Source: Ruminiclostridium papyrosolvens DSM 2782
Lineage (GTDB): Bacteria > Bacillota > Clostridia > Acetivibrionales > DSM-1351
DNA length: 64,000 nucleotides
Reading direction: 5' to 3'
NCBI RefSeq assembly: GCF_029318685.1
Contig: NZ_CP119677.1
Span: 3,401,001 to 3,465,000 of the forward strand
Part shown: in pieces, positions 1 to 64,000 of the stretch
How the letters are laid out: every line of letters begins with the position of its first letter
How positions within the stretch are numbered: the stretch's first letter is position 1
The notes under the pieces: generated by a model
Databases searched by the model: none
What the model saw: the letters and a program-made list of their open reading frames with translations, nothing else
Told to the model about the DNA's origin: nothing
Made by a program: the position numbers and the translations under genes

Positions 1-213
1 ATACCTGACGTTAAAAGATTTGATTATGTCAGCCGTATTGTCCGTTGAATTATTGTCCACAACAATAACTTCAATTTTTTCTTTGGGATAATTTTGGTTA
101 GTTATACACTCAAGACACCTTTCAATATATTTTTCCGCATTGTATGCCGGAATAATAACAGATACAAAAGGCAAATTAAATGCATCCGAGCTGTACAAAA
201 ACTCGTTTTTCAT
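1..213 (-). CDS. Family 2 glycosyltransferase, N-terminal fragment (runs off the window)
   Basis: Reading the minus strand from an ATG at 213 gives 71 residues with no stop before the window edge. Residues 15-25 (FVSVIIPAYNA) are the first beta strand and nucleotide-binding start of GT-A fold family 2 glycosyltransferases, and VVDNNSTDNT at about 51-60 is the conserved stretch after the second strand. The SD GGAGGTG lies 7 bases before the ATG, which fixes the start. By family such enzymes move a sugar from a nucleotide sugar to a cell-envelope acceptor; the acceptor cannot be told because the catalytic DxD region and the C-terminus lie outside the window. Confidence 0.85.
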   Translation of the reverse strand, partial: MKNEFLYSSDAFNLPFVSVIIPAYNAEKYIERCLECITNQNYPKEKIEVIVVDNNSTDNTADIIKSFNVRY

Positions 214-525
214 AAAATTGCACCTCCTTTAATGTTAGTAGGTTTTAACAATCTTAGTTTGTTTGTCATTTTTTTGATATTTATGTTCAAATTAATACTA
301 TATATTCTATTATTTTACAATTAATATTATATCAAATGAGCTGCTGAATGGCTATAAATTTCACTACCAACCTAACATTAAACCAAGCATATAATTCTAG
401 AAATTATTGAATGAAAACATTGCCCAAACTTTGTAAGAAATGCACAACAATCTTCCAAGCCCTTTATATAGTGGCACTTCGTGGCATTTTTCTGTTAAGT
501 TTTACCGTATCTTCAAACATCTTCA
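214..525. other. Intergenic region without a gene
   Basis: AT-rich divergent spacer between the glycosyltransferase (minus) and the HPr-like gene (plus). The only structure I see is the near-duplicate word GTGGCA repeated around 475-486. No convincing ORF with a ribosome site on either strand. Confidence 0.5.
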
Positions 526-554
526 TTGACTAATATTTGAAAAGCGGTTAATAT
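526..554 (+). promoter_or_regulatory. SigA-type promoter of the HPr-like gene
   Basis: TTGACT (526-531), a 17-base spacer and TAATAT (549-554), about 50 bases before the start codon at 610. It is close to the sigma-A consensus and correctly oriented for the downstream gene. Confidence 0.7.
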
Positions 555-609
555 TAAAATGTAAAAAAAATAATTGTTTTTTACCTTAATTATAAGGAGG
601 ATGGATAAT

Positions 610-837
610 ATGAAATCATTTGATATTTCTTTAAAATCTATTAACGACGTAAAGGATTTCGTAAATATCGTTAACAAATATGACTTTGATGTAGATTTAT
701 CATCAGGACGTTACATCGTAGACGCAAAGTCAATCATGGGAATCTTCAGTCTTGACCTCAGCAAGCCTATTAAAGTTGAAGTTCAGAACGATGACAGCGA
801 AAAATTCTGTGATGAAATTAAGCGTTTTGTAGTTTAA
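610..837 (+). CDS. HPr-like protein lacking the active-site histidine (Crh-like)
   Basis: 75 residues with the HPr fold signature KSIMGIFSLDLSKPIKVEV at 40-58. HPr carries a His15 in a GIHARP motif near the N-terminus; here the matching stretch reads LKSINDVKDF, so there is no histidine to accept phosphate from PTS enzyme I. The regulatory serine (Ser41 here, Ser46 in HPr) within KSIMG is kept. This is the pattern of Bacillus Crh, which works only in catabolite repression through CcpA after phosphorylation by HPr kinase, whose gene lies at 53884-54810. I chose the ATG at 610 rather than the upstream in-frame ATGs because AGGAGG (595-600) ends 9 bases before it. A clean terminator follows, so it is monocistronic. 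Confidence 0.85.
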   Translation: MKSFDISLKSINDVKDFVNIVNKYDFDVDLSSGRYIVDAKSIMGIFSLDLSKPIKVEVQNDDSEKFCDEIKRFVV

Positions 838-880
838 TTTATTATTAACGAGTACAAACTATTGATAATAGACAAAAATA

Positions 881-906
881 AAAGCGAGTTTTGAAACTCG
901 CTTTTT
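881..906 (+). terminator. Rho-independent terminator of the HPr-like gene
   Basis: An 11-bp perfect inverted repeat (881-891 with 894-904) followed by T-rich sequence. The A-run on its other side lets it also end transcripts from the minus-strand DUF523 gene. Confidence 0.8.
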
Positions 907-924
907 GTTATTTTGACATAACAA

Positions 925-1377
925 CTATTTCGCAGAAAATTCTTCTTCAGTTATTACTTCAAACCCATTTCTTACTAAAAGTTCTGCAGTAACTCCGTTA
1001 CCTTCAGTTAGCTTTCCGCTGAAGGTTCCATCATATATTTTCCCAACACCGCAGGAGGGGCTTTTTGATTTTAGTATTGCTTTTTTTATGTTATAGAGTC
1101 TGCCTACCTTTAGTGTTTCTTCAGCACCTTTTAAAAATTTTTCTGTTTGATTTTGTCCTTTTGAGTCTATTATTTTTGACTTCCCTTCAAGGACGTCTCC
1201 TCCGACTCCGCAGACAATCTCACAAGAGTCCCTTGGAGTAGGTAGCCCTCCCATCTGTTCAGGGCATACCATAATTGCTTTGCCTTCTCTGACAAGTCTC
1301 TCTATATACTCGTTATAGTTGCTTTTACCGTTATATTTACTGTCCAGTCCTGCTAAACATGCACTAACCAGTATCAT
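925..1377 (-). CDS. DUF523 family protein
   Basis: 150 residues matching the full length of the DUF523 (YbbK-like) family. Conserved cysteine motifs are visible: SACLAG near the N-terminus, VCPEQMGGLPTPR at about 37-49 and KSKSPSCG at about 103-110. The family has no established biochemical role; the conserved cysteines suggest metal or thiol chemistry. The gene starts 6 bases after the RNase R stop codon with AGGTAGGG as ribosome site, so it is the last gene of that transcript. Confidence 0.85.
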   Translation of the reverse strand: MILVSACLAGLDSKYNGKSNYNEYIERLVREGKAIMVCPEQMGGLPTPRDSCEIVCGVGGDVLEGKSKIIDSKGQNQTEKFLKGAEETLKVGRLYNIKKAILKSKSPSCGVGKIYDGTFSGKLTEGNGVTAELLVRNGFEVITEEEFSAK

Positions 1378-1383
1378 TTGACC

Positions 1384-3750
1384 CTACCTTTTTTTCCTTT
1401 TCCTTTTTCCCATTATTTTTTCATAAACCTTTTTATCTATGATTTTTCCCTTTTTGCCGGGTTTATTGCCGGAAGAAGTACTCCTTCTGCCCTTATCATC
1501 AGCCTTATCCTTATCCGGTTTTGTACTCCGGCTGGTTCTCTTAACAGCTGAAGGTTCTTTCTTGCGCTTTGTAAATATTATTTCATCTTCAGTTTCCTCG
1601 TCAATGCTGTCAAAATCATCATCAGACTCAACCAGTATAAACTCAATTTTCCTTGCAGATATGTCGGCTTTTGCAAGAATAACCTTGACTGTATCGCCTA
1701 TTCTGTATATTTTGCGTGTTCGTTCACCTACAAGACAGTAATGAGCTTCGTCATAGTTATAGTAGTCATCTTCCATGCTGCTCATTCTGACCAGACCTTC
1801 TATGGTGTTGTCAAGCTCTATGAACATACCAAAGGAAGTTACATTTGCAATAATACCTTCAAATATCTCTCCTTCATGAGCTTTCATATATTCTACCTTT
1901 TTCAGGTCTTCACTTTCTCTTTCAGCCTCATCTGCTCCTCTTTCACGCTCAGAGCACTGTTTTGCTATTTCAGGCAGTATTCCTTCTAATTGGCGGATTT
2001 TTTCCTCACTCATTCCGCCTTTCAGATATAGCTTCATTATCCTGTGAATTATCAAATCCGGATATCGTCTGATAGGCGATGTAAAGTGACAATAGTATTT
2101 TGCAGCCAAACCGAAGTGTCCTGTACTTTCATTGCTATACCGGGCTTTTTGTAAGGATCTTAGCATAACCGTACTGATTATTCTCTCGTGTCTGGTTCCT
2201 TTAACCTTTTCCAAAAGGTCCTGTAAGGCTCTGGGATGAATTTTATTTATGCCCTTTATGCTGTATCCCAGATTGTAAAGAAATTCGTTCAGATTGTGGA
2301 TTTTTTCTTCATCAGGGTCTTCGTGTACTCTATATACAAAGGGTGTATTTGTCCAGAAAAAATGCTCCGCAACAGTTTCATTGCAGGCCAGCATAAATTC
2401 TTCAATTATCTGGTTTGCAATGGTTATTTCATATCTTTTTACGTCAATAGGCCTGCCCTTTTCATCCAGTACTACCTTTGCTTCATCAAAGTCGAAATCA
2501 ATAGCACCTCTCTGGAATCTTTTCTTCCTTAATATAAGTGCAAGTTCCTGCATTTTGTAAAAATCAGGAGCAACATGACTGTAGCGTTTTATAAGCTCCT
2601 GGTCATTATCCGCCAGTATCTTATATACGTTGGTGTATGTCATTCTCTCATCTATATTAATTACACTTTCAAATATCTCATGGTTATATACTCTTCCGTT
2701 TTTATCTATGTCCATAATTACGGTAAAACTCAGCCTGTCAACATGTGGGTTAAGGCTGCAAATACCGTTGGACAATTTTCTAGGAAGCATTGGTATAACC
2801 CTGTCCACAAGATATACACTTGTCCCTCTGTCAAGTGCTTCAATATCAAGAGGAGAGTTTTCCGTAACATAGTTGGTTACATCTGCAATGTGAACACCAA
2901 GTCTGTAATTCCCGTTTTCCAGTATTTCAATTGAAACCGCATCATCAAGGTCTTTTGCATCTTCTCCGTCTATTGTAACCATGCGGAGTCCCCTTAAATC
3001 ACGCCTTCCCTGTATCATTTCCTCTGTTACTGTTTCACTTACGGAATTTGCCTGATTTAGAACATCCTCAGGGAAATCCTCTTCAAGGTTATAGGATTTT
3101 ATTATGGAAAGGATATCGACCCCTGTTTCATTCCTGTCGCCTATTATTTCAATTATCCTGCCTTCAGCATTTCTTCTGGCTTCCGGATATTTTAGTATCT
3201 CAACTACAACCTTCTGTCCTTTTTTTGCACCCTGAAACTCGCTCTTTGAGACAAAAATATCTCCTGAAATTCTCTTATTATCAGGAACCACAAAACCGAA
3301 GCTCATACTGTTTTCAAAGGTTCCTACCAAAGTGGTATTAGCCCTTTTCAGAATACGTATTATCTCGCCTTCCATTCTCCTGTCTGTTGAACTTTTCTTA
3401 TTTACCCGTGCCACAACTCTGTCATTATGCATAGCTCCGTTAAGGCTGTCTGCAGGGATAAATACATCTTCCATAAGCTCATCATCGGGTATGAGGAAGC
3501 CATATCCCCTTTCATGCCCCTGAATCCTTCCTGTCACCAGATTTAGCCTTGTCGGTACACCATACCTTTTTCCATGGGTCTTAAATATTCTTCCTTCTTC
3601 TTCAAGTTCATCAATTACCTGTGTAAAGAGTTCAATATCTTTTTCCGGCACGTCAAGAACCATTAAAAGTTCCTTAAATAAAAGAGGTTTATATGCTTTA
3701 TCCCTCATAAATGCAACAATTCGTTCTTTACGTTCTTCCAAGTCTGCCAT
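1384..3750 (-). CDS. rnr: Ribonuclease R (3'-5' exoribonuclease)
   Basis: 788 residues with the RNase R layout: winged-helix domain (1-65), two cold-shock OB folds (about 70-215), RNB catalytic domain (about 245-580) with the metal-binding DGEDAKDLDDAVS stretch, an S1 domain (about 630-710, IIANVTSFGMFIELD) and a lysine/arginine-rich tail. It degrades structured RNA processively and, by family, takes part in rRNA quality control and trans-translation. In many clostridia rnr directly follows secG and precedes smpB; here secG lies 5.4 kb upstream with six other genes between, and a DUF523 gene follows. The ribosome site (GGAAAGG) is weak. Confidence 0.96.
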   Translation of the reverse strand: MADLEERKERIVAFMRDKAYKPLLFKELLMVLDVPEKDIELFTQVIDELEEEGRIFKTHGKRYGVPTRLNLVTGRIQGHERGYGFLIPDDELMEDVFIPADSLNGAMHNDRVVARVNKKSSTDRRMEGEIIRILKRANTTLVGTFENSMSFGFVVPDNKRISGDIFVSKSEFQGAKKGQKVVVEILKYPEARRNAEGRIIEIIGDRNETGVDILSIIKSYNLEEDFPEDVLNQANSVSETVTEEMIQGRRDLRGLRMVTIDGEDAKDLDDAVSIEILENGNYRLGVHIADVTNYVTENSPLDIEALDRGTSVYLVDRVIPMLPRKLSNGICSLNPHVDRLSFTVIMDIDKNGRVYNHEIFESVINIDERMTYTNVYKILADNDQELIKRYSHVAPDFYKMQELALILRKKRFQRGAIDFDFDEAKVVLDEKGRPIDVKRYEITIANQIIEEFMLACNETVAEHFFWTNTPFVYRVHEDPDEEKIHNLNEFLYNLGYSIKGINKIHPRALQDLLEKVKGTRHERIISTVMLRSLQKARYSNESTGHFGLAAKYYCHFTSPIRRYPDLIIHRIMKLYLKGGMSEEKIRQLEGILPEIAKQCSERERGADEAERESEDLKKVEYMKAHEGEIFEGIIANVTSFGMFIELDNTIEGLVRMSSMEDDYYNYDEAHYCLVGERTRKIYRIGDTVKVILAKADISARKIEFILVESDDDFDSIDEETEDEIIFTKRKKEPSAVKRTSRSTKPDKDKADDKGRRSTSSGNKPGKKGKIIDKKVYEKIMGKRKRKKR

Positions 3751-3830
3751 GTATTAAATTACCTTTCCATCTTCTTTTTAAAGTTAACGCACTTCTCCCT
3801 TATACTAATATATTATTCCAAGTATTTCAA

Positions 3831-5303
3831 TTAAAATTCACCGTTGTCATTGCTATTGTCAAAAGCTGTTTCCGAAAATTCCCCCCACATATCGGCATAC
3901 TTTCCGGTGGCCCATTCTGTCATGATAATGGACTCCCCTTCTTTAAGGGGTATTTTAAGCAGCTGCTTGCTTATGGCATTCTTGTTTTGAACAGTATATA
4001 CAATTATATAATCTTCAGATACCAACATGGCAATATCTTTATTAGGCGACATATAAGCATCCTTTGTCCACGGTACTCTGGATTTAATTTCATTCCATGG
4101 AATATTCATTTCATCATAATGTATTAACTTTGAAGGCACCATTTGCTTTACGTCAAAATCTTCATACTTTCTATCAGCCGAAGAGTCCTTATAATAAAGA
4201 CGGCTTTTCATGATCCAATGTCCGTTTCTTCTCTGTAAAGTAAAATTGTCTTCCTGAGGCTGGCGGTTCAGCCCGTCCGCCCTTTTGCTATCCAAAGAGG
4301 ATATAAACACCTCTGCTGATTGCTTTAATGTCTTGGTAGAACCGCCTTCAATTATATCCGACAGCAGCACGGGCTTTTTAGTAGCAAGATTGTCTATAGG
4401 TAAAACCCCTAGTCGCATGTCGCTTTCAATACCTATATAGTCGTTTCCGACAAAAAGTATTTTTGAATTAGGCTTTTTGTTAATCATATTTATTCTGCTT
4501 ACCAACTTTGTTTGGTGCTTTTTGGATAGTTCTGCAAAAGGCTCCGCATATATATTCATCTCATTATTAGTAGGTATGAAACCGATTTCCCAGAATCCTT
4601 TTGCCCTTGGAACTATCAGCTGATTTGTATACAATTTAGCCTTTGTTTCACGATTTTTGAAATAAAGCCATAGTGTATGGTAAGTATTATCGGCAGATCT
4701 AATTCCCAGAAGAACTCCTGACCTGAGCAAGGGGTCTTCCTTATAATCTCCGCTATCTATATCCAAGCCCACACTTCCAAGACTTTCTGCTCTGATTTTT
4801 TCATCTATATCCACAGAAATTCTTTTCAATGCCAAAAAACCACCTTCCATGTAGACATATGCAGTATTCGCATCTGTAACTATAAGCTCATGAAAAAGCT
4901 GGTTATCTGTTGTTATTGTGACTACATTCACATTCTCAGTAGTAATACCAAGAACATCTTCACTCACACGGTATTTATTTTGTATAAAAGCTCCTGCGGA
5001 TGTTCTAATACTTTTATATTGGGGATTAATACAGACATCTTTGAAAATAGCACCGACTTCATTGTCAAAAACAGCTTCCTTCCCGATAAACTGCTCATAC
5101 TTCTCCTGTTTCTCAGGTGTCAATGAGCTATTGTCAGTTAAAATATAATTCTGTATTTTCCATGTACCTTTTACGGCAATATTTTTGCCTTCCGGGGGCT
5201 TTATTGTATCCTCGATACTGAAATTGATACTGCTGCAGCCTGAAAATAAGGATGCAGTAATTAATAATAATATTGTTAAAAGTACTCTTATTTTCTTTGC
5301 CAA
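3831..5303 (-). CDS. Predicted lipoprotein linked to a two-component system
   Basis: About 490 residues beginning with a lipoprotein signal: basic AKKIR, a hydrophobic stretch and lipobox LFSGC. The rest is extracytoplasmic with no membrane segment and no domain I recognise. The start is a TTG at 5303: GGAGG (5312-5316), placed inside the last codons of the kinase gene, lies 8 bases upstream, whereas the in-frame TTG at 5318 overlaps that ribosome site. The stop of the kinase is 4 bases away, so translation is probably coupled. Position suggests a surface sensor or output partner of the kinase, but that is inference. Confidence 0.7.
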   Translation of the reverse strand: MAKKIRVLLTILLLITASLFSGCSSINFSIEDTIKPPEGKNIAVKGTWKIQNYILTDNSSLTPEKQEKYEQFIGKEAVFDNEVGAIFKDVCINPQYKSIRTSAGAFIQNKYRVSEDVLGITTENVNVVTITTDNQLFHELIVTDANTAYVYMEGGFLALKRISVDIDEKIRAESLGSVGLDIDSGDYKEDPLLRSGVLLGIRSADNTYHTLWLYFKNRETKAKLYTNQLIVPRAKGFWEIGFIPTNNEMNIYAEPFAELSKKHQTKLVSRINMINKKPNSKILFVGNDYIGIESDMRLGVLPIDNLATKKPVLLSDIIEGGSTKTLKQSAEVFISSLDSKRADGLNRQPQEDNFTLQRRNGHWIMKSRLYYKDSSADRKYEDFDVKQMVPSKLIHYDEMNIPWNEIKSRVPWTKDAYMSPNKDIAMLVSEDYIIVYTVQNKNAISKQLLKIPLKEGESIIMTEWATGKYADMWGEFSETAFDNSNDNGEF

Positions 5304-5307
5304 AATA

Positions 5308-6702
5308 TCAGCCTCCAATAGGAATCCTCACTGTTACAATTGTTCCTTTATCCAGTTCGCTTTCAATGCTCAGACTTCCATTGTGCAGCTTTACTATCTC
5401 ATCGCAGATTGAAAGCCCCAGTCCCGTATGAGAGTTGCTGCTATTTCCCTTGTAGAATTTCTCCGTTACCAGAGGTAATTCCTCTGGGCTTATACCACAG
5501 CCGGTATCCTCAACCCTGAAAACAACATTCTCATTCTCCCAAAATGAAATTAATGCTACCCTTCCGTTCTGAGGTGTAAAATTGAAGGCATTTCCCAACA
5601 GATTAATCAAAAGCTGAGTAATTCTGTTTCTATCTAAATCAACAATAGGGATATTTTCACATTTAGCAACAAAGCTAATTTTTTCTTTTTTAGCTCTATC
5701 ACTCATTTGTTTTTGTATGTAGTCAACAATGGAACTAACGTCTGTCTTTTCCTTTTTTAGCTCAACATTTCCCGAAACGAAACGAGAAAAGTCCAAAAGT
5801 TCCTCAACCATGTCTGTGAGCCGATCACTTTCCTTTACAATGATATTCAATCCGTCACTAAGAATTTCTCGGTCACTGTAATCATCATCAATTATGGTAT
5901 TTGCCCAGCCTTTTATTGATGTCAGAGGTGTTCTGAGTTCATGCGAAACCGTAGATATAAAATCGTTTTTGATTCGTTCTCTTTTTTGTATTTCTGAAGC
6001 CATGTAATTGAGAGTATCCGAAAGCTTACCAATCTCATCATTTCTGCTTTTGCATATTCTAACATCGAGATTTCCCTCTGCCATTAATTCGGCTGCTCCC
6101 GTTACATTTTTGATCGGATGAATGATACTATGTGCCAGAGCTATACTAATAGTACCTGCAACCAGAATAACAACAATTCCGATTATTATAAATATCATGG
6201 AAATATTAAATATAATTCTGTCAACATCTTTTAAGGAGGTTATAAACCTTACTACTCCAACCTGCTCAGTATCTGATTTGAGGGGGTAGGATACAATCAT
6301 AATCTGCTCACTGCCATTGTTGATTCTTCCCACCCACACACCTTTTTTGCCCTGCTGGGCCAGCTTGAAGTCATTGCCGGACACATATTCTCCCGACTCA
6401 AGTCCCTGGGAATCCAATAACACTTCCCCGGTGTTTCCTACAATCTGAACCTGTCCCGTAGTTTGTTTCCAGAATAAATCGGCATTGTCCATAATGTTAA
6501 CATCCAAAGGGACATCAGAAAAATATCGGGTATAAAAGTCAGAAGCAGTCTTAATCTGATTTGTTAAAATACTCTCAATATTATTGTAGAAATAAAAACG
6601 CGTGAAATACACAAGCAGTGCTTCAAAAGCAAGAACGCTTATAAGAATAATCAGTATAAAATTTCTTACCAATCTGGCCTGAATACTGCCTTTAAATGTC
6701 AT
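5308..6702 (-). CDS. Membrane sensor histidine kinase
   Basis: A PhoR/ResE-type kinase: one N-terminal membrane helix, an extracytoplasmic region of about 130 residues, a second membrane helix (IIFNISMIFIIIGIVVILVA), a HAMP linker, HisKA with the phosphorylated His in STVSHELRTPLTS, and an ATPase domain with the N box (NLLGNAFNFTP), DTGCGIS and GLGLSI. It would autophosphorylate and pass phosphate to the adjacent OmpR-type regulator. Several in-frame ATGs occur at the regulator's stop; the one at 6702 has GGAAGGA at the best distance (9 bases), but 6708 or 6711 (ATGA overlap with the regulator stop) are possible. Confidence 0.9.
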   Translation of the reverse strand: MTFKGSIQARLVRNFILIILISVLAFEALLVYFTRFYFYNNIESILTNQIKTASDFYTRYFSDVPLDVNIMDNADLFWKQTTGQVQIVGNTGEVLLDSQGLESGEYVSGNDFKLAQQGKKGVWVGRINNGSEQIMIVSYPLKSDTEQVGVVRFITSLKDVDRIIFNISMIFIIIGIVVILVAGTISIALAHSIIHPIKNVTGAAELMAEGNLDVRICKSRNDEIGKLSDTLNYMASEIQKRERIKNDFISTVSHELRTPLTSIKGWANTIIDDDYSDREILSDGLNIIVKESDRLTDMVEELLDFSRFVSGNVELKKEKTDVSSIVDYIQKQMSDRAKKEKISFVAKCENIPIVDLDRNRITQLLINLLGNAFNFTPQNGRVALISFWENENVVFRVEDTGCGISPEELPLVTEKFYKGNSSNSHTGLGLSICDEIVKLHNGSLSIESELDKGTIVTVRIPIGG

Positions 6703-6707
6703 AGACA

Positions 6708-7403
6708 TCATTCCTTCCGCCATCTGTACCCGATACCCCATACTGTTTCAATAAACATACCGTGGGAATCCTTATCTTCAATCTTGCTTCTCAGTCTCCT
6801 TATATTGACATCAACTATCTTGGTATCTCCCATGTAGTCATAGCCCCATATCTTGTCCAAAAGTTCATCTCTGGTAAAAGCTTTGTTTTTATTTTCCAGA
6901 AAGATTTTTAGTAAGAAAAATTCTTTTGGTGTAAGCAGAATCTCCTTATCTTCCTTAAACACTCTTTGAGAATAAAGCTCCAGCTTGAATACACCGCTTT
7001 TTAGCGTATCCTCTTTACTGTCTGATGTACCCTTTCCCACCAATCGTCTTAAAAGGGATTTTGCCCTCAGAATAAGCTCTGTAGTATTAAAAGGTTTTAC
7101 AACATAGTCATCCGCACCATACTCCAAACCTTTTATTTTATCTATATCCTGTCCTCTGGCAGTCAGCATAATTATTCCGACTCCGGGCAACTCTTTTCTA
7201 AGTGTTTCACACACCTGAAATCCGCTTATTCCGGGCAACATAACATCCAAGAGCACAACATCCGGATTTTCTTGTCTTGCCTTTAATAATCCCTCTTCTC
7301 CTGTAGCTGCTTCTATAACAATAAAATTATGCTTTTTGAAGTTTATTTTTAAGAAACCTCTTATACTTTCTTCATCTTCTATTATAAGAACCTTACTTTC
7401 CAT
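6708..7403 (-). CDS. OmpR/PhoB-family response regulator
   Basis: 231 residues: receiver domain (about 1-120) with the acidic pocket EDEE, phosphorylation site in VVLLDVMLPG, the conserved Thr (MLTARG) and Lys (VVKPF); winged-helix DNA-binding domain (about 135-230) with LLTPKEFFLL and VDVNIRRLRSKIE. GGAAGG lies before the ATG. It forms the first gene of a regulator-kinase-lipoprotein unit that follows a polysaccharide deacetylase by 17 bases. Targets unknown; the deacetylase and cell-wall context suggest envelope control. Confidence 0.94.
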   Translation of the reverse strand: MESKVLIIEDEESIRGFLKINFKKHNFIVIEAATGEEGLLKARQENPDVVLLDVMLPGISGFQVCETLRKELPGVGIIMLTARGQDIDKIKGLEYGADDYVVKPFNTTELILRAKSLLRRLVGKGTSDSKEDTLKSGVFKLELYSQRVFKEDKEILLTPKEFFLLKIFLENKNKAFTRDELLDKIWGYDYMGDTKIVDVNIRRLRSKIEDKDSHGMFIETVWGIGYRWRKE

Positions 7404-7420
7404 TATAAAAGAATTCCTTC

Positions 7421-8302
7421 CTACTTTTTCTTGTAAGCACTGCTATATACCTGTCCACTCTCAAGCTTTACTCCTCTGGCAGCAAAAAGTTCATCAATGG
7501 TAACTAGTTTAAATCCCTGCGAAGACAGTTTTTGTATTATTACCTCTGCTGCCTGAGCGGTGGGTTTATACAAATCATGCATCAGTACAATGTCTCCGTC
7601 CTTTACCTTACCAACTACATTATTTACTGTTGATGCCTTATTCTTTGTCTTCCAGTCTAAAGTATCTATGGACCAGAGAATTAGCGGAGCACCTGAGCAT
7701 GTTTTTACTCTGCTATTTACACTTCCATAAGTCGGTCTTATTATAGACGGTTTTCTTTGAATAATGTTCTGTATTATATCAGATGTTTTGTTTAATTCTT
7801 TGTTAATTCCGTCGTTATTTAGCGTTGTTAATTGTTTATGACTGTAGCTATGATTACCAATTTCATTTCCGTTGTTATAGATTTGCTTTATAACACTGGG
7901 AAAACTCTCAGCTCTGTTTCCTACAACAAAGAAGGTTGCATGTCCATTATATTTTTTTAGAGCATTTAATATCAGTATTGTGTTCTGCGGATGAGGCCCG
8001 TCATCAAATGTAAGTGCAACCATAGGTTCGTTTTTGCCCGGAAGGGTCTGTTTCGCTGTATCCTTTCCCGGCTCTAAAGGTTTTTTATCCTCCGGCTTTT
8101 TTGTAGTATCAGAGGGAGCTACTGTGTTAGACTGCTGAGACGGTCCTTTTTTACTATCGTTAGCATTTTTTTGACTTTCAGATTTCGTTTGAATACTGAT
8201 ATTATTGTTATTATTCAGTATTTTGCCTTCTTTGACGCATATTGTTGCCACTAAAACTATTAATGCTAAAACTGCAATTGTTACCCCAAAAAATTTTTTC
8301 AA
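7421..8302 (-). CDS. Membrane-anchored polysaccharide deacetylase (NodB domain)
   Basis: 293 residues: an N-terminal hydrophobic anchor (about 4-25), a low-complexity Ser/Lys/Pro/Thr linker (about 35-85) of the kind that spans cell wall, then a NodB deacetylase domain with the metal/catalytic motifs TFDDGPHP, HSYSH and RPTYGS. By family (PgdA/PdaA-like) it removes N-acetyl groups from peptidoglycan or another amino-sugar polymer outside the membrane. The start codon is TTG with a modest GGGTGAAG site. It precedes the two-component genes on the same strand, close enough for one transcript. Confidence 0.88.
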   Translation of the reverse strand: MKKFFGVTIAVLALIVLVATICVKEGKILNNNNNISIQTKSESQKNANDSKKGPSQQSNTVAPSDTTKKPEDKKPLEPGKDTAKQTLPGKNEPMVALTFDDGPHPQNTILILNALKKYNGHATFFVVGNRAESFPSVIKQIYNNGNEIGNHSYSHKQLTTLNNDGINKELNKTSDIIQNIIQRKPSIIRPTYGSVNSRVKTCSGAPLILWSIDTLDWKTKNKASTVNNVVGKVKDGDIVLMHDLYKPTAQAAEVIIQKLSSQGFKLVTIDELFAARGVKLESGQVYSSAYKKK

Positions 8303-8395
8303 TTTACTTCACCCATACCCCTTATTTATATTATTGTTATTTCATCTATCTTTATTTTATATTTAATTATTTTTTCAGTAGTTACAAAACTACAA

Positions 8396-8420
8396 AAAAA
8401 AAGTTACAAATAAGTAACCT
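8396..8420 (-). terminator. Terminator directly after the HD-domain gene
   Basis: On the minus strand GGTTAC-TTATTT-GTAAC is followed by nine Ts, immediately after the stop codon at 8421. It separates the HD gene from the deacetylase operon. Confidence 0.65.
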
Positions 8421-8969
8421 TTACATTTTTGTATTGTCAAAATTCTTTTGCATTGCATTTAAGGTTATTTCCACAAATTCTAATAAAGTAATATTCAATT
8501 CTATATAATGCTTTATATGTTCAATGTTTATTCCTTCAATATCTGACTTTGAAATATTTTCAAGTACCATTTTAGGTGTAACATCTGAAAGGTTATTGTC
8601 CGGCAGTTTATCAGCACAGTAAGTTATTAGGTGTGTAAGATGATTTGCAGCATACAGTACTTTATCCATTTTTCTTTTTCTTGGTATTGTATGGTAATCA
8701 TTTTGAGATCGGATGCAATAAATAATTGATTCGTCTATGTCAAAATTTTCAATTATTTGAGCAGCTACAATACTATGCTTTTCAGGATCGCCTGCTGTTT
8801 TTTCAATATCTATATCGTGCAAAAGACCGGCCAGGCCCCATATCTCAACGTCGGCATCATAATATCTCGCAAATTCTTTCATTACTGCTTCCACTGCTAA
8901 GGAATGTCTAAGAATATCTTTATGGTTCAATCGGATTTTGAGTTCTTCAAAAGCCTCATCTCTATTCAT
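8421..8969 (-). CDS. HD-domain phosphohydrolase-like protein (HDIG type)
   Basis: 182 residues, cytosolic. Metal-binding residues of the HD superfamily are visible: H in ILRHSLAVE, LLHDID and H in PEKHS. Length and layout match the small HDIG proteins (COG2316-like). The substrate cannot be deduced; relatives act on nucleotides or phosphorylated metabolites. The ATG follows GGAGG by 7 bases. It is flanked by terminators or long AT-rich spacers, so it is probably transcribed alone. Confidence 0.8.
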   Translation of the reverse strand: MNRDEAFEELKIRLNHKDILRHSLAVEAVMKEFARYYDADVEIWGLAGLLHDIDIEKTAGDPEKHSIVAAQIIENFDIDESIIYCIRSQNDYHTIPRKRKMDKVLYAANHLTHLITYCADKLPDNNLSDVTPKMVLENISKSDIEGINIEHIKHYIELNITLLEFVEITLNAMQKNFDNTKM

Positions 8970-9111
8970 AATAAACCTCCAGAAGCCGCAAATATAGTTA
9001 TAAAATATAAATAAAATACATCCTACAACTCTTTAATATTAGCATAGTATTATCTGGAATATCAACCAGTATATTATACCTATATTATATGCAAAAAAAT
9101 ATCCAACATGC

Positions 9112-9145
9112 AAAAAGCCCAAGTGTACGATATACACTTAGGCTT
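9112..9145 (-). terminator. Terminator of secG
   Basis: Minus-strand hairpin AAGCC(T)AAGTGTA / TACACTTGGGCTT followed by TTTTTG, 18 bases after the secG stop. Confidence 0.8.
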
Positions 9146-9162
9146 AATTTTATAAGTACAAA

Positions 9163-9414
9163 TTAACCAACTCTATCTATCAACAAGTAAAGAGCAATAG
9201 ATGTAATGAGAAATGCAATCGCAGCAAAAGCAGTATACTTTCCAAGCAATGCATCAATAGTACGACCCTTGTTCTTGCCGAAGAATGTCTCTGCTCCTCC
9301 TGCTATTGAGCCTGACAAACCAGCCTGTTTTCCTGACTGTAACAATACAATAATAATTATTGAAACAGCAAAGATAATGTGTAGTATATTAACAATCCAT
9401 TTTGCAGCTTCCAA
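9163..9414 (-). CDS. secG: Preprotein translocase subunit SecG
   Basis: 83 residues with two membrane helices (about 6-26 and 57-77) joined by the conserved glycine-rich loop QSGKQAGLSGSIAGGAETFFG. SecG is the non-essential third subunit of the SecYEG channel and helps SecA-driven translocation. The start is taken as TTG at 9414, 8 bases after GGAGG; the GTG at 9423 overlaps the ribosome site. The gene sits downstream of enolase, as in many Firmicutes, but a terminator and structured RNA lie between. Confidence 0.93.
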   Translation of the reverse strand: MEAAKWIVNILHIIFAVSIIIIVLLQSGKQAGLSGSIAGGAETFFGKNKGRTIDALLGKYTAFAAIAFLITSIALYLLIDRVG

Positions 9415-9465
9415 CTTAAACACCTCCTAAAATAGACAAGTCAAATTTTATCATACTTAAATGGA

Positions 9466-9491
9466 AAAAACAAGTCCGGAGACTTGTTTTT
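9466..9491 (-). terminator. Terminator between the structured RNA and secG
   Basis: An 11-bp perfect stem (9466-9476 with 9481-9491) with a CGGA loop and T-run on both strands, 50 bases before the secG start. It closes any transcript coming from eno and the structured region. Confidence 0.85.
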
Positions 9492-9505
9492 CTAATTTAT
9501 TTTAT

Positions 9506-9665
9506 AAAAACACTCTTACCAAAAAATTTGTGGGGTACAGGCTTAGCTCTCATATTTTTCTATGATATATGATTTTCACTTAGCATTTCTCTTTACCTTT
9601 AATGGCTCAATTAATGGTTCGATTTAGAAGGCATAAAGAAAGTGTTTTTTGCTAAGCCGTACCCC
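9506..9665 (-). ncRNA. Candidate structured RNA or 3' leader switch between eno and secG
   Basis: No ORF. A 15-bp imperfect stem joins 9532-9547 with 9651-9665 (GGGGTAC-aGGCTTAGC and its complement). A second pairing joins 9506-9513 (AAAAACAC) with 9642-9649, interleaved with the first, so the two together would form a pseudoknot. A third element, CTTAGCA at 9579-9585, can also pair with TGCTAAG at 9650-9656, competing with the main stem. A strong terminator lies just downstream on the minus strand. Interleaved plus competing pairing suggests a genuine RNA or a switch controlling the secG region; its class is unknown to me. Confidence 0.45.
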
Positions 9666-9709
9666 GAAAACTAGGAAGGATATGTTTTGTATCTGGCTTT
9701 TAAATAATG

Positions 9710-11038
<1,329 letters not shown>

Positions 11039-11041
11039 TTA

Positions 11042-11162
11042 GGATACCATTCGACTTACTTTATTGTAAAATATTTCCCCAAACATTATTTACCTATCGT
11101 CCCTTATTATATGTAGCTGTTCAAAAAAAATACAAAATATAACTTAACATTAATTGGTATCC
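11042..11162 (-). promoter_or_regulatory. Enolase promoter region with flanking inverted repeat
   Basis: On the minus strand TTGTAT, 18 bases, TATAAT (the -10 at 11106-11111) is a plausible promoter. It is flanked by an inverted repeat, GGATACC at 11042-11048 and GGTATCC at 11156-11162, each in an AT context (AATTGGTATCC). The repeats could be operators of a looping regulator; this is speculative. Confidence 0.4.
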
Positions 11163-11230
11163 TTATTAAAAATTTTTAATTTATATATACCTACCACCGG
11201 GAAAGATTTTGAAACACTTCAAAAAAATAA

Positions 11231-11265
11231 GCGAAAACAGTGCCTGTCAAGAACACTGCTTTCGC
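11231..11265 (-). terminator. Terminator of the AraC-type regulator locus
   Basis: GCGAAAACAGTG (11231-11242) pairs with CACTGCTTTCGC (11254-11265) with one mismatch; on the minus strand it is followed by TTATTTTTTTG. Confidence 0.8.
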
Positions 11266-11282
11266 CTGACTAAGCTTTTCCT

Positions 11283-11794
11283 TTATAAATTTATCTCCTT
11301 TACAGGCCTTGCCTCAATATATCCCCTATATCCCATCGGAGCAAGCTGAAATCTTGGAGCTTCATCGTCCGCCCACTGAAATCCATGTTTTTCAGGGTTA
11401 TAGTTTTTTATTGCTTTCCAGAGATGTGAAATAGATTCCTCAAACTTTTCATCTTCGTAAGGCTGTCCCTGAAAAATCATCATCTTGCAAGGATTTAAGT
11501 CTATTATCTCAAATCCCTCAGGAATTTCTCCGGAATAGTCCAGGGGTACTTCAACCCCCTGAACATATAGTGACGTACCGGCTTAATCATTTTTCCCGGC
11601 AGCCACATTCCTGTGGGCTCGTAAACTGCCTCCTTTATACCTGATAATATATCCCATATACCGTAACCAACTTCTTCAAAACATTCAAAGTAACTTTCCG
11701 CTTTTTGTCCTCTCTTTAATACAAGCTTTATAGCAGGTCTTTCAACAAATCGTACAAATACGGTTTCGGTACATGAGTTTGGATTCTCAGCCAT
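11283..11794 (-). pseudogene. Effector-binding half of an AraC-type regulator, frameshifted
   Basis: The first part (96 codons from 11794) has the GyrI-like effector-binding start VERPAIKLVLKRG and EPTGMWLP, then changes to a non-family sequence and stops at 11504. Shifting frame near 11579, where CCGGT would need one more G, restores the expected family text (VQGVEVPLDYSG, IPEGFEIIDL) and runs into the second ORF, 11283-11483, which ends GYRGYIEARPV. A one-base deletion in a G run is the simplest explanation. The intact protein would continue the AraC DNA-binding domain encoded at 11787-12197 and sense a small molecule. Confidence 0.75.
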
Positions 11795-12197
11795 ATATTA
11801 TCCACTCCTTTTTGATTTCAAGGTAATATCCACGGATTTCTTCCGGAATAAAGAATTTTATTTCCGGTTTTGTTTTTGAATACTGTTTCGGAGTTATGCC
11901 AAACTGCTTTGAAAAGGCTCTGGTGAAACCTTCATATGAGTCAAACACAAAGTCAAAAGCAGCATGATTAACTTTGATATTATCATTTCTGAGTTTTTCA
12001 GCAGCCACATTCAATCTTAACAACCTAATATACAAAAAGGGAGCTTTACCGGTAAGCTCTTTAAATATCCTCGCAGTATACCAAGGGGAGTATCCCGCTT
12101 CTTTAGCCAGCATGTGAAGCGAAATAGGTTCTAAGATGCACTTCTCAATGTAGTTTTGCATTTTTTCTATGGTTTCTATCTTACTCCATGTATCCAT
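11787..12197 (-). CDS. AraC-family DNA-binding domain
   Basis: 136 residues with two helix-turn-helix units: LHMLAKEAGYSPWYTARIF and the second around HAAFDFVFDSYEGFTRAFSK, followed by the AraC end motif GITPKQY. The ATG at 12197 follows GAGGTG. In related clostridial regulators this domain continues into a GyrI-like effector domain in the same chain; here the frame stops after KKEW and the effector half restarts in another frame (ATG at 11794, AAGGAG 10 bases before it). It is either a split pair or a further lesion in a decaying gene. Confidence 0.75.
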   Translation of the reverse strand: MDTWSKIETIEKMQNYIEKCILEPISLHMLAKEAGYSPWYTARIFKELTGKAPFLYIRLLRLNVAAEKLRNDNIKVNHAAFDFVFDSYEGFTRAFSKQFGITPKQYSKTKPEIKFFIPEEIRGYYLEIKKEWIIYG

Positions 12198-12343
12198 TTT
12201 AATCACCTCATATAAAAGGATATCATCAGGTACAACGGATTTCTTGACCTTCTTTGCAAAGAATAAACCACAAGTATAAATTTGAGGTTTTTCCTTACAC
12301 TGATATTATATCGCACATTTTGTTCTTTTTCAACACTTTTATG

Positions 12344-12356
12344 GAATATTTTATTC
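12344..12356 (+). promoter_or_regulatory. Candidate operator upstream of the first XRE gene
   Basis: GAATA-TTT-TATTC, a 13-base inverted repeat at the same relative place as GAATGATTCATTC before the second copy. Conservation of symmetry despite base changes suggests a regulator binding site, possibly for autoregulation. Confidence 0.4.
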
Positions 12357-12409
12357 TATTTTATTAAATGATTTTTTTTGCCTGTTATATTTATTATTGG
12401 AGGCGTACT

Positions 12410-12757
12410 ATGAGATTTGGTGACAGATTAAGGGAATTAAGGGAAGAACGAGATATTACCCAAAAGAAATTGGGCGAATTAATAAATGTTTCTACCAGAG
12501 TTATTGGTTACTATGAAGCTAACGACAGATTTCCAAAAGATGAGAATGTATTAAAAACCCTCGCGGATTTCTTTAATGTGTCGGTGGATTTTCTTGTTGG
12601 CCGTACCGATATCAGAAATTTTTCCGATGATTTTGTTGCAGAATCAAAAATCCCTTATAATTTGGACCTTAAGGGGCTTCCTGAAGAAGCTCTTAAAAAG
12701 GTTGAAGATTATATTGACTTAATCAAAACCAAATATAATTCTCCTAAACAAAATTAA
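12410..12757 (+). CDS. XRE/Cro-family transcriptional regulator, copy 1
   Basis: 115 residues. N-terminal helix-turn-helix (about 1-65: RLRELREERDITQKKLGELI and VSTRVIGYYEAND), followed by SVDFLVGRTD typical of SinR/Xre-like proteins, then a short helical tail (KKVEDYIDLIKTKY) that may mediate dimer contacts. The ATG at 12410 has GGAGG 6 bases upstream; the track-long in-frame extension lacks a ribosome site. No adjacent phage genes. Confidence 0.9.
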   Translation: MRFGDRLRELREERDITQKKLGELINVSTRVIGYYEANDRFPKDENVLKTLADFFNVSVDFLVGRTDIRNFSDDFVAESKIPYNLDLKGLPEEALKKVEDYIDLIKTKYNSPKQN

Positions 12758-12810
12758 AGCTCCCGCAAAGTCATTATATCGCATATTTTGTTCTTTTTCA
12801 ATATTTTGCA

Positions 12811-12823
12811 GAATGATTCATTC
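12811..12823 (+). promoter_or_regulatory. Candidate operator upstream of the second XRE gene
   Basis: GAATGA-T-TCATTC, a perfect 13-base palindrome 53 bases before the second XRE start. Confidence 0.45.
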
Positions 12824-12876
12824 TGTTTTCCTAAATGTTTTTTTATGCCTGTTATATTTATAGTTGGAGGCGTGCT

Positions 12877-13236
12877 ATGAGATTTGGTGACAGATTAAGA
12901 GAATTAAGGGAAGAACGAGATATTACCCAAAAGAAGTTGGGCGAATTAATAAATGTTTCTGCCAGAGTTATTGGTTACTATGAAGCTAATGACAGATTTC
13001 CAAGAGATGAAAATGTATTAAAAACCCTCGCTGATTTCTTTAATGTGTCGGTGGATTATCTTGTTGGCCGTACCGAGATAAGGTTTTCTTCCGATGATAT
13101 TGTGGCAGAATCAAAAATCTCTTATAATTTGGACGTCAAGGGGCTTCCGGATGAAGCTCTGAAAAAGGTTGAGGATTATATTGACTTGATTAAAACCAAA
13201 TACAAATCCAATAATAATTCTCCTAAGAAAAAATAA
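12877..13236 (+). CDS. XRE/Cro-family transcriptional regulator, copy 2
   Basis: 119 residues, paralogue of the preceding gene with the same helix-turn-helix and the same tail; it differs at scattered positions (VDYLVGRTEIRFSSDD) and has an extra SNNNSP stretch near the end. GGAGG lies 6 bases before the ATG. A hairpin terminator follows. Confidence 0.9.
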   Translation: MRFGDRLRELREERDITQKKLGELINVSARVIGYYEANDRFPRDENVLKTLADFFNVSVDYLVGRTEIRFSSDDIVAESKISYNLDVKGLPDEALKKVEDYIDLIKTKYKSNNNSPKKK

Positions 13237-13238
13237 AA

Positions 13239-13261
13239 ACTCCCGTAACGCACTCGGGAGT
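13239..13261 (+). terminator. Terminator after the XRE pair
   Basis: ACTCCCG (13239-13245) pairs with CGGGAGT (13255-13261), followed by a T-rich tail. Confidence 0.6.
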
Positions 13262-13285
13262 GAACCATATTTTATTATTTTTTTA

Positions 13286-13483
13286 CTATGTCATTAGCAT
13301 CGAATTATTTTTAAATATTCTCAGTTCCCTTTCATACTCGCTTATAAGCTGTTGTCTTCTGTCTTCAAAAGTACCGTGATCCTGGATAAAATCCGTATCT
13401 TCATGGAAGAATCCAATGTTGTCTGCATTTGTGTTAGTCCCTTGGGGCAATATGTGAATTATTTTCCCCATAGTGTTGCTCAT
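13286..13483 (-). CDS. Small acidic protein overlapping an upstream membrane protein gene
   Basis: 65 residues, hydrophilic, with no recognised domain (middle HEDTDFIQDHG, helical end SEYERELRIFKN). It overlaps the last 50 bases of the 358-residue membrane protein gene in another frame. GGAAGGGATGGG precedes the ATG at a suitable distance, which is the main support for it being translated. Function unknown. Confidence 0.45.
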   Translation of the reverse strand: MSNTMGKIIHILPQGTNTNADNIGFFHEDTDFIQDHGTFEDRRQQLISEYERELRIFKNNSMLMT

Positions 13484-14510
13484 ACTTACCCATCCCTTCC
13501 AAATAACTCTTTCTTCTTTCTTTACTTTTCCTTAGTATATCAAACTTTTTAATTAGTACATTAAACAATTCATCCCTATAGTAATTAACCATAAGAATAT
13601 GTACATACGCCATGAATGGCTTTACAAACTCCCTGACTTCCTCCGTAGTTCTTCCTAACAGATGTTTTTCAGATATTTCTATCTGTAAAAGAGAAACTAA
13701 TCCCTCATTTTCACAGAATATAGGAATAGCAATATACTGCTCAATATTCTTATCATTACATTTTTTACCGTATACATATTCTTTCTTTATCTCACTTGCA
13801 TTTTTTAATATATGTATATCATTCTGCTTATCATTAAATATTTTTACATGGTAATAACTCAAATCACTGTCAAGATAAAAGTGTTTATCAAATATACTTG
13901 GCGAAATCTGATTTGAATTACCATAGCTTATCATTTTAATGTATTCCCTGCCTGTTTTTTTCTCCTTGAACCTGTGCATGAGAGAAACCTGGTGCGTATC
14001 CTTCTCCGTTGAAATTTTTATTGCATCATAAATGTTGTGGCATACCAGAGAGGCTATATCCTGATAGCTGAGAGTGCTAAAATCAGCTTTTGAAGGTATT
14101 ATAACCGCTTTAGCACATACACTTCTGGTTATGTCGTTAAGTTTTCTGCTAACTGTCTGATTGATAACGGCTTCCCTGTTTATAACTTCCTTCAGGCATT
14201 TCACTCTTCGGTCCTTGTATTTCTGATAATTATCAATAGTTATTGTTATCCAATTGTACAGGATAATAAACACGAATGTTACCAGTATATGCAGCTTATC
14301 TCGGTAAAATTCCTTTTCGTAGATATTATATGTCTTAAAATCGGTAAGCTGCATCTGAAAAGCAAATACAAAAGTGAAAAGAAAGTTTACAAAGGTTCTG
14401 AAATACGAGGATTTGAGCAGTCTATAAAAGTAATAAAGCACAGAACCTAGCTTTTTGTAGTTATTAGAGAACTTTTTAAGCTGCAAAATCACTTTCGAAG
14501 GTTTTTTCAT
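13434..14510 (-). CDS. Membrane protein with a cytoplasmic GAF-like region
   Basis: 358 residues. The basic N-terminus is followed by two membrane segments (about 37-53 and 70-90), a linker (about 95-130), and a soluble part to about 320 whose alternating strands (AKAVIIPSKADFSTLSYQD, YIAIPIFCENEGLVSLLQIE) look like a GAF/PAS sensor fold. No output domain such as kinase or GGDEF is present. GGGAGGTG lies 8 bases before the ATG. It lies alone on the minus strand with a small overlapping ORF behind it. The function is not recognised. Confidence 0.65.
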   Translation of the reverse strand: MKKPSKVILQLKKFSNNYKKLGSVLYYFYRLLKSSYFRTFVNFLFTFVFAFQMQLTDFKTYNIYEKEFYRDKLHILVTFVFIILYNWITITIDNYQKYKDRRVKCLKEVINREAVINQTVSRKLNDITRSVCAKAVIIPSKADFSTLSYQDIASLVCHNIYDAIKISTEKDTHQVSLMHRFKEKKTGREYIKMISYGNSNQISPSIFDKHFYLDSDLSYYHVKIFNDKQNDIHILKNASEIKKEYVYGKKCNDKNIEQYIAIPIFCENEGLVSLLQIEISEKHLLGRTTEEVREFVKPFMAYVHILMVNYYRDELFNVLIKKFDILRKSKERRKSYLEGMGKYEQHYGENNSHIAPRD

Positions 14511-14577
14511 TTAATTGCACCTCCCTTTTACATAATATATTCTATATATGTAAATTTTATCCTTTATGAAGAAATAA

Positions 14578-14615
14578 AAAATCCACCGTTTTTTTATTTA
14601 CCGTCGGTGGATTTT
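14578..14615 (-). terminator. Terminator of gpmI
   Basis: AAAATCCACCG (14578-14588) pairs with CGGTGGATTTT (14605-14615); minus-strand T-run follows. It ends the pgk-tpi/gpmI transcript. Confidence 0.85.
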
Positions 14616-14657
14616 CCTGAAATATAGTTATAACAGCACTTTGAACCATTATATTTT

Positions 14658-16193
14658 TTATTTTTGAAGAAGTGAAATTCCTGTCATTTCGGCAGGTTTA
14701 TCAACACCCATTATGTCAAGCATTGTAGGTGCAAGGTCAGCAAGTCTTCCTTCTTTTAGAGCAGCATTTCCCAAACCTATACCGATAAGTGGTACTACGT
14801 TTGTAGTGTGTGCGGTGAAGGCTCCTCCATTTTCATAATCAACCATCTGCTCTGCATTTCCGTGGTCGGCAGTTATCAATACTACTCCACCCTGTGCATT
14901 AACAGCATCAACTACTTTTCCTACACATTCGTCAACTGCTTCAACAGCAGCCTTTGCAGCATCAAATACACCTGTGTGTCCGACCATGTCGCAGTTAGCA
15001 AAATTAAGGATTATTACGTCGTATTGTTTTGAGTCAATTCTCTTAACCGCTTCTTCAGCAACTTCATAAGCACTCATGTCAGGTTTCAAGTCGTAAGTAG
15101 CTACTTTCGGTGAAGGTATAAGTGCTCTGTCTTCTCCTTCGTATTGTGTTTCAACACCGCCGTTGAAGAAGAAGGTAACATGTGCGTACTTCTCAGTTTC
15201 AGCAATTCTCAACTGTCTGTAACCAAGTCTGCTTATATATTCTCCGAAGGTATTATCCAGAGTCTGAGGCTTAAATGCAACTACAACATTCGGCATTGTC
15301 TTATCATACTGAGTCATGCAAACAAAGAATAGTGGGAAGAAACCTTTTGCTCTTTCAAATCCTTTGAATTCAGGGTCAACAAAGGTTCTTGTTATTTCTC
15401 TTGCTCTGTCAGGTCTGAAATTGAAGAATATTACTGAGTCATTTGCATCTATTGTTGCAACAGGTTTACCATTTTCCATTATAGCTGTTGGTTTTACGAA
15501 TTCATCAAATTCTTTCTTTGCAAAAGATGCTTCTACTGCTTCAACTGCTGAATTTGCAGTTAAACCTTTTCCGGATACCATTACATCATATGCAAGCTGT
15601 ACTCTTTCCCAACGGTTGTCTCTGTCCATGGAATAGTATCTTCCCATTACAGATGCTATTTTACCCACTCCGATTTCTTTCAGCTTTGCTTCAAGTTCTT
15701 CGGTGTATACCTTTGAGCTGTCCGGCGGAACATCTCTTCCGTCGTAGAAACAGTGTATAAATACGTCTTTTAAACCGTTTCTCTTCGCCATCTCAACTAA
15801 ACCATATAAATGTGTATTGTGGCTGTGTACTCCTCCGTCAGATAAAAGTCCGAACAGATGAAGCTTGGAATTATTCTTTTTGCAATTTTCTACTGCTTTT
15901 AGGAATTCTTCTTTTTCAAAGAAATCTCCATCTTTTATTGATTTTGTTATTCTGGTTAATTCCTGATAAACAATTCTTCCTGCACCAATATTGGTATGTC
16001 CAACCTCAGAGTTTCCCATCTGACCCTCAGGCAGACCTACGTCCATACCGCTTGTATGAACAACGGTATTTGTATATTTAGTAAGATATCTGTCCAGATT
16101 CGGCTTATTTGCAGCCTGTATGGCATTCCCTTCTTGTTTCGGATTGTTTCCGAAGCCATCAAGGATCATTAATGTTACTAATTTCTTTTCCAT
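14658..16193 (-). CDS. gpmI: 2,3-bisphosphoglycerate-independent phosphoglycerate mutase
   Basis: 511 residues, normal for GpmI. LMILDGFG with the first metal Asp, the nucleophilic Ser in PEGQMGNSEVGH, HSHNTHL, FYDGRDVPP, and the metal-binding end ITADHGNAE are all present. It interconverts 3- and 2-phosphoglycerate with manganese. The ATG at 16193 follows GAGGGAG; the in-frame extension upstream lacks a site. It lies 109 bases after the pgk-tpi fusion on the same strand, with a hairpin between, so both are probably on one glycolytic transcript. Confidence 0.98.
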   Translation of the reverse strand: MEKKLVTLMILDGFGNNPKQEGNAIQAANKPNLDRYLTKYTNTVVHTSGMDVGLPEGQMGNSEVGHTNIGAGRIVYQELTRITKSIKDGDFFEKEEFLKAVENCKKNNSKLHLFGLLSDGGVHSHNTHLYGLVEMAKRNGLKDVFIHCFYDGRDVPPDSSKVYTEELEAKLKEIGVGKIASVMGRYYSMDRDNRWERVQLAYDVMVSGKGLTANSAVEAVEASFAKKEFDEFVKPTAIMENGKPVATIDANDSVIFFNFRPDRAREITRTFVDPEFKGFERAKGFFPLFFVCMTQYDKTMPNVVVAFKPQTLDNTFGEYISRLGYRQLRIAETEKYAHVTFFFNGGVETQYEGEDRALIPSPKVATYDLKPDMSAYEVAEEAVKRIDSKQYDVIILNFANCDMVGHTGVFDAAKAAVEAVDECVGKVVDAVNAQGGVVLITADHGNAEQMVDYENGGAFTAHTTNVVPLIGIGLGNAALKEGRLADLAPTMLDIMGVDKPAEMTGISLLQK

Positions 16194-16228
16194 ATGGTTA
16201 TCTCCCTCTTTCAATGTTACTATAGTTA

Positions 16229-16254
16229 GACCCTCCAGTACTAACCGGAGGGTC
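16229..16254 (-). other. Intercistronic hairpin between pgk-tpi and gpmI
   Basis: GACCCTCC (16229-16236) pairs with GGAGGGTC (16247-16254). There is no T-run, so it looks more like an mRNA processing or stability element within the operon than a terminator. Confidence 0.5.
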
Positions 16255-16302
16255 AGATAAATCAACTTTATACTAAATCTGAATTATTTACATACAGAAA
16301 AT

Positions 16303-18243
16303 TTATGCTTTTGCTATTATTGAGAAATCCTCAACCTTTAAGCTTGCTCCGCCAACAAGTCCGCCGTCTATATCAGACATTGCAAATAAGTCAGCAGCAT
16401 TCTTTGCATTTACGCTTCCGCCGTACTGAATTCTAACCTGTTCAGCTACTTCTGAGCCATAAAGTTCTACAATCAACGCTCTGATAACTGCGCAGACTTC
16501 ATTTGCCTGTTCATTTGTAGCAGTTTTACCTGTTCCAATAGCCCAGATTGGTTCGTATGCAATAACAAGCTTGCTAACCTGTTCAGCAGTCAAGCCAAGT
16601 AATGCTACCTTTATCTGATATCTGATATGGTCAGCTGTAACTCCCTGCTCTCTCTGTGTGAGTGTTTCACCGCAGCATACGATTGGAGTCATGCCATATT
16701 TGAATATTGCATGAGCCTTTTTATTAATCATTTCATTTGTTTCTCCGAAATATTCTCTTCTTTCGGAGTGGCCGATTATTACATAATCAACGCCAAGGTC
16801 TGCAAGCATTGGACCGGAAACTTCTCCTGTGTAGGCTCCGTTTTCTTCCCAGTGCATATTCTGTGCTGCAACCTTTATGTTTGAACCTTTAGCAGCTTCA
16901 ACAACTCCAGGCAGGCATACAAATGGAACACCAACTACTACTTCATTTTTTGCATCAGCAACAGCAGGCTTCAATGCATTTACAAATGCAACAGCTTCTG
17001 AAGCAGTTTTATTCATTTTCCAGTTACCTGCAGCAATTACTTTTCTTGGGTTTTTATCCATAAGAACTGCAATACCCGGAAGCTCTTTACCTTCTAAGAA
17101 TTCAAGAGAAGCTCCTCCACCTGTAGAAATATGTGTGATCTTGTCAGCGTAACCGAGTTGTTCAACTGCAGCAGCTGAATCCCCGCCACCAACTATTGAA
17201 AGTGCTCCTGATTCTGCAACTGACTTTGCAATTTCCTTTGTACCTATTGCGAAGTTAGGGAATTCAAATACACCCATAGGTCCGTTCCAGATAACTGTCT
17301 TTGCTTTCATTATTTCTTTTGCAAATTTTTCTATTGTAAGTGAACCTATATCCATACCCATCCATCCGTCCGGCATTGCATCTGATGGAACGTACTTGAT
17401 TTCTGTATCGTTCTTAAATTCCTTAGCTACCATACTTCCTATTGGAAGCATCAAATTAACACCCTTTGCTTCTGCTTTTTCCATAAGAGTCTTAGCAAGG
17501 TCAATTTTTTCCTCTTCACAGATTGAATTTCCGATGTGATATCCTTTTGCCTTTAAGAAGGTATATGCCATACCGCCACCGATTATCAATGTATCAACCT
17601 TGTCAATGAGGTTTTCGATAACTGCGATTTTGTCAGAAACCTTTGCACCACCCAATATTGCTACGAATGGTCTTGCAGGGTTAGCCAATGCCTTACCCAT
17701 GAATTCGATTTCTTTCTTTATAAGGAATCCGCATACAGCAGGGAGATAATCAGCTAATCCTGCAGTAGAAGCGTGTGCTCTGTGAGCAGTTCCGAAAGCA
17801 TCGTTTACAAATATTTCAGCCATGCTTGCAAGTTCTTTTGCAAAGTTAGCATCGTTCTTTGTTTCTTCCTTGTGGAATCTTACGTTTTCAAGCATAAGAA
17901 CTTCGCCGTCTTTTAATGCAGCAGCCTTTGCCTTTGCATCTTCGCCTACAACATCTTTAGCCATTATTACTTCTTTTCCGAGAAGTTCGCCAAGTCTTAC
18001 AGCTGTTGGCTTCATGCTGAATTTATCTTCAAAACCTTCCTTTGGTCTTCCTAAATGGGATACAAGTATAGTCTTAGCTCCCTTTTCAACAAGATATTTG
18101 ATAGTAGGAAGTGCTCCAACTATTCTCTTGTCATCAGTAATCTTTCTGTCTGCGTCCAGTGGCACGTTAAAATCAACTCTTACTATTACCTTTTTGCCGG
18201 CAACATCAATGTCTTCAATTGTTTTTTTGTTCATCATGCTCAT
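16303..18243 (-). CDS. pgk-tpi: Phosphoglycerate kinase-triosephosphate isomerase fusion
   Basis: 646 residues in one uninterrupted frame. Residues 1-395 are a complete [20 protein letters not shown], the LILGGAK-type hinge ([11 protein letters not shown]) and the ATP-binding end [11 protein letters not shown] and [18 protein letters not shown]. After LMDKNP the sequence becomes a complete [16 protein letters not shown], catalytic His in IIGHSERR, Glu in [11 protein letters not shown], and YGGSV. The linker is only two or three residues and replaces the PGK stop. The two enzymes flank GAPDH in glycolysis. Such a fusion is known from Thermotoga. AGGAG lies 9 bases before the start. No separate tpi occurs in the window. 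Confidence 0.96.
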
Positions 18244-18529
18244 AAGTTCACGCTCCTGTATATATTTTTATTTATTTAAAAGATGAGTCAAAATTTAGGA
18301 AATGATTGCAATATGTATAATATCCAATTTTCCATCCAAATAACCAAAGTAATTTTACCTCTTTTTACTTGCTATTTCAATACTTTGTTAGTAAATTAAC
18401 ATATTTGAGACGTTTATTGAAGGAATGAAAAATATGTTTTAGTTTTACCCTTTATCTTCGATTTAACGTATTATACATTTTACTTATTATATTTTGAATA
18501 CTTTATCGCCAAAAGAAGTTTAACATTAA

Positions 18530-18577
18530 TTGACATTATTTTTACTATATGTTAATATATGTCAAGTTGATCAACTT
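18530..18577 (+). promoter_or_regulatory. SigA promoter and palindromic operator of the secreted-protein/ABC locus
   Basis: TTGACA (18530-18535), 17 bases, TAATAT (18553-18558). A perfect 14-base palindrome AAGTTGATCAACTT (18564-18577) falls at the expected transcription start. TTGACAT at the -35 and ATGTCAA at 18559-18565 also form an inverted repeat around the promoter. Repressor binding at the palindrome would block initiation. The rest of 18244-18529 is AT-rich with no gene. Confidence 0.65.
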
Positions 18578-18603
18578 AATAATTATTTTGAAAGGGGTTA
18601 TTT

Positions 18604-19089
18604 ATGCTCACAAAAGTAAATATAGGTAAATTAATAACTACAATTTTATCTCTTTCAGTAACTTTCTCTATTCTTGCTTACTGCTCAGGTGCAGCAACGT
18701 TTAGTCATTCCTGTTCTAGTTCAGACAGTAAAACCTTTACAGACAACGGCAGTACATATTATCTTAAAGTATCGTATGATTATGGCTCTGCCTTCCCATA
18801 CGATGATGCTCTTTGTACCGCAACAGCTGGTGCTGAAACATATAAAGCCCGAGAGGCTTACGCTTACTTAGCTAATGGCTCTGCCACAACAGGAGTACAA
18901 AGACATGCCTCCTTCAGTGCAATTGGAAGCGGAATTCAAAATATTTCTGTTTCCGCAGAGCTATCAGGGTATGACCATGCCACCGGCTATGCCTATGCAG
19001 CCACATATAACGGTTATACCTTCCAAAACGGGTATGATCCTACATATGGCCAAACTATAAATAAGGACTCAAGACTGAATATTACTTAA
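18604..19089 (+). CDS. Small secreted protein, possibly lactococcin-972-like
   Basis: 161 residues. The first 30 form a Sec signal peptide (KVNIGKLITTILSLSVTFSI then AYCSGAA). The mature part is rich in Ser, Tyr, Ala, Gly and Thr with little charge (YAYLANGSATTGVQRHASFS, SGYDHATGYAYAAT). I do not recognise the family from sequence alone. Position, directly before two FtsX-like permeases and a LolD-type ATPase, is the gene order of lactococcin-972-type bacteriocin loci, whose products are also Sec-exported and unmodified. GAAAGGGG lies 6 bases before the ATG. A hairpin separates it from the transporter genes, which would leave more mRNA for this gene than for the exporter. Confidence 0.7.
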   Translation: MLTKVNIGKLITTILSLSVTFSILAYCSGAATFSHSCSSSDSKTFTDNGSTYYLKVSYDYGSAFPYDDALCTATAGAETYKAREAYAYLANGSATTGVQRHASFSAIGSGIQNISVSAELSGYDHATGYAYAATYNGYTFQNGYDPTYGQTINKDSRLNIT

Positions 19090-19099
19090 TAATTCTAAA

Positions 19100-19140
19100 A
19101 AAGGCAGCAGATTTACTGCAATGCATAAACTGCTGCCTTT
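19100..19140 (+). terminator. Hairpin between the secreted protein and the ABC genes
   Basis: An 11-bp perfect stem (19100-19110 with 19130-19140). The plus strand lacks a strong T-run after it, so it probably only partly terminates or protects the upstream mRNA; the T-run is on the minus strand. Confidence 0.55.
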
Positions 19141-19169
19141 AAAAAATCTATTATATTCTGGAGCTCAAT

Positions 19170-20267
19170 ATGAAAAAGAATATGTATTTATTGTTTTACA
19201 AAACAATTTCACTTATTAAAAACAATCGTCTGATATTTATGGTGCTTCTGCTAGTTCAGATTATCACAATCCTGTCCATGATATTTTTCTTTACTACAGT
19301 GGTAAAATCCAGGGCATCATATGTGGCTGCATATAAGTCAATGCGTACAATAACCGTAAATATGTCAAACGGAAAATATTATACTAAAAGCCATGACATT
19401 GCAGCCGATATAAAGAATAACGGAATAGCACAAATAGAAAATATTGAATTCCATTTTCTTGATAACATCTCATCAGAAAAACCTCCAAGAGAATTAGTAG
19501 CTTATTTACATCCCGAACTTTGCAGCGAAGATGTATTCGGAACCCCTATTTCACAGGAAGATATTAAAAAGCTTGCAAAAGCGGTGGTACCGAGCAATCA
19601 GAATAAAGAGATTAATCCTGATGCTGAAGAGTATCAAATCGGGGATAACATGAAAATTGCAGGGCTCAGCTTTAGGGCCTCCGGAATCCGCCAGGGCGGA
19701 TATTTGGATGAAATCCCGTATACAACAGGTCTTAATGTACTAAAGCTTTCATCCTTCCGGGTAATTATTCCCACGGATGTTTCTCAAAGACAAAAGGAGC
19801 AGCTCCAGCAGTATTTTGAAAGTACATTTCAAGGGACCGTGCGTCTTCCCAAACCGGTGTCTCAGAAAACTATATCCAGCTTATTCTTTCCTTTGATTGC
19901 AAGTGTTTTTATCGGAATTATTGCAATATTAAATTTTATATTTATATATAAATATATGATGAAAAAATGCAGAAAGGATTATATTATTCTTCGTATTTGT
20001 GGCTGCTCTCGTTTTAAGAGCATTCTTTTGATATTCGCCCAGCTTGTTCTCATTTTTTCGTTTTCATATTTGATCAGCATATGCCTGCTTTTCCTCTTAA
20101 AACAATCGTGTTCAGGAAAATTTATCTTTGGTAGTATTTCTGTAACATTTCAAGACTGCATTATTATTTATACCTGTTTTGTATTAATAATCCTTACAAT
20201 TATAGCTCCATTTGCTTTAAGCTTTTTTCGAAATTCATTAATTTCAAGTCAGAAATTCAATACATGA
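19170..20267 (+). CDS. ABC transporter permease, FtsX/MacB-like (first)
   Basis: 365 residues. One membrane helix near the N-terminus (about 20-42), a large extracytoplasmic loop (about 45-230), then three C-terminal helices (about 235-260, 285-310, 325-350), the FtsX/MacB topology. The motif ILRICGCSRFKSILL between helices is the coupling segment of this class. It would pair with the second permease (20284-21519) and the ATPase (21532-22233). The start lies 80 bases after the secreted protein; a recognisable GGAG lies 8 bases before the ATG. Confidence 0.8.
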   Translation: MKKNMYLLFYKTISLIKNNRLIFMVLLLVQIITILSMIFFFTTVVKSRASYVAAYKSMRTITVNMSNGKYYTKSHDIAADIKNNGIAQIENIEFHFLDNISSEKPPRELVAYLHPELCSEDVFGTPISQEDIKKLAKAVVPSNQNKEINPDAEEYQIGDNMKIAGLSFRASGIRQGGYLDEIPYTTGLNVLKLSSFRVIIPTDVSQRQKEQLQQYFESTFQGTVRLPKPVSQKTISSLFFPLIASVFIGIIAILNFIFIYKYMMKKCRKDYIILRICGCSRFKSILLIFAQLVLIFSFSYLISICLLFLLKQSCSGKFIFGSISVTFQDCIIIYTCFVLIILTIIAPFALSFFRNSLISSQKFNT

Positions 20268-20283
20268 TTATAGGCGGTGAAAT

Positions 20284-21519
20284 ATGAAAACACTTTTTTT
20301 GGCATTCAAATTATTCGGCAAAAACAAGTTTTTGAATATTGTTCTTGTTTTTGAGCTTGCTGCCATTGGAATAATATTAGTGGTAGCATCAAATATGTCT
20401 CAATACAGTACCAGCAGCATCAATACATTTAAGAACAGCAGCGACAGGATTATATACTGCATGGATCCCAACTGGTATAAGAAAGACAAAATAACATTTA
20501 ATTTTTATTCCGAGTTGCGCAATAAAACAAAGGATTTAAAGTATTTTAAAGGTATTTCTGAAATAGGTGGAACTTTTATATATTTTAACAGAAAGCAACT
20601 TGAGGACAAATTACCCGCAAATGGTAGGGAAGCTTCCAATGTGATTTTATACGATGACGAAACCTCTAAAGCAATTAGATATCCCTTATCCGAAGGAAAA
20701 TGGTTCAGTACAGAAAAAGTAAACGGTTATGTCCCCTGTGTCGTAGGAGGAATTTATGCCAAAAACTATAATGTAGGAGATAAAATTATCGGATATACTT
20801 TTATTGATAATAATTATACAATTCAAAATTGCAATCTGGTTATTACAGGGAAGCTTGCAAAGCCCGAAAAGGTATTGATTCTTGACTATTCCTCCATTAA
20901 TATAGATTTGCCTGTTTCAAAGCTTTACATAAACATGATAGAAAACGAGCTTTTTTTGATAGCCCCGAGGTCTCAATTACAAATTCCTTCCGAATTAACT
21001 CCGAATGTTCTTCTTTATCTTGACAACTCCTGTCCCGAAAGTGAAATTGCAGGACTGCGGAAAAAGCTGACATTTTCCTATACCAAAACGGATACGGAAT
21101 TACTTGAAGCTGAAAGGAATGAAAATTCTCAGCTTGTAGCAATTGTACTGCCCTTTGTATTCATGCTGTTTCTGATATCACTGTGCGGTATTGTTACCAT
21201 GTGCCTGCTTACAACACTTAATAATATGGAAACCTTCAGCATCTATTATCTGACAGGCTGTTCCAGGAAAAGAACAATTTTCATCACCGGCATCTATTCT
21301 CTTTTATACATTATTTTTGCCGGAATCTTGTTTCTCATTGGACTATCCGCTTTTTATCACAGCAATAATGCCAGAATTGTGAATGTGTATTTTATTATGA
21401 ATTCCAAAAGTATTCTGTTTACAGCGACAGCATGCATACTACCGGCCTTGCTTTCTTTTATTATTCCATTCTATGCATTAAGAAAAAACAATCCTGTGGA
21501 AATGCTTAAAATAGATTAA
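20284..21519 (+). CDS. ABC transporter permease, FtsX/MacB-like (second)
   Basis: 411 residues with the same four-helix layout as the preceding gene: helix at about 18-40, an extracytoplasmic domain of some 240 residues, and three helices at the end. YYLTGCSRKRTIFI is the equivalent coupling segment. The last residues NNPVEMLKI match the common end of MacB/FtsX permeases. It starts 16 bases after the first permease with AGGCGG as ribosome site. Two different permeases with one ATPase suggests a heterodimer. Confidence 0.82.
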   Translation: MKTLFLAFKLFGKNKFLNIVLVFELAAIGIILVVASNMSQYSTSSINTFKNSSDRIIYCMDPNWYKKDKITFNFYSELRNKTKDLKYFKGISEIGGTFIYFNRKQLEDKLPANGREASNVILYDDETSKAIRYPLSEGKWFSTEKVNGYVPCVVGGIYAKNYNVGDKIIGYTFIDNNYTIQNCNLVITGKLAKPEKVLILDYSSINIDLPVSKLYINMIENELFLIAPRSQLQIPSELTPNVLLYLDNSCPESEIAGLRKKLTFSYTKTDTELLEAERNENSQLVAIVLPFVFMLFLISLCGIVTMCLLTTLNNMETFSIYYLTGCSRKRTIFITGIYSLLYIIFAGILFLIGLSAFYHSNNARIVNVYFIMNSKSILFTATACILPALLSFIIPFYALRKNNPVEMLKID

Positions 21520-21531
21520 GGAGACTTATAT

Positions 21532-22233
21532 ATGATTGTGATTAATAATTTATCAAAGAAATTCAATATTGGTAAAAAAAATGAACTGACTGCTATAAAC
21601 GATATATCCTTAACCATAAATGACGGAGAAATGGTAGCAATTATGGGAAGGTCAGGTGCCGGAAAATCAACCCTTATGCACATTTTAGGTTGTCTGGATA
21701 GTCCTACCAGCGGCTCTTATTTTTTGGATAAAGAGCAAATAGACGGTTTATCTGAGGGGCAGCTTGCAATAAAAAGAAACAGGAAAATAGGGATTCTTCT
21801 ACAGGATTTTGCTCTTGTTAATAACGATACAGCCCTGCAAAACGTAATGACACCATTGTTTTTCAGTAAAGTGCCAATACTAAAAATGAAAGCAAAAACA
21901 AGAGAAGCACTTTCATTGGTGGGCATTGAAGCCTTAGCCAATCAGAAGGTCGGAACAATGTCAGGAGGTCAGAAACAGAGAGTTGCTCTTGCAAGAACTC
22001 TTGTAAATAACCCGTCAGTTATTCTAGCCGATGAACCAACAGGAGCACTTGACAGTAATACTGCCGATGAAATTATGCTCCTTTTACAGGATTTTAATAA
22101 TAAAGGCGTTACTGTTGTAATCGTAACTCATGATATAAAAATCGCAGGCTACTGCAAAAGAATAATTGAGATAGCCGATGGTGTGCTAAGCAGCGATAAA
22201 GTATTGGAGGAAAACCGTATTGATAATGAATAA
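21532..22233 (+). CDS. ABC transporter ATP-binding protein (LolD/MacB type)
   Basis: 233 residues. Walker A GRSGAGKST, Q-loop LLQDFALV, signature MSGGQKQR, Walker B VILADEPTGALD and the switch His in IVTHD are all present. It belongs to the subgroup that powers FtsX/MacB-like permeases moving peptides or lipoproteins, also used in bacteriocin export and immunity. AAGGAGAC precedes the start, 12 bases after the second permease. Confidence 0.94.
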   Translation: MIVINNLSKKFNIGKKNELTAINDISLTINDGEMVAIMGRSGAGKSTLMHILGCLDSPTSGSYFLDKEQIDGLSEGQLAIKRNRKIGILLQDFALVNNDTALQNVMTPLFFSKVPILKMKAKTREALSLVGIEALANQKVGTMSGGQKQRVALARTLVNNPSVILADEPTGALDSNTADEIMLLLQDFNNKGVTVVIVTHDIKIAGYCKRIIEIADGVLSSDKVLEENRIDNE

Positions 22234-22861
22234 TTTCTCTAAAAAGAAGAAAATAATTAGCGGAAGTGTGTTACTTATTGTATCTGTACTATTAGTCTAC
22301 ATACTAGTCGACCAGTTTACATTTTTTACCAATAAATCAGAAATTACAGGATTTATAAGTAAATATATGCGATCCATTGAGGGAATAAATATGCTGTCTG
22401 CGGATTGTCTTACTACTGATGATAAGGGAGTAAAAAGAATAGGAGATAAGAAAAAAAAAGATTTTCGTGATTTCTATAAAAAATATTATTTTGCTAACGA
22501 CAGTAATAAAGAAAAACTCAAATATACTTTTAATACATATGATTCAGGTATACAAAATATCCTCGATAAAAAGGGTGCACTAAAACAATTCAACCTTAAA
22601 TCGTTTAAAATAATTTCAACATTCAAAATACCCTTTGCATCTCATATAACAGCTAAAGTGTCTTACACAATAGATTATAAAGCAAACGGTTCTATCTGTT
22701 ACTTTGATGGTACAGACATTTTGGCCATCCAATCCGGCTCCATTGATGAAGAACTTTCAGCTTCGAATCATATACAAGCCACTTTTTACTTAAAAAAAGT
22801 AGATAGCGATTGGAAGATATCAAGAATCCCCCGTTTAGAAAGTACAAATATAAGCGATTAA
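22220..22861 (+). CDS. Membrane-anchored extracytoplasmic protein of the ABC locus
   Basis: 213 residues: a lysine-rich N-terminus, one membrane helix (about 12-35) and a soluble outer domain ending in strands (HIQATFYLKKVDSDWKISRI) that resemble NTF2-like folds. No recognised family. The start is TTG at 22220, 9 bases after GGAGG, giving a 14-base overlap with the ATPase gene; the ATG at 22226 is 15 bases away and less likely. As last gene of the exporter operon it may protect the producer or assist the exporter. Confidence 0.65.
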   Translation: MIMNNFSKKKKIISGSVLLIVSVLLVYILVDQFTFFTNKSEITGFISKYMRSIEGINMLSADCLTTDDKGVKRIGDKKKKDFRDFYKKYYFANDSNKEKLKYTFNTYDSGIQNILDKKGALKQFNLKSFKIISTFKIPFASHITAKVSYTIDYKANGSICYFDGTDILAIQSGSIDEELSASNHIQATFYLKKVDSDWKISRIPRLESTNISD

Positions 22862-22881
22862 TAGTTTCAGAGCAGCTCACG

Positions 22882-22910
22882 TTGAATAAAACTTTGCTTG
22901 ATGCTATACT
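22882..22910 (+). promoter_or_regulatory. SigA-type promoter of the pentapeptide-repeat gene
   Basis: TTGAAT (22882-22887), 17 bases, TATACT (22905-22910), 35 bases before the start codon. Confidence 0.65.
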
Positions 22911-22944
22911 TTTTTAGTAAAGTACCTAAACAGGAGATTTAACA

Positions 22945-23592
22945 ATGAAATTACAAAAGCCTAAGATACCTGACAAATTAATACAATCAGAAAATATAAA
23001 TGAAATAGTTATGAGCTTAACCTCTTCAGGTTATGATATCGAAAACTACCACTTTAAAAGCTGTTCTCTCAATGACATTTCTTCCATTTCCGTAGAATTC
23101 AGTAAATGTATTATTGAAAAATGCAGTATTAAGAAATGCGATGTGCAGAACTTTGTGTTCGACAATGTTATATTCAGGGATTGTGATATTTCAAATATGG
23201 ATTTCAGTGATGCGGTATTCAGAAACACCGAATTTGTAAACTGTAATCTTACCGGTATCATACTTTCTCACACAAGACTCAGCGATATATCTGTCAGCTC
23301 CTGCAATATGCAGTACTCAAATTTAACGAACTCGCATATCTCCCGGAGCCGCATTGAAAAGTCCAACCTTTCTAACAGCTACATATGGGAAGCTCAGCTA
23401 AAGGATGTGGAATTTGAACAATGTACTCTGGTTTCAGTAGAATTTACCGGAACCCTGCTAAAAGATATTGATTTTACTTCCTGTGAATTGGAGGGTCTGC
23501 TTATCAAAGGGCCTGAACTAAAGGGAGCCATTGTCAATGAATTTCAAGCCCTATCCTTGTCAAAGCTGTTGGGCATAGTCATTAAGGATTAA
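22945..23592 (+). CDS. Pentapeptide-repeat protein
   Basis: 215 residues. From about residue 35 to 195 the chain follows the five-residue period A/C-(D/N)-(L/F)-X-X (CDISNMDFSDAVFRNTEFVN, SNLTNSHISRSRIEKSNLSN), which forms a right-handed beta helix. Functions of the family range from DNA-gyrase protection to toxin immunity; none can be assigned here. It has its own promoter and lies between two peptide-export loci, so a protective role is conceivable. Its last 11 bases overlap, tail to tail, with the TolC-like gene on the other strand. Confidence 0.88.
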   Translation: MKLQKPKIPDKLIQSENINEIVMSLTSSGYDIENYHFKSCSLNDISSISVEFSKCIIEKCSIKKCDVQNFVFDNVIFRDCDISNMDFSDAVFRNTEFVNCNLTGIILSHTRLSDISVSSCNMQYSNLTNSHISRSRIEKSNLSNSYIWEAQLKDVEFEQCTLVSVEFTGTLLKDIDFTSCELEGLLIKGPELKGAIVNEFQALSLSKLLGIVIKD

Positions 23593-24805
23593 TATTGCCG
23601 CTGATTGCCTTTTCTATTTTGCCAAGTGCTTCTACATACCCGCAAAGGCTGTCCCAGGCTTCCTGTGCTGCTATTTTGTAATTTACTTCTGCTTCCTTCA
23701 AAGACAGCTCTGTTGCAAGCTTGTAGTTATATTTATTGAGCAGGATTATATACTTTTGGTAAAGTGCATTTGCCTTTTTTTCTTTTATATTAACTTCATA
23801 GTATTTGCTTTTGTATTGAGAATAATAATTCTGGAGCAATGCTCTTCTTTGAATAAGCCACTTTCTTGCTTCTAGCTCTGCCTGCTTTTTTTCGTTAACA
23901 GCAAGCTTTATCTCATTGGAGGAATCCTTATAATATTCCTTTAATATACTTATTTTCCCATCCAATATTCTAACCTTTTCCCCCATTTGCATATTTTTGT
24001 AATCATTTAAGTAAAAGCTTTTCTCTACCTCAGAAAAATTTTTAAGGGGAATAGCTCTGATAGATGCTACAGGTACACTGATTGTTACCGCCTTTGTAGT
24101 GTCCATTGCGCTGCTGCTTAATACATTTTCCGTATTGGTATTAACTTGCTGTGTAAGCAACTCCTGCTGACTGATGTAATAGTCATAATCAGCATTATGT
24201 AAGTCAATATCTGACTGAAAGGCCATATCTTTTGATTTATTTATTTCCTCTGAATTTCCTTGGAGTCTGGCGTATTCAGCCATTGTTTTCTGAACTAAGC
24301 CTTTTTCGTACAAAAGCTTCATATTATATATGTCGTCTCTGAATAAGGATAATTGTGCAGTACGTTGAATATTCCGATACACAGATGAGTTATTATACGT
24401 AATAATGCTGTTTTCCTTATTTGAATACATTTCTGACTTTTGTGCTGTTAAATCAGCCAACTGCTTCTGATATTCTGCTGCGTCCTTATTTTGGTCGATG
24501 AGTTTTTTTATGTTCACTATATCATTATTGATTTTATCAAACTCCAGAGAATACTTCTGGTAAAGCAAATTGCTGTTTTCTATATCCATTTCTGTGCTTT
24601 GGACATTGTAGTAATTATTCAGATACAAATTCTGGATTTCGCCATATGTGTACTTTACTGAATTTCCCGTACCGTATACAAGGTTAAAGCTATCTCCCAT
24701 ACTCCAGTTCCCAAGGGATACAACAGAAGCAGCAGCAGCGGTGCTTATAGCTGCTGTCATCAGGGATAATGCTAAAAATACCGTACAAAGTTTTTTTATT
24801 AACAT
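23582..24805 (-). CDS. Secreted TolC-like coiled-coil protein
   Basis: 407 residues. A signal peptide (MLIKKLCTVFLALSLMTAAI then STAAAA) is followed by long amphipathic helices arranged twice, the TolC/outer-membrane efflux pattern: YTYGEIQNLYLNNYYNVQST opens the first repeat, and ELEARKWLIQRRALLQNYY with ATELSLKEAEVNYKIAAQEA closes the second. TolC proteins form the outer-membrane exit tunnel of type I secretion in Gram-negatives; related proteins of unclear role occur in some Firmicutes. It is last in the operon after the C39 ABC and HlyD genes, the usual partners. The ATG at 24805 has AGGAG 8 bases upstream; the ATG at 24838 has no site. Confidence 0.7.
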   Translation of the reverse strand: MLIKKLCTVFLALSLMTAAISTAAAASVVSLGNWSMGDSFNLVYGTGNSVKYTYGEIQNLYLNNYYNVQSTEMDIENSNLLYQKYSLEFDKINNDIVNIKKLIDQNKDAAEYQKQLADLTAQKSEMYSNKENSIITYNNSSVYRNIQRTAQLSLFRDDIYNMKLLYEKGLVQKTMAEYARLQGNSEEINKSKDMAFQSDIDLHNADYDYYISQQELLTQQVNTNTENVLSSSAMDTTKAVTISVPVASIRAIPLKNFSEVEKSFYLNDYKNMQMGEKVRILDGKISILKEYYKDSSNEIKLAVNEKKQAELEARKWLIQRRALLQNYYSQYKSKYYEVNIKEKKANALYQKYIILLNKYNYKLATELSLKEAEVNYKIAAQEAWDSLCGYVEALGKIEKAISGNINP

Positions 24806-24844
24806 TTTATTCGCTCCTATGATAGATTTTAAAGCCATGCTACA

Positions 24845-26722
24845 TCAATCCAGCAGATTTATTTTTTCAAGGAAATATCGTAAAAAGCTCTTTTCCTTGG
24901 TTATTACATTTGCTTCACATATCATTCCTGCCTTTATTTCTCCCTGTCTTCCGGAACTTCCAAGCATTTTTGTAACCGGAACCGTTGCTTCAACAATATA
25001 ATAGCTTTGTCCCTCTGGATTATTCACTGCGTCCTTTGATATACTTGTTATTTTTCCTTGTGCCTGTCCGTATTCTCTGTACGGCAGTGCTGCAAAGTTG
25101 TATTTCACCGTATCCCCTGTATGTATTTCACCAATGTCTTTATTACTTACTGTTATCTGCATTTTAAAAGCTGAATTGGTGTCGGGTATTATTGTTAATA
25201 TTTCCGCTCCTGCTGCCACCAAGTCCCCCGGGTAAATGTCCTTTATTATGTTAACTTCTCCGTTTACACCGGCCTTTACAATGGCATTGTCAATACTCAG
25301 TTGCAGTTTTTTTACGTTTTCGTTAACACCTGTAATACTATCGGTTATTGCTTTAATCCTTTCATCGGCAGCAACTACCTCCTGAACCTTTGTTCTCTCC
25401 ACCAGAGAGTAATTAAGAGAGTCATCATTATTGCCATCGGCATCTGTTATGGTCTTTAGTTCTGCATCGGAAAGCACATTTTTTTGTCTTAATGTCCCGA
25501 CGGTGTTGGTTAAACCGTCTATTGCCTGAGCTGCATCGTTCCGCTCCTGTAAATACAATGCTTTTAAGTTGTTTTTTCTGTCCTTCTCATTTAAATCAAG
25601 AAGACCCTGTTTGCCCTGTGTACCTGAAAGTTTGCTTTCCTTTTCCTTTATGCTTATTTCAATATCGTTTATGTTTTTCTCCAATTCTGATAAAAACTTA
25701 CTTTTGTATGAAGTGTATTCACCTTGGGAATTCTGCATTTGTGAACGTGCATCCTCCAACTCGGCTTTTGTAATGGCTATTCCGCTTAGTGAAAGGTATG
25801 CCTCGTATATTCTTTTTTTCTCATCATATGTATTTTTCAGCAGATTCAATTTATTTTCATAATCTGAGTAAAGATAAGAATACCTGTCTCCGGACAAAAA
25901 GCTATTTTTTGACTCGCTGACACTCTTTTTCAGTGTCTGATATGCCTTTAACTGAGATTTTTCCTCTTCAAACGATTGTTTCATGGCATCTGGGCTGTTA
26001 CTCTTTATTTCATCAGCCTGTCGGTCGTATTTTCTTTGTATTTCTGTTTTAGCTATAAGGTATTTGTCATATTTTTGTTTGAATTGCTTTTCCTGTTCCT
26101 CTCCCGAATCTAAATAATTTTTATTGTTGTCCAAGGATTTTATATACTTTTTCAAATATTCTATTTCTGCAAGGCTCTTATTGAGTTGTGTACTGTTAAG
26201 AAGCTTTTCTTCACTAAGCTTTGTAGTTTTATATGCCGTGTCTGTTTGAGAAAATCTAATGTCCATGAGAAGCTTTCTTACCTTTTCAAAATATACAGGC
26301 TCTTTTACGGAATCGAAACTATTTTCTTCCGTAGTAATGCATTTTCTATATATTTTCAGGTTATCCAAATCTTTTTCCAATTCGTTAAGCTTCTCTTCTG
26401 CCGACTCTTTTTCCATTAACAAATTGTCGTGTTTGATTACGTATAGAACATCACCGGCCTTAACTGCCATACCTTGTTTTAAATTAGTGCTTTTCAGTTC
26501 TCCCCCAACAATGTTCCTGACAGTACTTATTCCTAATTCGGGCCTTACCTGTCCGGGGGCCTTCACCACTATTTCCTTCTTGCCAAAAGCTGCCCATATT
26601 ACAGCCGTTACAACCAATCCAATCAAGATATATGTAAATATCCACACAAAGGGATGAGGTTTTGAATGATACATTTCACGGCTTTCTGTAAGTTCATTTA
26701 TATCAATTAATACTTCCTTCAT
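24845..26722 (-). CDS. HlyD-family membrane fusion protein
   Basis: 625 residues, long for the family. Single N-terminal membrane helix (FTYILIGLVVTAVIWAAF, about 29-46), first half-lipoyl segment (VRNIVGGELKSTNLKQGMAV, DVLYVI), a very long coiled coil (about 80-465), the second lipoyl half (IVKAGVNGEVNIIKDIYPGD) and a beta-barrel end (VTVSNKDIGEIHTGDTV). It would bridge the ABC transporter at the membrane to an outer partner, here probably the TolC-like protein. It starts one base after the ABC gene ends. Confidence 0.93.
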   Translation of the reverse strand: MKEVLIDINELTESREMYHSKPHPFVWIFTYILIGLVVTAVIWAAFGKKEIVVKAPGQVRPELGISTVRNIVGGELKSTNLKQGMAVKAGDVLYVIKHDNLLMEKESAEEKLNELEKDLDNLKIYRKCITTEENSFDSVKEPVYFEKVRKLLMDIRFSQTDTAYKTTKLSEEKLLNSTQLNKSLAEIEYLKKYIKSLDNNKNYLDSGEEQEKQFKQKYDKYLIAKTEIQRKYDRQADEIKSNSPDAMKQSFEEEKSQLKAYQTLKKSVSESKNSFLSGDRYSYLYSDYENKLNLLKNTYDEKKRIYEAYLSLSGIAITKAELEDARSQMQNSQGEYTSYKSKFLSELEKNINDIEISIKEKESKLSGTQGKQGLLDLNEKDRKNNLKALYLQERNDAAQAIDGLTNTVGTLRQKNVLSDAELKTITDADGNNDDSLNYSLVERTKVQEVVAADERIKAITDSITGVNENVKKLQLSIDNAIVKAGVNGEVNIIKDIYPGDLVAAGAEILTIIPDTNSAFKMQITVSNKDIGEIHTGDTVKYNFAALPYREYGQAQGKITSISKDAVNNPEGQSYYIVEATVPVTKMLGSSGRQGEIKAGMICEANVITKEKSFLRYFLEKINLLD

Positions 26723-26723
26723 T

Positions 26724-28925
26724 CTAAAGCTCCCCTCCTGTCATGGAATATGCGGGTGTTTCAGGCAGCTGTCCCTTCCATAACTCAAAGTATTTACCTC
26801 CGAGTTCCATAAGTTCCCCATGGCTGCCCTGTTCAATAATACTGCCTTCCTCCATTACATAAATCCTGTCACAACGTTTAATAGTGCTTAATCTGTGGGC
26901 TATTATAATGGTTGTTACACCGCTGCAAACGGTATCCAGTGTTTTTTCTATTGCCTTCTCAGTAATTGAGTCCAGATTACTGGTGGCTTCATCCATTATA
27001 AATATGTCAGGTTTTTTTAAAATAGCTCTGGCTATTGCAAGCCTTTGCTTTTGTCCTCCCGATAAATTTGCACCATTTTCTTCAAGATAAGTTTCATAGC
27101 GCAGTGGAAGCTTGTTTATAAAATCATGTGCCTGTGCCATTGAACAGGCTTCTATTATTTGCTCCATATGAGTATTTTGGCTGCCCAAGGTAAGATTTTC
27201 ACGGATTGTTCCGCTAAACATAAAAATATCCTGAGAAATGTAGGCAAGCTTTTCTCTGAGAGGCTCAAAGGATATATCCTTTATATTATAGTCTTTTATA
27301 GTAATTTCGCCCTTTTCCCATGTATACAGGTTCAATAAAAGCTTGACTAATGTAGTTTTTCCAGAACCGCTTTCCCCTACCAATGCAATTTTTTCGCCCT
27401 GCTTTATTGTAAAATCAATGTTTTTTAATACCAAAGAACGTGTTCCATACCTGAAATCAACATTTTTAAAAGAAATATCTCCCTTTAAATCAACAGGTTT
27501 TATTTTTTCACCTTCATTTTGGCTCTTTTCCAACTCCAGGTCAAATATTTCTCCAAGTCGGTCAGAAGCTACTATTGCGGTTTGCAACATAGGTTGCAGA
27601 TTTATAAGGTTTTTTATGGGGTCAAGGAAATATACCAACAGAGCATTAAAAGTTAAAAGCTGTCCTACGGTCATGTGGCCCTTTATAACATTCCACGCAC
27701 CAGCCCACAATATAACTATGCCTCCGGCCAGAGCAGCAAAGGAGGTAATTGATGTACGAACGTTATTAATTATACCTCCTTTAAATATAGAGCGAAGCAG
27801 CTTTATAAACCTTGTCTCAGTTTTCAGCGATGCTTCACCCTCGGCATTAAAGGCCTTTACCGTTTCAATTCCATTTAAGGATTCCACAAGATATGAGGTG
27901 AGCTGTGAATTCTCTTCCATTTGCTCCTGATTAATTTTCTTTATTGGTTTATTAAACACAAAAACAATAATCCCGTATATTGCCCCTATAATGGCTGCTA
28001 TTATAAAAAGTGCAGAATTCTGCGTATAGAGTATAACTGCTCCTGCCAGTGCCATGAATGTGTCAATCATAATTGTAAGAGTAGCACCTGAAATTGCATC
28101 CCTTACCTTTGATGCATCCATAAATCTTGAAACAATTTCTCCCACCTTCCTTGTACCGAAGAAATTCATAGGAAGTCCGAGAACATGCTGGTAGTAGCCT
28201 AATATTAGAGGTATATCTATTTTTTGTGACAAATATAGTATCATATGAGCCCTGAAAGCACCCAATAAGGTCTGAAAGAGGTATAGCAGAATTATACCTA
28301 TAGAAATTACATGAAGGGTTTTTTCAAGGTTGTATTGCAGAATATCATCAAGTAAAAACTTAAAATAAAATGAGCCCAGAATTCCTAACACCGTGTATAC
28401 TAAGGATGTTAAGAAAATATTTATTAAGAGCTTCTTTTGTGGCAGAAGCAAACTGAAAAATCGTGAAAAAAGACCTTTTGTTTCATCCCCCTTGTTAAAG
28501 GAAACATTAGGAACCATTAGCACAAGTACGCCTGTCCATATCTTAAAAAAATCCTCAGGTGTATACTCAACAATACCCTTTCCCGGGTCAGCAACCAAAA
28601 CCTTTTTTTTAGTTATTTTATGTATTACAACGTAATGCAGTAATGTTCCGTCAACTACAACATGGGCTATACACGGTAATGGAAACTCAGAAAAAAAGGC
28701 CTCCTGATTGCCCTTCACTCCTTTTGCTGTGAAACCCAGACTTTCAGCTGCCTTTATCAATCCATATGCATTTGTACCTTGTTTGTCGGTGCCAGCCGTT
28801 TCTCTTATCTTTGTTATTGATGTTTTAAATCCATATTGCTTACTTATAGTTGCAAGACATGCTGCACCGCAATCTGTGATGTCATGCTGCTTGACACAAT
28901 AAAAATGTTTGAATGGGATATTCAT
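26724..28925 (-). CDS. Peptidase-C39 ABC transporter for double-glycine peptides
   Basis: 733 residues: C39 protease (1-150) with catalytic Cys19 (DITDCGAAC), His97 (LLHYVVIH) and Asp113 (VADPGKG); six-helix ABC membrane domain (about 165-450); ATPase (about 480-720) with Walker A GESGSGKTT, signature LSGGQKQR, Walker B IFIMDEATSNLD and IIAHRLSTI. Such transporters cut leaders after Gly-Gly and export the core peptide. The small precursor encoded at 29907-30062 ends its leader in VDGG and is the obvious substrate. GGAGAG lies 7 bases before the ATG. Confidence 0.97.
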   Translation of the reverse strand: MNIPFKHFYCVKQHDITDCGAACLATISKQYGFKTSITKIRETAGTDKQGTNAYGLIKAAESLGFTAKGVKGNQEAFFSEFPLPCIAHVVVDGTLLHYVVIHKITKKKVLVADPGKGIVEYTPEDFFKIWTGVLVLMVPNVSFNKGDETKGLFSRFFSLLLPQKKLLINIFLTSLVYTVLGILGSFYFKFLLDDILQYNLEKTLHVISIGIILLYLFQTLLGAFRAHMILYLSQKIDIPLILGYYQHVLGLPMNFFGTRKVGEIVSRFMDASKVRDAISGATLTIMIDTFMALAGAVILYTQNSALFIIAAIIGAIYGIIVFVFNKPIKKINQEQMEENSQLTSYLVESLNGIETVKAFNAEGEASLKTETRFIKLLRSIFKGGIINNVRTSITSFAALAGGIVILWAGAWNVIKGHMTVGQLLTFNALLVYFLDPIKNLINLQPMLQTAIVASDRLGEIFDLELEKSQNEGEKIKPVDLKGDISFKNVDFRYGTRSLVLKNIDFTIKQGEKIALVGESGSGKTTLVKLLLNLYTWEKGEITIKDYNIKDISFEPLREKLAYISQDIFMFSGTIRENLTLGSQNTHMEQIIEACSMAQAHDFINKLPLRYETYLEENGANLSGGQKQRLAIARAILKKPDIFIMDEATSNLDSITEKAIEKTLDTVCSGVTTIIIAHRLSTIKRCDRIYVMEEGSIIEQGSHGELMELGGKYFELWKGQLPETPAYSMTGGEL

Positions 28926-29028
28926 TTATCGACTCTCCAATTTTACTAATTAATTACATAGTTTAACATATTTGATGAATGTATAGAAGGAAAACTTATA
29001 ATTTTGTATAATTACTAATTGAAAGATG

Positions 29029-29069
29029 AAAGGCATTCAGCTTCTATTATTAGAAACCTGAACGCCTTT
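29029..29069 (-). terminator. Hairpin upstream of the C39 transporter gene
   Basis: AAAGGC-ATTCAG (29029-29040) pairs with CTGAA-CGCCTTT (29058-29069) with one mismatch. It lies between the 132-residue protein gene and the transporter, so the exporter genes are probably transcribed at a lower level or from their own promoter. Confidence 0.55.
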
Positions 29070-29175
29070 TCAAAGAATACAATATAAGTTGTAAATAGAA
29101 ATGAATATCGGTAACACCGATACTTCGGAAAAGCTTAATAAATTAAAAACATCATATTTAAAGATACATCATATT

Positions 29176-29574
29176 TCAAGCAAGAAGGAAATCCTTTTGC
29201 TGTGAGTTCCTGTTTAGTTTGTCATAAATATTCCAGCACAAAAAGTTATGGATTTTGCTTGTTTCTTTTTCACTATCTTTTGAAATACATACCGCATTTA
29301 CCATATGAAAAATAGGCTTAAAAACATAATCACCAGATGTGGTTACCCTTTTTGATAGCGGAACAAGTATTTCCATGTCTATCAAAGGTAATCCATCGTG
29401 CATTTCAATTGAAAATGTTACCGTTGTTATGGCTCCATATTGTTTTAAGTTATTATCTTTAAGAAATTTTTTTATCTTAATAATTTCAAAAATGACCTGT
29501 TTACTTGTCATTTTTTTTCTTAAAGTAATAACATTTCTCAATCGATAATCCTTTTGTACTGATGATAATGCCAT
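29176..29574 (-). CDS. Small cytosolic protein, DUF5085-like
   Basis: 132 residues without signal or membrane segment. The pattern (RNVITLRKKMTSKQVIFEII, YGAITTVTFSIE, PLIDMEILVPLSKRV, FKPIFHMVNAVCI) resembles DUF5085 and the wider GyrI-like fold: strand-rich halves around a helix. I place it there with limited certainty. AGAGGAG lies 7 bases before the ATG. It lies between the peptide/membrane-protein pair and the exporter, so immunity or chaperoning of the peptide is possible. Confidence 0.6.
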   Translation of the reverse strand: MALSSVQKDYRLRNVITLRKKMTSKQVIFEIIKIKKFLKDNNLKQYGAITTVTFSIEMHDGLPLIDMEILVPLSKRVTTSGDYVFKPIFHMVNAVCISKDSEKETSKIHNFLCWNIYDKLNRNSQQKDFLLA

Positions 29575-29602
29575 TTAAATTCTCCTCTGAGCTTAAATAC
29601 TT

Positions 29603-29860
29603 TCATTTGTAAAATTTATTTAATGCTCCTATTATCACATTGATTATTGCGGCAACCAAAAATATACTGGAAAGTATAATACCTACAACCGCCATCCATC
29701 TTTTAGTGGATTTCATGCCTAGAATACCCAATATCAGCCCTACAATTGAAACCGGAATTCCTACAATAGGTAGCAACCAAGCCAAGGTATCAACTATGCC
29801 CAATATAAATGAAGTACGAGCTTTATCCATACAATCCGGTTCATTATTTGAAAAAGACAA
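29603..29860 (-). CDS. Small hydrophobic membrane protein (DUF4190-like)
   Basis: Up to 85 residues with two or three membrane helices (TLAWLLPIVGIPVSIVGLIL and MAVVGIILSSIFLVAAIINV) separated by a short basic loop GMKSTKRW, the DUF4190-like pattern. Such small membrane proteins next to bacteriocin genes often give immunity. The start is uncertain: TTG at 29860 is 14 bases from AAGGTGG, and ATG at 29830 has no clear site. It lies 46 bases after the peptide precursor. Confidence 0.7.
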   Translation of the reverse strand: MSFSNNEPDCMDKARTSFILGIVDTLAWLLPIVGIPVSIVGLILGILGMKSTKRWMAVVGIILSSIFLVAAIINVIIGALNKFYK

Positions 29861-29906
29861 ACCTACAATTTATTCCACCTTCTATTCCTACAAAAATTAA
29901 TAGACA

Positions 29907-30062
29907 TTAAAAATAATTTATAATTTTAATAATACCTATAATAATAGTTGTAACGCATTGCCTCGGCGAATCGATACCGCCATCTACACACATAGCCTCA
30001 TCGTTTTCCAAAACTTCAAATTGATCTGCCTTAATATCCATACAAACGTTTTTCTTACCCAT
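29907..30062 (-). CDS. Double-glycine leader peptide precursor
   Basis: 51 residues from an ATG at 30062 with AAGGAGG 5 bases upstream. The leader (residues 1-29) is acidic and ends in DEAMCVDGG, the Gly-Gly cleavage signal of C39 transporters, with the hydrophobic positions (F, V, L, M) seen in class II leaders. The core would be 22 residues: IDSPRQC, then VTTIIIGIIKIINYF, basic-polar then strongly hydrophobic, with one Cys. It could be a bacteriocin or a pheromone. Gene order (kinase and regulator upstream, C39 exporter downstream) supports a self-induced exported peptide. A longer in-frame start at 30113 lies within the terminator hairpin and is unlikely. Confidence 0.85.
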   Translation of the reverse strand: MGKKNVCMDIKADQFEVLENDEAMCVDGGIDSPRQCVTTIIIGIIKIINYF

Positions 30063-30074
30063 AAAATCCTCCTT

Positions 30075-30122
30075 AAAAAAAACTGTATTTGGCAATGTCT
30101 CAACTTCAACCAAATACAGTTT
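30075..30122 (-). terminator. Terminator/attenuator between the peptide promoter and its ribosome site
   Basis: A 13-bp perfect stem (30110-30122 with 30080-30092) with a 17-base loop, followed on the minus strand by eight Ts (30082-30075) that run straight into AAGGAGG (30074-30068). It terminates read-through from the kinase gene, yet lies downstream of the putative peptide promoter. A transcript starting 5-8 bases after the -10 would begin inside the left arm and have a weaker stem. Confidence 0.8.
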
Positions 30123-30185
30123 ATTATATTTACAATAATATTCAATATTTTTTGCACAACATGTCTATATAATGTCATAAAATGT
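30123..30185 (-). promoter_or_regulatory. Peptide promoter with AgrA-like direct repeats
   Basis: A consensus -10 TATAAT (30128-30123) has no good -35 at 17 bases, as expected for an activator-dependent promoter. Upstream, ACATTTTAT (30185-30177) and ACATGTTGT (30164-30156) are direct repeats exactly 21 bases apart, with a third ACAT between them at 30175. LytTR regulators of the AgrA type bind 9-base repeats at 21-base spacing. The region starts 7 bases after the kinase stop. Confidence 0.55.
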
Positions 30186-30191
30186 ATACAT

Positions 30192-31520
30192 TCACATTTT
30201 TATATTGAGCAATATTTCCAATTTAAATACTTTGTTTTCACATATGGTGCTCAGACTGCCACCATATTTCTCTACGCTATCATTAATATTTTTCAGTCCA
30301 AAACCGTGATGTTCCTTGTTTTGTTTTGTAGTTTCAATCTCTTTTCCTGTAATTTTTATATCTTTTTCAACTGAATTTTCAATTAGAATAAATAAGCACT
30401 TACCCTGTATGTATGTAGCAATTTTTATAAAGCGCTGAGAATCTTGGGATTTCACAGCTGCTTCTATGGCATTGTCCAGAGCGTTTGAAAAAATAGTACT
30501 GATATCAAAAGGGTTTATAAAGTTCTCCCTTGGCAAAATACCTGAAAACTCAAATTTTATTCCCAGATTATGTGCCATCTTGTTCTTTTCGTTTAATATT
30601 GCATCAGTGATACTGTTGCCGCTGCTTATTTCAAGGTCAAGTCCACGCATGGTGTCCTCAATTTCGTCAAGCAGTTCCTTTGCTTCATCAATATCATTAT
30701 TTTCAATGAGAGTCCTAATCAATCTTAAGTGATTTTTCATATCATGCTTCAGTTTTCTGGTTTCCTGATTTTTACTCGTTATCTGCTCGTAATGATTAAA
30801 CTGTGTTCGCAGTTGGGCTTCAGACATTTCATTGAGATGCTTATATTTCTTATTAAGAATCATCTTATCAATCAAAATCATTACTATTACGTTGTATATT
30901 ATTGTACATAAAGATGCAATTAACAAAAATGCAGAGGTATTTACCGGAACCTTTACGAAATTCCTTACTCCCCAGTCAAGAATTGTGATTGAGGCAAAAC
31001 TGAAGGCAGGGAGCATAATAAGAATCAATGTCTGAACAGATGATAGTATGTTTATTTTTAATGTTGTGTTAGTAGCAAAGTTCCTCATGAGAATATATAC
31101 AAGTATAATCAATATGATTTTTATTACAGTAACCCATATTCCTCTTACCCCTCCGGATAAAGTACTAAAAAATAAATTATAGTTAAATCCCATATTTGTA
31201 AAGGAAATTATAAAAATATCTAAAACATAGTTAAGACAAACTGCCGTGCAAAATGCAAATATCTTGTGTGCAAAGTTCCCTTTAAAAGCCGTAAATACAA
31301 AAAAGAGTACAAATAAAGAAGTGATGAAATCAACTATAAACAAAATAGGAAAAATAATTTTAGCCACTTTAAGTAATCCGTATATAGCAAAATATAGTAT
31401 TACATTTTTTTTTGCTCTTTCGGTAAAGTCTAAAAATATTGAAATCATAAAAACAAAAATTAATATTTCAAATATACTTGAAATCAAGTCAATTAGGCTG
31501 TTTCCCAAAAATCCTAGCAT
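30192..31520 (-). CDS. AgrC-like sensor histidine kinase (GHKL)
   Basis: 442 residues: about six membrane helices in the first 220 residues, then a cytoplasmic kinase with the phosphorylated His in KLKHDMKNHLRLI and a GHKL ATPase (NALDNAIEAA as N box, HHGFGLKNI as G box). This is the layout of peptide-pheromone receptors AgrC/ComD-type. It overlaps the regulator stop by 7 bases. No agrB or agrD gene is nearby, so the ligand is probably the double-glycine peptide rather than a cyclic thiolactone. Confidence 0.9.
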   Translation of the reverse strand: MLGFLGNSLIDLISSIFEILIFVFMISIFLDFTERAKKNVILYFAIYGLLKVAKIIFPILFIVDFITSLFVLFFVFTAFKGNFAHKIFAFCTAVCLNYVLDIFIISFTNMGFNYNLFFSTLSGGVRGIWVTVIKIILIILVYILMRNFATNTTLKINILSSVQTLILIMLPAFSFASITILDWGVRNFVKVPVNTSAFLLIASLCTIIYNVIVMILIDKMILNKKYKHLNEMSEAQLRTQFNHYEQITSKNQETRKLKHDMKNHLRLIRTLIENNDIDEAKELLDEIEDTMRGLDLEISSGNSITDAILNEKNKMAHNLGIKFEFSGILPRENFINPFDISTIFSNALDNAIEAAVKSQDSQRFIKIATYIQGKCLFILIENSVEKDIKITGKEIETTKQNKEHHGFGLKNINDSVEKYGGSLSTICENKVFKLEILLNIKM

Positions 31521-32218
31521 CTTATATTTCCTTTCATAAACGCCTTGAAAGCCTCCTTGAATGAATTAATCTTTAGTCTGCTAATTAAAACTTTCTGGTT
31601 ATTTGTTAAAATAATCTCATTGTTTGAAAATTCACAAACATGCTCAAAATTTACAAGATATCCCTTATGACATCTGAAGAACTGCTTGTTTTGGAGGGAG
31701 GCTTCTATTTGATTCATTTTACCTATAATCGTAATAATTCCGTTTTTTGTATGAATATCAATTTTTCTCCCGTTGCACTCAAAGTAATAAATATCATCTA
31801 TTTGAATTCTGAAAGTATGATTGTTACTTACCGCTTCAAAATGTGTAGTTTTCCTGTCTATAACTTCATTTATGGCATTTTTGAGAATACGGTTGACTTT
31901 GTCTATGTCAATGGGTTTTACAAAATAATTATACGGCTTAACCTGAAAAGAATCAAAAACCATTTCCTTGTGAGACGTAAGAAATATAATCATTCCCTCA
32001 TAACCGCCCTTACGAAGCTCCAGGGCTGTTTCTATGCCATTTATTCCTGTCATTTCAATATCCAGTAACACAATATCGTTATACAGATACTTACTGTCAA
32101 GCAAGTTCTCTCCACAATCATAGGAATATACTTCTATATCAGGCCTTATGCCTTTTATGTTATCGGATAATGTTCCGGTAATATGGTTTTCATCATCGCA
32201 TAGGGAAATTCGTATCAT
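31514..32218 (-). CDS. LytTR-family response regulator (AgrA/ComE-like)
   Basis: 234 residues: receiver domain with acidic pair CDDE, phosphorylation site IVLLDIEMTG, FLTSH and Lys in YFVKPI; a LytTR DNA-binding domain (about 135-232) with FECNGRKIDIHT and FFRCHKGYLVNFEHV. This class controls bacteriocin, competence and virulence genes. It follows secA2 after an 88-base gap containing its own promoter and ends within the start of the kinase gene. Confidence 0.94.
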   Translation of the reverse strand: MIRISLCDDENHITGTLSDNIKGIRPDIEVYSYDCGENLLDSKYLYNDIVLLDIEMTGINGIETALELRKGGYEGMIIFLTSHKEMVFDSFQVKPYNYFVKPIDIDKVNRILKNAINEVIDRKTTHFEAVSNNHTFRIQIDDIYYFECNGRKIDIHTKNGIITIIGKMNQIEASLQNKQFFRCHKGYLVNFEHVCEFSNNEIILTNNQKVLISRLKINSFKEAFKAFMKGNIRC

Positions 32219-32247
32219 TCAATCACCTGCATAAAAATATTATGTAT

Positions 32248-32276
32248 ATTGTACCATAATTTTCTATCGTTCTGAA
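32248..32276 (-). promoter_or_regulatory. SigA-type promoter of the regulator/kinase genes
   Basis: On the minus strand TTCAGA (32276-32271), 17 bases, TACAAT (32253-32248), 30 bases before the regulator start. Confidence 0.6.
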
Positions 32277-32306
32277 TAGTTTTTATATCACAAGATAAAG
32301 ATGCAT

Positions 32307-34610
32307 TTATAATCTGCTGAATATTGAGAAATTTTTTACCTTGATACTGTCATTAATTATATAAGTCCAAGTAGCCGAAGGGGTTTTCAGGCCCTTATCA
32401 GCCAGCTGGCTGTCATTCATTGAGAAGTCGGTATTTTCCAAAGTTTCAAGAATTCTTTCCTTCATTTCTTCCTGAAGCTGTTCAAATTTGCTGATACTGA
32501 GTCTGTTAAACTCGTCCACAGGTTCTTTTCTTCCTGCCAATACCAGATTTATTCCTTCCTTTATGTTTTCGCAGTATTCAAGAAAGTCATACCAAAGTTC
32601 GTCCATACAGTTAAGAGACATTTTTCTCTGAATTTCATCAACTCTTTCTTTTCCATACCGGCTGCACAATTCATCATACAGCTCTTTTTTCTCTGTGGAC
32701 AAAAGCCCTGGGGCGCCGGAGGACAATACTTCAAACCTTTTTTTCATAAATGCCCTTCTTTGCCATTCAAGGAGATATGAATACTTCCCCAATGTTTTTC
32801 TTATCTCAAAATTCTGACCGTCCACCACTCTCTGTATATGGCATATTAATGACAAAAGCTTTCGGTCATCAAGCCTCTCCTCTTGCCTGAATCCATAATA
32901 TTTTGAAGGTATATCTTTTTTTAAGCCGAATTGTACCAGTAAATCGTCTTCCAAGCTTATAAAAAAGCGTGAAGAACCGGGGTCACCCTGCCTGCCAGCT
33001 CTGCCCCTCAACTGATTATCTATCCTGACACATTCATTTCTGCTGACGCCGATAACATAAAGTCCTCCCAATTCCAAAACTTTTTTTCTTTCTTCGGGAG
33101 AGTCTTCTCCGCCCAACTTTATGTCTACTCCACGTCCAGCCATATTGGTAGAAACTGTGACAGCTCCAAACTTCCCGGCAAGAGCAATTATCTTGGCTTC
33201 CTCTTCGTCATTCTTTGCATTTAACACCACACACTCTATTCCCTGTTGCCTGAGCAAGGCTGCCACCTGCTCTGACTCCTTTATGCTGGAAGTCCCTATC
33301 AGTACCGGACGCCCCATACTATGAGAGGTACATACCTCTTTAACTACAGCGTTGTACTTTGCTTCTTTATGAGTGAAAACATAATCATCGTAATCAATAC
33401 GGATACATTTTTTATTTGGGTGGACAACATATACATCATGTTCATATGTACTACCGAATTCGTCCTCAGATGACTTTGCCGTAGCAGTCATCCCTGACAT
33501 TTCAGGATATAGGCTTATAAAATTTTGAATTGGTATTTTGCCGAGTATTCTGTTACTGGCCGTACATTTAATTCCGTGAAGAGCTTCTATGGCTATCTGC
33601 AGCCCATAATCCCATTTTCTTCTGTCCGCAACTCTCCCGGTAAATTCGTCAATAATTTCAATTCGGCCGTCTTTTATAATATAATCTATATCTTGTTTTA
33701 AAAGAACTTTTGCATGAAGAAGATTGTTTATGTCCGTAAGTGTTTCAACATTCTTACGGCTATACAGATTCCCGCAGCTCAGGTATTTCTCCGCTACAGA
33801 ACTTCCTTTTTCAGTTAAATAAACATTTCTGCTGTTCTCATCAGTCATGTAATCAATATTCTGCCTTAATAACCCCACCAGTTCTAGAAGTCGGTTATCT
33901 ATTTGGTGCTGATCGCCGATATTCCCTGCAATAACCAACGGCGTTCTGGCCTCATCTATAAGAATTGCATCCGCTTCGTCAACAATTACACAGTTGAAGA
34001 GCCTATGTACAGTTTCACTTTTTTCGTAGACTATGGAGTCCCTTAAATAATCAAAGCCTGCTTCTTTTGGTGTAACATAAGTTATGTCTGCCAGATAGGC
34101 TTTCCTTCTTTGAGGCCTGTCCATGTTTTCCTGAATATATGCTGCTTTTAATCCCCAGAATTCATATATTCCCTGCATCCATTGGGCATCTCTTTTAGCA
34201 AGGTAGTCATTAAATGTTAAGACATGAACTCCTTTTCCGGTAAGAGCATTTAAAACTGCCGGAAAAACTGCCGCAAGGGTTTTTCCCTCTCCTGTGGGCA
34301 GTTCCGCAATTTTCCCAAAACATAACGCTATTCCCGTCAATAGTTGTGATTCGTAAGGCTCCAAACATAATACTCGCCTGCATATCTCTTTTGTAATTGC
34401 ATAACACTGAGTCATATATCCATTAGCAAATTGCTTAGTGTCACGAATATTGGAATTATTATCAAGATACCGTAAATAATTTTGTTTATAGGTATTAATT
34501 ATTTGCTTCAACTCAGAATCAGAAAGTTTAGTAAAGTCTTTTTGGTTTATTATATTGACCAACTCTTTGTACTGTGCCGGCCTTATACCTTTTTTTCTTT
34601 TTAGTAACAT
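32307..34610 (-). CDS. SecA paralogue (SecA2-like ATPase)
   Basis: 767 residues. SecA motor motifs: Walker A ELPTGEGKT (canonical MRTGEGKT altered at the first residues), VDEADAILIDEARTPL, MTGMTATA-type (MSGMTATAKSS), GTSSIKESE and TNMAGRGVDIKLGG with QLRGRAGRQGDPG. The N-terminal extension is short and the C-terminal zinc-binding Cys motif of housekeeping SecA is missing, as in SecA2 proteins. SecA2 helps export a limited set of proteins. It lies directly upstream of the pheromone regulator genes on the same strand. GGGGG lies 6 bases before the ATG. Confidence 0.93.
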   Translation of the reverse strand: MLLKRKKGIRPAQYKELVNIINQKDFTKLSDSELKQIINTYKQNYLRYLDNNSNIRDTKQFANGYMTQCYAITKEICRRVLCLEPYESQLLTGIALCFGKIAELPTGEGKTLAAVFPAVLNALTGKGVHVLTFNDYLAKRDAQWMQGIYEFWGLKAAYIQENMDRPQRRKAYLADITYVTPKEAGFDYLRDSIVYEKSETVHRLFNCVIVDEADAILIDEARTPLVIAGNIGDQHQIDNRLLELVGLLRQNIDYMTDENSRNVYLTEKGSSVAEKYLSCGNLYSRKNVETLTDINNLLHAKVLLKQDIDYIIKDGRIEIIDEFTGRVADRRKWDYGLQIAIEALHGIKCTASNRILGKIPIQNFISLYPEMSGMTATAKSSEDEFGSTYEHDVYVVHPNKKCIRIDYDDYVFTHKEAKYNAVVKEVCTSHSMGRPVLIGTSSIKESEQVAALLRQQGIECVVLNAKNDEEEAKIIALAGKFGAVTVSTNMAGRGVDIKLGGEDSPEERKKVLELGGLYVIGVSRNECVRIDNQLRGRAGRQGDPGSSRFFISLEDDLLVQFGLKKDIPSKYYGFRQEERLDDRKLLSLICHIQRVVDGQNFEIRKTLGKYSYLLEWQRRAFMKKRFEVLSSGAPGLLSTEKKELYDELCSRYGKERVDEIQRKMSLNCMDELWYDFLEYCENIKEGINLVLAGRKEPVDEFNRLSISKFEQLQEEMKERILETLENTDFSMNDSQLADKGLKTPSATWTYIINDSIKVKNFSIFSRL

Positions 34611-34639
34611 AAAATACCCCCGTTATATTATTTTAGGAG

Positions 34640-34838
34640 TTATCTCTGAGGTACCATATCTTGAATCAGCATGTCCATCCTTGTGAGGCTATAGCCTGCC
34701 TTCTGAAGCAATATGCTACTCCTGCCTGATAGTTTTCCCCATTTCAATTCCTTTGCCTTCTCAAGGTCGTTCAGGCCAATTTCCTGTCTCCCCGGCATAA
34801 TTCAATAGCCTTTCAATCTCATAAGCAGGATTAATCAA
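34640..34838 (-). pseudogene. Small ORF upstream of secA2 with an apparent frameshift
   Basis: A TTG at 34838, 7 bases after AGGAGG, opens a frame reading INPAYEIERLLNYAG, which then stops early. A one-base shift at the GGGG near 34793 leads into RQEIGLNDLEKAKELKW and on to LLQKAGYSLTRMDMLIQDM, ending at 34640. The second frame also has its own ATG at 34798 (52 residues, AAAGG 10 bases before), so it may be translated alone. Function unknown; the ORF ends 30 bases before secA2. Confidence 0.45.
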
Positions 34839-34913
34839 TACTCTGCCTCCTTTTGACTGATTGTTTATTTAATTATATATCACTATATCACTGTTTTATA
34901 GAATAAATTAGAA

Positions 34914-34972
34914 AAAAAGCATAAAGCCGGAAAGCCTGCACCATGCAGAAATATACCGGATTTATGCTTTTT
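34914..34972 (-). terminator. Bidirectional terminator of fabV
   Basis: A 17-bp stem with one mismatch (34914-34930 with 34956-34972) with A/T runs on both sides, 10 bases after the fabV stop. An inner TGCA-CC-ATGCA palindrome sits in the loop. Confidence 0.8.
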
Positions 34973-34981
34973 AACAATAGT

Positions 34982-36169
34982 TTAGTCTATGCCCTCAATA
35001 CTTATATCTATATCAACATCGGCGTTATAGTCAACACCTTCAAATTCAAAACCAAAAAGTCTGAAAAACTCTTTTCTGTAGCTTTCAATATCAGTGATGT
35101 CTTTTACATTATCGTTATTAGCTTGATTCCAGAGTTTTGTCACCTCAGCCTGAACTTCAGGAAGCATTTCCAAATCATCCATACGGATTCTGCCCTTGCT
35201 GTCCAGTTTCAAGTCCCCGGAATAGAGCCTGTCATTGAACATTCTGTACATTTGCTCAATACAACCCTCATGAATATTTTTTTCTTTCATTACTTTAAAT
35301 AATGCACTAATATAAAGGGATATAACAGGTATAGCAGCGCTGGCTTGTGTTACAACCGCTTTATTGATGGAAACATAAGCTTTTGTGCCGATGCCTTTAA
35401 GATTCTCGTTAATTTTTGTCACAGTAGCCTCAAGGTCATCCTTGGCTTTTCCGATAGTTCCCTCCCTGTATACAGAATGAGTCATTTCAGGGCCTACGTA
35501 GGAATATGCAAGGGTAATTGCATTTTCCTCAAGAGCATCGGCATTTTTCAGGGCGTCCATCCACATTTCCCAGTCCTCTCCGCCCATTACCGCAATGGTT
35601 TGTCTTATTTCATCTTCGTTGGCAGGCTCAATAGTTGTTTCAGAAACAAGCTGTGTATGAAAGTCTACTGTTTTTGATGTATAAGTTGAACCAATTGGCT
35701 TTATAACTGAATTGAATACCTCACCGGTTACAGGATGTGTCCTTCTTGGAGAAGCCAGACTGTAAACTACCATGTCTATCTTACCAAGGTCTTTTTTTAT
35801 CAAATCTATAGTTTTCTGCTTTATTTCATTTGAGAAGGCATCCCCGTTTATACTTCTTGCATACAGTCCGTCTTCTTTTGCTATTTTTTCAAAAGCAGCT
35901 GAATTGTACCATCCTGCAGAGGCCGTTTTATTTTTAGACCCAGGCCTTTCAAAGAATACACCGATTGTAGCTGCTCCGCACCCGAAGGCAGCAGTTATTC
36001 TGGATGCCAATCCATAACCTGTGGAAGCTCCAATAACCAATACTTTTTTAGCACCATTTACCTTTTTCTGATTTTTAACATACTCAACCTGTTTCCTGAC
36101 ACTATATTCACAACCTGCAGGGTGTGATGTTGTACAAATGAATCCACGGAATTTAGGTGAAACTATCAT
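34982..36169 (-). CDS. fabV: Trans-2-enoyl-CoA/enoyl-ACP reductase (NADH)
   Basis: 395 residues, the full length of FabV/TER. The NADH site GASTGYGLASRI and the catalytic Tyr-X8-Lys in YREGTIGKAK are present, together with SLASPRRTHP and the N-terminal GFICTTSHPAGC. It reduces trans-2-enoyl thioesters: in fatty-acid synthesis as an alternative to FabI/FabK, or crotonyl-CoA in butyrate-type pathways. No other fatty-acid genes are adjacent, so its physiological substrate is open. AAGGAGG precedes the ATG. It stands alone with its own terminator. Confidence 0.95.
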   Translation of the reverse strand: MIVSPKFRGFICTTSHPAGCEYSVRKQVEYVKNQKKVNGAKKVLVIGASTGYGLASRITAAFGCGAATIGVFFERPGSKNKTASAGWYNSAAFEKIAKEDGLYARSINGDAFSNEIKQKTIDLIKKDLGKIDMVVYSLASPRRTHPVTGEVFNSVIKPIGSTYTSKTVDFHTQLVSETTIEPANEDEIRQTIAVMGGEDWEMWMDALKNADALEENAITLAYSYVGPEMTHSVYREGTIGKAKDDLEATVTKINENLKGIGTKAYVSINKAVVTQASAAIPVISLYISALFKVMKEKNIHEGCIEQMYRMFNDRLYSGDLKLDSKGRIRMDDLEMLPEVQAEVTKLWNQANNDNVKDITDIESYRKEFFRLFGFEFEGVDYNADVDIDISIEGID

Positions 36170-36311
36170 AAAATCCTCCTTGAATATCAGCTTTATATAT
36201 TATAAGCCGGATTACTGCTTAACATATTTTTTAGTCTACACTATATTATAGCACAGTATGAAGAATTTTAAAATTAGATATTAATACTTGGTACTAATTA
36301 TTACCCCTTAC

Positions 36312-37337
36312 TTATTCAAAAGACACATAATAGTTTCCACAATTGCCCCCGGGCAGCATAAATTTAACGTTAGCAATTTGTTCATACCCCAACTCCTCTA
36401 TCCAGAACATACCCGTTGTAATCTTTTCACCAACAATCCAAGGGCCATTGTTTACGCTGTAAACCAGTGTTGCATATGACCTGTCCTGACTCCACTTGGG
36501 ACTTATTATTATTTTCTTATTAGCAGCATTGTTTATCGTCATGTTGTAAACAACACCATAGTTTCCGGCGTGATATTTTGAAGCTCCGGTTTTTGATTTT
36601 ACTACACCGTCGTACTCATATGTATTAAGGGATTGAGGCCATTCGCAAAGGTTTGTATTATTGCTCGAATCCGCATCAAGTGTAATATTTTTCTCCGAAT
36701 AGCTAAGTTCACCGCAAAAGCCATATCCTACACCCTTTATGGGGAGAGGTTCTTTGAAAACCTCCTCAGCAGTTTTTGTTTGTCCTGCTGCAAATACTCT
36801 CATTCTAACTCCGGAATTCTGATTGGATTTAAACTGAGCTCTGCCATAAACAAATTCGGAAAACCCGGGTGTAAATCTGAAGTCATCTGACCATACTATT
36901 TTCTTTTCTCCGGGATTAAGCGTTACAGTTTGATATTCCGCATTCTGAAAGTTTTTCAGCACTTGAGCTGTATCTTCAATAACAGCAAAATTGTATCCGT
37001 CCAGTGTTGCAGTACAACTTCCCTTATAAGTTATTATTGCAGGTTCCGACCCTTTGTTGGTTATTGCAACTCCCACTCTGCAAGCTCCTGCATTTGACCA
37101 AGAGTTATACAAATGGTGATAAAATTCAACGTCTTTATATGAATTGTCCAGATCTGTACCGTACAAATATATCAAATCCCCGGAATTGAGGCCAAAGGAC
37201 TCTGGATTATTGACATAAATTAAATGGTTTCCACTGCTTGAGAAAGTTGAACCGGTTAATGCATATGATGTAAAGCTAAAAAATAAACATAAAGGTAAGA
37301 TAGTAAAAATAAATCTGATTAAGTTTGATCTTTTCAT
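36312..37337 (-). CDS. Secreted protein of unknown function
   Basis: 341 residues with a Sec signal peptide (MKRSNLIRFIFTILPLCLFF then SFTSYA). The mature chain is strand-rich with many aromatic residues (SGNHLIYVNNPESFGL, GDLIYLYGTDLDN, NPGEKKIVWSDDFRF, SPKWSQDRSYATLVYSVNNG), suggesting a beta-sandwich, perhaps carbohydrate- or wall-binding. I recognise no family. The ATG at 37337 follows AGGAGG by 5 bases. A nested hairpin lies in the leader. No dockerin or cohesin repeat is present. Confidence 0.7.
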   Translation of the reverse strand: MKRSNLIRFIFTILPLCLFFSFTSYALTGSTFSSSGNHLIYVNNPESFGLNSGDLIYLYGTDLDNSYKDVEFYHHLYNSWSNAGACRVGVAITNKGSEPAIITYKGSCTATLDGYNFAVIEDTAQVLKNFQNAEYQTVTLNPGEKKIVWSDDFRFTPGFSEFVYGRAQFKSNQNSGVRMRVFAAGQTKTAEEVFKEPLPIKGVGYGFCGELSYSEKNITLDADSSNNTNLCEWPQSLNTYEYDGVVKSKTGASKYHAGNYGVVYNMTINNAANKKIIISPKWSQDRSYATLVYSVNNGPWIVGEKITTGMFWIEELGYEQIANVKFMLPGGNCGNYYVSFE

Positions 37338-37363
37338 TTGTTCCTCCTGCATCGGCAAAGTTT

Positions 37364-37392
37364 AAGCCTAGCAGGCAGATGCCTGTAGGCTT
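37364..37392 (-). promoter_or_regulatory. Nested hairpin in the leader of the secreted protein gene
   Basis: AAGCCTA pairs with TAGGCTT around an inner AGGCA/TGCCT hairpin. Parts of the inner arm (GCATC and CCTGC) can instead pair with GATGC and GCAGG, the latter overlapping the GCAGGAGG ribosome site. That would hide the site in one state. No known riboswitch class matches. Confidence 0.4.
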
Positions 37393-37569
37393 ATTAGCTC
37401 TGAATCCGTATTCATTAAATAATTATGTTAAGTATAAGCAAAAAATGGAAATTTTACAAGTTATATATTCTGAATTATTTTCTATTATAAGAGATTACGA
37501 CAGCAATGCTCTTTATTCCGACATAGTATACAGGATAACGGGTAAAAGACCAGCGATACACATAGCTCT

Positions 37570-38345
37570 AAGTCATGACCACCCGTAAAACGGGTGGCTT
37601 GTGATAGCCCTATAAGGGCTTGTTACCGGCCAGCGCCTAAAGACGCTGGCTTTCACTTTGTTCAAGCTATTATTGCCCTTGCCGCTTTTGCTACCCCTGA
37701 AGGGACAAACGTACTACTGGCTACCCCTTAAAGGGGTCTTCATACTCTTTCACGCTTAGTTTATCTACCATAATATCGTGCTTTTCTTGCTCTTGTATAT
37801 ACTTCTTAATAGTTGCCTCATTGAGTCCTACAGTACTCACATAAAATCCCTCTGCCCAAAAGTGTCTATTTCCAAACTTATATTTTAAGTTTGCATGCAT
37901 ATCAAATATCATTAATGCACTTTTTCCTTTTAGATATCCCATGAAACTTGATACACTTATTTTAGGCGGTATACTTACTAACATGTGTATATGGTCTGGC
38001 ATTAGATGCCCTTCTATTATTTCAACTCCCTTGTAATTGCACAGTCTCTTTAATATTTCTCTTATACTTTGCTTGTATTGATTATAAATTACTTTTCGTC
38101 TATACTTTGGAGTGAACACAATATGATACTTACACATCCATTTGGTATGTGCTAAATTATTTTGTTTTATTGCCATTGAAATCACCTTTCTTTAGTTAAA
38201 CTAGTAGCTTGAACAACTCTATTTTAACGGTTAGGTGATTTTTTTGTATAACTTTTTGTCGCCACCCGCATAGCAGGTGGTTTATTGTTTCGCATGACTC
38301 ATTTCTCTTGCGAGAAACTCGCCTAATGCTCAACAGGCTAAAGCC
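37570..38345 (-). mobile_element. IS200/IS605-family insertion sequence (tnpA only)
   Basis: The element surrounds the IS200 tnpA gene. Its subterminal hairpins are visible: CCACCCG-TAAAA-CGGGTGG near 37579 and CCACC-CGCATAGC-AGGTGG near 38265, plus GCCAGCG/CGCTGGC at about 37630-37650. There are no terminal inverted repeats, as expected for this family, so the ends are approximate. No tnpB lies within. It sits between the secreted-protein gene and the gap terminator without breaking either. Confidence 0.75.
37721..38176 (-). CDS. tnpA: IS200-family transposase TnpA (Y1 HUH)
   Basis: 151 residues, normal for IS200 TnpA. HLMPDHIHMLVSIPP carries the HUH metal site (HIH), and the nucleophilic Tyr lies in the GFYVSTVG region about residue 120, with KKYIQEQEKHD after it. 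The enzyme moves single-stranded element DNA through hairpin-guided cutting. The ATG at 38176 follows AAGGTG by 6 bases. The reading frame is intact, so the copy may be active. Confidence 0.93.
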   Translation of the reverse strand: MAIKQNNLAHTKWMCKYHIVFTPKYRRKVIYNQYKQSIREILKRLCNYKGVEIIEGHLMPDHIHMLVSIPPKISVSSFMGYLKGKSALMIFDMHANLKYKFGNRHFWAEGFYVSTVGLNEATIKKYIQEQEKHDIMVDKLSVKEYEDPFKG

Positions 38346-38355
38346 CATAATAAAA

Positions 38356-38400
38356 CAGCACTGTACTTAGATGGATTTATCACATCTAAGTACAGTGCTG
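38356..38400 (-). terminator. Terminator of gap
   Basis: An 18-bp perfect stem (38356-38373 with 38383-38400) followed on the minus strand by TTTTATTAT. Confidence 0.9.
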
Positions 38401-38418
38401 TATATATTAAAACTTTAA

Positions 38419-39441
<1,023 letters not shown>

Positions 39442-39521
39442 CTAAGTTTTTTTATTAATTAAGTCAAGCAAATTAATGCTTATCGACAAAACAATTGGTT
39501 TCCTTTTCCTAAACCAAAATA

Positions 39522-39550
39522 ATTCTATAATATTTCAAAAACATTTTCAA
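39522..39550 (-). promoter_or_regulatory. SigA-type promoter of gap
   Basis: On the minus strand TTGAAA (39550-39545), 17 bases, TAGAAT (39527-39522), leaving a leader of about 85 bases. Confidence 0.6.
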
Positions 39551-39578
39551 TAGTATATACGCTTAATTTAATAAATAT

Positions 39579-40490
39579 TTAACAAACTTCTATTGTGTAT
39601 TTTTCTATCAAGTGATCAGGATTATAGGATAATTTGGCCTTTCTTAACCCCGCAATTCCCATATCCTGTTCCCTGTTTACATACTCCAAATGAAGCCATT
39701 CATTGTTTATAAACTGCTGATTTATCACTGTGTAAATGCCGTGAATTTCAGCGTTTGCCTTTTCAACATGAATTACTGCGGTATTTTTATTAAGCTGTTC
39801 TCCGACCGTAAAAGCCTCTGTTTTACCGTTAACTCTGATTAATCCGCCCTTTAAACCAAGTATTTCGTAATTATCCAGGAGTTTATTGTTTGCAATTCTT
39901 TCATTGGAAAGACTTTCGTCACCTGATTGTTCCCTCAGTTGGTACCATTTTTCTACTATATTTTTGCAGTCCTGTATATTAGCAGGTGTTATTTCTTCAT
40001 ACTCATAGCTATAAAGTTTCTTAAACTTGTTAATATGGTTCCTCTTACCGTCAAGCTTCTTACCGGCCAATGTTGATAAACTTTTTACGGTGTATACATA
40101 ATCCGCATTGTCTCTATCCTCTATTGCGTTATATGCGATTCCAATTTCATCAAGAATTTCCTTTTGTTGTTTGGTAACTCTTGAGAATATTAAATTCCAC
40201 CCCTCTTGGTCAAAGTAATCCTTTATTGCGTATATAGTCTTTTTTAAGTCTTCTCCTTTTTTGTAATCTCCTACCGGGAAGAAACAAAAAGGTTTCGACT
40301 CATCTCTTACTGACATTATGCATAAAAACTCATATATTATTCCGAATCTTATTTTATAGTGGTCCTTCCACATGAAAAAGTTTGTAAAATTCATTTCAGA
40401 TGCAAGGACATGGGATGTTTCAAAGTATTTATCGAAACATTCCTTGTCGTTAATAGATATTTCCTTATCTATTAAAATAGTTTGCAACAT
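39579..40490 (-). CDS. DUF2156 (GNAT-like) protein
   Basis: 303 residues, soluble. The order of elements (NFTNFFMWKDHYKIRF, DNADYVYTVKSLSTLAGKKL with KRNHINKF, and the end EYVNREQDMGIAGLRKAKLS) is that of DUF2156, related to the catalytic domain of phosphatidylglycerol lysyltransferase. It lacks the membrane part of MprF, so it is a stand-alone acyl/aminoacyl-transferase-like protein with unknown substrate. It lies 32 bases after the M20 peptidase gene and probably shares its transcript. Confidence 0.85.
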   Translation of the reverse strand: MLQTILIDKEISINDKECFDKYFETSHVLASEMNFTNFFMWKDHYKIRFGIIYEFLCIMSVRDESKPFCFFPVGDYKKGEDLKKTIYAIKDYFDQEGWNLIFSRVTKQQKEILDEIGIAYNAIEDRDNADYVYTVKSLSTLAGKKLDGKRNHINKFKKLYSYEYEEITPANIQDCKNIVEKWYQLREQSGDESLSNERIANNKLLDNYEILGLKGGLIRVNGKTEAFTVGEQLNKNTAVIHVEKANAEIHGIYTVINQQFINNEWLHLEYVNREQDMGIAGLRKAKLSYNPDHLIEKYTIEVC

Positions 40491-40522
40491 ATATATCCCC
40501 CTGTTAGCTGCCTGTTTGTCAG

Positions 40523-41635
40523 TTATTTGACGTTTTGTATAATTGCAATAAGATAAGTAGTGGCATCTATCATATCCTTTATTGATATCTGTTCTTTAAC
40601 ACTGTGTACATTGGTCATTCCAATGCTCATATCAACAGCTTCAATTCCTTTTGAATTAATAATATTTGTGTCGCTGCCGCCTCCGGTAACTACTGTCTCA
40701 AACACAATACCACAGTCTTCTGCGGCTGACTTCATTATACCCAAAACTGCTGAATCCGCCGGTAAATCGTATGCAGGATATTCCATTTCATAGTCAAAAT
40801 CAACCTGTCCTCCAAACTTTTCTGCCGCCTGTACAAAACAGTCCCTTATATGCTCAGTCTGGGCCTGCAGCTTATTCTGCTGTCTGCTTCTGGCTTCCCC
40901 TTCAAGCTCAACCCTGTCACATACAATGTTTGTAGCTGTTCCGCCATGAATTATACCAATGTTTGCCGTTGTTTCCTCGTCAATTCTTCCAAGTTTCATG
41001 TTTGTTATAGCATGTGCCATAATTGTAAATGCGCTTATTCCGTTTTCAGGCTCCATACCTGCATGAGCTGCTTTACCTTTTATTACTGCGTTTATCTTGT
41101 TGTGTGAAGGAGCTTTTACGGCTGCACAGCCTATTCTCCCGTCGCTGTCCAGAATAAATCCGTATTTTGCTTGTATTTTGCTGTAGTCCAGATTTTTTGC
41201 TCCAAGTAATCCGATTTCTTCAGCTACAGTAAATACTATCTGTATATCACCGTGAGGAATGTTTTCTTCTTTGAGAATCTTCAATGTCTCCAGTATAATT
41301 GCTATTCCGGAAGCATCATCTCCTCCCAGAATTGTTAATCCATCGGTTTTGATTATATCTCCGTCCACAATGGCTTTTTTACCTATTCCGGGAACTACAG
41401 TGTCCATATGTGCCCCCAGCATAATAGCAGGAACCTTCTTGTTTCCCTTAACGGTGCACACTATATTTCCGCTGTTTCCTCCGATTTTCTCTCCTGCATT
41501 GTCCTCCACAGGCATATATCCCATATTTTCAAGCTTTTGCTTCAGTAAATCGCACATTTGCCTTTCTTTTAGCGATAAACTGTCTATTTTGACCAATTCC
41601 AAAAATTCATCAACAAGTCTGGTTCTATTAACCAT
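40523..41635 (-). CDS. M20-family metallopeptidase (PepT-like)
   Basis: 370 residues. Metal ligands and catalytic residues of the M20 family: GAHMDTV, GGDDASG, AEEIGLLG, LDSDG and the C-terminal TNVHSVKE; a lid/dimerisation insert begins near SHNKINAVIKGKAAHAG. It is a di-zinc peptidase of the PepT/tripeptidase type that trims short peptides in the cytosol. Some deacylases share the fold, so the substrate is not certain. Confidence 0.92.
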   Translation of the reverse strand: MVNRTRLVDEFLELVKIDSLSLKERQMCDLLKQKLENMGYMPVEDNAGEKIGGNSGNIVCTVKGNKKVPAIMLGAHMDTVVPGIGKKAIVDGDIIKTDGLTILGGDDASGIAIILETLKILKEENIPHGDIQIVFTVAEEIGLLGAKNLDYSKIQAKYGFILDSDGRIGCAAVKAPSHNKINAVIKGKAAHAGMEPENGISAFTIMAHAITNMKLGRIDEETTANIGIIHGGTATNIVCDRVELEGEARSRQQNKLQAQTEHIRDCFVQAAEKFGGQVDFDYEMEYPAYDLPADSAVLGIMKSAAEDCGIVFETVVTGGGSDTNIINSKGIEAVDMSIGMTNVHSVKEQISIKDMIDATTYLIAIIQNVK

Positions 41636-41715
41636 TTTAACCCTCTCTTAGTCCGTACTTTTTTATTATACTTTTTTAATATACCCATTTTTTGAAATTA
41701 AACACCATAATATTT

Positions 41716-42210
41716 TTACCACTCGTATTTTACCATATGTCCTTCGAGTCTCATTTCTTTAAAATTCTGCTGTCTTAGAGCTTCATATAAAACAATTGCA
41801 ACTGAATTTGAGAGATTTAGGGACCTGATGCCTTTTTTCATAGGTATTCTTATGCAATACTCCTTATTATCTCTCAACAGTTCCTCGGGAAGGCCTGCTG
41901 TTTCTTTTCCGAACAGAATAAAACTGTCATCTTCAAACTGTACGTCACAGTAGTTATTTACTGCTTTAGTGGTTGAATAATAAAAGGTTTTTCCCGGAAA
42001 CTTTTCAAAAAACTCGTTAATGTTGTTGTAATACCTCACATCTGCCTCATCCCAGTAATCAAGCCCGGCTCTTTTAAGATATTTATCTTCTATTGAAAAT
42101 CCAAGAGGCCCCACAAGATGCAGCACAGTTCCCGTTGCTGCACAGGTTCTCACTATATTTCCTGTATTCTGTGGAATTTCGGGTTCTACCAGTACTATAT
42201 TAAATGCCAT
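41716..42210 (-). CDS. trmL: tRNA (cytidine/uridine-34-2'-O)-methyltransferase
   Basis: 164 residues, SPOUT fold. Motifs: EPEIPQNTGNIVRTCAATG, GFSIEDKYLKRAGLDYW, LFGKETAGLP and IPMKKGIRSLNLSNSVAIVLYE, which forms the knotted SAM site. TrmL methylates the wobble ribose of tRNA-Leu isoacceptors. It is preceded by an ATG with a usual spacing, and stands between the peptidase gene and a long hairpin. Confidence 0.94.
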   Translation of the reverse strand: MAFNIVLVEPEIPQNTGNIVRTCAATGTVLHLVGPLGFSIEDKYLKRAGLDYWDEADVRYYNNINEFFEKFPGKTFYYSTTKAVNNYCDVQFEDDSFILFGKETAGLPEELLRDNKEYCIRIPMKKGIRSLNLSNSVAIVLYEALRQQNFKEMRLEGHMVKYEW

Positions 42211-42252
42211 ATTTAATCACAGTCCTTTCAGTAACATATCAAAGAATCTACT

Positions 42253-42311
42253 AAAATAAACATACAATAAAAAGATGGTTAGTAACCATCTTTTTATTGT
42301 ATGTTTATTTT
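42253..42311 (-). terminator. 59-base terminator with a 28-bp perfect stem
   Basis: 42253-42280 pairs perfectly with 42284-42311 around an AGT loop. It ends the CheX-like gene on the minus strand. The stem is about twice as long as ordinary terminators here. Confidence 0.85.
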
Positions 42312-42336
42312 ACTTTATCATTTTACTTATAATTTC

Positions 42337-42801
42337 TCAATCCTGAACGGATATATCAATTTCAAGAATCTCATTATCCGACAGATATAAAGGTATACAT
42401 ATTGTCTTCATTTTAGACTGGGAAATTTGCAAATTTTCACCAAGCAGCAATGAAGGAGGAGTAATTTCTATACCGATTCCTTTATTATAAAGTAAAGTGG
42501 CTGTATTGCCCAATATCATATTTGTGAGCTCGGACAATGCACTCTTTGCTATTTCATTTAATTCGTCAACCGGCATACCCATCATCATAGCTGAAGCAAT
42601 TTTAAACGCTACTCCCTTGGACATCGTAAAAATGGCTTGTCCACGAATTTTACCAGTAATTCCCACAATTATAAGTATAGATTCTCCTTGATAAGGAGAA
42701 TTTTTCAAAAACACTTTTCCCAACCTAGCATCAACGTTCACAACTTGTTTAAGAACTGTCTGACTTGCTTCAATAAATGGGTTTATATACTCTATATTCA
42801 T
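42337..42801 (-). CDS. CheX-like chemotaxis phosphatase domain protein
   Basis: 154 residues, the length of CheX. The CheX/CheC active pattern E-x-x-N is present in ALSELTNMILGN, with the upstream FKIASAMMMGMPVDELNEIA helix typical of the family. CheX removes phosphate from CheY-P. No other chemotaxis gene is near, so the partner regulator is elsewhere. It has its own strong terminator. Confidence 0.88.
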   Translation of the reverse strand: MNIEYINPFIEASQTVLKQVVNVDARLGKVFLKNSPYQGESILIIVGITGKIRGQAIFTMSKGVAFKIASAMMMGMPVDELNEIAKSALSELTNMILGNTATLLYNKGIGIEITPPSLLLGENLQISQSKMKTICIPLYLSDNEILEIDISVQD

Positions 42802-42931
42802 AATTCATCCACCTTGTTTATATGTATTGTTCTTCTACATTCCAAATATCGTTGATGAGTATAAAAAAATCTTCTTCAATTATAAACAATTTTAAGGTAA
42901 AATTCCATATATTTTTTTAAAAAGTAAAAAA

Positions 42932-42994
42932 AGAAGAATATTTAGTTCATCAAAACTAACCAATTACTTTAGCCTTGACCTTAAATATTCTTCT
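42932..42994 (-). terminator. Terminator of the spoVA operon
   Basis: A 13-bp stem (42932-42944 with 42982-42994), minus-strand T-run after it, 8 bases after the spoVAE stop. Confidence 0.85.
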
Positions 42995-43001
42995 AACTTG
43001 T

Positions 43002-43358
43002 TTATTTTTTTGCTTTTGGTTTAAATATTGCAGCCATCATGAACCCGAAAAATACAGCAGCGGCAAGTCCTGCAGCACCTGCTTTAAATCCTCCCGTAAA
43101 TGCTCCCAGCAGTCCTGTTTCATCCACATCCCTGAATACCCCTTTTGCCAGACTATATCCAAATCCGGTTAAGGGAATAGTGGCACCTGCCCCTCCTATA
43201 TCAACTATTTTTTGATATATCCCAAGGGACGCCAATACTACTCCTGCTACAACATAAACAACCAATATCCGTGCAGATGTTAATTTTGTTTTGTCTATCA
43301 ATATTTGACCGATGGCGCAAATTATCCCACCGACTATAAAAGCATTTAAGTAAGTCAT
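43002..43358 (-). CDS. spoVAE: Stage V sporulation protein AE
   Basis: 118 residues, four predicted membrane helices, with the SpoVA signature GGAGATIPLTGFGYSLAKGV and the start AFIVGGIICAIGQIL that it shares with SpoVAC. SpoVA proteins form the inner-membrane channel that moves dipicolinic acid into the forespore and releases it at germination. It follows spoVAD by 12 bases. Confidence 0.95.
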   Translation of the reverse strand: MTYLNAFIVGGIICAIGQILIDKTKLTSARILVVYVVAGVVLASLGIYQKIVDIGGAGATIPLTGFGYSLAKGVFRDVDETGLLGAFTGGFKAGAAGLAAAVFFGFMMAAIFKPKAKK

Positions 43359-43370
43359 TATTTCACCTCA

Positions 43371-44390
43371 TCAGTTTAGTGTTCTGTGAATAGCCACCGC
43401 GTGTGCAATACCCGGTATAGATTCCTTTTGCTGAGAACTTATGGGACTCATTAATGCCCCTGTAGCAACAAAAAGCACTCTCTTTAAGTTCCCTTGAATC
43501 AGCTGCTTGTATATATGCCCTGCAAGCACCGTTGCCGAACATGCACATCCGCTGCCTCCCGCATGTGTGTCCTGGGTTTCTCCGTCAAATATCATTACTC
43601 CGCAGTCATTGAATCTGGATTCTATATTAAGCCCGTTGTCCTTCAGCATTTCCTGACAAATTTGCTTTCCCACCTTGCCTAAATCACCTGTTACAATAAG
43701 ATCATAATAATCAGGCTGAAGTCCTGTATCCTTAAAATGAGCGAATATGGTATCTGCTGCTGCCGGAGCCATAGCCGCTCCCATATTATTTGCGTCTTTT
43801 ATGCCCAAATCATTAATTTTCCCGGTTGTAATATGCTTTATATATGGACCTGCACCATTCGCAGACAGTACTACCGAGCCTGAGCCCGTTACAGTCCACT
43901 GTGCAGTGGGAGTTCTCTGACTTCCCAATTCAAGAGGAAACCTGAACTGTCTTTCAGCCGAGCAAAAATGGCTGGAAGTCATACAGACTATGTTTTCCGC
44001 AAAGCCTCCGTCAACCAACAAACTTCCAATACTCATTGATTCAGCCATGGTTGAACACGCTCCATACAAGCCAAAAAATGGAACTTCAGTTTCTCTAAGT
44101 CCATAGCTTGCTGCAATGCACTGGTTCAAAAGGTCTCCTGCCAAAACATAATCTATTTGATCATTTGTGAGTTTTGCCTTCTGAATAACTTTTGCAAAAA
44201 CCTCTCTTACAAGCTTGCTTTCAGCTTTCTCCCAACTGTCTTCTCCCCATAATTCATCGGGAATAATAAAATCAAAATCGTTTTTTAAAGGGCCCTTACC
44301 TTCCTTTGGCCCAACAAATGATGCCGTTGCCTTAATGGAAGGTGGGTTTTTTAAGAATACAGTTTGCCTTCCGATATGCTTTTCTGCCAT
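43371..44390 (-). CDS. spoVAD: Stage V sporulation protein AD
   Basis: 339 residues with a thiolase-like fold: VFLKNPPSIKATASFVGPKE at the start, GLYGACSTMAESMSIG around the Cys that would be the thiolase nucleophile, and HAGGSGCACSA. SpoVAD binds dipicolinic acid on the membrane side of the SpoVA channel. It lies between spoVAC and spoVAE in the usual clostridial order. Confidence 0.97.
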   Translation of the reverse strand: MAEKHIGRQTVFLKNPPSIKATASFVGPKEGKGPLKNDFDFIIPDELWGEDSWEKAESKLVREVFAKVIQKAKLTNDQIDYVLAGDLLNQCIAASYGLRETEVPFFGLYGACSTMAESMSIGSLLVDGGFAENIVCMTSSHFCSAERQFRFPLELGSQRTPTAQWTVTGSGSVVLSANGAGPYIKHITTGKINDLGIKDANNMGAAMAPAAADTIFAHFKDTGLQPDYYDLIVTGDLGKVGKQICQEMLKDNGLNIESRFNDCGVMIFDGETQDTHAGGSGCACSATVLAGHIYKQLIQGNLKRVLFVATGALMSPISSQQKESIPGIAHAVAIHRTLN

Positions 44391-44441
44391 GTTTATTTTG
44401 TCAGCCTCCTTTAGCCACAGCTATTTTTTTGTTTTCGGTTA

Positions 44442-44885
44442 TTAAGAAATAAGGTAGTGTATAATACCTGCGATTATTGATGTACAAATTCCGTATACTA
44501 TTACAGGCCCGGCAACAATAAACATTTTTGCGCCCATCCCAAGGACATATCCTTCGGACTTAAATTCCATAGCAGGGGATACTACTGAGTTTGCAAATCC
44601 CGTAATTGGTACTATGGAGCCTGCTCCGGCAAACTTGCCTATTTCATCATAAACGTTAAGTCCCGTTAAAAGTGCTGCCAAAAAAATCATTATAATACTG
44701 GTTATGGCGGATACCGCATCATTGTCCAAACCTCTATTTTTCAGTAAATTAATAAATAGCTGTCCAATATCACATATAATACCTCCAACCAGAAAAGCCT
44801 TTAAAACATTTGTAAAAATTTTAGATTTCGGCGAGACTTCTTCAACGTATTTTGAGTATTGATCCTTGGTAAAACTCTTTTTCAT
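44442..44885 (-). CDS. spoVAC: Stage V sporulation protein AC
   Basis: 147 residues. The start MKKSFTKDQYSKYVEEVSPK matches family N-termini; GGGAGG lies 6 bases before the ATG at 44885, so longer in-frame starts are rejected. Four membrane helices with AFLVGGIICDIGQLF and FAGAGSIVPITGFANSVVS. It acts as a mechanosensitive-like part of the dipicolinate channel. A sigma-G promoter is expected but must overlap the upstream terminator; I could not fix it. Confidence 0.95.
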   Translation of the reverse strand: MKKSFTKDQYSKYVEEVSPKSKIFTNVLKAFLVGGIICDIGQLFINLLKNRGLDNDAVSAITSIIMIFLAALLTGLNVYDEIGKFAGAGSIVPITGFANSVVSPAMEFKSEGYVLGMGAKMFIVAGPVIVYGICTSIIAGIIHYLIS

Positions 44886-44912
44886 AAAAGACCTCCCATA
44901 TGAACATAAAAA

Positions 44913-44958
44913 AATGAAAATGCAATTTGTTATAATTAATATACTTTGCATTTTCATT
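44913..44958 (-). terminator. Terminator between the sigF and spoVA operons
   Basis: A 13-bp perfect stem (44913-44925 with 44946-44958) followed by a minus-strand T-run, 28 bases before the spoVAC start. Confidence 0.8.
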
Positions 44959-44986
44959 CTATTTATTATGGTAAATTTTTTTTATG

Positions 44987-45175
44987 TTACAATCTTAATT
45001 CAATAAGACCTTGGTTTAATACATAAACGCCCTTGTTGTGTACTTTTTTTGATGACGGGAAACCCGTGAGTAGCAACACAATTATGATAGCTCCCAAAAT
45101 CAAAGCAGCTATGACTGCAATAATAGCTTTGGTTTTTAAGAAAGCAATTTTCCCTGTTTTAAAGTTGTTAATCAT
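44987..45175 (-). CDS. Small single-pass membrane protein behind sigF
   Basis: 62 residues: a basic start (INNFKTGKIAFLKTK), one strong membrane helix (AIIAVIAALILGAIIIVLLL) and a short outer tail. No family recognised. GAGGTGG lies 9 bases before the ATG and the gene follows sigF by 39 bases ahead of a terminator, so it is the last gene of the spoIIA operon and probably expressed in early sporulation. Confidence 0.7.
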   Translation of the reverse strand: MINNFKTGKIAFLKTKAIIAVIAALILGAIIIVLLLTGFPSSKKVHNKGVYVLNQGLIELRL

Positions 45176-45214
45176 ATCAAAATGCCACCTCTTATGATGT
45201 ATAAACCCTTGACT

Positions 45215-45961
45215 TTAATTATTGTTTGCAATCATTTTAGATTTAATATCTCTCAGTATCTTCTTTTCAATTCTGGAAACTTGTACCTGAGAAATCCCCA
45301 GTAGTTTTGCTATCTGCACCTGTGTCTTTTCCTTGAAATATCTTAATATGATTATCTGTCTCTCTCTGGTATCAAGTGTATCCAGTATTTGACGTATGGC
45401 TATTTTGTCAATAAGATCTACTTCGCAGTTATTGTCGGCTGCATCTATTCTGTCTATAAGCAGAATGGGCGAATTGTCTCCATCTCCTATAGTACTGTAC
45501 AGAGACTCCGGAGTACATCCGGCTTCAATTGCCATGACAAGTTCTTCAGGTGAAATATTCATACGCTGTGCTATTTCATTAATCGTAGGCTCTCTACCAA
45601 GTTCTTTGCTCATAATCTCCTTGGTTATACGTGCTTTAGAGGAAATCTCCTTGAGAGATCTGCTTACTTTTATTATTCCGTCATCTCTGATAAATCTTTT
45701 TATTTCACCGATTATCATAGGAACAGCATATGTAGAAAATTTGACATCATAAGATGTATCAAACTTGTTTATAGCTTTGATTAATCCAATGCTTCCTATT
45801 TGAAATAAATCGTCAACTTCATATCCTCTGTTTTGAAATCTCTTAACAATGCTCCATACAAGGCCTACATTCCTTTCAACGAGAACGGATTGGGCTTGTT
45901 TGTCGCCAGCCTTGGCCTTTATTATAAGAGTTAAAACAGCATCATCTGATGTTTCCTTCAT
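45215..45961 (-). CDS. sigF: RNA polymerase sigma factor SigF
   Basis: 248 residues. Region 2 (GLVWSIVKRFQNRGYEVDDL, LFQIGSIGLIKAINKFD, FSTYAVPMIIGEIKRFIRDD), region 3 (IKVSRSLKEISSKA) and region 4 (TRERQIIILRYFKEKTQVQI, GISQVQVSRIEKKIL) match forespore sigma factors F/G. Placement after spoIIAA and spoIIAB identifies it as SigF, the first forespore sigma factor, held inactive by SpoIIAB. The 188-base gap to spoIIAB is larger than the near-overlap seen in Bacillus and holds no ORF. Confidence 0.97.
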   Translation of the reverse strand: MKETSDDAVLTLIIKAKAGDKQAQSVLVERNVGLVWSIVKRFQNRGYEVDDLFQIGSIGLIKAINKFDTSYDVKFSTYAVPMIIGEIKRFIRDDGIIKVSRSLKEISSKARITKEIMSKELGREPTINEIAQRMNISPEELVMAIEAGCTPESLYSTIGDGDNSPILLIDRIDAADNNCEVDLIDKIAIRQILDTLDTRERQIIILRYFKEKTQVQIAKLLGISQVQVSRIEKKILRDIKSKMIANNN

Positions 45962-46149
45962 ATTTTCTGCCTAAACCTTTCTGTCACAAATTTTGCCTGT
46001 CGCAGGCCGTATCTTATTTCTTGGGGAATGAAATCTTATATAATCTAATTATTGGCTGTAATTTATATTTTTATACATAAGTTCTAATTATTTACATATG
46101 AAAGTAAAAAACTCCAACCCCCGGAATTATTTTTTATCTTAAATAATAA

Positions 46150-46575
46150 CTAAGATTTTAATTTTTTAAACATTGTGACAGTTGTACCCATGTTGGGTTC
46201 AGAAACTATTTCGACGCTGTCCATAAAACTCTCCATAACTGTAAAACCCATTCCTGAGCGTTCCATGTCCGGCTTTGAAGTGTAAAGAGGCTGGCGTGCC
46301 TGCTCAATGTCTTCTATCCCTTTTCCTTTATCTGATATGATTATCAAAATACCTTCGTCATATAGTCTGCAAATCATTTCTACTGTTCCTGACGAATCTT
46401 CATAGCCATGTATTATGGCATTTGTCACAGCCTCGGAAACAGCCGTTTTTATATCCGCCAGTTCCTCTACAGTAGGGTCAAGCTGAGACGCAAATGCCGC
46501 AGCAACAACTCTTCCAAAGGATTCATTATTGGATTTACTCATAAATTCAAGCTTCATCTCATTAACCAGTTGCAT
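46150..46575 (-). CDS. spoIIAB: Anti-sigma F factor and kinase SpoIIAB
   Basis: 141 residues of the GHKL fold: [20 protein letters not shown] start, N box [27 protein letters not shown] and [12 protein letters not shown]. It binds SigF and phosphorylates SpoIIAA with ATP, setting the forespore switch. It lies between spoIIAA and sigF in the canonical order. Confidence 0.97.
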
Positions 46576-46612
46576 TTTTCTTCCTCACTCTCTTTAACAT
46601 GATGTTACAATA

Positions 46613-46954
46613 TTAACCGCACATGCTTGAAATAGCTGTATCCAAACTGTTGTACACAGGAATAATCTTTAATACGCCAGACATCTCAAATATTTGCAAT
46701 ACTTTTGGATTTGCATTTACTATAGCCGCCTTGCCGTTCAACTTGCATACATTTTTGTACCTACCTACAACAACACCTATACCGGAGCTGTCCATGAAGT
46801 TTACATTTGTAAAATCAAATACGATATTTTTTATAGTTGCCTTGGTAATTTCATTGTCTATCTTTTGTCTGAGATACTGTGCCGAATGATGGTCCATATC
46901 TTCCATTATTCTAACAACAAGGGTTGTCCCTTTTTTTGAAAGTTTAACATCCAA
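46613..46954 (-). CDS. spoIIAA: Anti-anti-sigma factor SpoIIAA
   Basis: 113 residues, STAS domain. The phosphorylated serine lies in FMDSSGIGVVVGRYK. Unphosphorylated SpoIIAA captures SpoIIAB and frees SigF. The start is TTG at 46954, with AGGAGG 8 bases before it. First gene of the operon, behind a sigma-H-like promoter in the end of whiA. Confidence 0.97.
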   Translation of the reverse strand: MDVKLSKKGTTLVVRIMEDMDHHSAQYLRQKIDNEITKATIKNIVFDFTNVNFMDSSGIGVVVGRYKNVCKLNGKAAIVNANPKVLQIFEMSGVLKIIPVYNSLDTAISSMCG

Positions 46955-46987
46955 ACCTGTTTCCTCCTATTTATTTATTCACAGTAT

Positions 46988-47016
46988 CAATTCTATATTT
47001 CCCTGAATTTACCTTT
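46988..47016 (-). promoter_or_regulatory. Sigma-H-like promoter of the spoIIA operon
   Basis: On the minus strand AAAGGTAAA (47016-47008), 11 bases, ATAGAATTG (46996-46988) fits the sigma-H pattern RNAGGAWWW-N11/12-RNNGAATWW with two mismatches. spoIIA is a known sigma-H target. The -35 overlaps the last codons of whiA. Confidence 0.55.
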
Positions 47017-47950
47017 CATTATTTTTTCTAATTTCGTCAGCAATTTCATCCAGCTTTCTCAGCCTGTGGTTTACGCCTGATTTTCCAAGCTTGGGGTGAA
47101 GCATTTCTCCAAGCTCTTTGAGGCTGGCATCGCTGAATTCCAGCCTTGCTTCTGCTATCTCTGCAAGGTTCTCGGGGAGCTTGTCTATTCCTATTGTGGA
47201 TTGAATATACTTTATATTTTCTATTTGTCTGATGGAAGCGTTTACGGTTTTCTCAAGATTCGCAGTTTCGCAGTTTACAATCCTGTTTACGCTGTTCCTC
47301 ATATCTTTTAATATTCTTACGTTTTCCAGCTCCATGAGAGCTGTGTGAGCACCAATGATATTAAGGAAATCCACTATCTGCTCACCTTCTTTTATATAAG
47401 CCACAAAGCTGCCTTTGCGTTTGATTATCTTTGTGTTTATATCATAATCATTTAACAAATCTTTTATTATTTCAGCAGACATATTATTGTGAGTTGCTAT
47501 TTCCAGATGATACGTCTTTTCAGGGTCGCTTATTGAACCTCCCGAAAGAAAAGCAGCTCTCAAAAAACTCTTTCTGCAACATACCTTTTCAAGTGTACTT
47601 GCAGTTGGAATATATTCTTCTCCGGAAAAAGCGCTGATTCCAAAGTCATACAGTATCCTGTTTATCATCTGGTTCGGTACCAGAGTAAGAGAATACGATA
47701 TATGCTTTTTGAGTTTACTGCTTCTTCTGATAGCAACCTCCGGGCATATACCGTATATTCTACGGAATATTGAATATATTCTCCTGGCAAAAGCAGCGTT
47801 CTCAGTAACCACTTTTGTATTTCTTAATACTTTTTCATGGGAAAAAAGGTTACCTGTAAGAATAACCCCTAAAATTTCGGATTTCATGCAACATTCCTCA
47901 TGCAGCTCAATCCTGCAAAGCTCATCTTTTACTACAGTTGAAAAAGACAC
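47009..47950 (-). CDS. whiA: DNA-binding protein WhiA
   Basis: 313 residues: LAGLIDADG-like N-terminal domain (FLRAAFLSGGSISDPEKTYH, LEIATHNNMSAEIIKDLL) and C-terminal helix-turn-helix (LKELGEMLHPKLGKSGVNHR). WhiA is conserved in Gram-positives and affects division and chromosome organisation. The start is GTG at 47950 with GGGAG 9 bases upstream. It normally follows yvcK directly; here a debranching-enzyme gene lies between. Confidence 0.96.
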   Translation of the reverse strand: MSFSTVVKDELCRIELHEECCMKSEILGVILTGNLFSHEKVLRNTKVVTENAAFARRIYSIFRRIYGICPEVAIRRSSKLKKHISYSLTLVPNQMINRILYDFGISAFSGEEYIPTASTLEKVCCRKSFLRAAFLSGGSISDPEKTYHLEIATHNNMSAEIIKDLLNDYDINTKIIKRKGSFVAYIKEGEQIVDFLNIIGAHTALMELENVRILKDMRNSVNRIVNCETANLEKTVNASIRQIENIKYIQSTIGIDKLPENLAEIAEARLEFSDASLKELGEMLHPKLGKSGVNHRLRKLDEIADEIRKNNER

Positions 47951-47985
47951 TTAACAACACTCCCGCACACTAATAATTTATTTCT

Positions 47986-49962
47986 TTATCCAAGCTGGTC
48001 AATACCTATGTCTTCAACAGCAGCCCTCAGTATCTCAGAAACACTCCAAGCCTGTGCAAAGCATCCTCTGGGATAGTGTGGATTGTCCCCGTCAAATATT
48101 TCAGAAATACTGCCCAATCCTCCATCTTTAACATGTTCCAAAAACGGGTATACAAATTCCAGGGCATTTCGCCGAGCCTGTTCTGTTCCGCCATTTATGT
48201 GAATGTATGCTTTTATAAACCTTCCCAAAGGCCATGTCCAGACTGTACCCTGATGGTATGCACCGTCTCTTTCAAGCTGGGTTCCGCAGTAAACTCCTTT
48301 GTATCCACTGTTATTACGGGATAATGACCTGAGTCCATAAGGAGTGTATAGCTCTTCCCACACCTTATTCAATATTTTCTCAGCCCTTTGTCCGTCAACA
48401 ACGGGATAAGTAAGTCCTATGGCAAGAATCTGATTTGGCCTGATATCTGCATCTTTACCGCCAGAATTAATTACATCATACAAACACTCATCCTTTTCAT
48501 TCCAGAACTCCTTCTGAAAGGACTCCTTGGTTTTGGAGGCTATAGCAGAATAGCTGTCAATATCACCGAATCTTTCTGCAAGGGAGGACATAATCATTAA
48601 AGCGTTATACCACAAGGCATTTATTTCTACGGCTTTTCCATGACGGGGTGTGACTACCCAGTCTCCTACCTTTGCATCCATCCATGTCAGCTGTGTATTT
48701 TCGCTGCCTGCCGTTACGAGGCCATCCTCCGTCATTTTAATGTCATAGATGGTTCCGTTTATAAATCCGCTGCATATATCCTTGAGACAGCCGTATATAT
48801 TATTCTGAATAAAATCACTGTCCTTCGTATAAGAAATATAGCTGTTAACTGCCTCAAAATACCACAAAGCAGCATCTACACTGTTATACGCCGGTTCGTT
48901 CCCGTCATCGGGAAACATATTTGGTATAAGTCCATAGTTAACATATTTTGAGAATGTCAGCAATATATCCTTTGCATCCTCATATCTGCCCGTTGCCAAT
49001 GTAAGTCCGCTAAAGGCAATCATTGTATCCCGACCCCAATCTGTAAACCATGGATACCCGGCTATTACAGTCTTTGATTTTGTTGATTCTCTGTATACTA
49101 TGAAGCTATCAGCAGCAAGTACCAATCTTCTGCATAACTGATTTTGAAGACCTGCCCTGTCCAGAAGCTCTTTTAACCGTTCTTCTTGGGATTGAATAAC
49201 CTCTGTGGCATTTATACCCTCTAAGTCATAGGTTTCAATTGTTGCAATAAAAGAAACTGTTTTTGTTTCCCATGGTTTAATTTTTATACTGTAGCAGCCC
49301 GGTATAAAATGGTCTTCTGTACAGTCCAACCCTCGTTCTCTCTCAACCTCATAAAGCATGTCATAAAAAAAGCAGTCATTATAGCTTTTAAATTCTCCGC
49401 CATCAACCAGAAACCTGATTTCCGATTCTCCATCTCCTGATATACGGATTACATTTGCTTCATGTTTTAAGCTGAATTTAAAATGACTGCTTTTACTGGT
49501 ATGATGATGGTCTCTGTTGTTTATAAGGGGAGTAAGCTTGAACACCGCTTCTTTATGTCCGTTTCGCACCTCATACTGAACAATTACTGTGTTATCGCCC
49601 TGCTTCATTGATATTTTCTTTTTAATAAAAATATCTTTATAGGAAAATACAAATTCCGGAAGAAAATTGTATTCAACCCTTTGCAGATGTGTATACCCGT
49701 TATTTATGTAACCACTGCCTGTTTGAAAGGAGCTGAAAGATACGGTATCTCCATCTTCAAAGCTCATGTTTTCGAGAATGTTGGAGAGAAAAAGCTGCCT
49801 TTTGGTGGGAGGTACTGATACAGAAACCAGTAAACCGTGGTATCTTCTGTTATTGGAACATATCAAAGACAAGGAAGAGTAACCTCCGATGCCGTTTGTG
49901 AGTAACCATTCTCTTTGACAGCCTTGCTGGTAGCTGTACCAACTGCTTTTTCCAAAGTCCAT
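47986..49962 (-). CDS. Glycogen-debranching enzyme (amylo-alpha-1,6-glucosidase, GH133)
   Basis: 658 residues with two parts: an N-terminal beta domain (WLLTNGIGGYSSLSLICSNN, RRYHGLLVS) and the GH133 (alpha/alpha)6 barrel (about 270-655) with GYPWFTDWGRDTMIAFSGLT, ALWYNAL and the acidic catalytic region near EIFDGDNPHYPRGCFAQAWS. It cleaves alpha-1,6 branch points of glycogen. No signal peptide, so it works on intracellular glycogen. It starts 4 bases after yvcK ends, which ties its expression to the hprK-whiA cluster. Confidence 0.94.
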   Translation of the reverse strand: MDFGKSSWYSYQQGCQREWLLTNGIGGYSSLSLICSNNRRYHGLLVSVSVPPTKRQLFLSNILENMSFEDGDTVSFSSFQTGSGYINNGYTHLQRVEYNFLPEFVFSYKDIFIKKKISMKQGDNTVIVQYEVRNGHKEAVFKLTPLINNRDHHHTSKSSHFKFSLKHEANVIRISGDGESEIRFLVDGGEFKSYNDCFFYDMLYEVERERGLDCTEDHFIPGCYSIKIKPWETKTVSFIATIETYDLEGINATEVIQSQEERLKELLDRAGLQNQLCRRLVLAADSFIVYRESTKSKTVIAGYPWFTDWGRDTMIAFSGLTLATGRYEDAKDILLTFSKYVNYGLIPNMFPDDGNEPAYNSVDAALWYFEAVNSYISYTKDSDFIQNNIYGCLKDICSGFINGTIYDIKMTEDGLVTAGSENTQLTWMDAKVGDWVVTPRHGKAVEINALWYNALMIMSSLAERFGDIDSYSAIASKTKESFQKEFWNEKDECLYDVINSGGKDADIRPNQILAIGLTYPVVDGQRAEKILNKVWEELYTPYGLRSLSRNNSGYKGVYCGTQLERDGAYHQGTVWTWPLGRFIKAYIHINGGTEQARRNALEFVYPFLEHVKDGGLGSISEIFDGDNPHYPRGCFAQAWSVSEILRAAVEDIGIDQLG

Positions 49963-49966
49963 GTTA

Positions 49967-51271
49967 TCAGCCTCCGATTTTATTTATTTTATCTTTTGCA
50001 TAATAATAGTCAAGTATTCTGTCTCCGTCATTTGCCAGAACAAGCTCAGTTACCAGTTCCATAATCTTTTTTGACAGCTTGTTGGAGTCATGCCTTACAA
50101 AACCATTATTAATACTCTTAAAATCTCCGGTAATTATCTCAATACCCATTTTCTTTACTACGTCAAAGTCAACCTTGACAAGCTCAGCTCCGTCGTTTCT
50201 ATATCTTTCTGCCATTTCTTCAGGAATCGTGGATGTATTTACTATACAGTAATCAATCAACCCCCTGTGAGAGTGTTTTTCAATCGCCTTTATATGATCA
50301 CTTAATTTGTAGCCTTGAGTTTCACCCGGCTGTGTCATTACATTACAAACATATACTATAACAGCCCTTGTTTTTCCCAGTGCATCACATACACCATCAA
50401 CCAAAAGATTTGGTATTATGCTTGTATAAAGGCTTCCGGGGCCCAACACAACAATATCCGCTTCCATGATGGCTTCAATTGCTTCATTCAAGGGCTTAAC
50501 CTTGTTGTGATTGAGAAAAACACGGTTTATTCTTGATTTATCGCCGTCACTTCTGTGGCCTATGTTAAACTCCCCAAGAATTGTGTTTCCATTGTCTGTT
50601 TCGGCACATAACCTGACATCTTCCAGTGTAATAGGCAATACTGTTCCTGTTACCGCCAGAACATCGCTCATTTTTTTAACAGCCTCTTCAAAGCTGTCAG
50701 AAATACCATCCATAGCAGCCAGAAACAGGTTTCCAAAGCTCTGTCCTTTTAACATTCCATCCTGAAATCTGTATTGAAGGAGTTTTTGCATTATAGGCTC
50801 CGTATCTGCCAAGGCAAGTATACAGTTTCGTATATCACCCGGAGGCAACATACCAAGGTCTTCACGTAATACCCCTGAACCGCCTCCATCGTCTGCTACG
50901 GTAACTAATGCAGTAAGATTTGACGAATACTGTTTAAGTCCTCTCAACATGGTAGAAAGGCCTGTACCGCCTCCTATTGCCACTACCTTAGGACCCTTGA
51001 CAGATATTTTCTTTTCATGGAGAAGGCTGCTTATATCCTGTCCGTTCATTGATTTACCTGTAAATGTTTTCACAAGAAGTTTGAACGCTGCAAAAACACC
51101 GACAAGACCCAAAAACGCCAAAGTAGCCATTTCAATAATGTACGGGACTCCCTTACCGTAATTATAAATGGTAAATAGTATACTGAAGCATATTAAGGCT
51201 ATACCTGCCGAAAGCAGTACTATCCACCTTTTGATTCTGGCACCAGGCTTCATCCAACTGAAACGACTCAT
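49967..51271 (-). CDS. yvcK: YvcK/CofD-like gluconeogenesis factor
   Basis: 434 residues: two membrane helices at about 15-60 and a CofD-like domain with [53 protein letters not shown] and [15 protein letters not shown]. YvcK binds UDP-sugars and is needed for growth on gluconeogenic carbon and for wall-enzyme placement. Its ATG overlaps the rapZ stop by 4 bases. Confidence 0.96.
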
Positions 51272-52143
51272 TTTCCAACCCCTTTACCATCTTTCTCAAT
51301 ATCCCTGTGTTCAATTACAACCCTATGTAATTTTTCTTCCAGCCTTCTATATATTTCATCTGCTATTGCAACAGACCTGTGTCTTCCTCCCGTACAACCT
51401 ATTCCGATGTCCAGCTGGGATTTTCCCTCTTTTATGTAATTTGGAATTAAGAAATCCAGCATATCATCCAGCCTGGATATAAACTCCTTTGTTTCCGAAG
51501 CATTTAGTACGAATTCTTTAACCATCAGGTCTTTTCCTGTTTGCTTCTTCATTGGAGCTATATAATATGGATTAGGTATAAACCTGACATCAAAAACAAG
51601 GTCGCAGTCTGTTGGAATCCCGTATTTAAAACCAAAGGATACCACATTGATTACTATTCCCTTGAAAGTCTTGCCTTCCAAGAATATGCCGTTTATCTCC
51701 TGTTTAAGTTGTCTGGTTACAAGAGTTGATGTATCTATTATATAGTTTGCATTTGATTTTATGGTCTGAAGGGCCTTTCTTTCTTCCCTGATTCCCTTAA
51801 TAAGACGACCTTCAGGTGCTAAAGGATGCTGTCTTCTGCTCTCCTTATATCTTTTTACAAGAACATCGTCATCTGCTTCAAGGAAAAGTATTTCGTAGCT
51901 GAAACCGGATTCTTTGACCTCTGCCAAAGCAGGGAAAAGGTCGTGTAAAAGTTCACCGCCTCTGATATCTATAACCAGAGCAATTTTTTCCATTTTCCCC
52001 TCGCTCTGGGCACTGATTTCGGCAAATTTGGGAATCAGTGCCGGAGGAAGGTTATCAACGCAGAAAAATCCTATATCCTCCAAATAATTGGTAACAAGGC
52101 TTTTGCCCGCACCTGACATTCCCGTAACTATTACAAATCTCAT
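51268..52143 (-). CDS. rapZ: RapZ/YvcJ nucleotide-binding protein
   Basis: 291 residues. P-loop [27 protein letters not shown] and the C-terminal [18 protein letters not shown] are all present. Enterobacterial RapZ controls glucosamine-6-phosphate synthase through small RNAs; in Firmicutes YvcJ hydrolyses GTP and affects competence. Tightly packed in the murB-rapZ-yvcK row. Confidence 0.95.
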
Positions 52144-52179
52144 CCTAATCCCCCAAATCTTTTGTATGTGTATTCTTTA

Positions 52180-53118
52180 TCAGTTAAAGTCTCCTATAAT
52201 CCTTAGTTCAGGCTCTAACTGAACTCCAAACCTCTCATCAACAGTAGTTTGTATATGCTTTATCAAGGCTAAAACATCACTGCATGTAGCGCCTCCACGA
52301 TTTATAATAAAGCCGCTGTGTTTGTCTGATATCTGTGCCCCGCCAATTCCGTATCCTCTGAGTCCGCAATCATCAATAAGCTTGCCCACAAAATATCCCT
52401 GTGGTCTTTTGAAGACACTACCTGCACTGGGCCATTCCAAAGGCTGCTTATCCCTTCTCTTAAAATTGAACTCATCCATTTTTTCCTTTATATTTACACT
52501 GTCACCCTTTTGAAGTTTTAATCTTGTTTTAAGAACTATCCCCTTGGATTTCTGTATGATACTGCTTCTATATGAAAAGCAATGTTCATCCCCGGTTATA
52601 GTTATGATATTTCCTTCTCCATCCATATACTCGGTCTGGTGAACTACCATACACATTTCACCGATATAGGCTCCTGCATTCATGGTTACTGCCCCTCCCA
52701 CAGTGCCGGGAATACCTTCTGCAAACTCCAGCCCTGTAAGTGAATATTCAAGTGCCAGCTTAGAAGCCTTTGAAACAAGCATTCCTGCTTCAAGCTCGAT
52801 TGTATCATTGTCAACCTTAAAGGCTGCCAGATTGTCATATATTTTAATTACAACACCCCTGATTCCCTTGTCTGACACCAGAAGATTAGTACCATTTCCC
52901 ATAACCATATATGGAATATTGGATTTCACGCACTCTTTTACTATATTCACTAATTGATTGCTGTTTCCCGGGTAAGTCATTATATCAGCAGGACCGCCTA
53001 TTTTAAAGGAGGTATGATTAGCCATAGGTTCATTAACTGACACTCCGTCCTTTCCGGCAACATAAACCAGCTTCTGCACAAACTCCTCATTCTGTAATAT
53101 AACCCATTCCTCCTTCAC
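52180..53118 (-). CDS. murB: UDP-N-acetylenolpyruvoylglucosamine reductase MurB
   Basis: About 312 residues. FAD site NHTSFKIGGPADI and EGIPGTVGGAVTMNAGAYI, the catalytic residues in YRSSIIQ, WPSAGSVFKRP and LEPELRIIG are present (type II MurB without the extra loop of the E. coli enzyme). It makes UDP-MurNAc. The start is unsettled: GTG at 53118 has no upstream ribosome site, while an AAGGAGG lies just inside, with no normal start codon after it in frame. Confidence 0.95.
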   Translation of the reverse strand: MKEEWVILQNEEFVQKLVYVAGKDGVSVNEPMANHTSFKIGGPADIMTYPGNSNQLVNIVKECVKSNIPYMVMGNGTNLLVSDKGIRGVVIKIYDNLAAFKVDNDTIELEAGMLVSKASKLALEYSLTGLEFAEGIPGTVGGAVTMNAGAYIGEMCMVVHQTEYMDGEGNIITITGDEHCFSYRSSIIQKSKGIVLKTRLKLQKGDSVNIKEKMDEFNFKRRDKQPLEWPSAGSVFKRPQGYFVGKLIDDCGLRGYGIGGAQISDKHSGFIINRGGATCSDVLALIKHIQTTVDERFGVQLEPELRIIGDFN

Positions 53119-53126
53119 TGGAATAT

Positions 53127-53849
53127 CTATTTCTCAATACGTTTTTTCCTTTCAGACAAATAATTTTCCATCTTCTCAACAGAAGTAGTAATAACCAGTT
53201 CTTCCGGCATCTCCACTTCTTTTAAAATCTTCATGACATTATCAAATCTGCCAATACTAAAGCTAATGTGTGAATCAGTCCCTGTTGTTATCCTTACACC
53301 ATATTTTTTACACATTCTGGCTATTTCCCAGCAATTATCTTCACTTCCCTTACGAACATTAAAGGAATGATTGTTCAGCTCAATAAGTTTATTGTAATCC
53401 CTGGCGGTTTTAACCACCTTCTCAATGTCTATCTGGAATTGGGGATTTCCGGGATGAGCAAAGATATCTATATATGGATTTTTCAATATTTCAATAGCTG
53501 CATTGGTATGATTTTCAACGGTAGACGGTTCTATACAGATATCATGAAAGCTGGCCAGAACCAGCTCCAACATTTTTAAGTATCTCTCCGGCATATCAAC
53601 CGTACCATTATAATCTGTTATATTAGCTTCTACTCCACGAATAATCCTTACCCCATACAATATATCCGGTATGACTCGAAGATTCCCGAAATGATATAGA
53701 AATGGAGCTCCCTTCATCGCAGGGCCGTGGTCTGAAATATTAATCATGCTAATTCCATTTGCGTAGGCTTCTTTTGCGTTTTCCTGTACTGTACTGTATG
53801 CGTGTCCGCTTGAAACTGTATGTGTGTGCGTATCAACAACTATATTCAA
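53127..53849 (-). CDS. PHP-domain phosphatase (YcdX-like)
   Basis: 240 residues with metal-binding motifs of the PHP family: VDTHTHTVSSGHAYS, NISDHGPAM, FAHPGNP, NHSF and GTDSHI. YcdX-like PHP proteins hydrolyse phosphate esters with three metal ions; the substrate is unknown. In clostridia a PHP gene commonly sits between hprK and murB, as here. Confidence 0.9.
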   Translation of the reverse strand: MNIVVDTHTHTVSSGHAYSTVQENAKEAYANGISMINISDHGPAMKGAPFLYHFGNLRVIPDILYGVRIIRGVEANITDYNGTVDMPERYLKMLELVLASFHDICIEPSTVENHTNAAIEILKNPYIDIFAHPGNPQFQIDIEKVVKTARDYNKLIELNNHSFNVRKGSEDNCWEIARMCKKYGVRITTGTDSHISFSIGRFDNVMKILKEVEMPEELVITTSVEKMENYLSERKKRIEK

Positions 53850-53883
53850 TAATCCTACCTCCCCAACCGGGTTTTAATTGTAT

Positions 53884-54810
53884 TTATATATCTTTATTTA
53901 TATTTCCCAGTACTCTTTCGCTAAGTGCTTTTGCAGCATTGTATCCCATTTTCTTCTGCCTGTTGTTCATGGCAGCTACCTCAACTATAATTGCCAGATT
54001 TCTTCCGGGACTCACCGGGATATTAAGACAGGGAACTGCAAGACCTAATATTTCGGTAAATTCATCTTCAAGGCCAAGTCTGTCATATATTTTCTTATCG
54101 TTCCAATGTTCCAGCTTTATTACTAGGTTTATATTCTCTGTCATTTTAACAGAGCCTACACCATAGAGGTTTTTTACATCAAGAATACCGATACCTCTTA
54201 TCTCTATAAAGTGACGTATTATGTCAGGAGCAGTACCTACAAGGGTCTTATCCGAAACCTTTCTGACTTCAACATTATCGTCAGCTACAAGCCTGTGTCC
54301 CCTTTTTACAAGTTCCAGAGCTATTTCACTTTTTCCAACTCCGCTTTCTCCCAGTATCAGTATACCTTCGCCGTATACTTCTACAAGAACGCCATGCATG
54401 CTTGTTCTTGGTGCAAGCTGAAGATTCAGATATCTTATAACACCACTCATAAATCTGGATGTTACATCATCAGTCCTTAAAACCGGAATTTTATATTTAC
54501 GGCCTACTTCTATCATTTCAGGGAAAACCCCTAATCCTCTTGCTACAACCATACACGGAAACCCGCATTTAAAGAAGTTTTCCAGTCTCTTATACCGTTC
54601 TTCCTCTGTCAGCTGCATCAGGTAGGCAGTTTCACCTTTACCTATTATTTGCATTCTGTCCGTTCCAAAATATTCCATATATCCTGCAAGCTGTAATCCC
54701 GGCCTGTTAACATCGGCTGATGAGATTTCCACATTCTCGTAGTCCGGGGTTCCGGTTAATTCTTCGAGCTGAAACTCTTCCATTATCTCTCTTATGGTTA
54801 CAGAAAACAT
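53884..54810 (-). CDS. hprK: HPr kinase/phosphorylase
   Basis: 308 residues. N-terminal domain (1-130) then kinase with Walker [11 protein letters not shown], catalytic His in [21 protein letters not shown], and the HprK signature [19 protein letters not shown]. It phosphorylates HPr/Crh on the regulatory serine in answer to glycolytic intermediates. In this window its probable substrate is the Crh-like protein at 610-837. The ATG at 54810 follows GAGGTG by 6 bases; the GTG at 54819 is part of that site. Confidence 0.97.
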
Positions 54811-55205
54811 CTGAAACACCTCAATTCATTGTATATTATACTAACACAATACACCTGTTATTTTGTTTTTGATACATACCTTATTATTATATTATAATGG
54901 AGATAAAAAGGAAATGGGCTGTAGCAAAACTGTGCCTTGACCGTATGTTTTCACCAATGTATTCTCATTCAACCTCTCTTATACCCACAAAAGCAAAAAA
55001 ATCCTATATATTATTTTATAGAATATGGATTGCCTTCATTCGGATTTTTATGATTTTCTCGCTGAAGTAGCTCCTATAAGATTATTACATGTGAAACTAC
55101 ATGAAAAAGGAGTTGTCTTAAAATTAATTTTTATCTTTCTCCTGTACTTAAGGAGTATAAATTATATCAATGGAAGCTTGGTTAAAGATATTTGCATTTG
55201 TTTAT
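54811..55205. other. Intergenic region without a recognised gene
   Basis: About 400 bases of AT-rich sequence upstream of hprK. An 84-codon plus-strand ORF (55025-55279) has no ribosome site and runs into the foldback repeat, so I do not call it. TATTATATTATAATGG near 54885-54900 may hold part of the hprK promoter region. Confidence 0.4.
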
Positions 55206-55314
55206 CGGCGAAGTGGGATATTTTACCAAAAAACCTGCACGAGGTAGGTTTTAGCGACACAATGAATCATGGACGATGAATGTGAGCGACGGTAAAATAT
55301 CCTAAGCTGAGCCG
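55206..55314. repeat. Foldback element of about 110 bases
   Basis: Outer arms GGATATTTTACC (55216-55227) and GGTAAAATATCC (55291-55302) are perfect inverted repeats, extended by CGGC (55206-55209) with GCCG (55311-55314). Inside lies a second hairpin AAAACCT (55230-55236) with AGGTTTT (55246-55252). It may be a miniature mobile element or a structured RNA; no transposase is adjacent. Confidence 0.5.
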
Positions 55315-55345
55315 CAAGAAACTCTTGCTTAACTATTGTAAATCA

Positions 55346-55819
55346 TCAACCATAGTATTTTCCTGTAATATCTAATATCTGTACTTTAATAACCGCTGTT
55401 CCTGCAACCATATTTTCCGGCAAAACAGTGTCCGACAACTGTGGTGTGTATTTTTTTACTATCTCCATCAGAATTTCTCTTTTATAATCAACCTCTGTAA
55501 TTATGGCAGCCACACCCGAAATAATTACACTTTGATATTTTGTGTTGGTATCACAGGCATTGCCCTTCGGATCTAGCAGTAAGCTGTCCATCTCATAGGC
55601 AGTAATACTTACTCGGGGGTTTGCTTTGATATTGTCAATCTTTGTGCCTTTGGGCAGGCCATGCATATATATGTAACCATTGTGAAAGATATGGTGCATT
55701 GGAGTAACATAAGGTGTTCCATCCGCATTCAATGTAGCAATACTGCATGTTGTGGTTCGATTCAGCAAATACTCAATTTTTTCCTTGGTCATCATGTGGG
55801 TTTTCATTCTGTGTTGCAT
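55346..55819 (-). CDS. Pyridoxamine-phosphate-oxidase-like flavin protein
   Basis: 157 residues of the split-barrel FMN-binding fold: LLNRTTTCSIATLNADGTPY, VTPMHHIFHNGYIYMHGLP and KGTKIDNIKANPRVSITAYE. Relatives reduce or bind small substrates including nitroimidazoles; none is indicated here. GGAGG lies 9 bases before the ATG. It is divergent from a MocR-type regulator with shared operator sequences, so it is the likely target of that regulator. Confidence 0.88.
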   Translation of the reverse strand: MQHRMKTHMMTKEKIEYLLNRTTTCSIATLNADGTPYVTPMHHIFHNGYIYMHGLPKGTKIDNIKANPRVSITAYEMDSLLLDPKGNACDTNTKYQSVIISGVAAIITEVDYKREILMEIVKKYTPQLSDTVLPENMVAGTAVIKVQILDITGKYYG

Positions 55820-55872
55820 TGTTTGTATCCTCCTTGTTAAAAACTTGATTTTTCTCTTGCAGTATACTGTAA

Positions 55873-55922
55873 AATTGTTACTATTAAAAGTGACAATTAC
55901 TAAAATATAAATAGGTACAATT
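55873..55922. promoter_or_regulatory. Candidate MocR operator in the divergent promoter region
   Basis: AATTGTTAC (55873-55881) and GTGACAATT (55890-55898) form an inverted repeat with one mismatch; a third half site GGTACAATT (55914-55922) follows in the direct orientation. Two or three half sites in this layout are typical for PdxR/MocR regulators. Confidence 0.55.
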
Positions 55923-55935
55923 CAGAGGTAAACAG

Positions 55936-57333
55936 ATGCTAATTATAGACAAGTACTCATATAAACCGTTATATATACAGATTTATCAACAGATAAAAGA
56001 TAAAATTGTATCAGGTGATTTATGTGAAGGAAGCGTGCTTCCACCAATCAGAACAATGGCGAAGACTCTCATGGTTGCCAGAAACACTGTTGACAGTGCA
56101 TATCAGCAGCTTTGTTCTGAAGGCTATGTTCTTGGCAAGGTTGGTAGCGGCTATACAGTGCAAAAGATAGACATACCCAATATGATAAGCCCAAACACTA
56201 AACTGCTTGATTTCACAAGCAATACTGAAGAAGTTCAGCCATCGGAGGCTGCAATGTTTGATTTTCAATATGGTAAATTGGATATTGCAAACTTTCCTCT
56301 TCGTATCTGGCGCAGACTACTTAATCATGTATTGCTGTCCGATGAAATTAGAGGACTCACAGATTACAATGAAAAAAATGGTGATTTGTTACTTCGAATT
56401 CAGATTATGAAATATCTTCATGAATCAAGAGGTGTTATTTGCAGTCCGGAACAGATTGTTCTTTGTTCCGGAGCAATGTCTGCGGTGAGCCTTATTTGTA
56501 AATTAATTGCTACAAAAACTGTTGCAGTAGAAGAACCGGGGTTTGATAGTGCAAGGGAGACCTTTATCAACAACGGCTATAGGCTTAACCCCGTCCCCCT
56601 TACAGGGGAGGGTATTGATTCTGACAAGTTAAAATTATTAGAGGCAAAGCTTTTATACACTACTCCATCACACCAGTTTCCCACCGGAATTGTCATGCCT
56701 GTTAATAAACGTCTTCACCTTTTAGATTGGGCGAACCAAAACGCTGCATACATTATCGAGGACGATTATGACAGCGAACTACGTTATAACAGCAGACCTA
56801 TTCCCTCCATTCACTCACTTGACCAAAATGGCAGAGTGATTTATATCAATAGCTTTTCAAAAGCCTTGGCCCCCGGCCTCAGGATGGGCTTCATTGTTTT
56901 ACCTCAAACATTGTTAGAAATATACCTATCCAAATTTTCACATTGTAACTGCTCTATCCCTTGGCTTGAACAGAAAACCATGTATCACTTTATGGAGCAA
57001 GGACATTGGAATAGGTTTCTGAATAAAATATCGGTAATTAACAAACGAAAGCATGATACATTAATCAGTACCTTAAATAGTCAGATGGGTAAACGTACAA
57101 CTGTACATGGCAAGAATGCCGGTCTGCATATTCTACTAGAAGTAGATAATGGTATGTCGGAACAAGAGCTTATAGAGGCTGCCCGAAAGGTCAAGGTCAA
57201 GGTTTATCCTGTATCAAATTATTGGATTAATGTACAGAATTACTCCGATAATATGGTTCTAATGGGATACAGCAGTTTGTCAGAAGAAAAAATCGTGGAG
57301 GGTGTCTCTCGCTTGAGTTCCGCTTGGTTTTAA
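55936..57333 (+). CDS. MocR-type regulator (GntR helix-turn-helix fused to aminotransferase)
   Basis: 465 residues: GntR winged helix (1-75; YIQIYQQIKDKIVSGDL, LPPIRTMAKTLMVARNTVDS) followed by a fold-type I aminotransferase domain (about 110-460) with the PLP lysine in NSFSKALAPGLRMGF and EDDYDSELRY. Such proteins sense pyridoxal phosphate or an aminated ligand and control neighbouring genes. The divergent flavin protein belongs to the pyridoxamine-oxidase superfamily, which fits a vitamin B6 link, but this is inference. Confidence 0.94.
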   Translation: MLIIDKYSYKPLYIQIYQQIKDKIVSGDLCEGSVLPPIRTMAKTLMVARNTVDSAYQQLCSEGYVLGKVGSGYTVQKIDIPNMISPNTKLLDFTSNTEEVQPSEAAMFDFQYGKLDIANFPLRIWRRLLNHVLLSDEIRGLTDYNEKNGDLLLRIQIMKYLHESRGVICSPEQIVLCSGAMSAVSLICKLIATKTVAVEEPGFDSARETFINNGYRLNPVPLTGEGIDSDKLKLLEAKLLYTTPSHQFPTGIVMPVNKRLHLLDWANQNAAYIIEDDYDSELRYNSRPIPSIHSLDQNGRVIYINSFSKALAPGLRMGFIVLPQTLLEIYLSKFSHCNCSIPWLEQKTMYHFMEQGHWNRFLNKISVINKRKHDTLISTLNSQMGKRTTVHGKNAGLHILLEVDNGMSEQELIEAARKVKVKVYPVSNYWINVQNYSDNMVLMGYSSLSEEKIVEGVSRLSSAWF

Positions 57334-57356
57334 TATGTGAGTATACAATAATAGCT

Positions 57357-57406
57357 AAAACAATAAAGAGACTCAAACCATAAGGTTTGAGTCTCTTTAT
57401 TGTTTT
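57357..57406. terminator. Bidirectional terminator between the MocR gene and the tRNAs
   Basis: A 23-bp perfect stem (57357-57379 with 57384-57406) with an ATAA loop and A/T runs on both ends; it serves the plus-strand regulator and the minus-strand tRNAs. Confidence 0.9.
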
Positions 57407-57408
57407 AA

Positions 57409-57482
57409 TGGAGCGGGTGATGGGAATCGAACCCACGCAATCAGCTTGGAAGGCTGATGTTCTACCATTGAACTACACCCGC
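57409..57482 (-). tRNA. tRNA-Gly (anticodon UCC)
   Basis: 74 bases with CCA encoded. Acceptor stem GCGGGTG/CACCCGC, anticodon loop CTTCCAA giving anticodon TCC, T-loop GGTTCGATTCC. Confidence 0.95.
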
Positions 57483-57488
57483 AAATAG

Positions 57489-57563
57489 TGGAGCGGGTTA
57501 CGAGATTTGAACTCGCGACTTTCACCTTGGCAAGGTGACACTCTACCGCTGAGTTAAACCCGC
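57489..57563 (-). tRNA. tRNA-Gly (anticodon GCC)
   Basis: 75 bases with CCA encoded. Acceptor GCGGGTT/AACCCGC, anticodon loop TTGCCAA giving GCC, T-loop AGTTCAAATCT. It lies 6 bases upstream of the other tRNA-Gly in the direction of transcription. Confidence 0.95.
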
Positions 57564-57582
57564 ATCACTGACTGCAAGAGAT

Positions 57583-57611
57583 ATTATACCTAGCAGCAAT
57601 TGATTTGTCAA
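57583..57611 (-). promoter_or_regulatory. Consensus SigA promoter of the tRNA-Gly pair
   Basis: On the minus strand TTGACA (57611-57606), 17 bases, TATAAT (57588-57583), 20 bases before the first tRNA: a perfect consensus, fitting strong stable-RNA expression. Confidence 0.85.
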
Positions 57612-57639
57612 CACGTTTATTGAAAAAAAGTAAATTTTT

Positions 57640-58368
57640 CTACATAAAAAGCATTTTTATTATGTAGTAAAAAACAGGTATAAAAACAGCCGGAAGTAAA
57701 TTTCCTACTTTTATCTTCTTTATCTCTAAAAGATTAATACCTATTGCAAATATTAATACTCCTCCTATAAGGGACATCTGAGAAATTACAGCATCTGAAA
57801 GCCATGGTTTTATTACTCCCGAAAGTAGAGTTATTCCACCCTGATAAACTAATACGGGTATAGCCGAAAACGCAACTCCAATACCTAGTGTTGAAGCAAA
57901 TACCAAAGATGTAACCCCGTCAAGAATAGATTTTGCAAATAATGTTGAAGGGTTCCCGGAAAGGCCGTCTTCCAAAGCCCCAACTATAGCCATTGCACCT
58001 ACACAGAAAACAAGACTTGCAGTCACAAAGCCGTCGGAAAAAGAACCTCCTTTGTCAGGAATCCTTTTTTGAAACCATGTTCCCAAGCTTTCAAGCCTTT
58101 TCTCTATTCTCAGGAACTCACCCACCAGACCACCTATTACCAAGCTGAAAATCATAAGCATTATATACTGCCTGTCCAACTTATTGCCATCGACTATAGT
58201 TACAATTTCCTTAATTGTACCCGATATACCTATAAAAACTACCGAAAGACCTATGGCCTGCATTACAATCTTCTTGTATCTTTCAGATATACCATTTCTA
58301 AGCAGCGTCCCTGCCAATCCCCCAACTATTACAGCGCCTGCATTTACAATTGTACCAATACCGTACAT
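57640..58368 (-). CDS. DUF554 membrane protein (YdfK-like)
   Basis: 242 residues, about seven membrane helices, with the DUF554 marks GTIVNAGAVIVGGLAGTLL at the start, FCVGAMAIVGALEDGLSGNP and TLGIGVAFSAIPVLVYQGGI. Probably a transport-type membrane protein; substrate unknown. GGGGAGCG lies before the ATG, 10 bases after the CCA-adding enzyme gene. Confidence 0.92.
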   Translation of the reverse strand: MYGIGTIVNAGAVIVGGLAGTLLRNGISERYKKIVMQAIGLSVVFIGISGTIKEIVTIVDGNKLDRQYIMLMIFSLVIGGLVGEFLRIEKRLESLGTWFQKRIPDKGGSFSDGFVTASLVFCVGAMAIVGALEDGLSGNPSTLFAKSILDGVTSLVFASTLGIGVAFSAIPVLVYQGGITLLSGVIKPWLSDAVISQMSLIGGVLIFAIGINLLEIKKIKVGNLLPAVFIPVFYYIIKMLFM

Positions 58369-58378
58369 AATCGCTCCC

Positions 58379-59725
58379 CTAATTCATATGCTTCTTCGCA
58401 AGTTCCAATAATTTTTGTTTTTCATTAAGCTCCGGACATTCCAATACACAATCGCATAAATAATCCAGCATTTCTCGTATTTCTATGCCTGGTTTCATTC
58501 CAATCAGCAGTATCAAATCATCTCCGTTAACAGCCATGTCCTTTTTATTCAAGCATTGCTGTTCGCTTTTTATATCTGAATAAATTTTCTCTATTTTTAT
58601 CCACTTAATAATCCGCTCAGGAAGAAAATCCGGATTCTGAGCCATTTTATCAGCTTTCTGAACCTTTAGCAATAGGGGAAACAATTCATCACCAATTTTA
58701 TTTATTGCCTTCCTTATGGATTTCGGATTATCCTCTATATCCATATCATGGTGTTTTACAAGTAAAACAATCTTTTTTATAGATTCCTTGTCAAATCTCA
58801 ACCGATTAAGAACTTTTTCCGCAATTTGACTACTTACTGCCTGATGCCCGTAGAAATGGTCTATTCCTTTTGCATCAGTTGTTTTTCTTGGTGGTTTTCC
58901 CACATCATGCAAAAGCATTGTCCACCTGAGGATATGGTCATTATCAATACTTTTTACCGCAAACATTGTGTGGTCAGCTACATTGTAAACATGATAAGGA
59001 TTTACCTGTTCGGTTTTGTAGCATCTTTCAAACTCAGGAAGAATATATGGCAATATCCCTGTCTGGTGGAGGTAGTTGAAATGCAAAGGATGCTGTGACA
59101 CCAAGGTTTTATTCAGCTCATCCCTTACCCTTTCACTACTGATATTGGCTATAAGTGCCGAATTGTTTTTTATAGCTTCAAATGTAGCTTCTTCAATGGA
59201 AAAGCCCAACTGTGCACTGAATCTTATTGCCCTCAGCATACGCAAAGCATCTTCCCTGAACCTCTGCTTCGGGTCACCAACTGCTTTTATCACCCGCTTT
59301 TTTAAATCCTTTAACCCTCCGAAAAAGTCAACCAGACCATGTTCGGGATGATATGCCATAGCATTAATGGTAAAATCCCTTCTTGCCAAATCTTCCTTAA
59401 GACTGGATGTAAACTCAACCTTTTCCGGGCGACGAAAATCTTTGTAATCTCCATCAATCCTGTAGGTTGTAACTTCAAGACTCATTTCACCTGAAAGAAC
59501 GGTAACTGTACCATGCTTTATCCCTGTATCATAGGTTTTGTCAAATAATTGCTTTATATCGGCAGGTAATGCATTTGTTGTTATGTCCCAATCATAGGGT
59601 GCCTTGCAAAGGATACTATCTCTTACACAGCCTCCAACAAAATAAGCTTCGTATCCGGCTTCGTTGAGCTTATTTATAACATGTCCCGCATTTTCGGGGA
59701 AATCAAACTTTTCACATAAATTCAT
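58379..59725 (-). CDS. cca: CCA-adding tRNA nucleotidyltransferase
   Basis: 448 residues. Nucleotidyltransferase head FVGGCVRDSILCKAPYDWDI with the metal Asp pair, RRDFTINAMAYHP, EDALRMLRAIRFSAQLGF and ISSERVRDEL; an HD domain (about 250-350; MLLHDVGKPPRK, GHQAVSS) follows. It adds or repairs the CCA end of tRNAs; the HD part suggests extra phosphatase activity. Both tRNAs here already encode CCA, so repair is the likely role for them. Confidence 0.95.
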   Translation of the reverse strand: MNLCEKFDFPENAGHVINKLNEAGYEAYFVGGCVRDSILCKAPYDWDITTNALPADIKQLFDKTYDTGIKHGTVTVLSGEMSLEVTTYRIDGDYKDFRRPEKVEFTSSLKEDLARRDFTINAMAYHPEHGLVDFFGGLKDLKKRVIKAVGDPKQRFREDALRMLRAIRFSAQLGFSIEEATFEAIKNNSALIANISSERVRDELNKTLVSQHPLHFNYLHQTGILPYILPEFERCYKTEQVNPYHVYNVADHTMFAVKSIDNDHILRWTMLLHDVGKPPRKTTDAKGIDHFYGHQAVSSQIAEKVLNRLRFDKESIKKIVLLVKHHDMDIEDNPKSIRKAINKIGDELFPLLLKVQKADKMAQNPDFLPERIIKWIKIEKIYSDIKSEQQCLNKKDMAVNGDDLILLIGMKPGIEIREMLDYLCDCVLECPELNEKQKLLELAKKHMN

Positions 59726-59814
59726 ACATTTACCTTTTTAACGTAATTTTAATATATTAATAGTAATTGTATCACAATATTCAATTTCTGATACATTATA
59801 ACTTACCCATTGCT

Positions 59815-60189
59815 TCATATACTATTATGTACAAAGGCAGTTACTGCTTCAAGAGGAATCTCAGCCATTGTCCCTATTGATTGGTTGTAAGGACAAAGAG
59901 TGCAGAACAATAAATTAACATCCTTAGCGCAGCAAGCGTTTCCTAAAGAGCATTGGGGCGGTGCTGACGGCAATATTAACAGTTTTAAGTATAAATCAGT
60001 TTGTAGAAGCAAAACCCCTGTAAACCCATTTCCGGCGCCTCCACCTGAATTTACAAATACGGTTACCGTCTGTCCTTCATATTCGCTGTAATTTATATGT
60101 TGCTTTTTTATGACTGGACTTTTCTCAGGAGCTGTAATCTGAAGGTTTTCTGCTTTGCCCTTTCTCCTCTTTCTTCCAATTAAACTCAT
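59815..60189 (-). CDS. Unknown protein with C-terminal cysteines
   Basis: 124 residues. A basic start (LIGRKRRKGKAENL), a middle strand-rich part around TVTVFVNSGGGAGNGFTGVL, and clustered cysteines (CSLGNACCAKDVNLLFC, TLCPYNQS). The look is that of small clostridial spore-surface proteins, but I cannot name a family. GGAGG lies 7 bases before the ATG. It stands alone. Confidence 0.65.
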   Translation of the reverse strand: MSLIGRKRRKGKAENLQITAPEKSPVIKKQHINYSEYEGQTVTVFVNSGGGAGNGFTGVLLLQTDLYLKLLILPSAPPQCSLGNACCAKDVNLLFCTLCPYNQSIGTMAEIPLEAVTAFVHNSI

Positions 60190-60370
60190 ACATACCTCCT
60201 GTATACCTTAAAGAGTTTTATATTTCATTATATTTTCTTTAACGTATAATGCTAATCAAATTATTAAATGATGTGTAACACAATTTATCTGCAATGAATA
60301 CTATGTTATTAGCCATTTAGTTACCAAGCTAAAAAGTTTATCATTAATCTTTGGAGGGAGTTGTATACCT

Positions 60371-60487
60371 ATGTCTAACAAAAAAGGTTTCTTTGGTGGA
60401 TGTGAATGTATCGACGAAAGAGTAATATGGGGTCTTGTTATTGTTTTCATTATTGCGTGCTGTTGCGGAAATAAGCATGACTGCTGA
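60371..60487 (+). CDS. 38-residue cysteine-rich membrane peptide
   Basis: ATG at 60371 preceded by TTGGAGGGAG. The peptide begins MSNKKGFFGGCECIDERV, has one membrane stretch (WGLVIVFIIA) and ends CCCGNKHDC. Size and composition resemble YjcZ-type small sporulation peptides. It has its own ribosome site and terminator, which is the case for a real gene although it is short. Confidence 0.65.
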   Translation: MSNKKGFFGGCECIDERVIWGLVIVFIIACCCGNKHDC

Positions 60488-60490
60488 TGA

Positions 60491-60529
60491 AAATGGCCTA
60501 AGGAGCTACATAAGCTTCTTAGGCCATTT
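60491..60529. terminator. Bidirectional terminator between the small peptide and terC
   Basis: AAATGGCCTAAG pairs with CTTAGGCCATTT; it serves the plus-strand peptide gene and the minus-strand terC. Confidence 0.8.
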
Positions 60530-60538
60530 AATACATTT

Positions 60539-61402
60539 TTAAAGGTCTACTTTTTTAAGTTCAACTTCTTTTTTCTTGTTATCCTCGCCTTTCGACTTAA
60601 ATACAGAGAAAATTACGCTGCCTACCAATATTGCAAATATTGTAAGCAGTGAGGCAACTATCGGTATTTCAAGGTCAAAGTATAAAATACCAAGTTTTAC
60701 ACCTGTAAATACAAGTATGAGCGCAACACCATATTTAACATATTTGAATCTTTCCTGTAATGCCCCAAGAACAAAATATAAGCTCCTGAGTCCCAAAATT
60801 GCAAATATATTAGAGGTATATACTATAAACGGGTCAGTAGATATTGAGAAAATAGCAGGTATTGAATCAATGGCAAAAAGGATATCTGAGGATTCAATAA
60901 GTACAAGTATCGCCAGCAGAGGAGTTGCATATTTCTTACCATTTTCTACGATAAAGAATTTCTCTTCATGCATCTTGTCTGTCATTGGCAAAAACTTACC
61001 CATTATTTTTAGTACTTTATTATCCCTGTGATCAACAGGTTTTTCGTGACCAAACATCATCTTGAAACCGCTGATTATCAATATTACTCCGAAAATATAC
61101 AGAATGAAGTGAATCTTGTTAACAAGAGTTATTCCCAGAACTATAAATATAAATCGTAGAACAATAGCTCCAAATATTCCGTAGTTTAAAACTCGCCTCT
61201 GATAAGCAGGCTTTATTCCAAAACTTGAAAATAAGATAAGGAATAGGAACAGATTATCAACACTAAGACTTAATTCAATAACATACCCGCCAAGGAATTG
61301 CGATGCTTTGGCAGGGCCCTCAATCAGCAGAATTCCGATATTAAATACTATGGCTAATGCCATCCAGAATCCAACCCATTTCAGTGCTTTTTTAGTAGAC
61401 AT
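60539..61402 (-). CDS. TerC/YkoY-family manganese exporter
   Basis: 287 residues, about nine membrane helices. TerC marks: LSLSVDNLFLFLILFSSFGI, RVLNYGIFGAIVLRF, and LIESSDILFAIDSIPAIF with the conserved metal-coordinating Asp residues. The yybP-ykoY riboswitch in its leader shows that it answers to manganese, which fits export of Mn2+ or metal loading of exported proteins. AGGGGG lies 7 bases before the ATG. Confidence 0.95.
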   Translation of the reverse strand: MSTKKALKWVGFWMALAIVFNIGILLIEGPAKASQFLGGYVIELSLSVDNLFLFLILFSSFGIKPAYQRRVLNYGIFGAIVLRFIFIVLGITLVNKIHFILYIFGVILIISGFKMMFGHEKPVDHRDNKVLKIMGKFLPMTDKMHEEKFFIVENGKKYATPLLAILVLIESSDILFAIDSIPAIFSISTDPFIVYTSNIFAILGLRSLYFVLGALQERFKYVKYGVALILVFTGVKLGILYFDLEIPIVASLLTIFAILVGSVIFSVFKSKGEDNKKKEVELKKVDL

Positions 61403-61485
61403 TTTTTACCCCCTAGTTAGTTTTTAATTAATATTGCCAGTCTATATATACTTCATACAATTTATATGAAAAATATAGTGTAAAC

Positions 61486-61527
61486 AAAAAGACCCTGAAT
61501 GTATACAAGCATTACATTCAAGGTCTT
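61486..61527 (-). terminator. Terminator of the manganese riboswitch
   Basis: Stem 61486-61504 with 61513-61527 and a minus-strand T-run. Its 5' arm contains AAGACCTT, the conserved 3' end of the aptamer, so aptamer and terminator exclude each other. Confidence 0.85.
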
Positions 61528-61606
61528 GCTTCCCATGTGGAGAATAAAGCCAGGCTCTTTTTTAAAGCCGGTTGTTGACTTTATCGCTTACAAGCTACTC
61601 CCCTTT
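61520..61606 (-). promoter_or_regulatory. yybP-ykoY manganese riboswitch
   Basis: On the minus strand the aptamer begins AAAGGGGAGTAGC (61606-61594) and ends AGCAAGACCTT (61530-61520), the two hallmark ends of this class, with GTCAACA and GCC/GGC stems between. Manganese binding would stop terminator formation and allow terC expression. Confidence 0.92.
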
Positions 61607-61617
61607 ACTTTAAATGT

Positions 61618-61646
61618 AGTTTATCAAAGTATGGGTATTTAGTCAA
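61618..61646 (-). promoter_or_regulatory. SigA promoter of the riboswitch-terC transcript
   Basis: On the minus strand TTGACT (61646-61641), 17 bases, TAAACT (61623-61618), just before the aptamer. Confidence 0.7.
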
Positions 61647-61671
61647 CAATTTATCCATAAAGTTACATTAA

Positions 61672-61716
61672 AAGAGGCCGCCTACAGAAATATATATTTC
61701 AGGGAGACAGCCTCTT
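61672..61716 (-). terminator. Terminator after the TnpB-like gene
   Basis: AAGAGGC (61672-61678) pairs with GCCTCTT (61710-61716), with an inner AGAAATAT/ATATTTC hairpin; the minus strand continues TTTTAATG. The 3' region 61717-61798 would be the place for a guide-RNA scaffold if one exists. Confidence 0.7.
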
Positions 61717-61798
61717 AAACTAGATAGCTGCACTTTTTTATATGTTTTATCATATAAGCTTACTCTGTAAGCAATGTGCGGCAGCAAAAGCACAATAT

Positions 61799-63274
61799 TT
61801 AAATGATTTCTATATTTACAAAATCACTTTTAACTAATTTATCAAGAATAATTTTTATATCCTTATAATTCAGCTTTGAGTTAATATAGCTATCCTCTTT
61901 TTTGTCGAGTAAACTCTTTACCTCTTCCTTCAACCTGTCATAAGGATTTTCATTCTTGTGAACAAACATATCCAAACCAATAAGTTCATTATTAAGAAAC
62001 ATGCCTTCTGGCGTCTTTCTGGCCTTTAACTTAAAGGTAGTCTTTTCATATTTTATAAGTTTTACGGCAAGATTTCTGCTACCAAGTTCATCCATGCTAT
62101 AACTGGCTCCACAGGTGGTGCATATAAACAGTGTTTCTGAGAACCTGTTTTTTCTGGTGTTGCTTCCGCACACACAACATGTATGGAAAATATCTACAGA
62201 ACTTACTTTTGCAGGAACAGGCAATCCCTTTTGCGGAAGCTTGTAATCCAGCACTCTTACAAGGTCATTGTACATTTTACAACCGTATGCAGGTTTATGC
62301 ACAGTCCCTTCTTCCCTCCAGCTGAGTTTGTCGCCCTTACCCACAAGGTTCTGAAGAATTACCATCGATTTGTTTTTCAAGGCTATATCTGCTATGGTGT
62401 TTGCCATTTTACAGATAATTTGTTTTCTATCCTTTGTATTTTTGCAGTTTTCAAGGCTTCCCTTTGTAATAGAATTTCCTTTTTCATCTGCGATTGTGTA
62501 ATTAATATCGTTTCTGATACCCCTGCTGACGCCCATAAACGTTGTAGTTTTTATCTCCTGCTCCTCTGGCAGGTTAATACTCATACTCAGAAAGTACTCA
62601 TTATTTTTCCACAACAACCGTGCCGTCCGAAGTATTTCAGGTCTCTCAACTGCTTGACTAAGCATGTCCTCCTGCCATTTTCCGAATGAAAGGGGAACTA
62701 TTATGAAGGTTTCCCTTTTTAAACTTTTGGCAGGCTCCGGGCTTTTTGATATATATATAAGTTCCCTGTTATTAGCGGCTATTTTACGTACTTTGGCATT
62801 TTTAATATTCATCAGGAACAGTTTAGCAAAGTACTTGTTGCTGTCAGGATCATAAAGTAAGCAAAAACTTCTTTTTGTGTCATACCTGCAAAAATAAATA
62901 GGTCTTAGCTTTTCATTTACCTGAACATTATCTTGTCTGAAATTCGGAAACACCATATCGGGTTTTGTTTGTTTCTGAGCAAAATAACTTGCCATCGTCA
63001 TCCCAAAGTCAAGCTTCAAAGAATCCTTAAACGGCTGTACATCAAAATTGTTCAATTCGTTTGATATTCTACTGTCTATCCATTTTGAAAGAGACAGTGT
63101 ACTGTAGGTCCCCTTTGGGGATTTATAATTACTCTCAATGTCATCTATATTATCAAAAGCAGTTTTTAACAAATAATTAAATGCATTATTATAATTTTCA
63201 AATGCCTTTTGAATTATTTCACGTTTAAGCTTACCGGGTTTGTGAATTTTTAAATGTATTGTCCGAAGACCCAA
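61799..63274 (-). CDS. TnpB-like protein with a degenerate RuvC site (probably nuclease-dead)
   Basis: 491 residues. The WED/REC-type N-terminal half leads to ARLLWKNNEYFLSMSINLPE and then the RuvC motifs. RuvC-I reads FMGVSRGIRND, where the catalytic Asp of the usual GIDLG is Ser. RuvC-II reads MVILQNLVGKG, where the Glu of ENL is Gln. RuvC-III keeps Asp in SYSMDELGSRNL but loses the following Asn. The zinc finger (CCVCG and CTTCG) is intact. About 100 extra residues follow. The start is TTG with GGGGGAG before it, 15 bases after a SpoIIE-type phosphatase gene, and there are no IS ends or tnpA. This fits a domesticated RNA-guided binding protein, not a transposon. Confidence 0.85.
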   Translation of the reverse strand: MGLRTIHLKIHKPGKLKREIIQKAFENYNNAFNYLLKTAFDNIDDIESNYKSPKGTYSTLSLSKWIDSRISNELNNFDVQPFKDSLKLDFGMTMASYFAQKQTKPDMVFPNFRQDNVQVNEKLRPIYFCRYDTKRSFCLLYDPDSNKYFAKLFLMNIKNAKVRKIAANNRELIYISKSPEPAKSLKRETFIIVPLSFGKWQEDMLSQAVERPEILRTARLLWKNNEYFLSMSINLPEEQEIKTTTFMGVSRGIRNDINYTIADEKGNSITKGSLENCKNTKDRKQIICKMANTIADIALKNKSMVILQNLVGKGDKLSWREEGTVHKPAYGCKMYNDLVRVLDYKLPQKGLPVPAKVSSVDIFHTCCVCGSNTRKNRFSETLFICTTCGASYSMDELGSRNLAVKLIKYEKTTFKLKARKTPEGMFLNNELIGLDMFVHKNENPYDRLKEEVKSLLDKKEDSYINSKLNYKDIKIILDKLVKSDFVNIEII

Positions 63275-63289
63275 GAAAGCTCCCCCTCC

Positions 63290-64000
63290 CTAGCAATACT
63301 CTATACTGATATGTTTTCCCGTATGTGTAAGCAATGCGGCCAGTTCTTCCACCAGCTTGAATTTCATACCCATGTTAAGGGGAAATTCAGGATTCTGATG
63401 TGCCGGATTCATCGCCCTTCCAACAAAGAAATATATACTTGTACTCTCCTCAAGGAGCATTTTTGCCAGCCTTGAAGCACCATCTTTTTTATTTAGCTTC
63501 AGCATATCTCCCATACCACTCTCAGGTGAAACGCAGGCTTTCAACAAATCAAGTGTTTTCCTAAGGGTAAGTACACCTTCTGTTGTCAGGTTTATACCTT
63601 CTATCTCTGCCGTAGGAGGAACCGCAGGATTAAAGTACTCTATAGATGTCTTAATTTCCTTCCCCAAAACTCTGGCAACAATTTGAGACGTAGTACCGCC
63701 GCAAATAACTTTTTTTCCTTCGTTTCCTATAAAACGAGATACAATCTCATCATCCCGTGTAGAATCCACAGGCGGCCCTATCATCAGGTTCAGCTTAACA
63801 GGTTTTTTTGCTTTAAGGGTAACAACTGTAGTGTCGTCACCGGGTTCATGTGAATAAAGGTTATCACAGGCTGACAACAAAAGTTTTGCAAGTGTCTTCG
63901 AGGATGCATCCTTTTTATAGGTCTTTTGTATATATTCACTGACATTATCCCACTGCCACCCCAAATTTAGTGTCTGTCCTATTCCCGCATGGATAACTCC
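63290..64000 (-). CDS. SpoIIE-type PP2C-like phosphatase, C-terminal part (5' end outside the window)
   Basis: The open frame continues past the window edge; the last 237 codons are seen. GVIHAGIGQTLNLGW and PGDDTTVVTLKAKKP are the late PP2C/SpoIIE motifs with the metal Asp pair. The remainder (GPPVDSTRDDEIVSRFI, GGTTSQIVARVLGKE) is the C-terminal extension seen in clostridial SpoIIE-like phosphatases, some of which accompany hydrogenase genes. It would dephosphorylate a serine-phosphorylated regulator. The TnpB-like gene follows after 15 bases. Confidence 0.85.
   Translation of the reverse strand, partial: GVIHAGIGQTLNLGWQWDNVSEYIQKTYKKDASSKTLAKLLLSACDNLYSHEPGDDTTVVTLKAKKPVKLNLMIGPPVDSTRDDEIVSRFIGNEGKKVICGGTTSQIVARVLGKEIKTSIEYFNPAVPPTAEIEGINLTTEGVLTLRKTLDLLKACVSPESGMGDMLKLNKKDGASRLAKMLLEESTSIYFFVGRAMNPAHQNPEFPLNMGMKFKLVEELAALLTHTGKHISIEYC

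What the first reader, a model, noticed from the sequence alone, without database searches (positions are those of the whole stretch)
23582..34838. Peptide pheromone/bacteriocin system joining AgrCA, C39-ABC, HlyD, a TolC-like protein and a SecA paralogue
Seen: nine genes on one strand over 11 kb with a Gly-Gly peptide precursor between a receptor-kinase pair and a C39 exporter. Known: C39 ABC plus HlyD export class II peptides; AgrC/ComD kinases sense peptides; TolC proteins serve Gram-negative outer membranes; SecA2 exports selected proteins. Inference: the peptide is exported, sensed, and drives its own operon, and the export path is extended by a TolC-like protein and possibly a second Sec motor. 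I know of no described locus with this full set.
Basis: partly seen in the sequence, partly recalled or inferred. Interest (0 to 1): 0.85.

Follow-up and report, generated by a model that had tools for sequence, protein, structure and literature searches.

The report
Peptide-signal cassette with barrel-less TolC relative
A clostridium appears to make, export and sense its own small signal peptide, using an exporter that includes a relative of the Gram-negative channel TolC without its membrane-spanning part, while the neighbouring secA2 gene is probably just a neighbour.

Summary
The nine genes are real and lie on one strand of a Ruminiclostridium genome. Eight form a credible peptide-signalling cassette: AgrA/AgrC-type pair, one double-glycine peptide, a small membrane protein, a half GyrI/DUF5085 protein, a PCAT1-like C39 exporter, a long HlyD and a TolC-like protein. 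The full order is kept in 5 of 11 genomes of the genus. A diverged sixth has the same core order with other Gly-Gly peptides (three bacteriocin-like), no match to the small membrane protein and no SecA2. SecA2 probably does not belong: it tracks galactose genes, occurs in 9 of 11 genomes, and its presence is unrelated to the exporter (Fisher p = 1.0). New here: (1) a 31-bp repeated box upstream of the peptide, once in each of the six genomes with AgrC and in none of the other five; (2) an invariant terminator-like hairpin between the peptide's -10 and ribosome site; (3) a confident model (pLDDT 89) with the TolC fold but no outer-membrane strands, in a genus without Omp85. TolC-like proteins in single-membrane Firmicutes are published; their pairing with a peptide-signal C39 exporter was not found in our searches. 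Function is inferred.

The parts
23582..24838 (-). TolC-like (OEP-superfamily) secreted protein, predicted without outer-membrane beta-strands
24845..26722 (-). HlyD-family adaptor, 625 aa, with about 215- and 165-residue stretches either side of a candidate hairpin tip
26724..28925 (-). C39 peptidase-ABC exporter, close relative of PCAT1
29032..29066 (-). conserved hairpin in the p132-C39 gap (terminator- or processing-like; weak U-run)
29106..29122 (-). second inverted repeat in the same gap (terminator-like in the scan)
29176..29574 (-). 132-aa protein, related to the N-terminal part of longer DUF5085/GyrI-like proteins
29603..29860 (-). 85-aa hydrophobic protein (weak DUF4190 match, below cut-off), candidate immunity or accessory protein; start codon uncertain
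29907..30062 (-). 51-aa double-glycine peptide precursor, 29-aa leader and 22-aa core
30080..30122 (-). invariant terminator-like hairpin (13-bp arms given here, 17-base loop), followed by a U-run just before the peptide ribosome site
30123..30128 (-). TATAAT-like -10 directly abutting the hairpin
30155..30185 (-). 31-bp direct-repeat box, candidate AgrA site
30192..31520 (-). AgrC/ComD-type GHKL receptor histidine kinase
31514..32218 (-). AgrA-type LytTR response regulator
32248..32276 (-). promoter-like element before agrA (the TACAAT -10 is conserved in five species)
32307..34610 (-). SecA2 (mycobacterial-type model); judged a neighbour, not part of the cassette
34649..34838 (-). galT/galK deletion remnant upstream of secA2

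Best explanation
It is a self-contained peptide-signalling cassette. The C39 domain cuts the 51-aa precursor after Gly-Gly and the ABC exporter releases the 22-residue core. A long HlyD adaptor and a TolC-like alpha-helical tube, which lacks the outer-membrane strands, extend the exit path through the wall of a single-membrane cell. AgrC senses the core and phosphorylates AgrA, which binds the repeated box at 30155-30185 and turns on the peptide gene. A terminator-like hairpin abutting the -10 stops read-through from agrAC but not starts at the peptide promoter, so the peptide is made only on induction. SecA2 is a neighbour tied to galactose genes. Shown: genes, coding constraint, conserved gene order, the box and hairpin, the predicted fold. 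Inferred: export, sensing, AgrA binding, insulation, wall crossing.
For: Full gene order kept in 5 of 11 genus genomes; same core order in a diverged sixth, with extra peptides and no p85 match. AgrC and TolC-like occur in the same 6 of 11 genomes, Fisher p = 0.002 (the genomes are related, so not independent). Box once in each of those six at up to 3 mismatches, 0 in the other five, 0 for the reversed-pattern control. Leader has Leu -12 in five of five orthologues and Glu -8 in four of five (Asp in G006), two of the three positions of the PCAT consensus in PMC8277102 (passage). C39 aligns with PCAT1 over residues 6-718, 906.8 bits. Hairpin arms identical in 5 of 5 while the loop varies, z = -3.0. 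TolC-like model pLDDT 89.1; Foldseek rows 1-44 are, by title or recall, TolC-family channels. Omp85 in 0 of 11 genus genomes, while 7 of 14 control genomes ring. HlyD-TolC-like pairs in 4 of 4 loci of a second Clostridia genus, with C39 adjoining in 3; the fourth contig ends inside HlyD.
Against: The leader has Ala, not the consensus Leu, at -7 in five of five. G003 keeps C39-HlyD without TolC-like or AgrC, so the tube is not essential to the exporter. The box fits the LytTR consensus I recall only in part and was not found before the C39 gene; its pattern was written after seeing G009; the looser pattern also gave five two-mismatch hits (control 1). The leader hairpin is not evident in G009. 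agrC of G006 is split between two frames near its end in the draft sequence. Foldseek TM-scores are modest (0.36-0.59 by query length in rows 1-44) with rmsd 5.5-17.4 A. With six sequences the model failed (pLDDT 47.8). No expression or peptide data.
Confidence: 0.55

Rival explanations
1. The peptide is itself a small bacteriocin (with the 85-aa protein as immunity), and AgrCA senses it or something else; signalling is secondary.
For: Weak Bacteriocin_IIc match, E = 0.0064, 16.9 bits against a cut-off of 27.1; core is amphipathic, moment 0.45, reached by 2.2% of shuffles; the relative G009 carries three bacteriocin-like Gly-Gly peptides between p132 and C39.
Against: In both lineages one Gly-Gly peptide follows agrC and precedes the p132 gene, while G009 has its bacteriocin-like genes further down; the core is almost identical in five species, whereas bacteriocins tend to diversify (recalled).
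Confidence: 0.3
2. SecA2 is a working part: a second Sec motor exporting the TolC-like or HlyD protein of this path.
For: Adjacent, same strand, 86-92 bp upstream of agrA in five genomes; G008 also has an AgrA relative as second gene after SecA2.
Against: G009 has the cassette without SecA2; four genomes have SecA2 without it; Fisher p = 1.0. A promoter-like element separates secA2 from agrA. Of the 80 SecA2 loci kept from 115 found elsewhere, 79 have no TolC-like, HlyD, AgrC or AgrA match at E <= 1e-6; 12 of the 80 are under 10 kb and many are actinobacterial.
Confidence: 0.06
3. The TolC-like protein is not an export tube but a secreted coiled-coil wall protein carried along with the exporter.
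For: No sign of an outer membrane; model lacks outer-membrane strands; G003 keeps C39-HlyD without it.
Against: Rows 1-44 of the fold search are TolC-family channels by title or recall; its gene directly follows HlyD in the six genus genomes that have it and in four loci of a second genus.
Confidence: 0.25

Closest known systems
Plantaricin (pln) and other three-component peptide pheromone/bacteriocin regulons
   Same: secreted inducing peptide, response regulators, an ABC-transporter system for double-glycine peptides (plnGH), conserved tandem repeats in promoters (PMC2714321, start of abstract and passages); that the kinase and regulators are of the HPK10/LytTR type and that PlnG is a C39-ABC is recalled
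   Different: TolC-like third component; PCAT1-type exporter; a single Gly-Gly peptide and no bacteriocin gene seen in the window; hairpin abutting the peptide promoter
PCAT1-CtA of Clostridium thermocellum
   Same: closest exporter in the PDB, 906.8 bits over residues 6-718; Gly-Gly cargo encoded in the same operon (PMC8277102 passages)
   Different: 22-residue core against a 66-residue mature CtA; here HlyD, TolC-like protein and a two-component pair are linked (whether PCAT1's own locus has them was not checked)
TolC-like proteins of monoderm Firmicutes (PMC8809574, section 8 read in full)
   Same: OEP-superfamily protein in BamA-lacking single-membrane cells, in operons with adaptor and transporter; the C. 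[quoted passage not shown]
   Different: those are discussed as efflux pumps; here a C39 peptide exporter with its signal system, and no outer-membrane strand in the model. The paper's figure of its 12 operons was not seen, so a C39 exporter among them is not excluded
agr (AgrBDCA)
   Same: AgrC/AgrA-type pair and a short peptide with one cysteine in the core
   Different: Gly-Gly leader and C39 exporter; no AgrB seen among the genes from secA2 to the TolC-like gene (no profile search for AgrB was made)

Membership tests
Three-component peptide pheromone regulon | Gly-Gly precursor next to a GHKL kinase and LytTR regulator | tested here: met
Three-component peptide pheromone regulon | direct repeats about two helical turns apart before the regulated gene | tested here: met
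   binding by AgrA not tested; only a partial fit to the LytTR consensus as recalled
Three-component peptide pheromone regulon | mature peptide induces its own gene through the kinase | not testable with these tools
   needs bench work
PCAT / C39-ABC peptide exporter | C39 domain fused to an ABC exporter, catalytic residues kept | tested here: met
   C39 4e-41; the PCAT1 alignment covers the C39 domain; catalytic Cys/His/Asp read by eye, their identity recalled
PCAT / C39-ABC peptide exporter | cargo leader with Leu -12, Glu -8, Leu -7 and Gly-Gly | tested here: inconclusive
   Gly-Gly and Leu -12 in 5 of 5, Glu -8 in 4 of 5, Leu -7 in 0 of 5; consensus from PMC8277102 passage
TolC / outer membrane factor | duplicated OEP helical fold | tested here: met
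   below the Pfam cut-off for the window protein itself
TolC / outer membrane factor | four outer-membrane beta-strands per monomer | tested here: not met
   strands only at 40-45, 50-54, 240-246 of the model; the joining loops are 4 and 8 residues; four strands per TolC monomer from PMC8809574 passage
Type 1 secretion system | channel in the outer membrane of a two-membrane cell | tested here: not met
   Omp85 family in 0 of 11 genomes
Type 1 secretion system | ABC exporter, HlyD and TolC-family genes linked | tested here: met
agr system | AgrB protease/exporter | not tested
   no profile search for AgrB was made
Accessory Sec (SecA2) system | second SecA beside the canonical one | tested here: met

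The most novel reading that the evidence does not exclude
A single-membrane bacterium builds a wall-crossing conduit for a peptide signal by docking a barrel-less TolC-type helical tube on an extra-long HlyD hairpin over a PCAT exporter: a tripartite secretion machine that needs no outer membrane and no BAM, and which answers the published question of how TolC-like proteins of monoderms assemble.
Probability: 0.3. Interest if true: 0.7.

Novelty: new variant of a known kind. Interest (0 to 1): 0.48.

Why it matters
Peptide-signal exporters of Gram-positive bacteria are, as I recall them, one- or two-part machines. A TolC-type third part tied to a peptide signal would mean that the cell wall itself can be a barrier that signal peptides are carried across. 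The barrel-less model gives a simple, testable answer to the question posed in PMC8809574 (section 8) of how TolC-like proteins assemble without BAM: there is no barrel to assemble.

Tried and rejected
SecA2 as a component was rejected on phyletic pattern and on the SecA2 loci from elsewhere. A first structure run with six sequences was unusable; adding four distant homologues gave a confident model. A genome-wide hunt with a looser repeat pattern gave one perfect hit, at the peptide, and five two-mismatch hits not followed up, against one hit of the control. Rfam found nothing over 22800-36500. Sequence search of the PDB with the TolC-like profile gave only two weak coiled-coil hits. The promoter/terminator scan is close to chance in number (32 against 27.3; 3 against 2.8), so I rely on cross-species conservation. 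The leader of the G009 peptide does not fold better than shuffles, nor does the secA2-agrA gap. Searching the order (58 genomes) found TolC-like proteins only in the genus (6 of 58); the class sample (9 of 391) added three genomes of one other genus, and the 14 held genomes of that genus gave no more (3 of 14). Literature: ten searches gave no paper on this locus in the rows listed; four of them matched more papers than were listed, and the library lacks most subscription journals. A co-culture study of R. cellulolyticum (PMC10128006, passages) had nothing on it. The whole-genome search for other Gly-Gly peptides that the exporter might serve was not done; only the window and fetched loci were scanned.

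Full report
What is there. The window lies in a 5,027,861-base one-contig genome. The nine genes of the finding are confirmed with family matches. The peptide starts at ATG 30062, with AAGGAGG before it, and is constrained as a protein: differences fall 42/15/105 on codon positions 1/2/3 over ten pairs. Orthologues in four other genomes have nearly the same 22-residue core (IDSPRQCVTTIIIGIIKIINYF in the window; I/V/L and N/D changes only), and the leader varies more. The leader has Gly-Gly, Leu -12 (5 of 5) and Glu -8 (4 of 5, Asp in G006) but Ala at -7 (5 of 5) where the published consensus has Leu (PMC8277102 passage).

Conservation of the set. Fetched loci show the order SecA2-AgrA-AgrC-peptide-p85-p132-C39-HlyD-TolC in G000, G002, G005, G006 and G007. 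The p85 gene was hidden by overlapping ORFs in three of the four printed lists of relatives, but was found in all five genomes by tblastn. agrC of G006 is split between two frames near its end in the draft sequence. G009 has AgrA (64%), AgrC (50%), a p132 relative (38%), C39 (84%), HlyD (61%) and TolC-like (38%) in the same order, with several Gly-Gly peptides, no p85 or window-peptide match and no SecA2. One of its peptides, 45 aa from its ATG, sits between agrC and p132 as in the window; three bacteriocin-like ones sit between p132 and C39. G003 has only C39 and HlyD of the set. G001, G004, G008 and G010 have SecA2 (61-62%) but no TolC-like or AgrC match and no HlyD match; the G001 copy matched only over residues 249-765. 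A canonical-SecA tree of 10 of the 11 genomes (G008 had no canonical hit) puts the five full-set genomes in one group, G001/G004/G010 in a second and G003/G009 in a third, midpoint-rooted. So the cassette occurs in two separate groups and SecA2 follows a different pattern.

SecA2. It passes the mycobacterial SecA2 model (747.2 against 725), and the canonical SecA is elsewhere. One or more of galT, galK and galE lie just upstream of it in seven of the nine SecA2 genomes (G001, G002, G004, G005, G006, G007, G008; GalT, GalK and an epimerase checked by Pfam). The window has a deletion remnant that joins a galT start to a galK fragment (GalK 60% over 50 residues, E = 3e-13; GalT 19 residues, E = 0.026). 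In G010 ABC transporter genes lie between, with a galE piece about 9 kb upstream at the edge of the fetched stretch. Presence of SecA2 and of the TolC-like protein is unrelated over 11 genomes (both 5, SecA2 only 4, TolC-like only 1, neither 1; Fisher p = 1.0). Of 80 SecA2 loci kept from 115 found elsewhere, only the R. papyrosolvens C7 locus holds TolC-like, HlyD, AgrC, AgrA or gal relatives at E <= 1e-6; 48 of the 80 are 20 kb or longer and 12 are under 10 kb. The counter-observation is G008, where SecA2 is followed by a CPBP-type protease (Rce1-like 1.1e-16) and a 59%-identical AgrA at the contig end.

Regulatory DNA. Upstream of the peptide is ACATTTTATG-N11-ACATGTTGTG. In the own genome it is the only perfect match; five others have two mismatches, against one for the control. 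A fuller 31-bp pattern, written after seeing G009, matches once, with up to three mismatches, in each of the six genomes that have AgrC and never in the other five, with zero hits of the reversed control. In G009 it lies just after agrC, and a half-matching copy lies before its agrC-side peptide. A TATAAT follows 26 bases after the box, with no good -35 that I could see. The next base begins a hairpin (14 pairs in the fold, z = -3.0) with a U-run that ends right before the ribosome site. Its arms and a T-run of at least 7 are identical in five of five species, and the substitutions seen within it fall in the 17-base loop. If transcription starts 6-8 bases after the -10, the start lies inside the 5' arm, so a full terminator would form only on read-through from agrAC. 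This is inference. The C39 gene is preceded by further strong structure (z = -3.6), and agrA by a conserved promoter-like block.

Exporter. The C39 protein aligns with PCAT1 from residue 6 to 718 of 733. HlyD is 625 aa; its C-terminal part from residue 438 aligns with the HlyD of the HlyB complex 8dck (chain C) from residue 289. Between a weak lipoyl-half match ending at 96 (below cut-off) and the second half near 486 lies a stretch with a candidate tip near 314, so arms of very roughly 215 and 165 residues. That is long enough for a wall of some 25-30 nm if they are continuous helices (inference, arithmetic at 1.5 A per residue); HlyD itself was not modelled.

TolC-like protein. With ten homologues, among them four proteins from three genomes of another Clostridia genus, AlphaFold2 gives pLDDT 89.1 and pTM 0.77. 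The model is a twofold repeat of long helices. Foldseek rows 1-44 are, by title or recall, TolC-family channels, E 9.6e-6 to 1.6e-2, TM 0.36-0.59 by query length, rmsd 5.5-17.4 A. TolC has four outer-membrane strands per monomer (PMC8809574 passage); here the joins that I take to correspond are loops of 4 and 8 residues. The placement of these loops at the outer end follows from my reading of the OEP fold, not from a superposition. No Omp85 match exists in any of the 11 genomes, while 7 of 14 control genomes ring, so the cells very probably have no BAM and no outer membrane.

Comparison with print. TolC-like proteins in monoderm Firmicutes, many in operons with the other two pump components, and an omission in the barrel of a C. 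difficile homology model are published (PMC8809574, section 8 read); that paper suggests they sit in the S-layer and asks how they assemble. Its operon figure was not available, so I cannot say which transporters its 12 examples have. PCATs with signal peptides, and PCAT1, are well known (PMC8277102, passages). Three-component regulons with tandem repeats are well known (PMC2714321, start of abstract and passages). I found no paper on this locus or on a TolC-like protein tied to a peptide signal in the rows listed by ten searches. Hence: a new variant of a known kind, with the barrel-less tripartite conduit as its bold reading.

Noticed in passing
window 16303-18243 (-): A single ORF matches phosphoglycerate kinase and triosephosphate isomerase over its two halves (PGK 8.9e-168, TIM 3.4e-97): a fused glycolytic enzyme.
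   Followed up: no
window 34649-34838 (-): Deletion remnant joining the galT start to an internal galK fragment; seven of the nine SecA2 genomes keep galT, galK or galE just before secA2.
   Followed up: yes
L152 138-4427 (G008): SecA2, CPBP-type protease and a 59%-identical AgrA in a row at a contig end, without an AgrC match at E <= 1e-30 in that genome.
   Followed up: partly
L149 8641-10479 (G009): One signal-like and three bacteriocin-like Gly-Gly peptides in the cassette of a diverged relative; further Gly-Gly peptides, some with a LSDEELLDMVGG leader, in L149 and L150.
   Followed up: partly
L171-L173: C39 exporter pieces 78-81% identical to the window's in another Clostridia genus whose TolC-like protein is only 25-27% identical, which suggests strong constraint or horizontal transfer of the exporter.
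   Followed up: no
L155, L156, L160: Paralogues or homologues of the 132-aa protein elsewhere in these genomes are longer DUF5085/GyrI-like proteins; the cassette copy lacks the C-terminal part.
   Followed up: partly
window 37721-38185 (-): IS200-like transposase (Y1_Tnp 5.4e-41) near the locus.
   Followed up: no
L147 15849-17138 (G005): Mutator-family transposase gene (2.8e-119) just after the TolC-like gene, where other genomes have a pentapeptide-repeat gene.
   Followed up: no
window 22945-23592 (+): Pentapeptide-repeat protein gene overlapping the end of the TolC-like gene by 11 bases; relatives at 81-88% in G002, G006, G007 and at 51-52% in G001, G010 near the same place.
   Followed up: no
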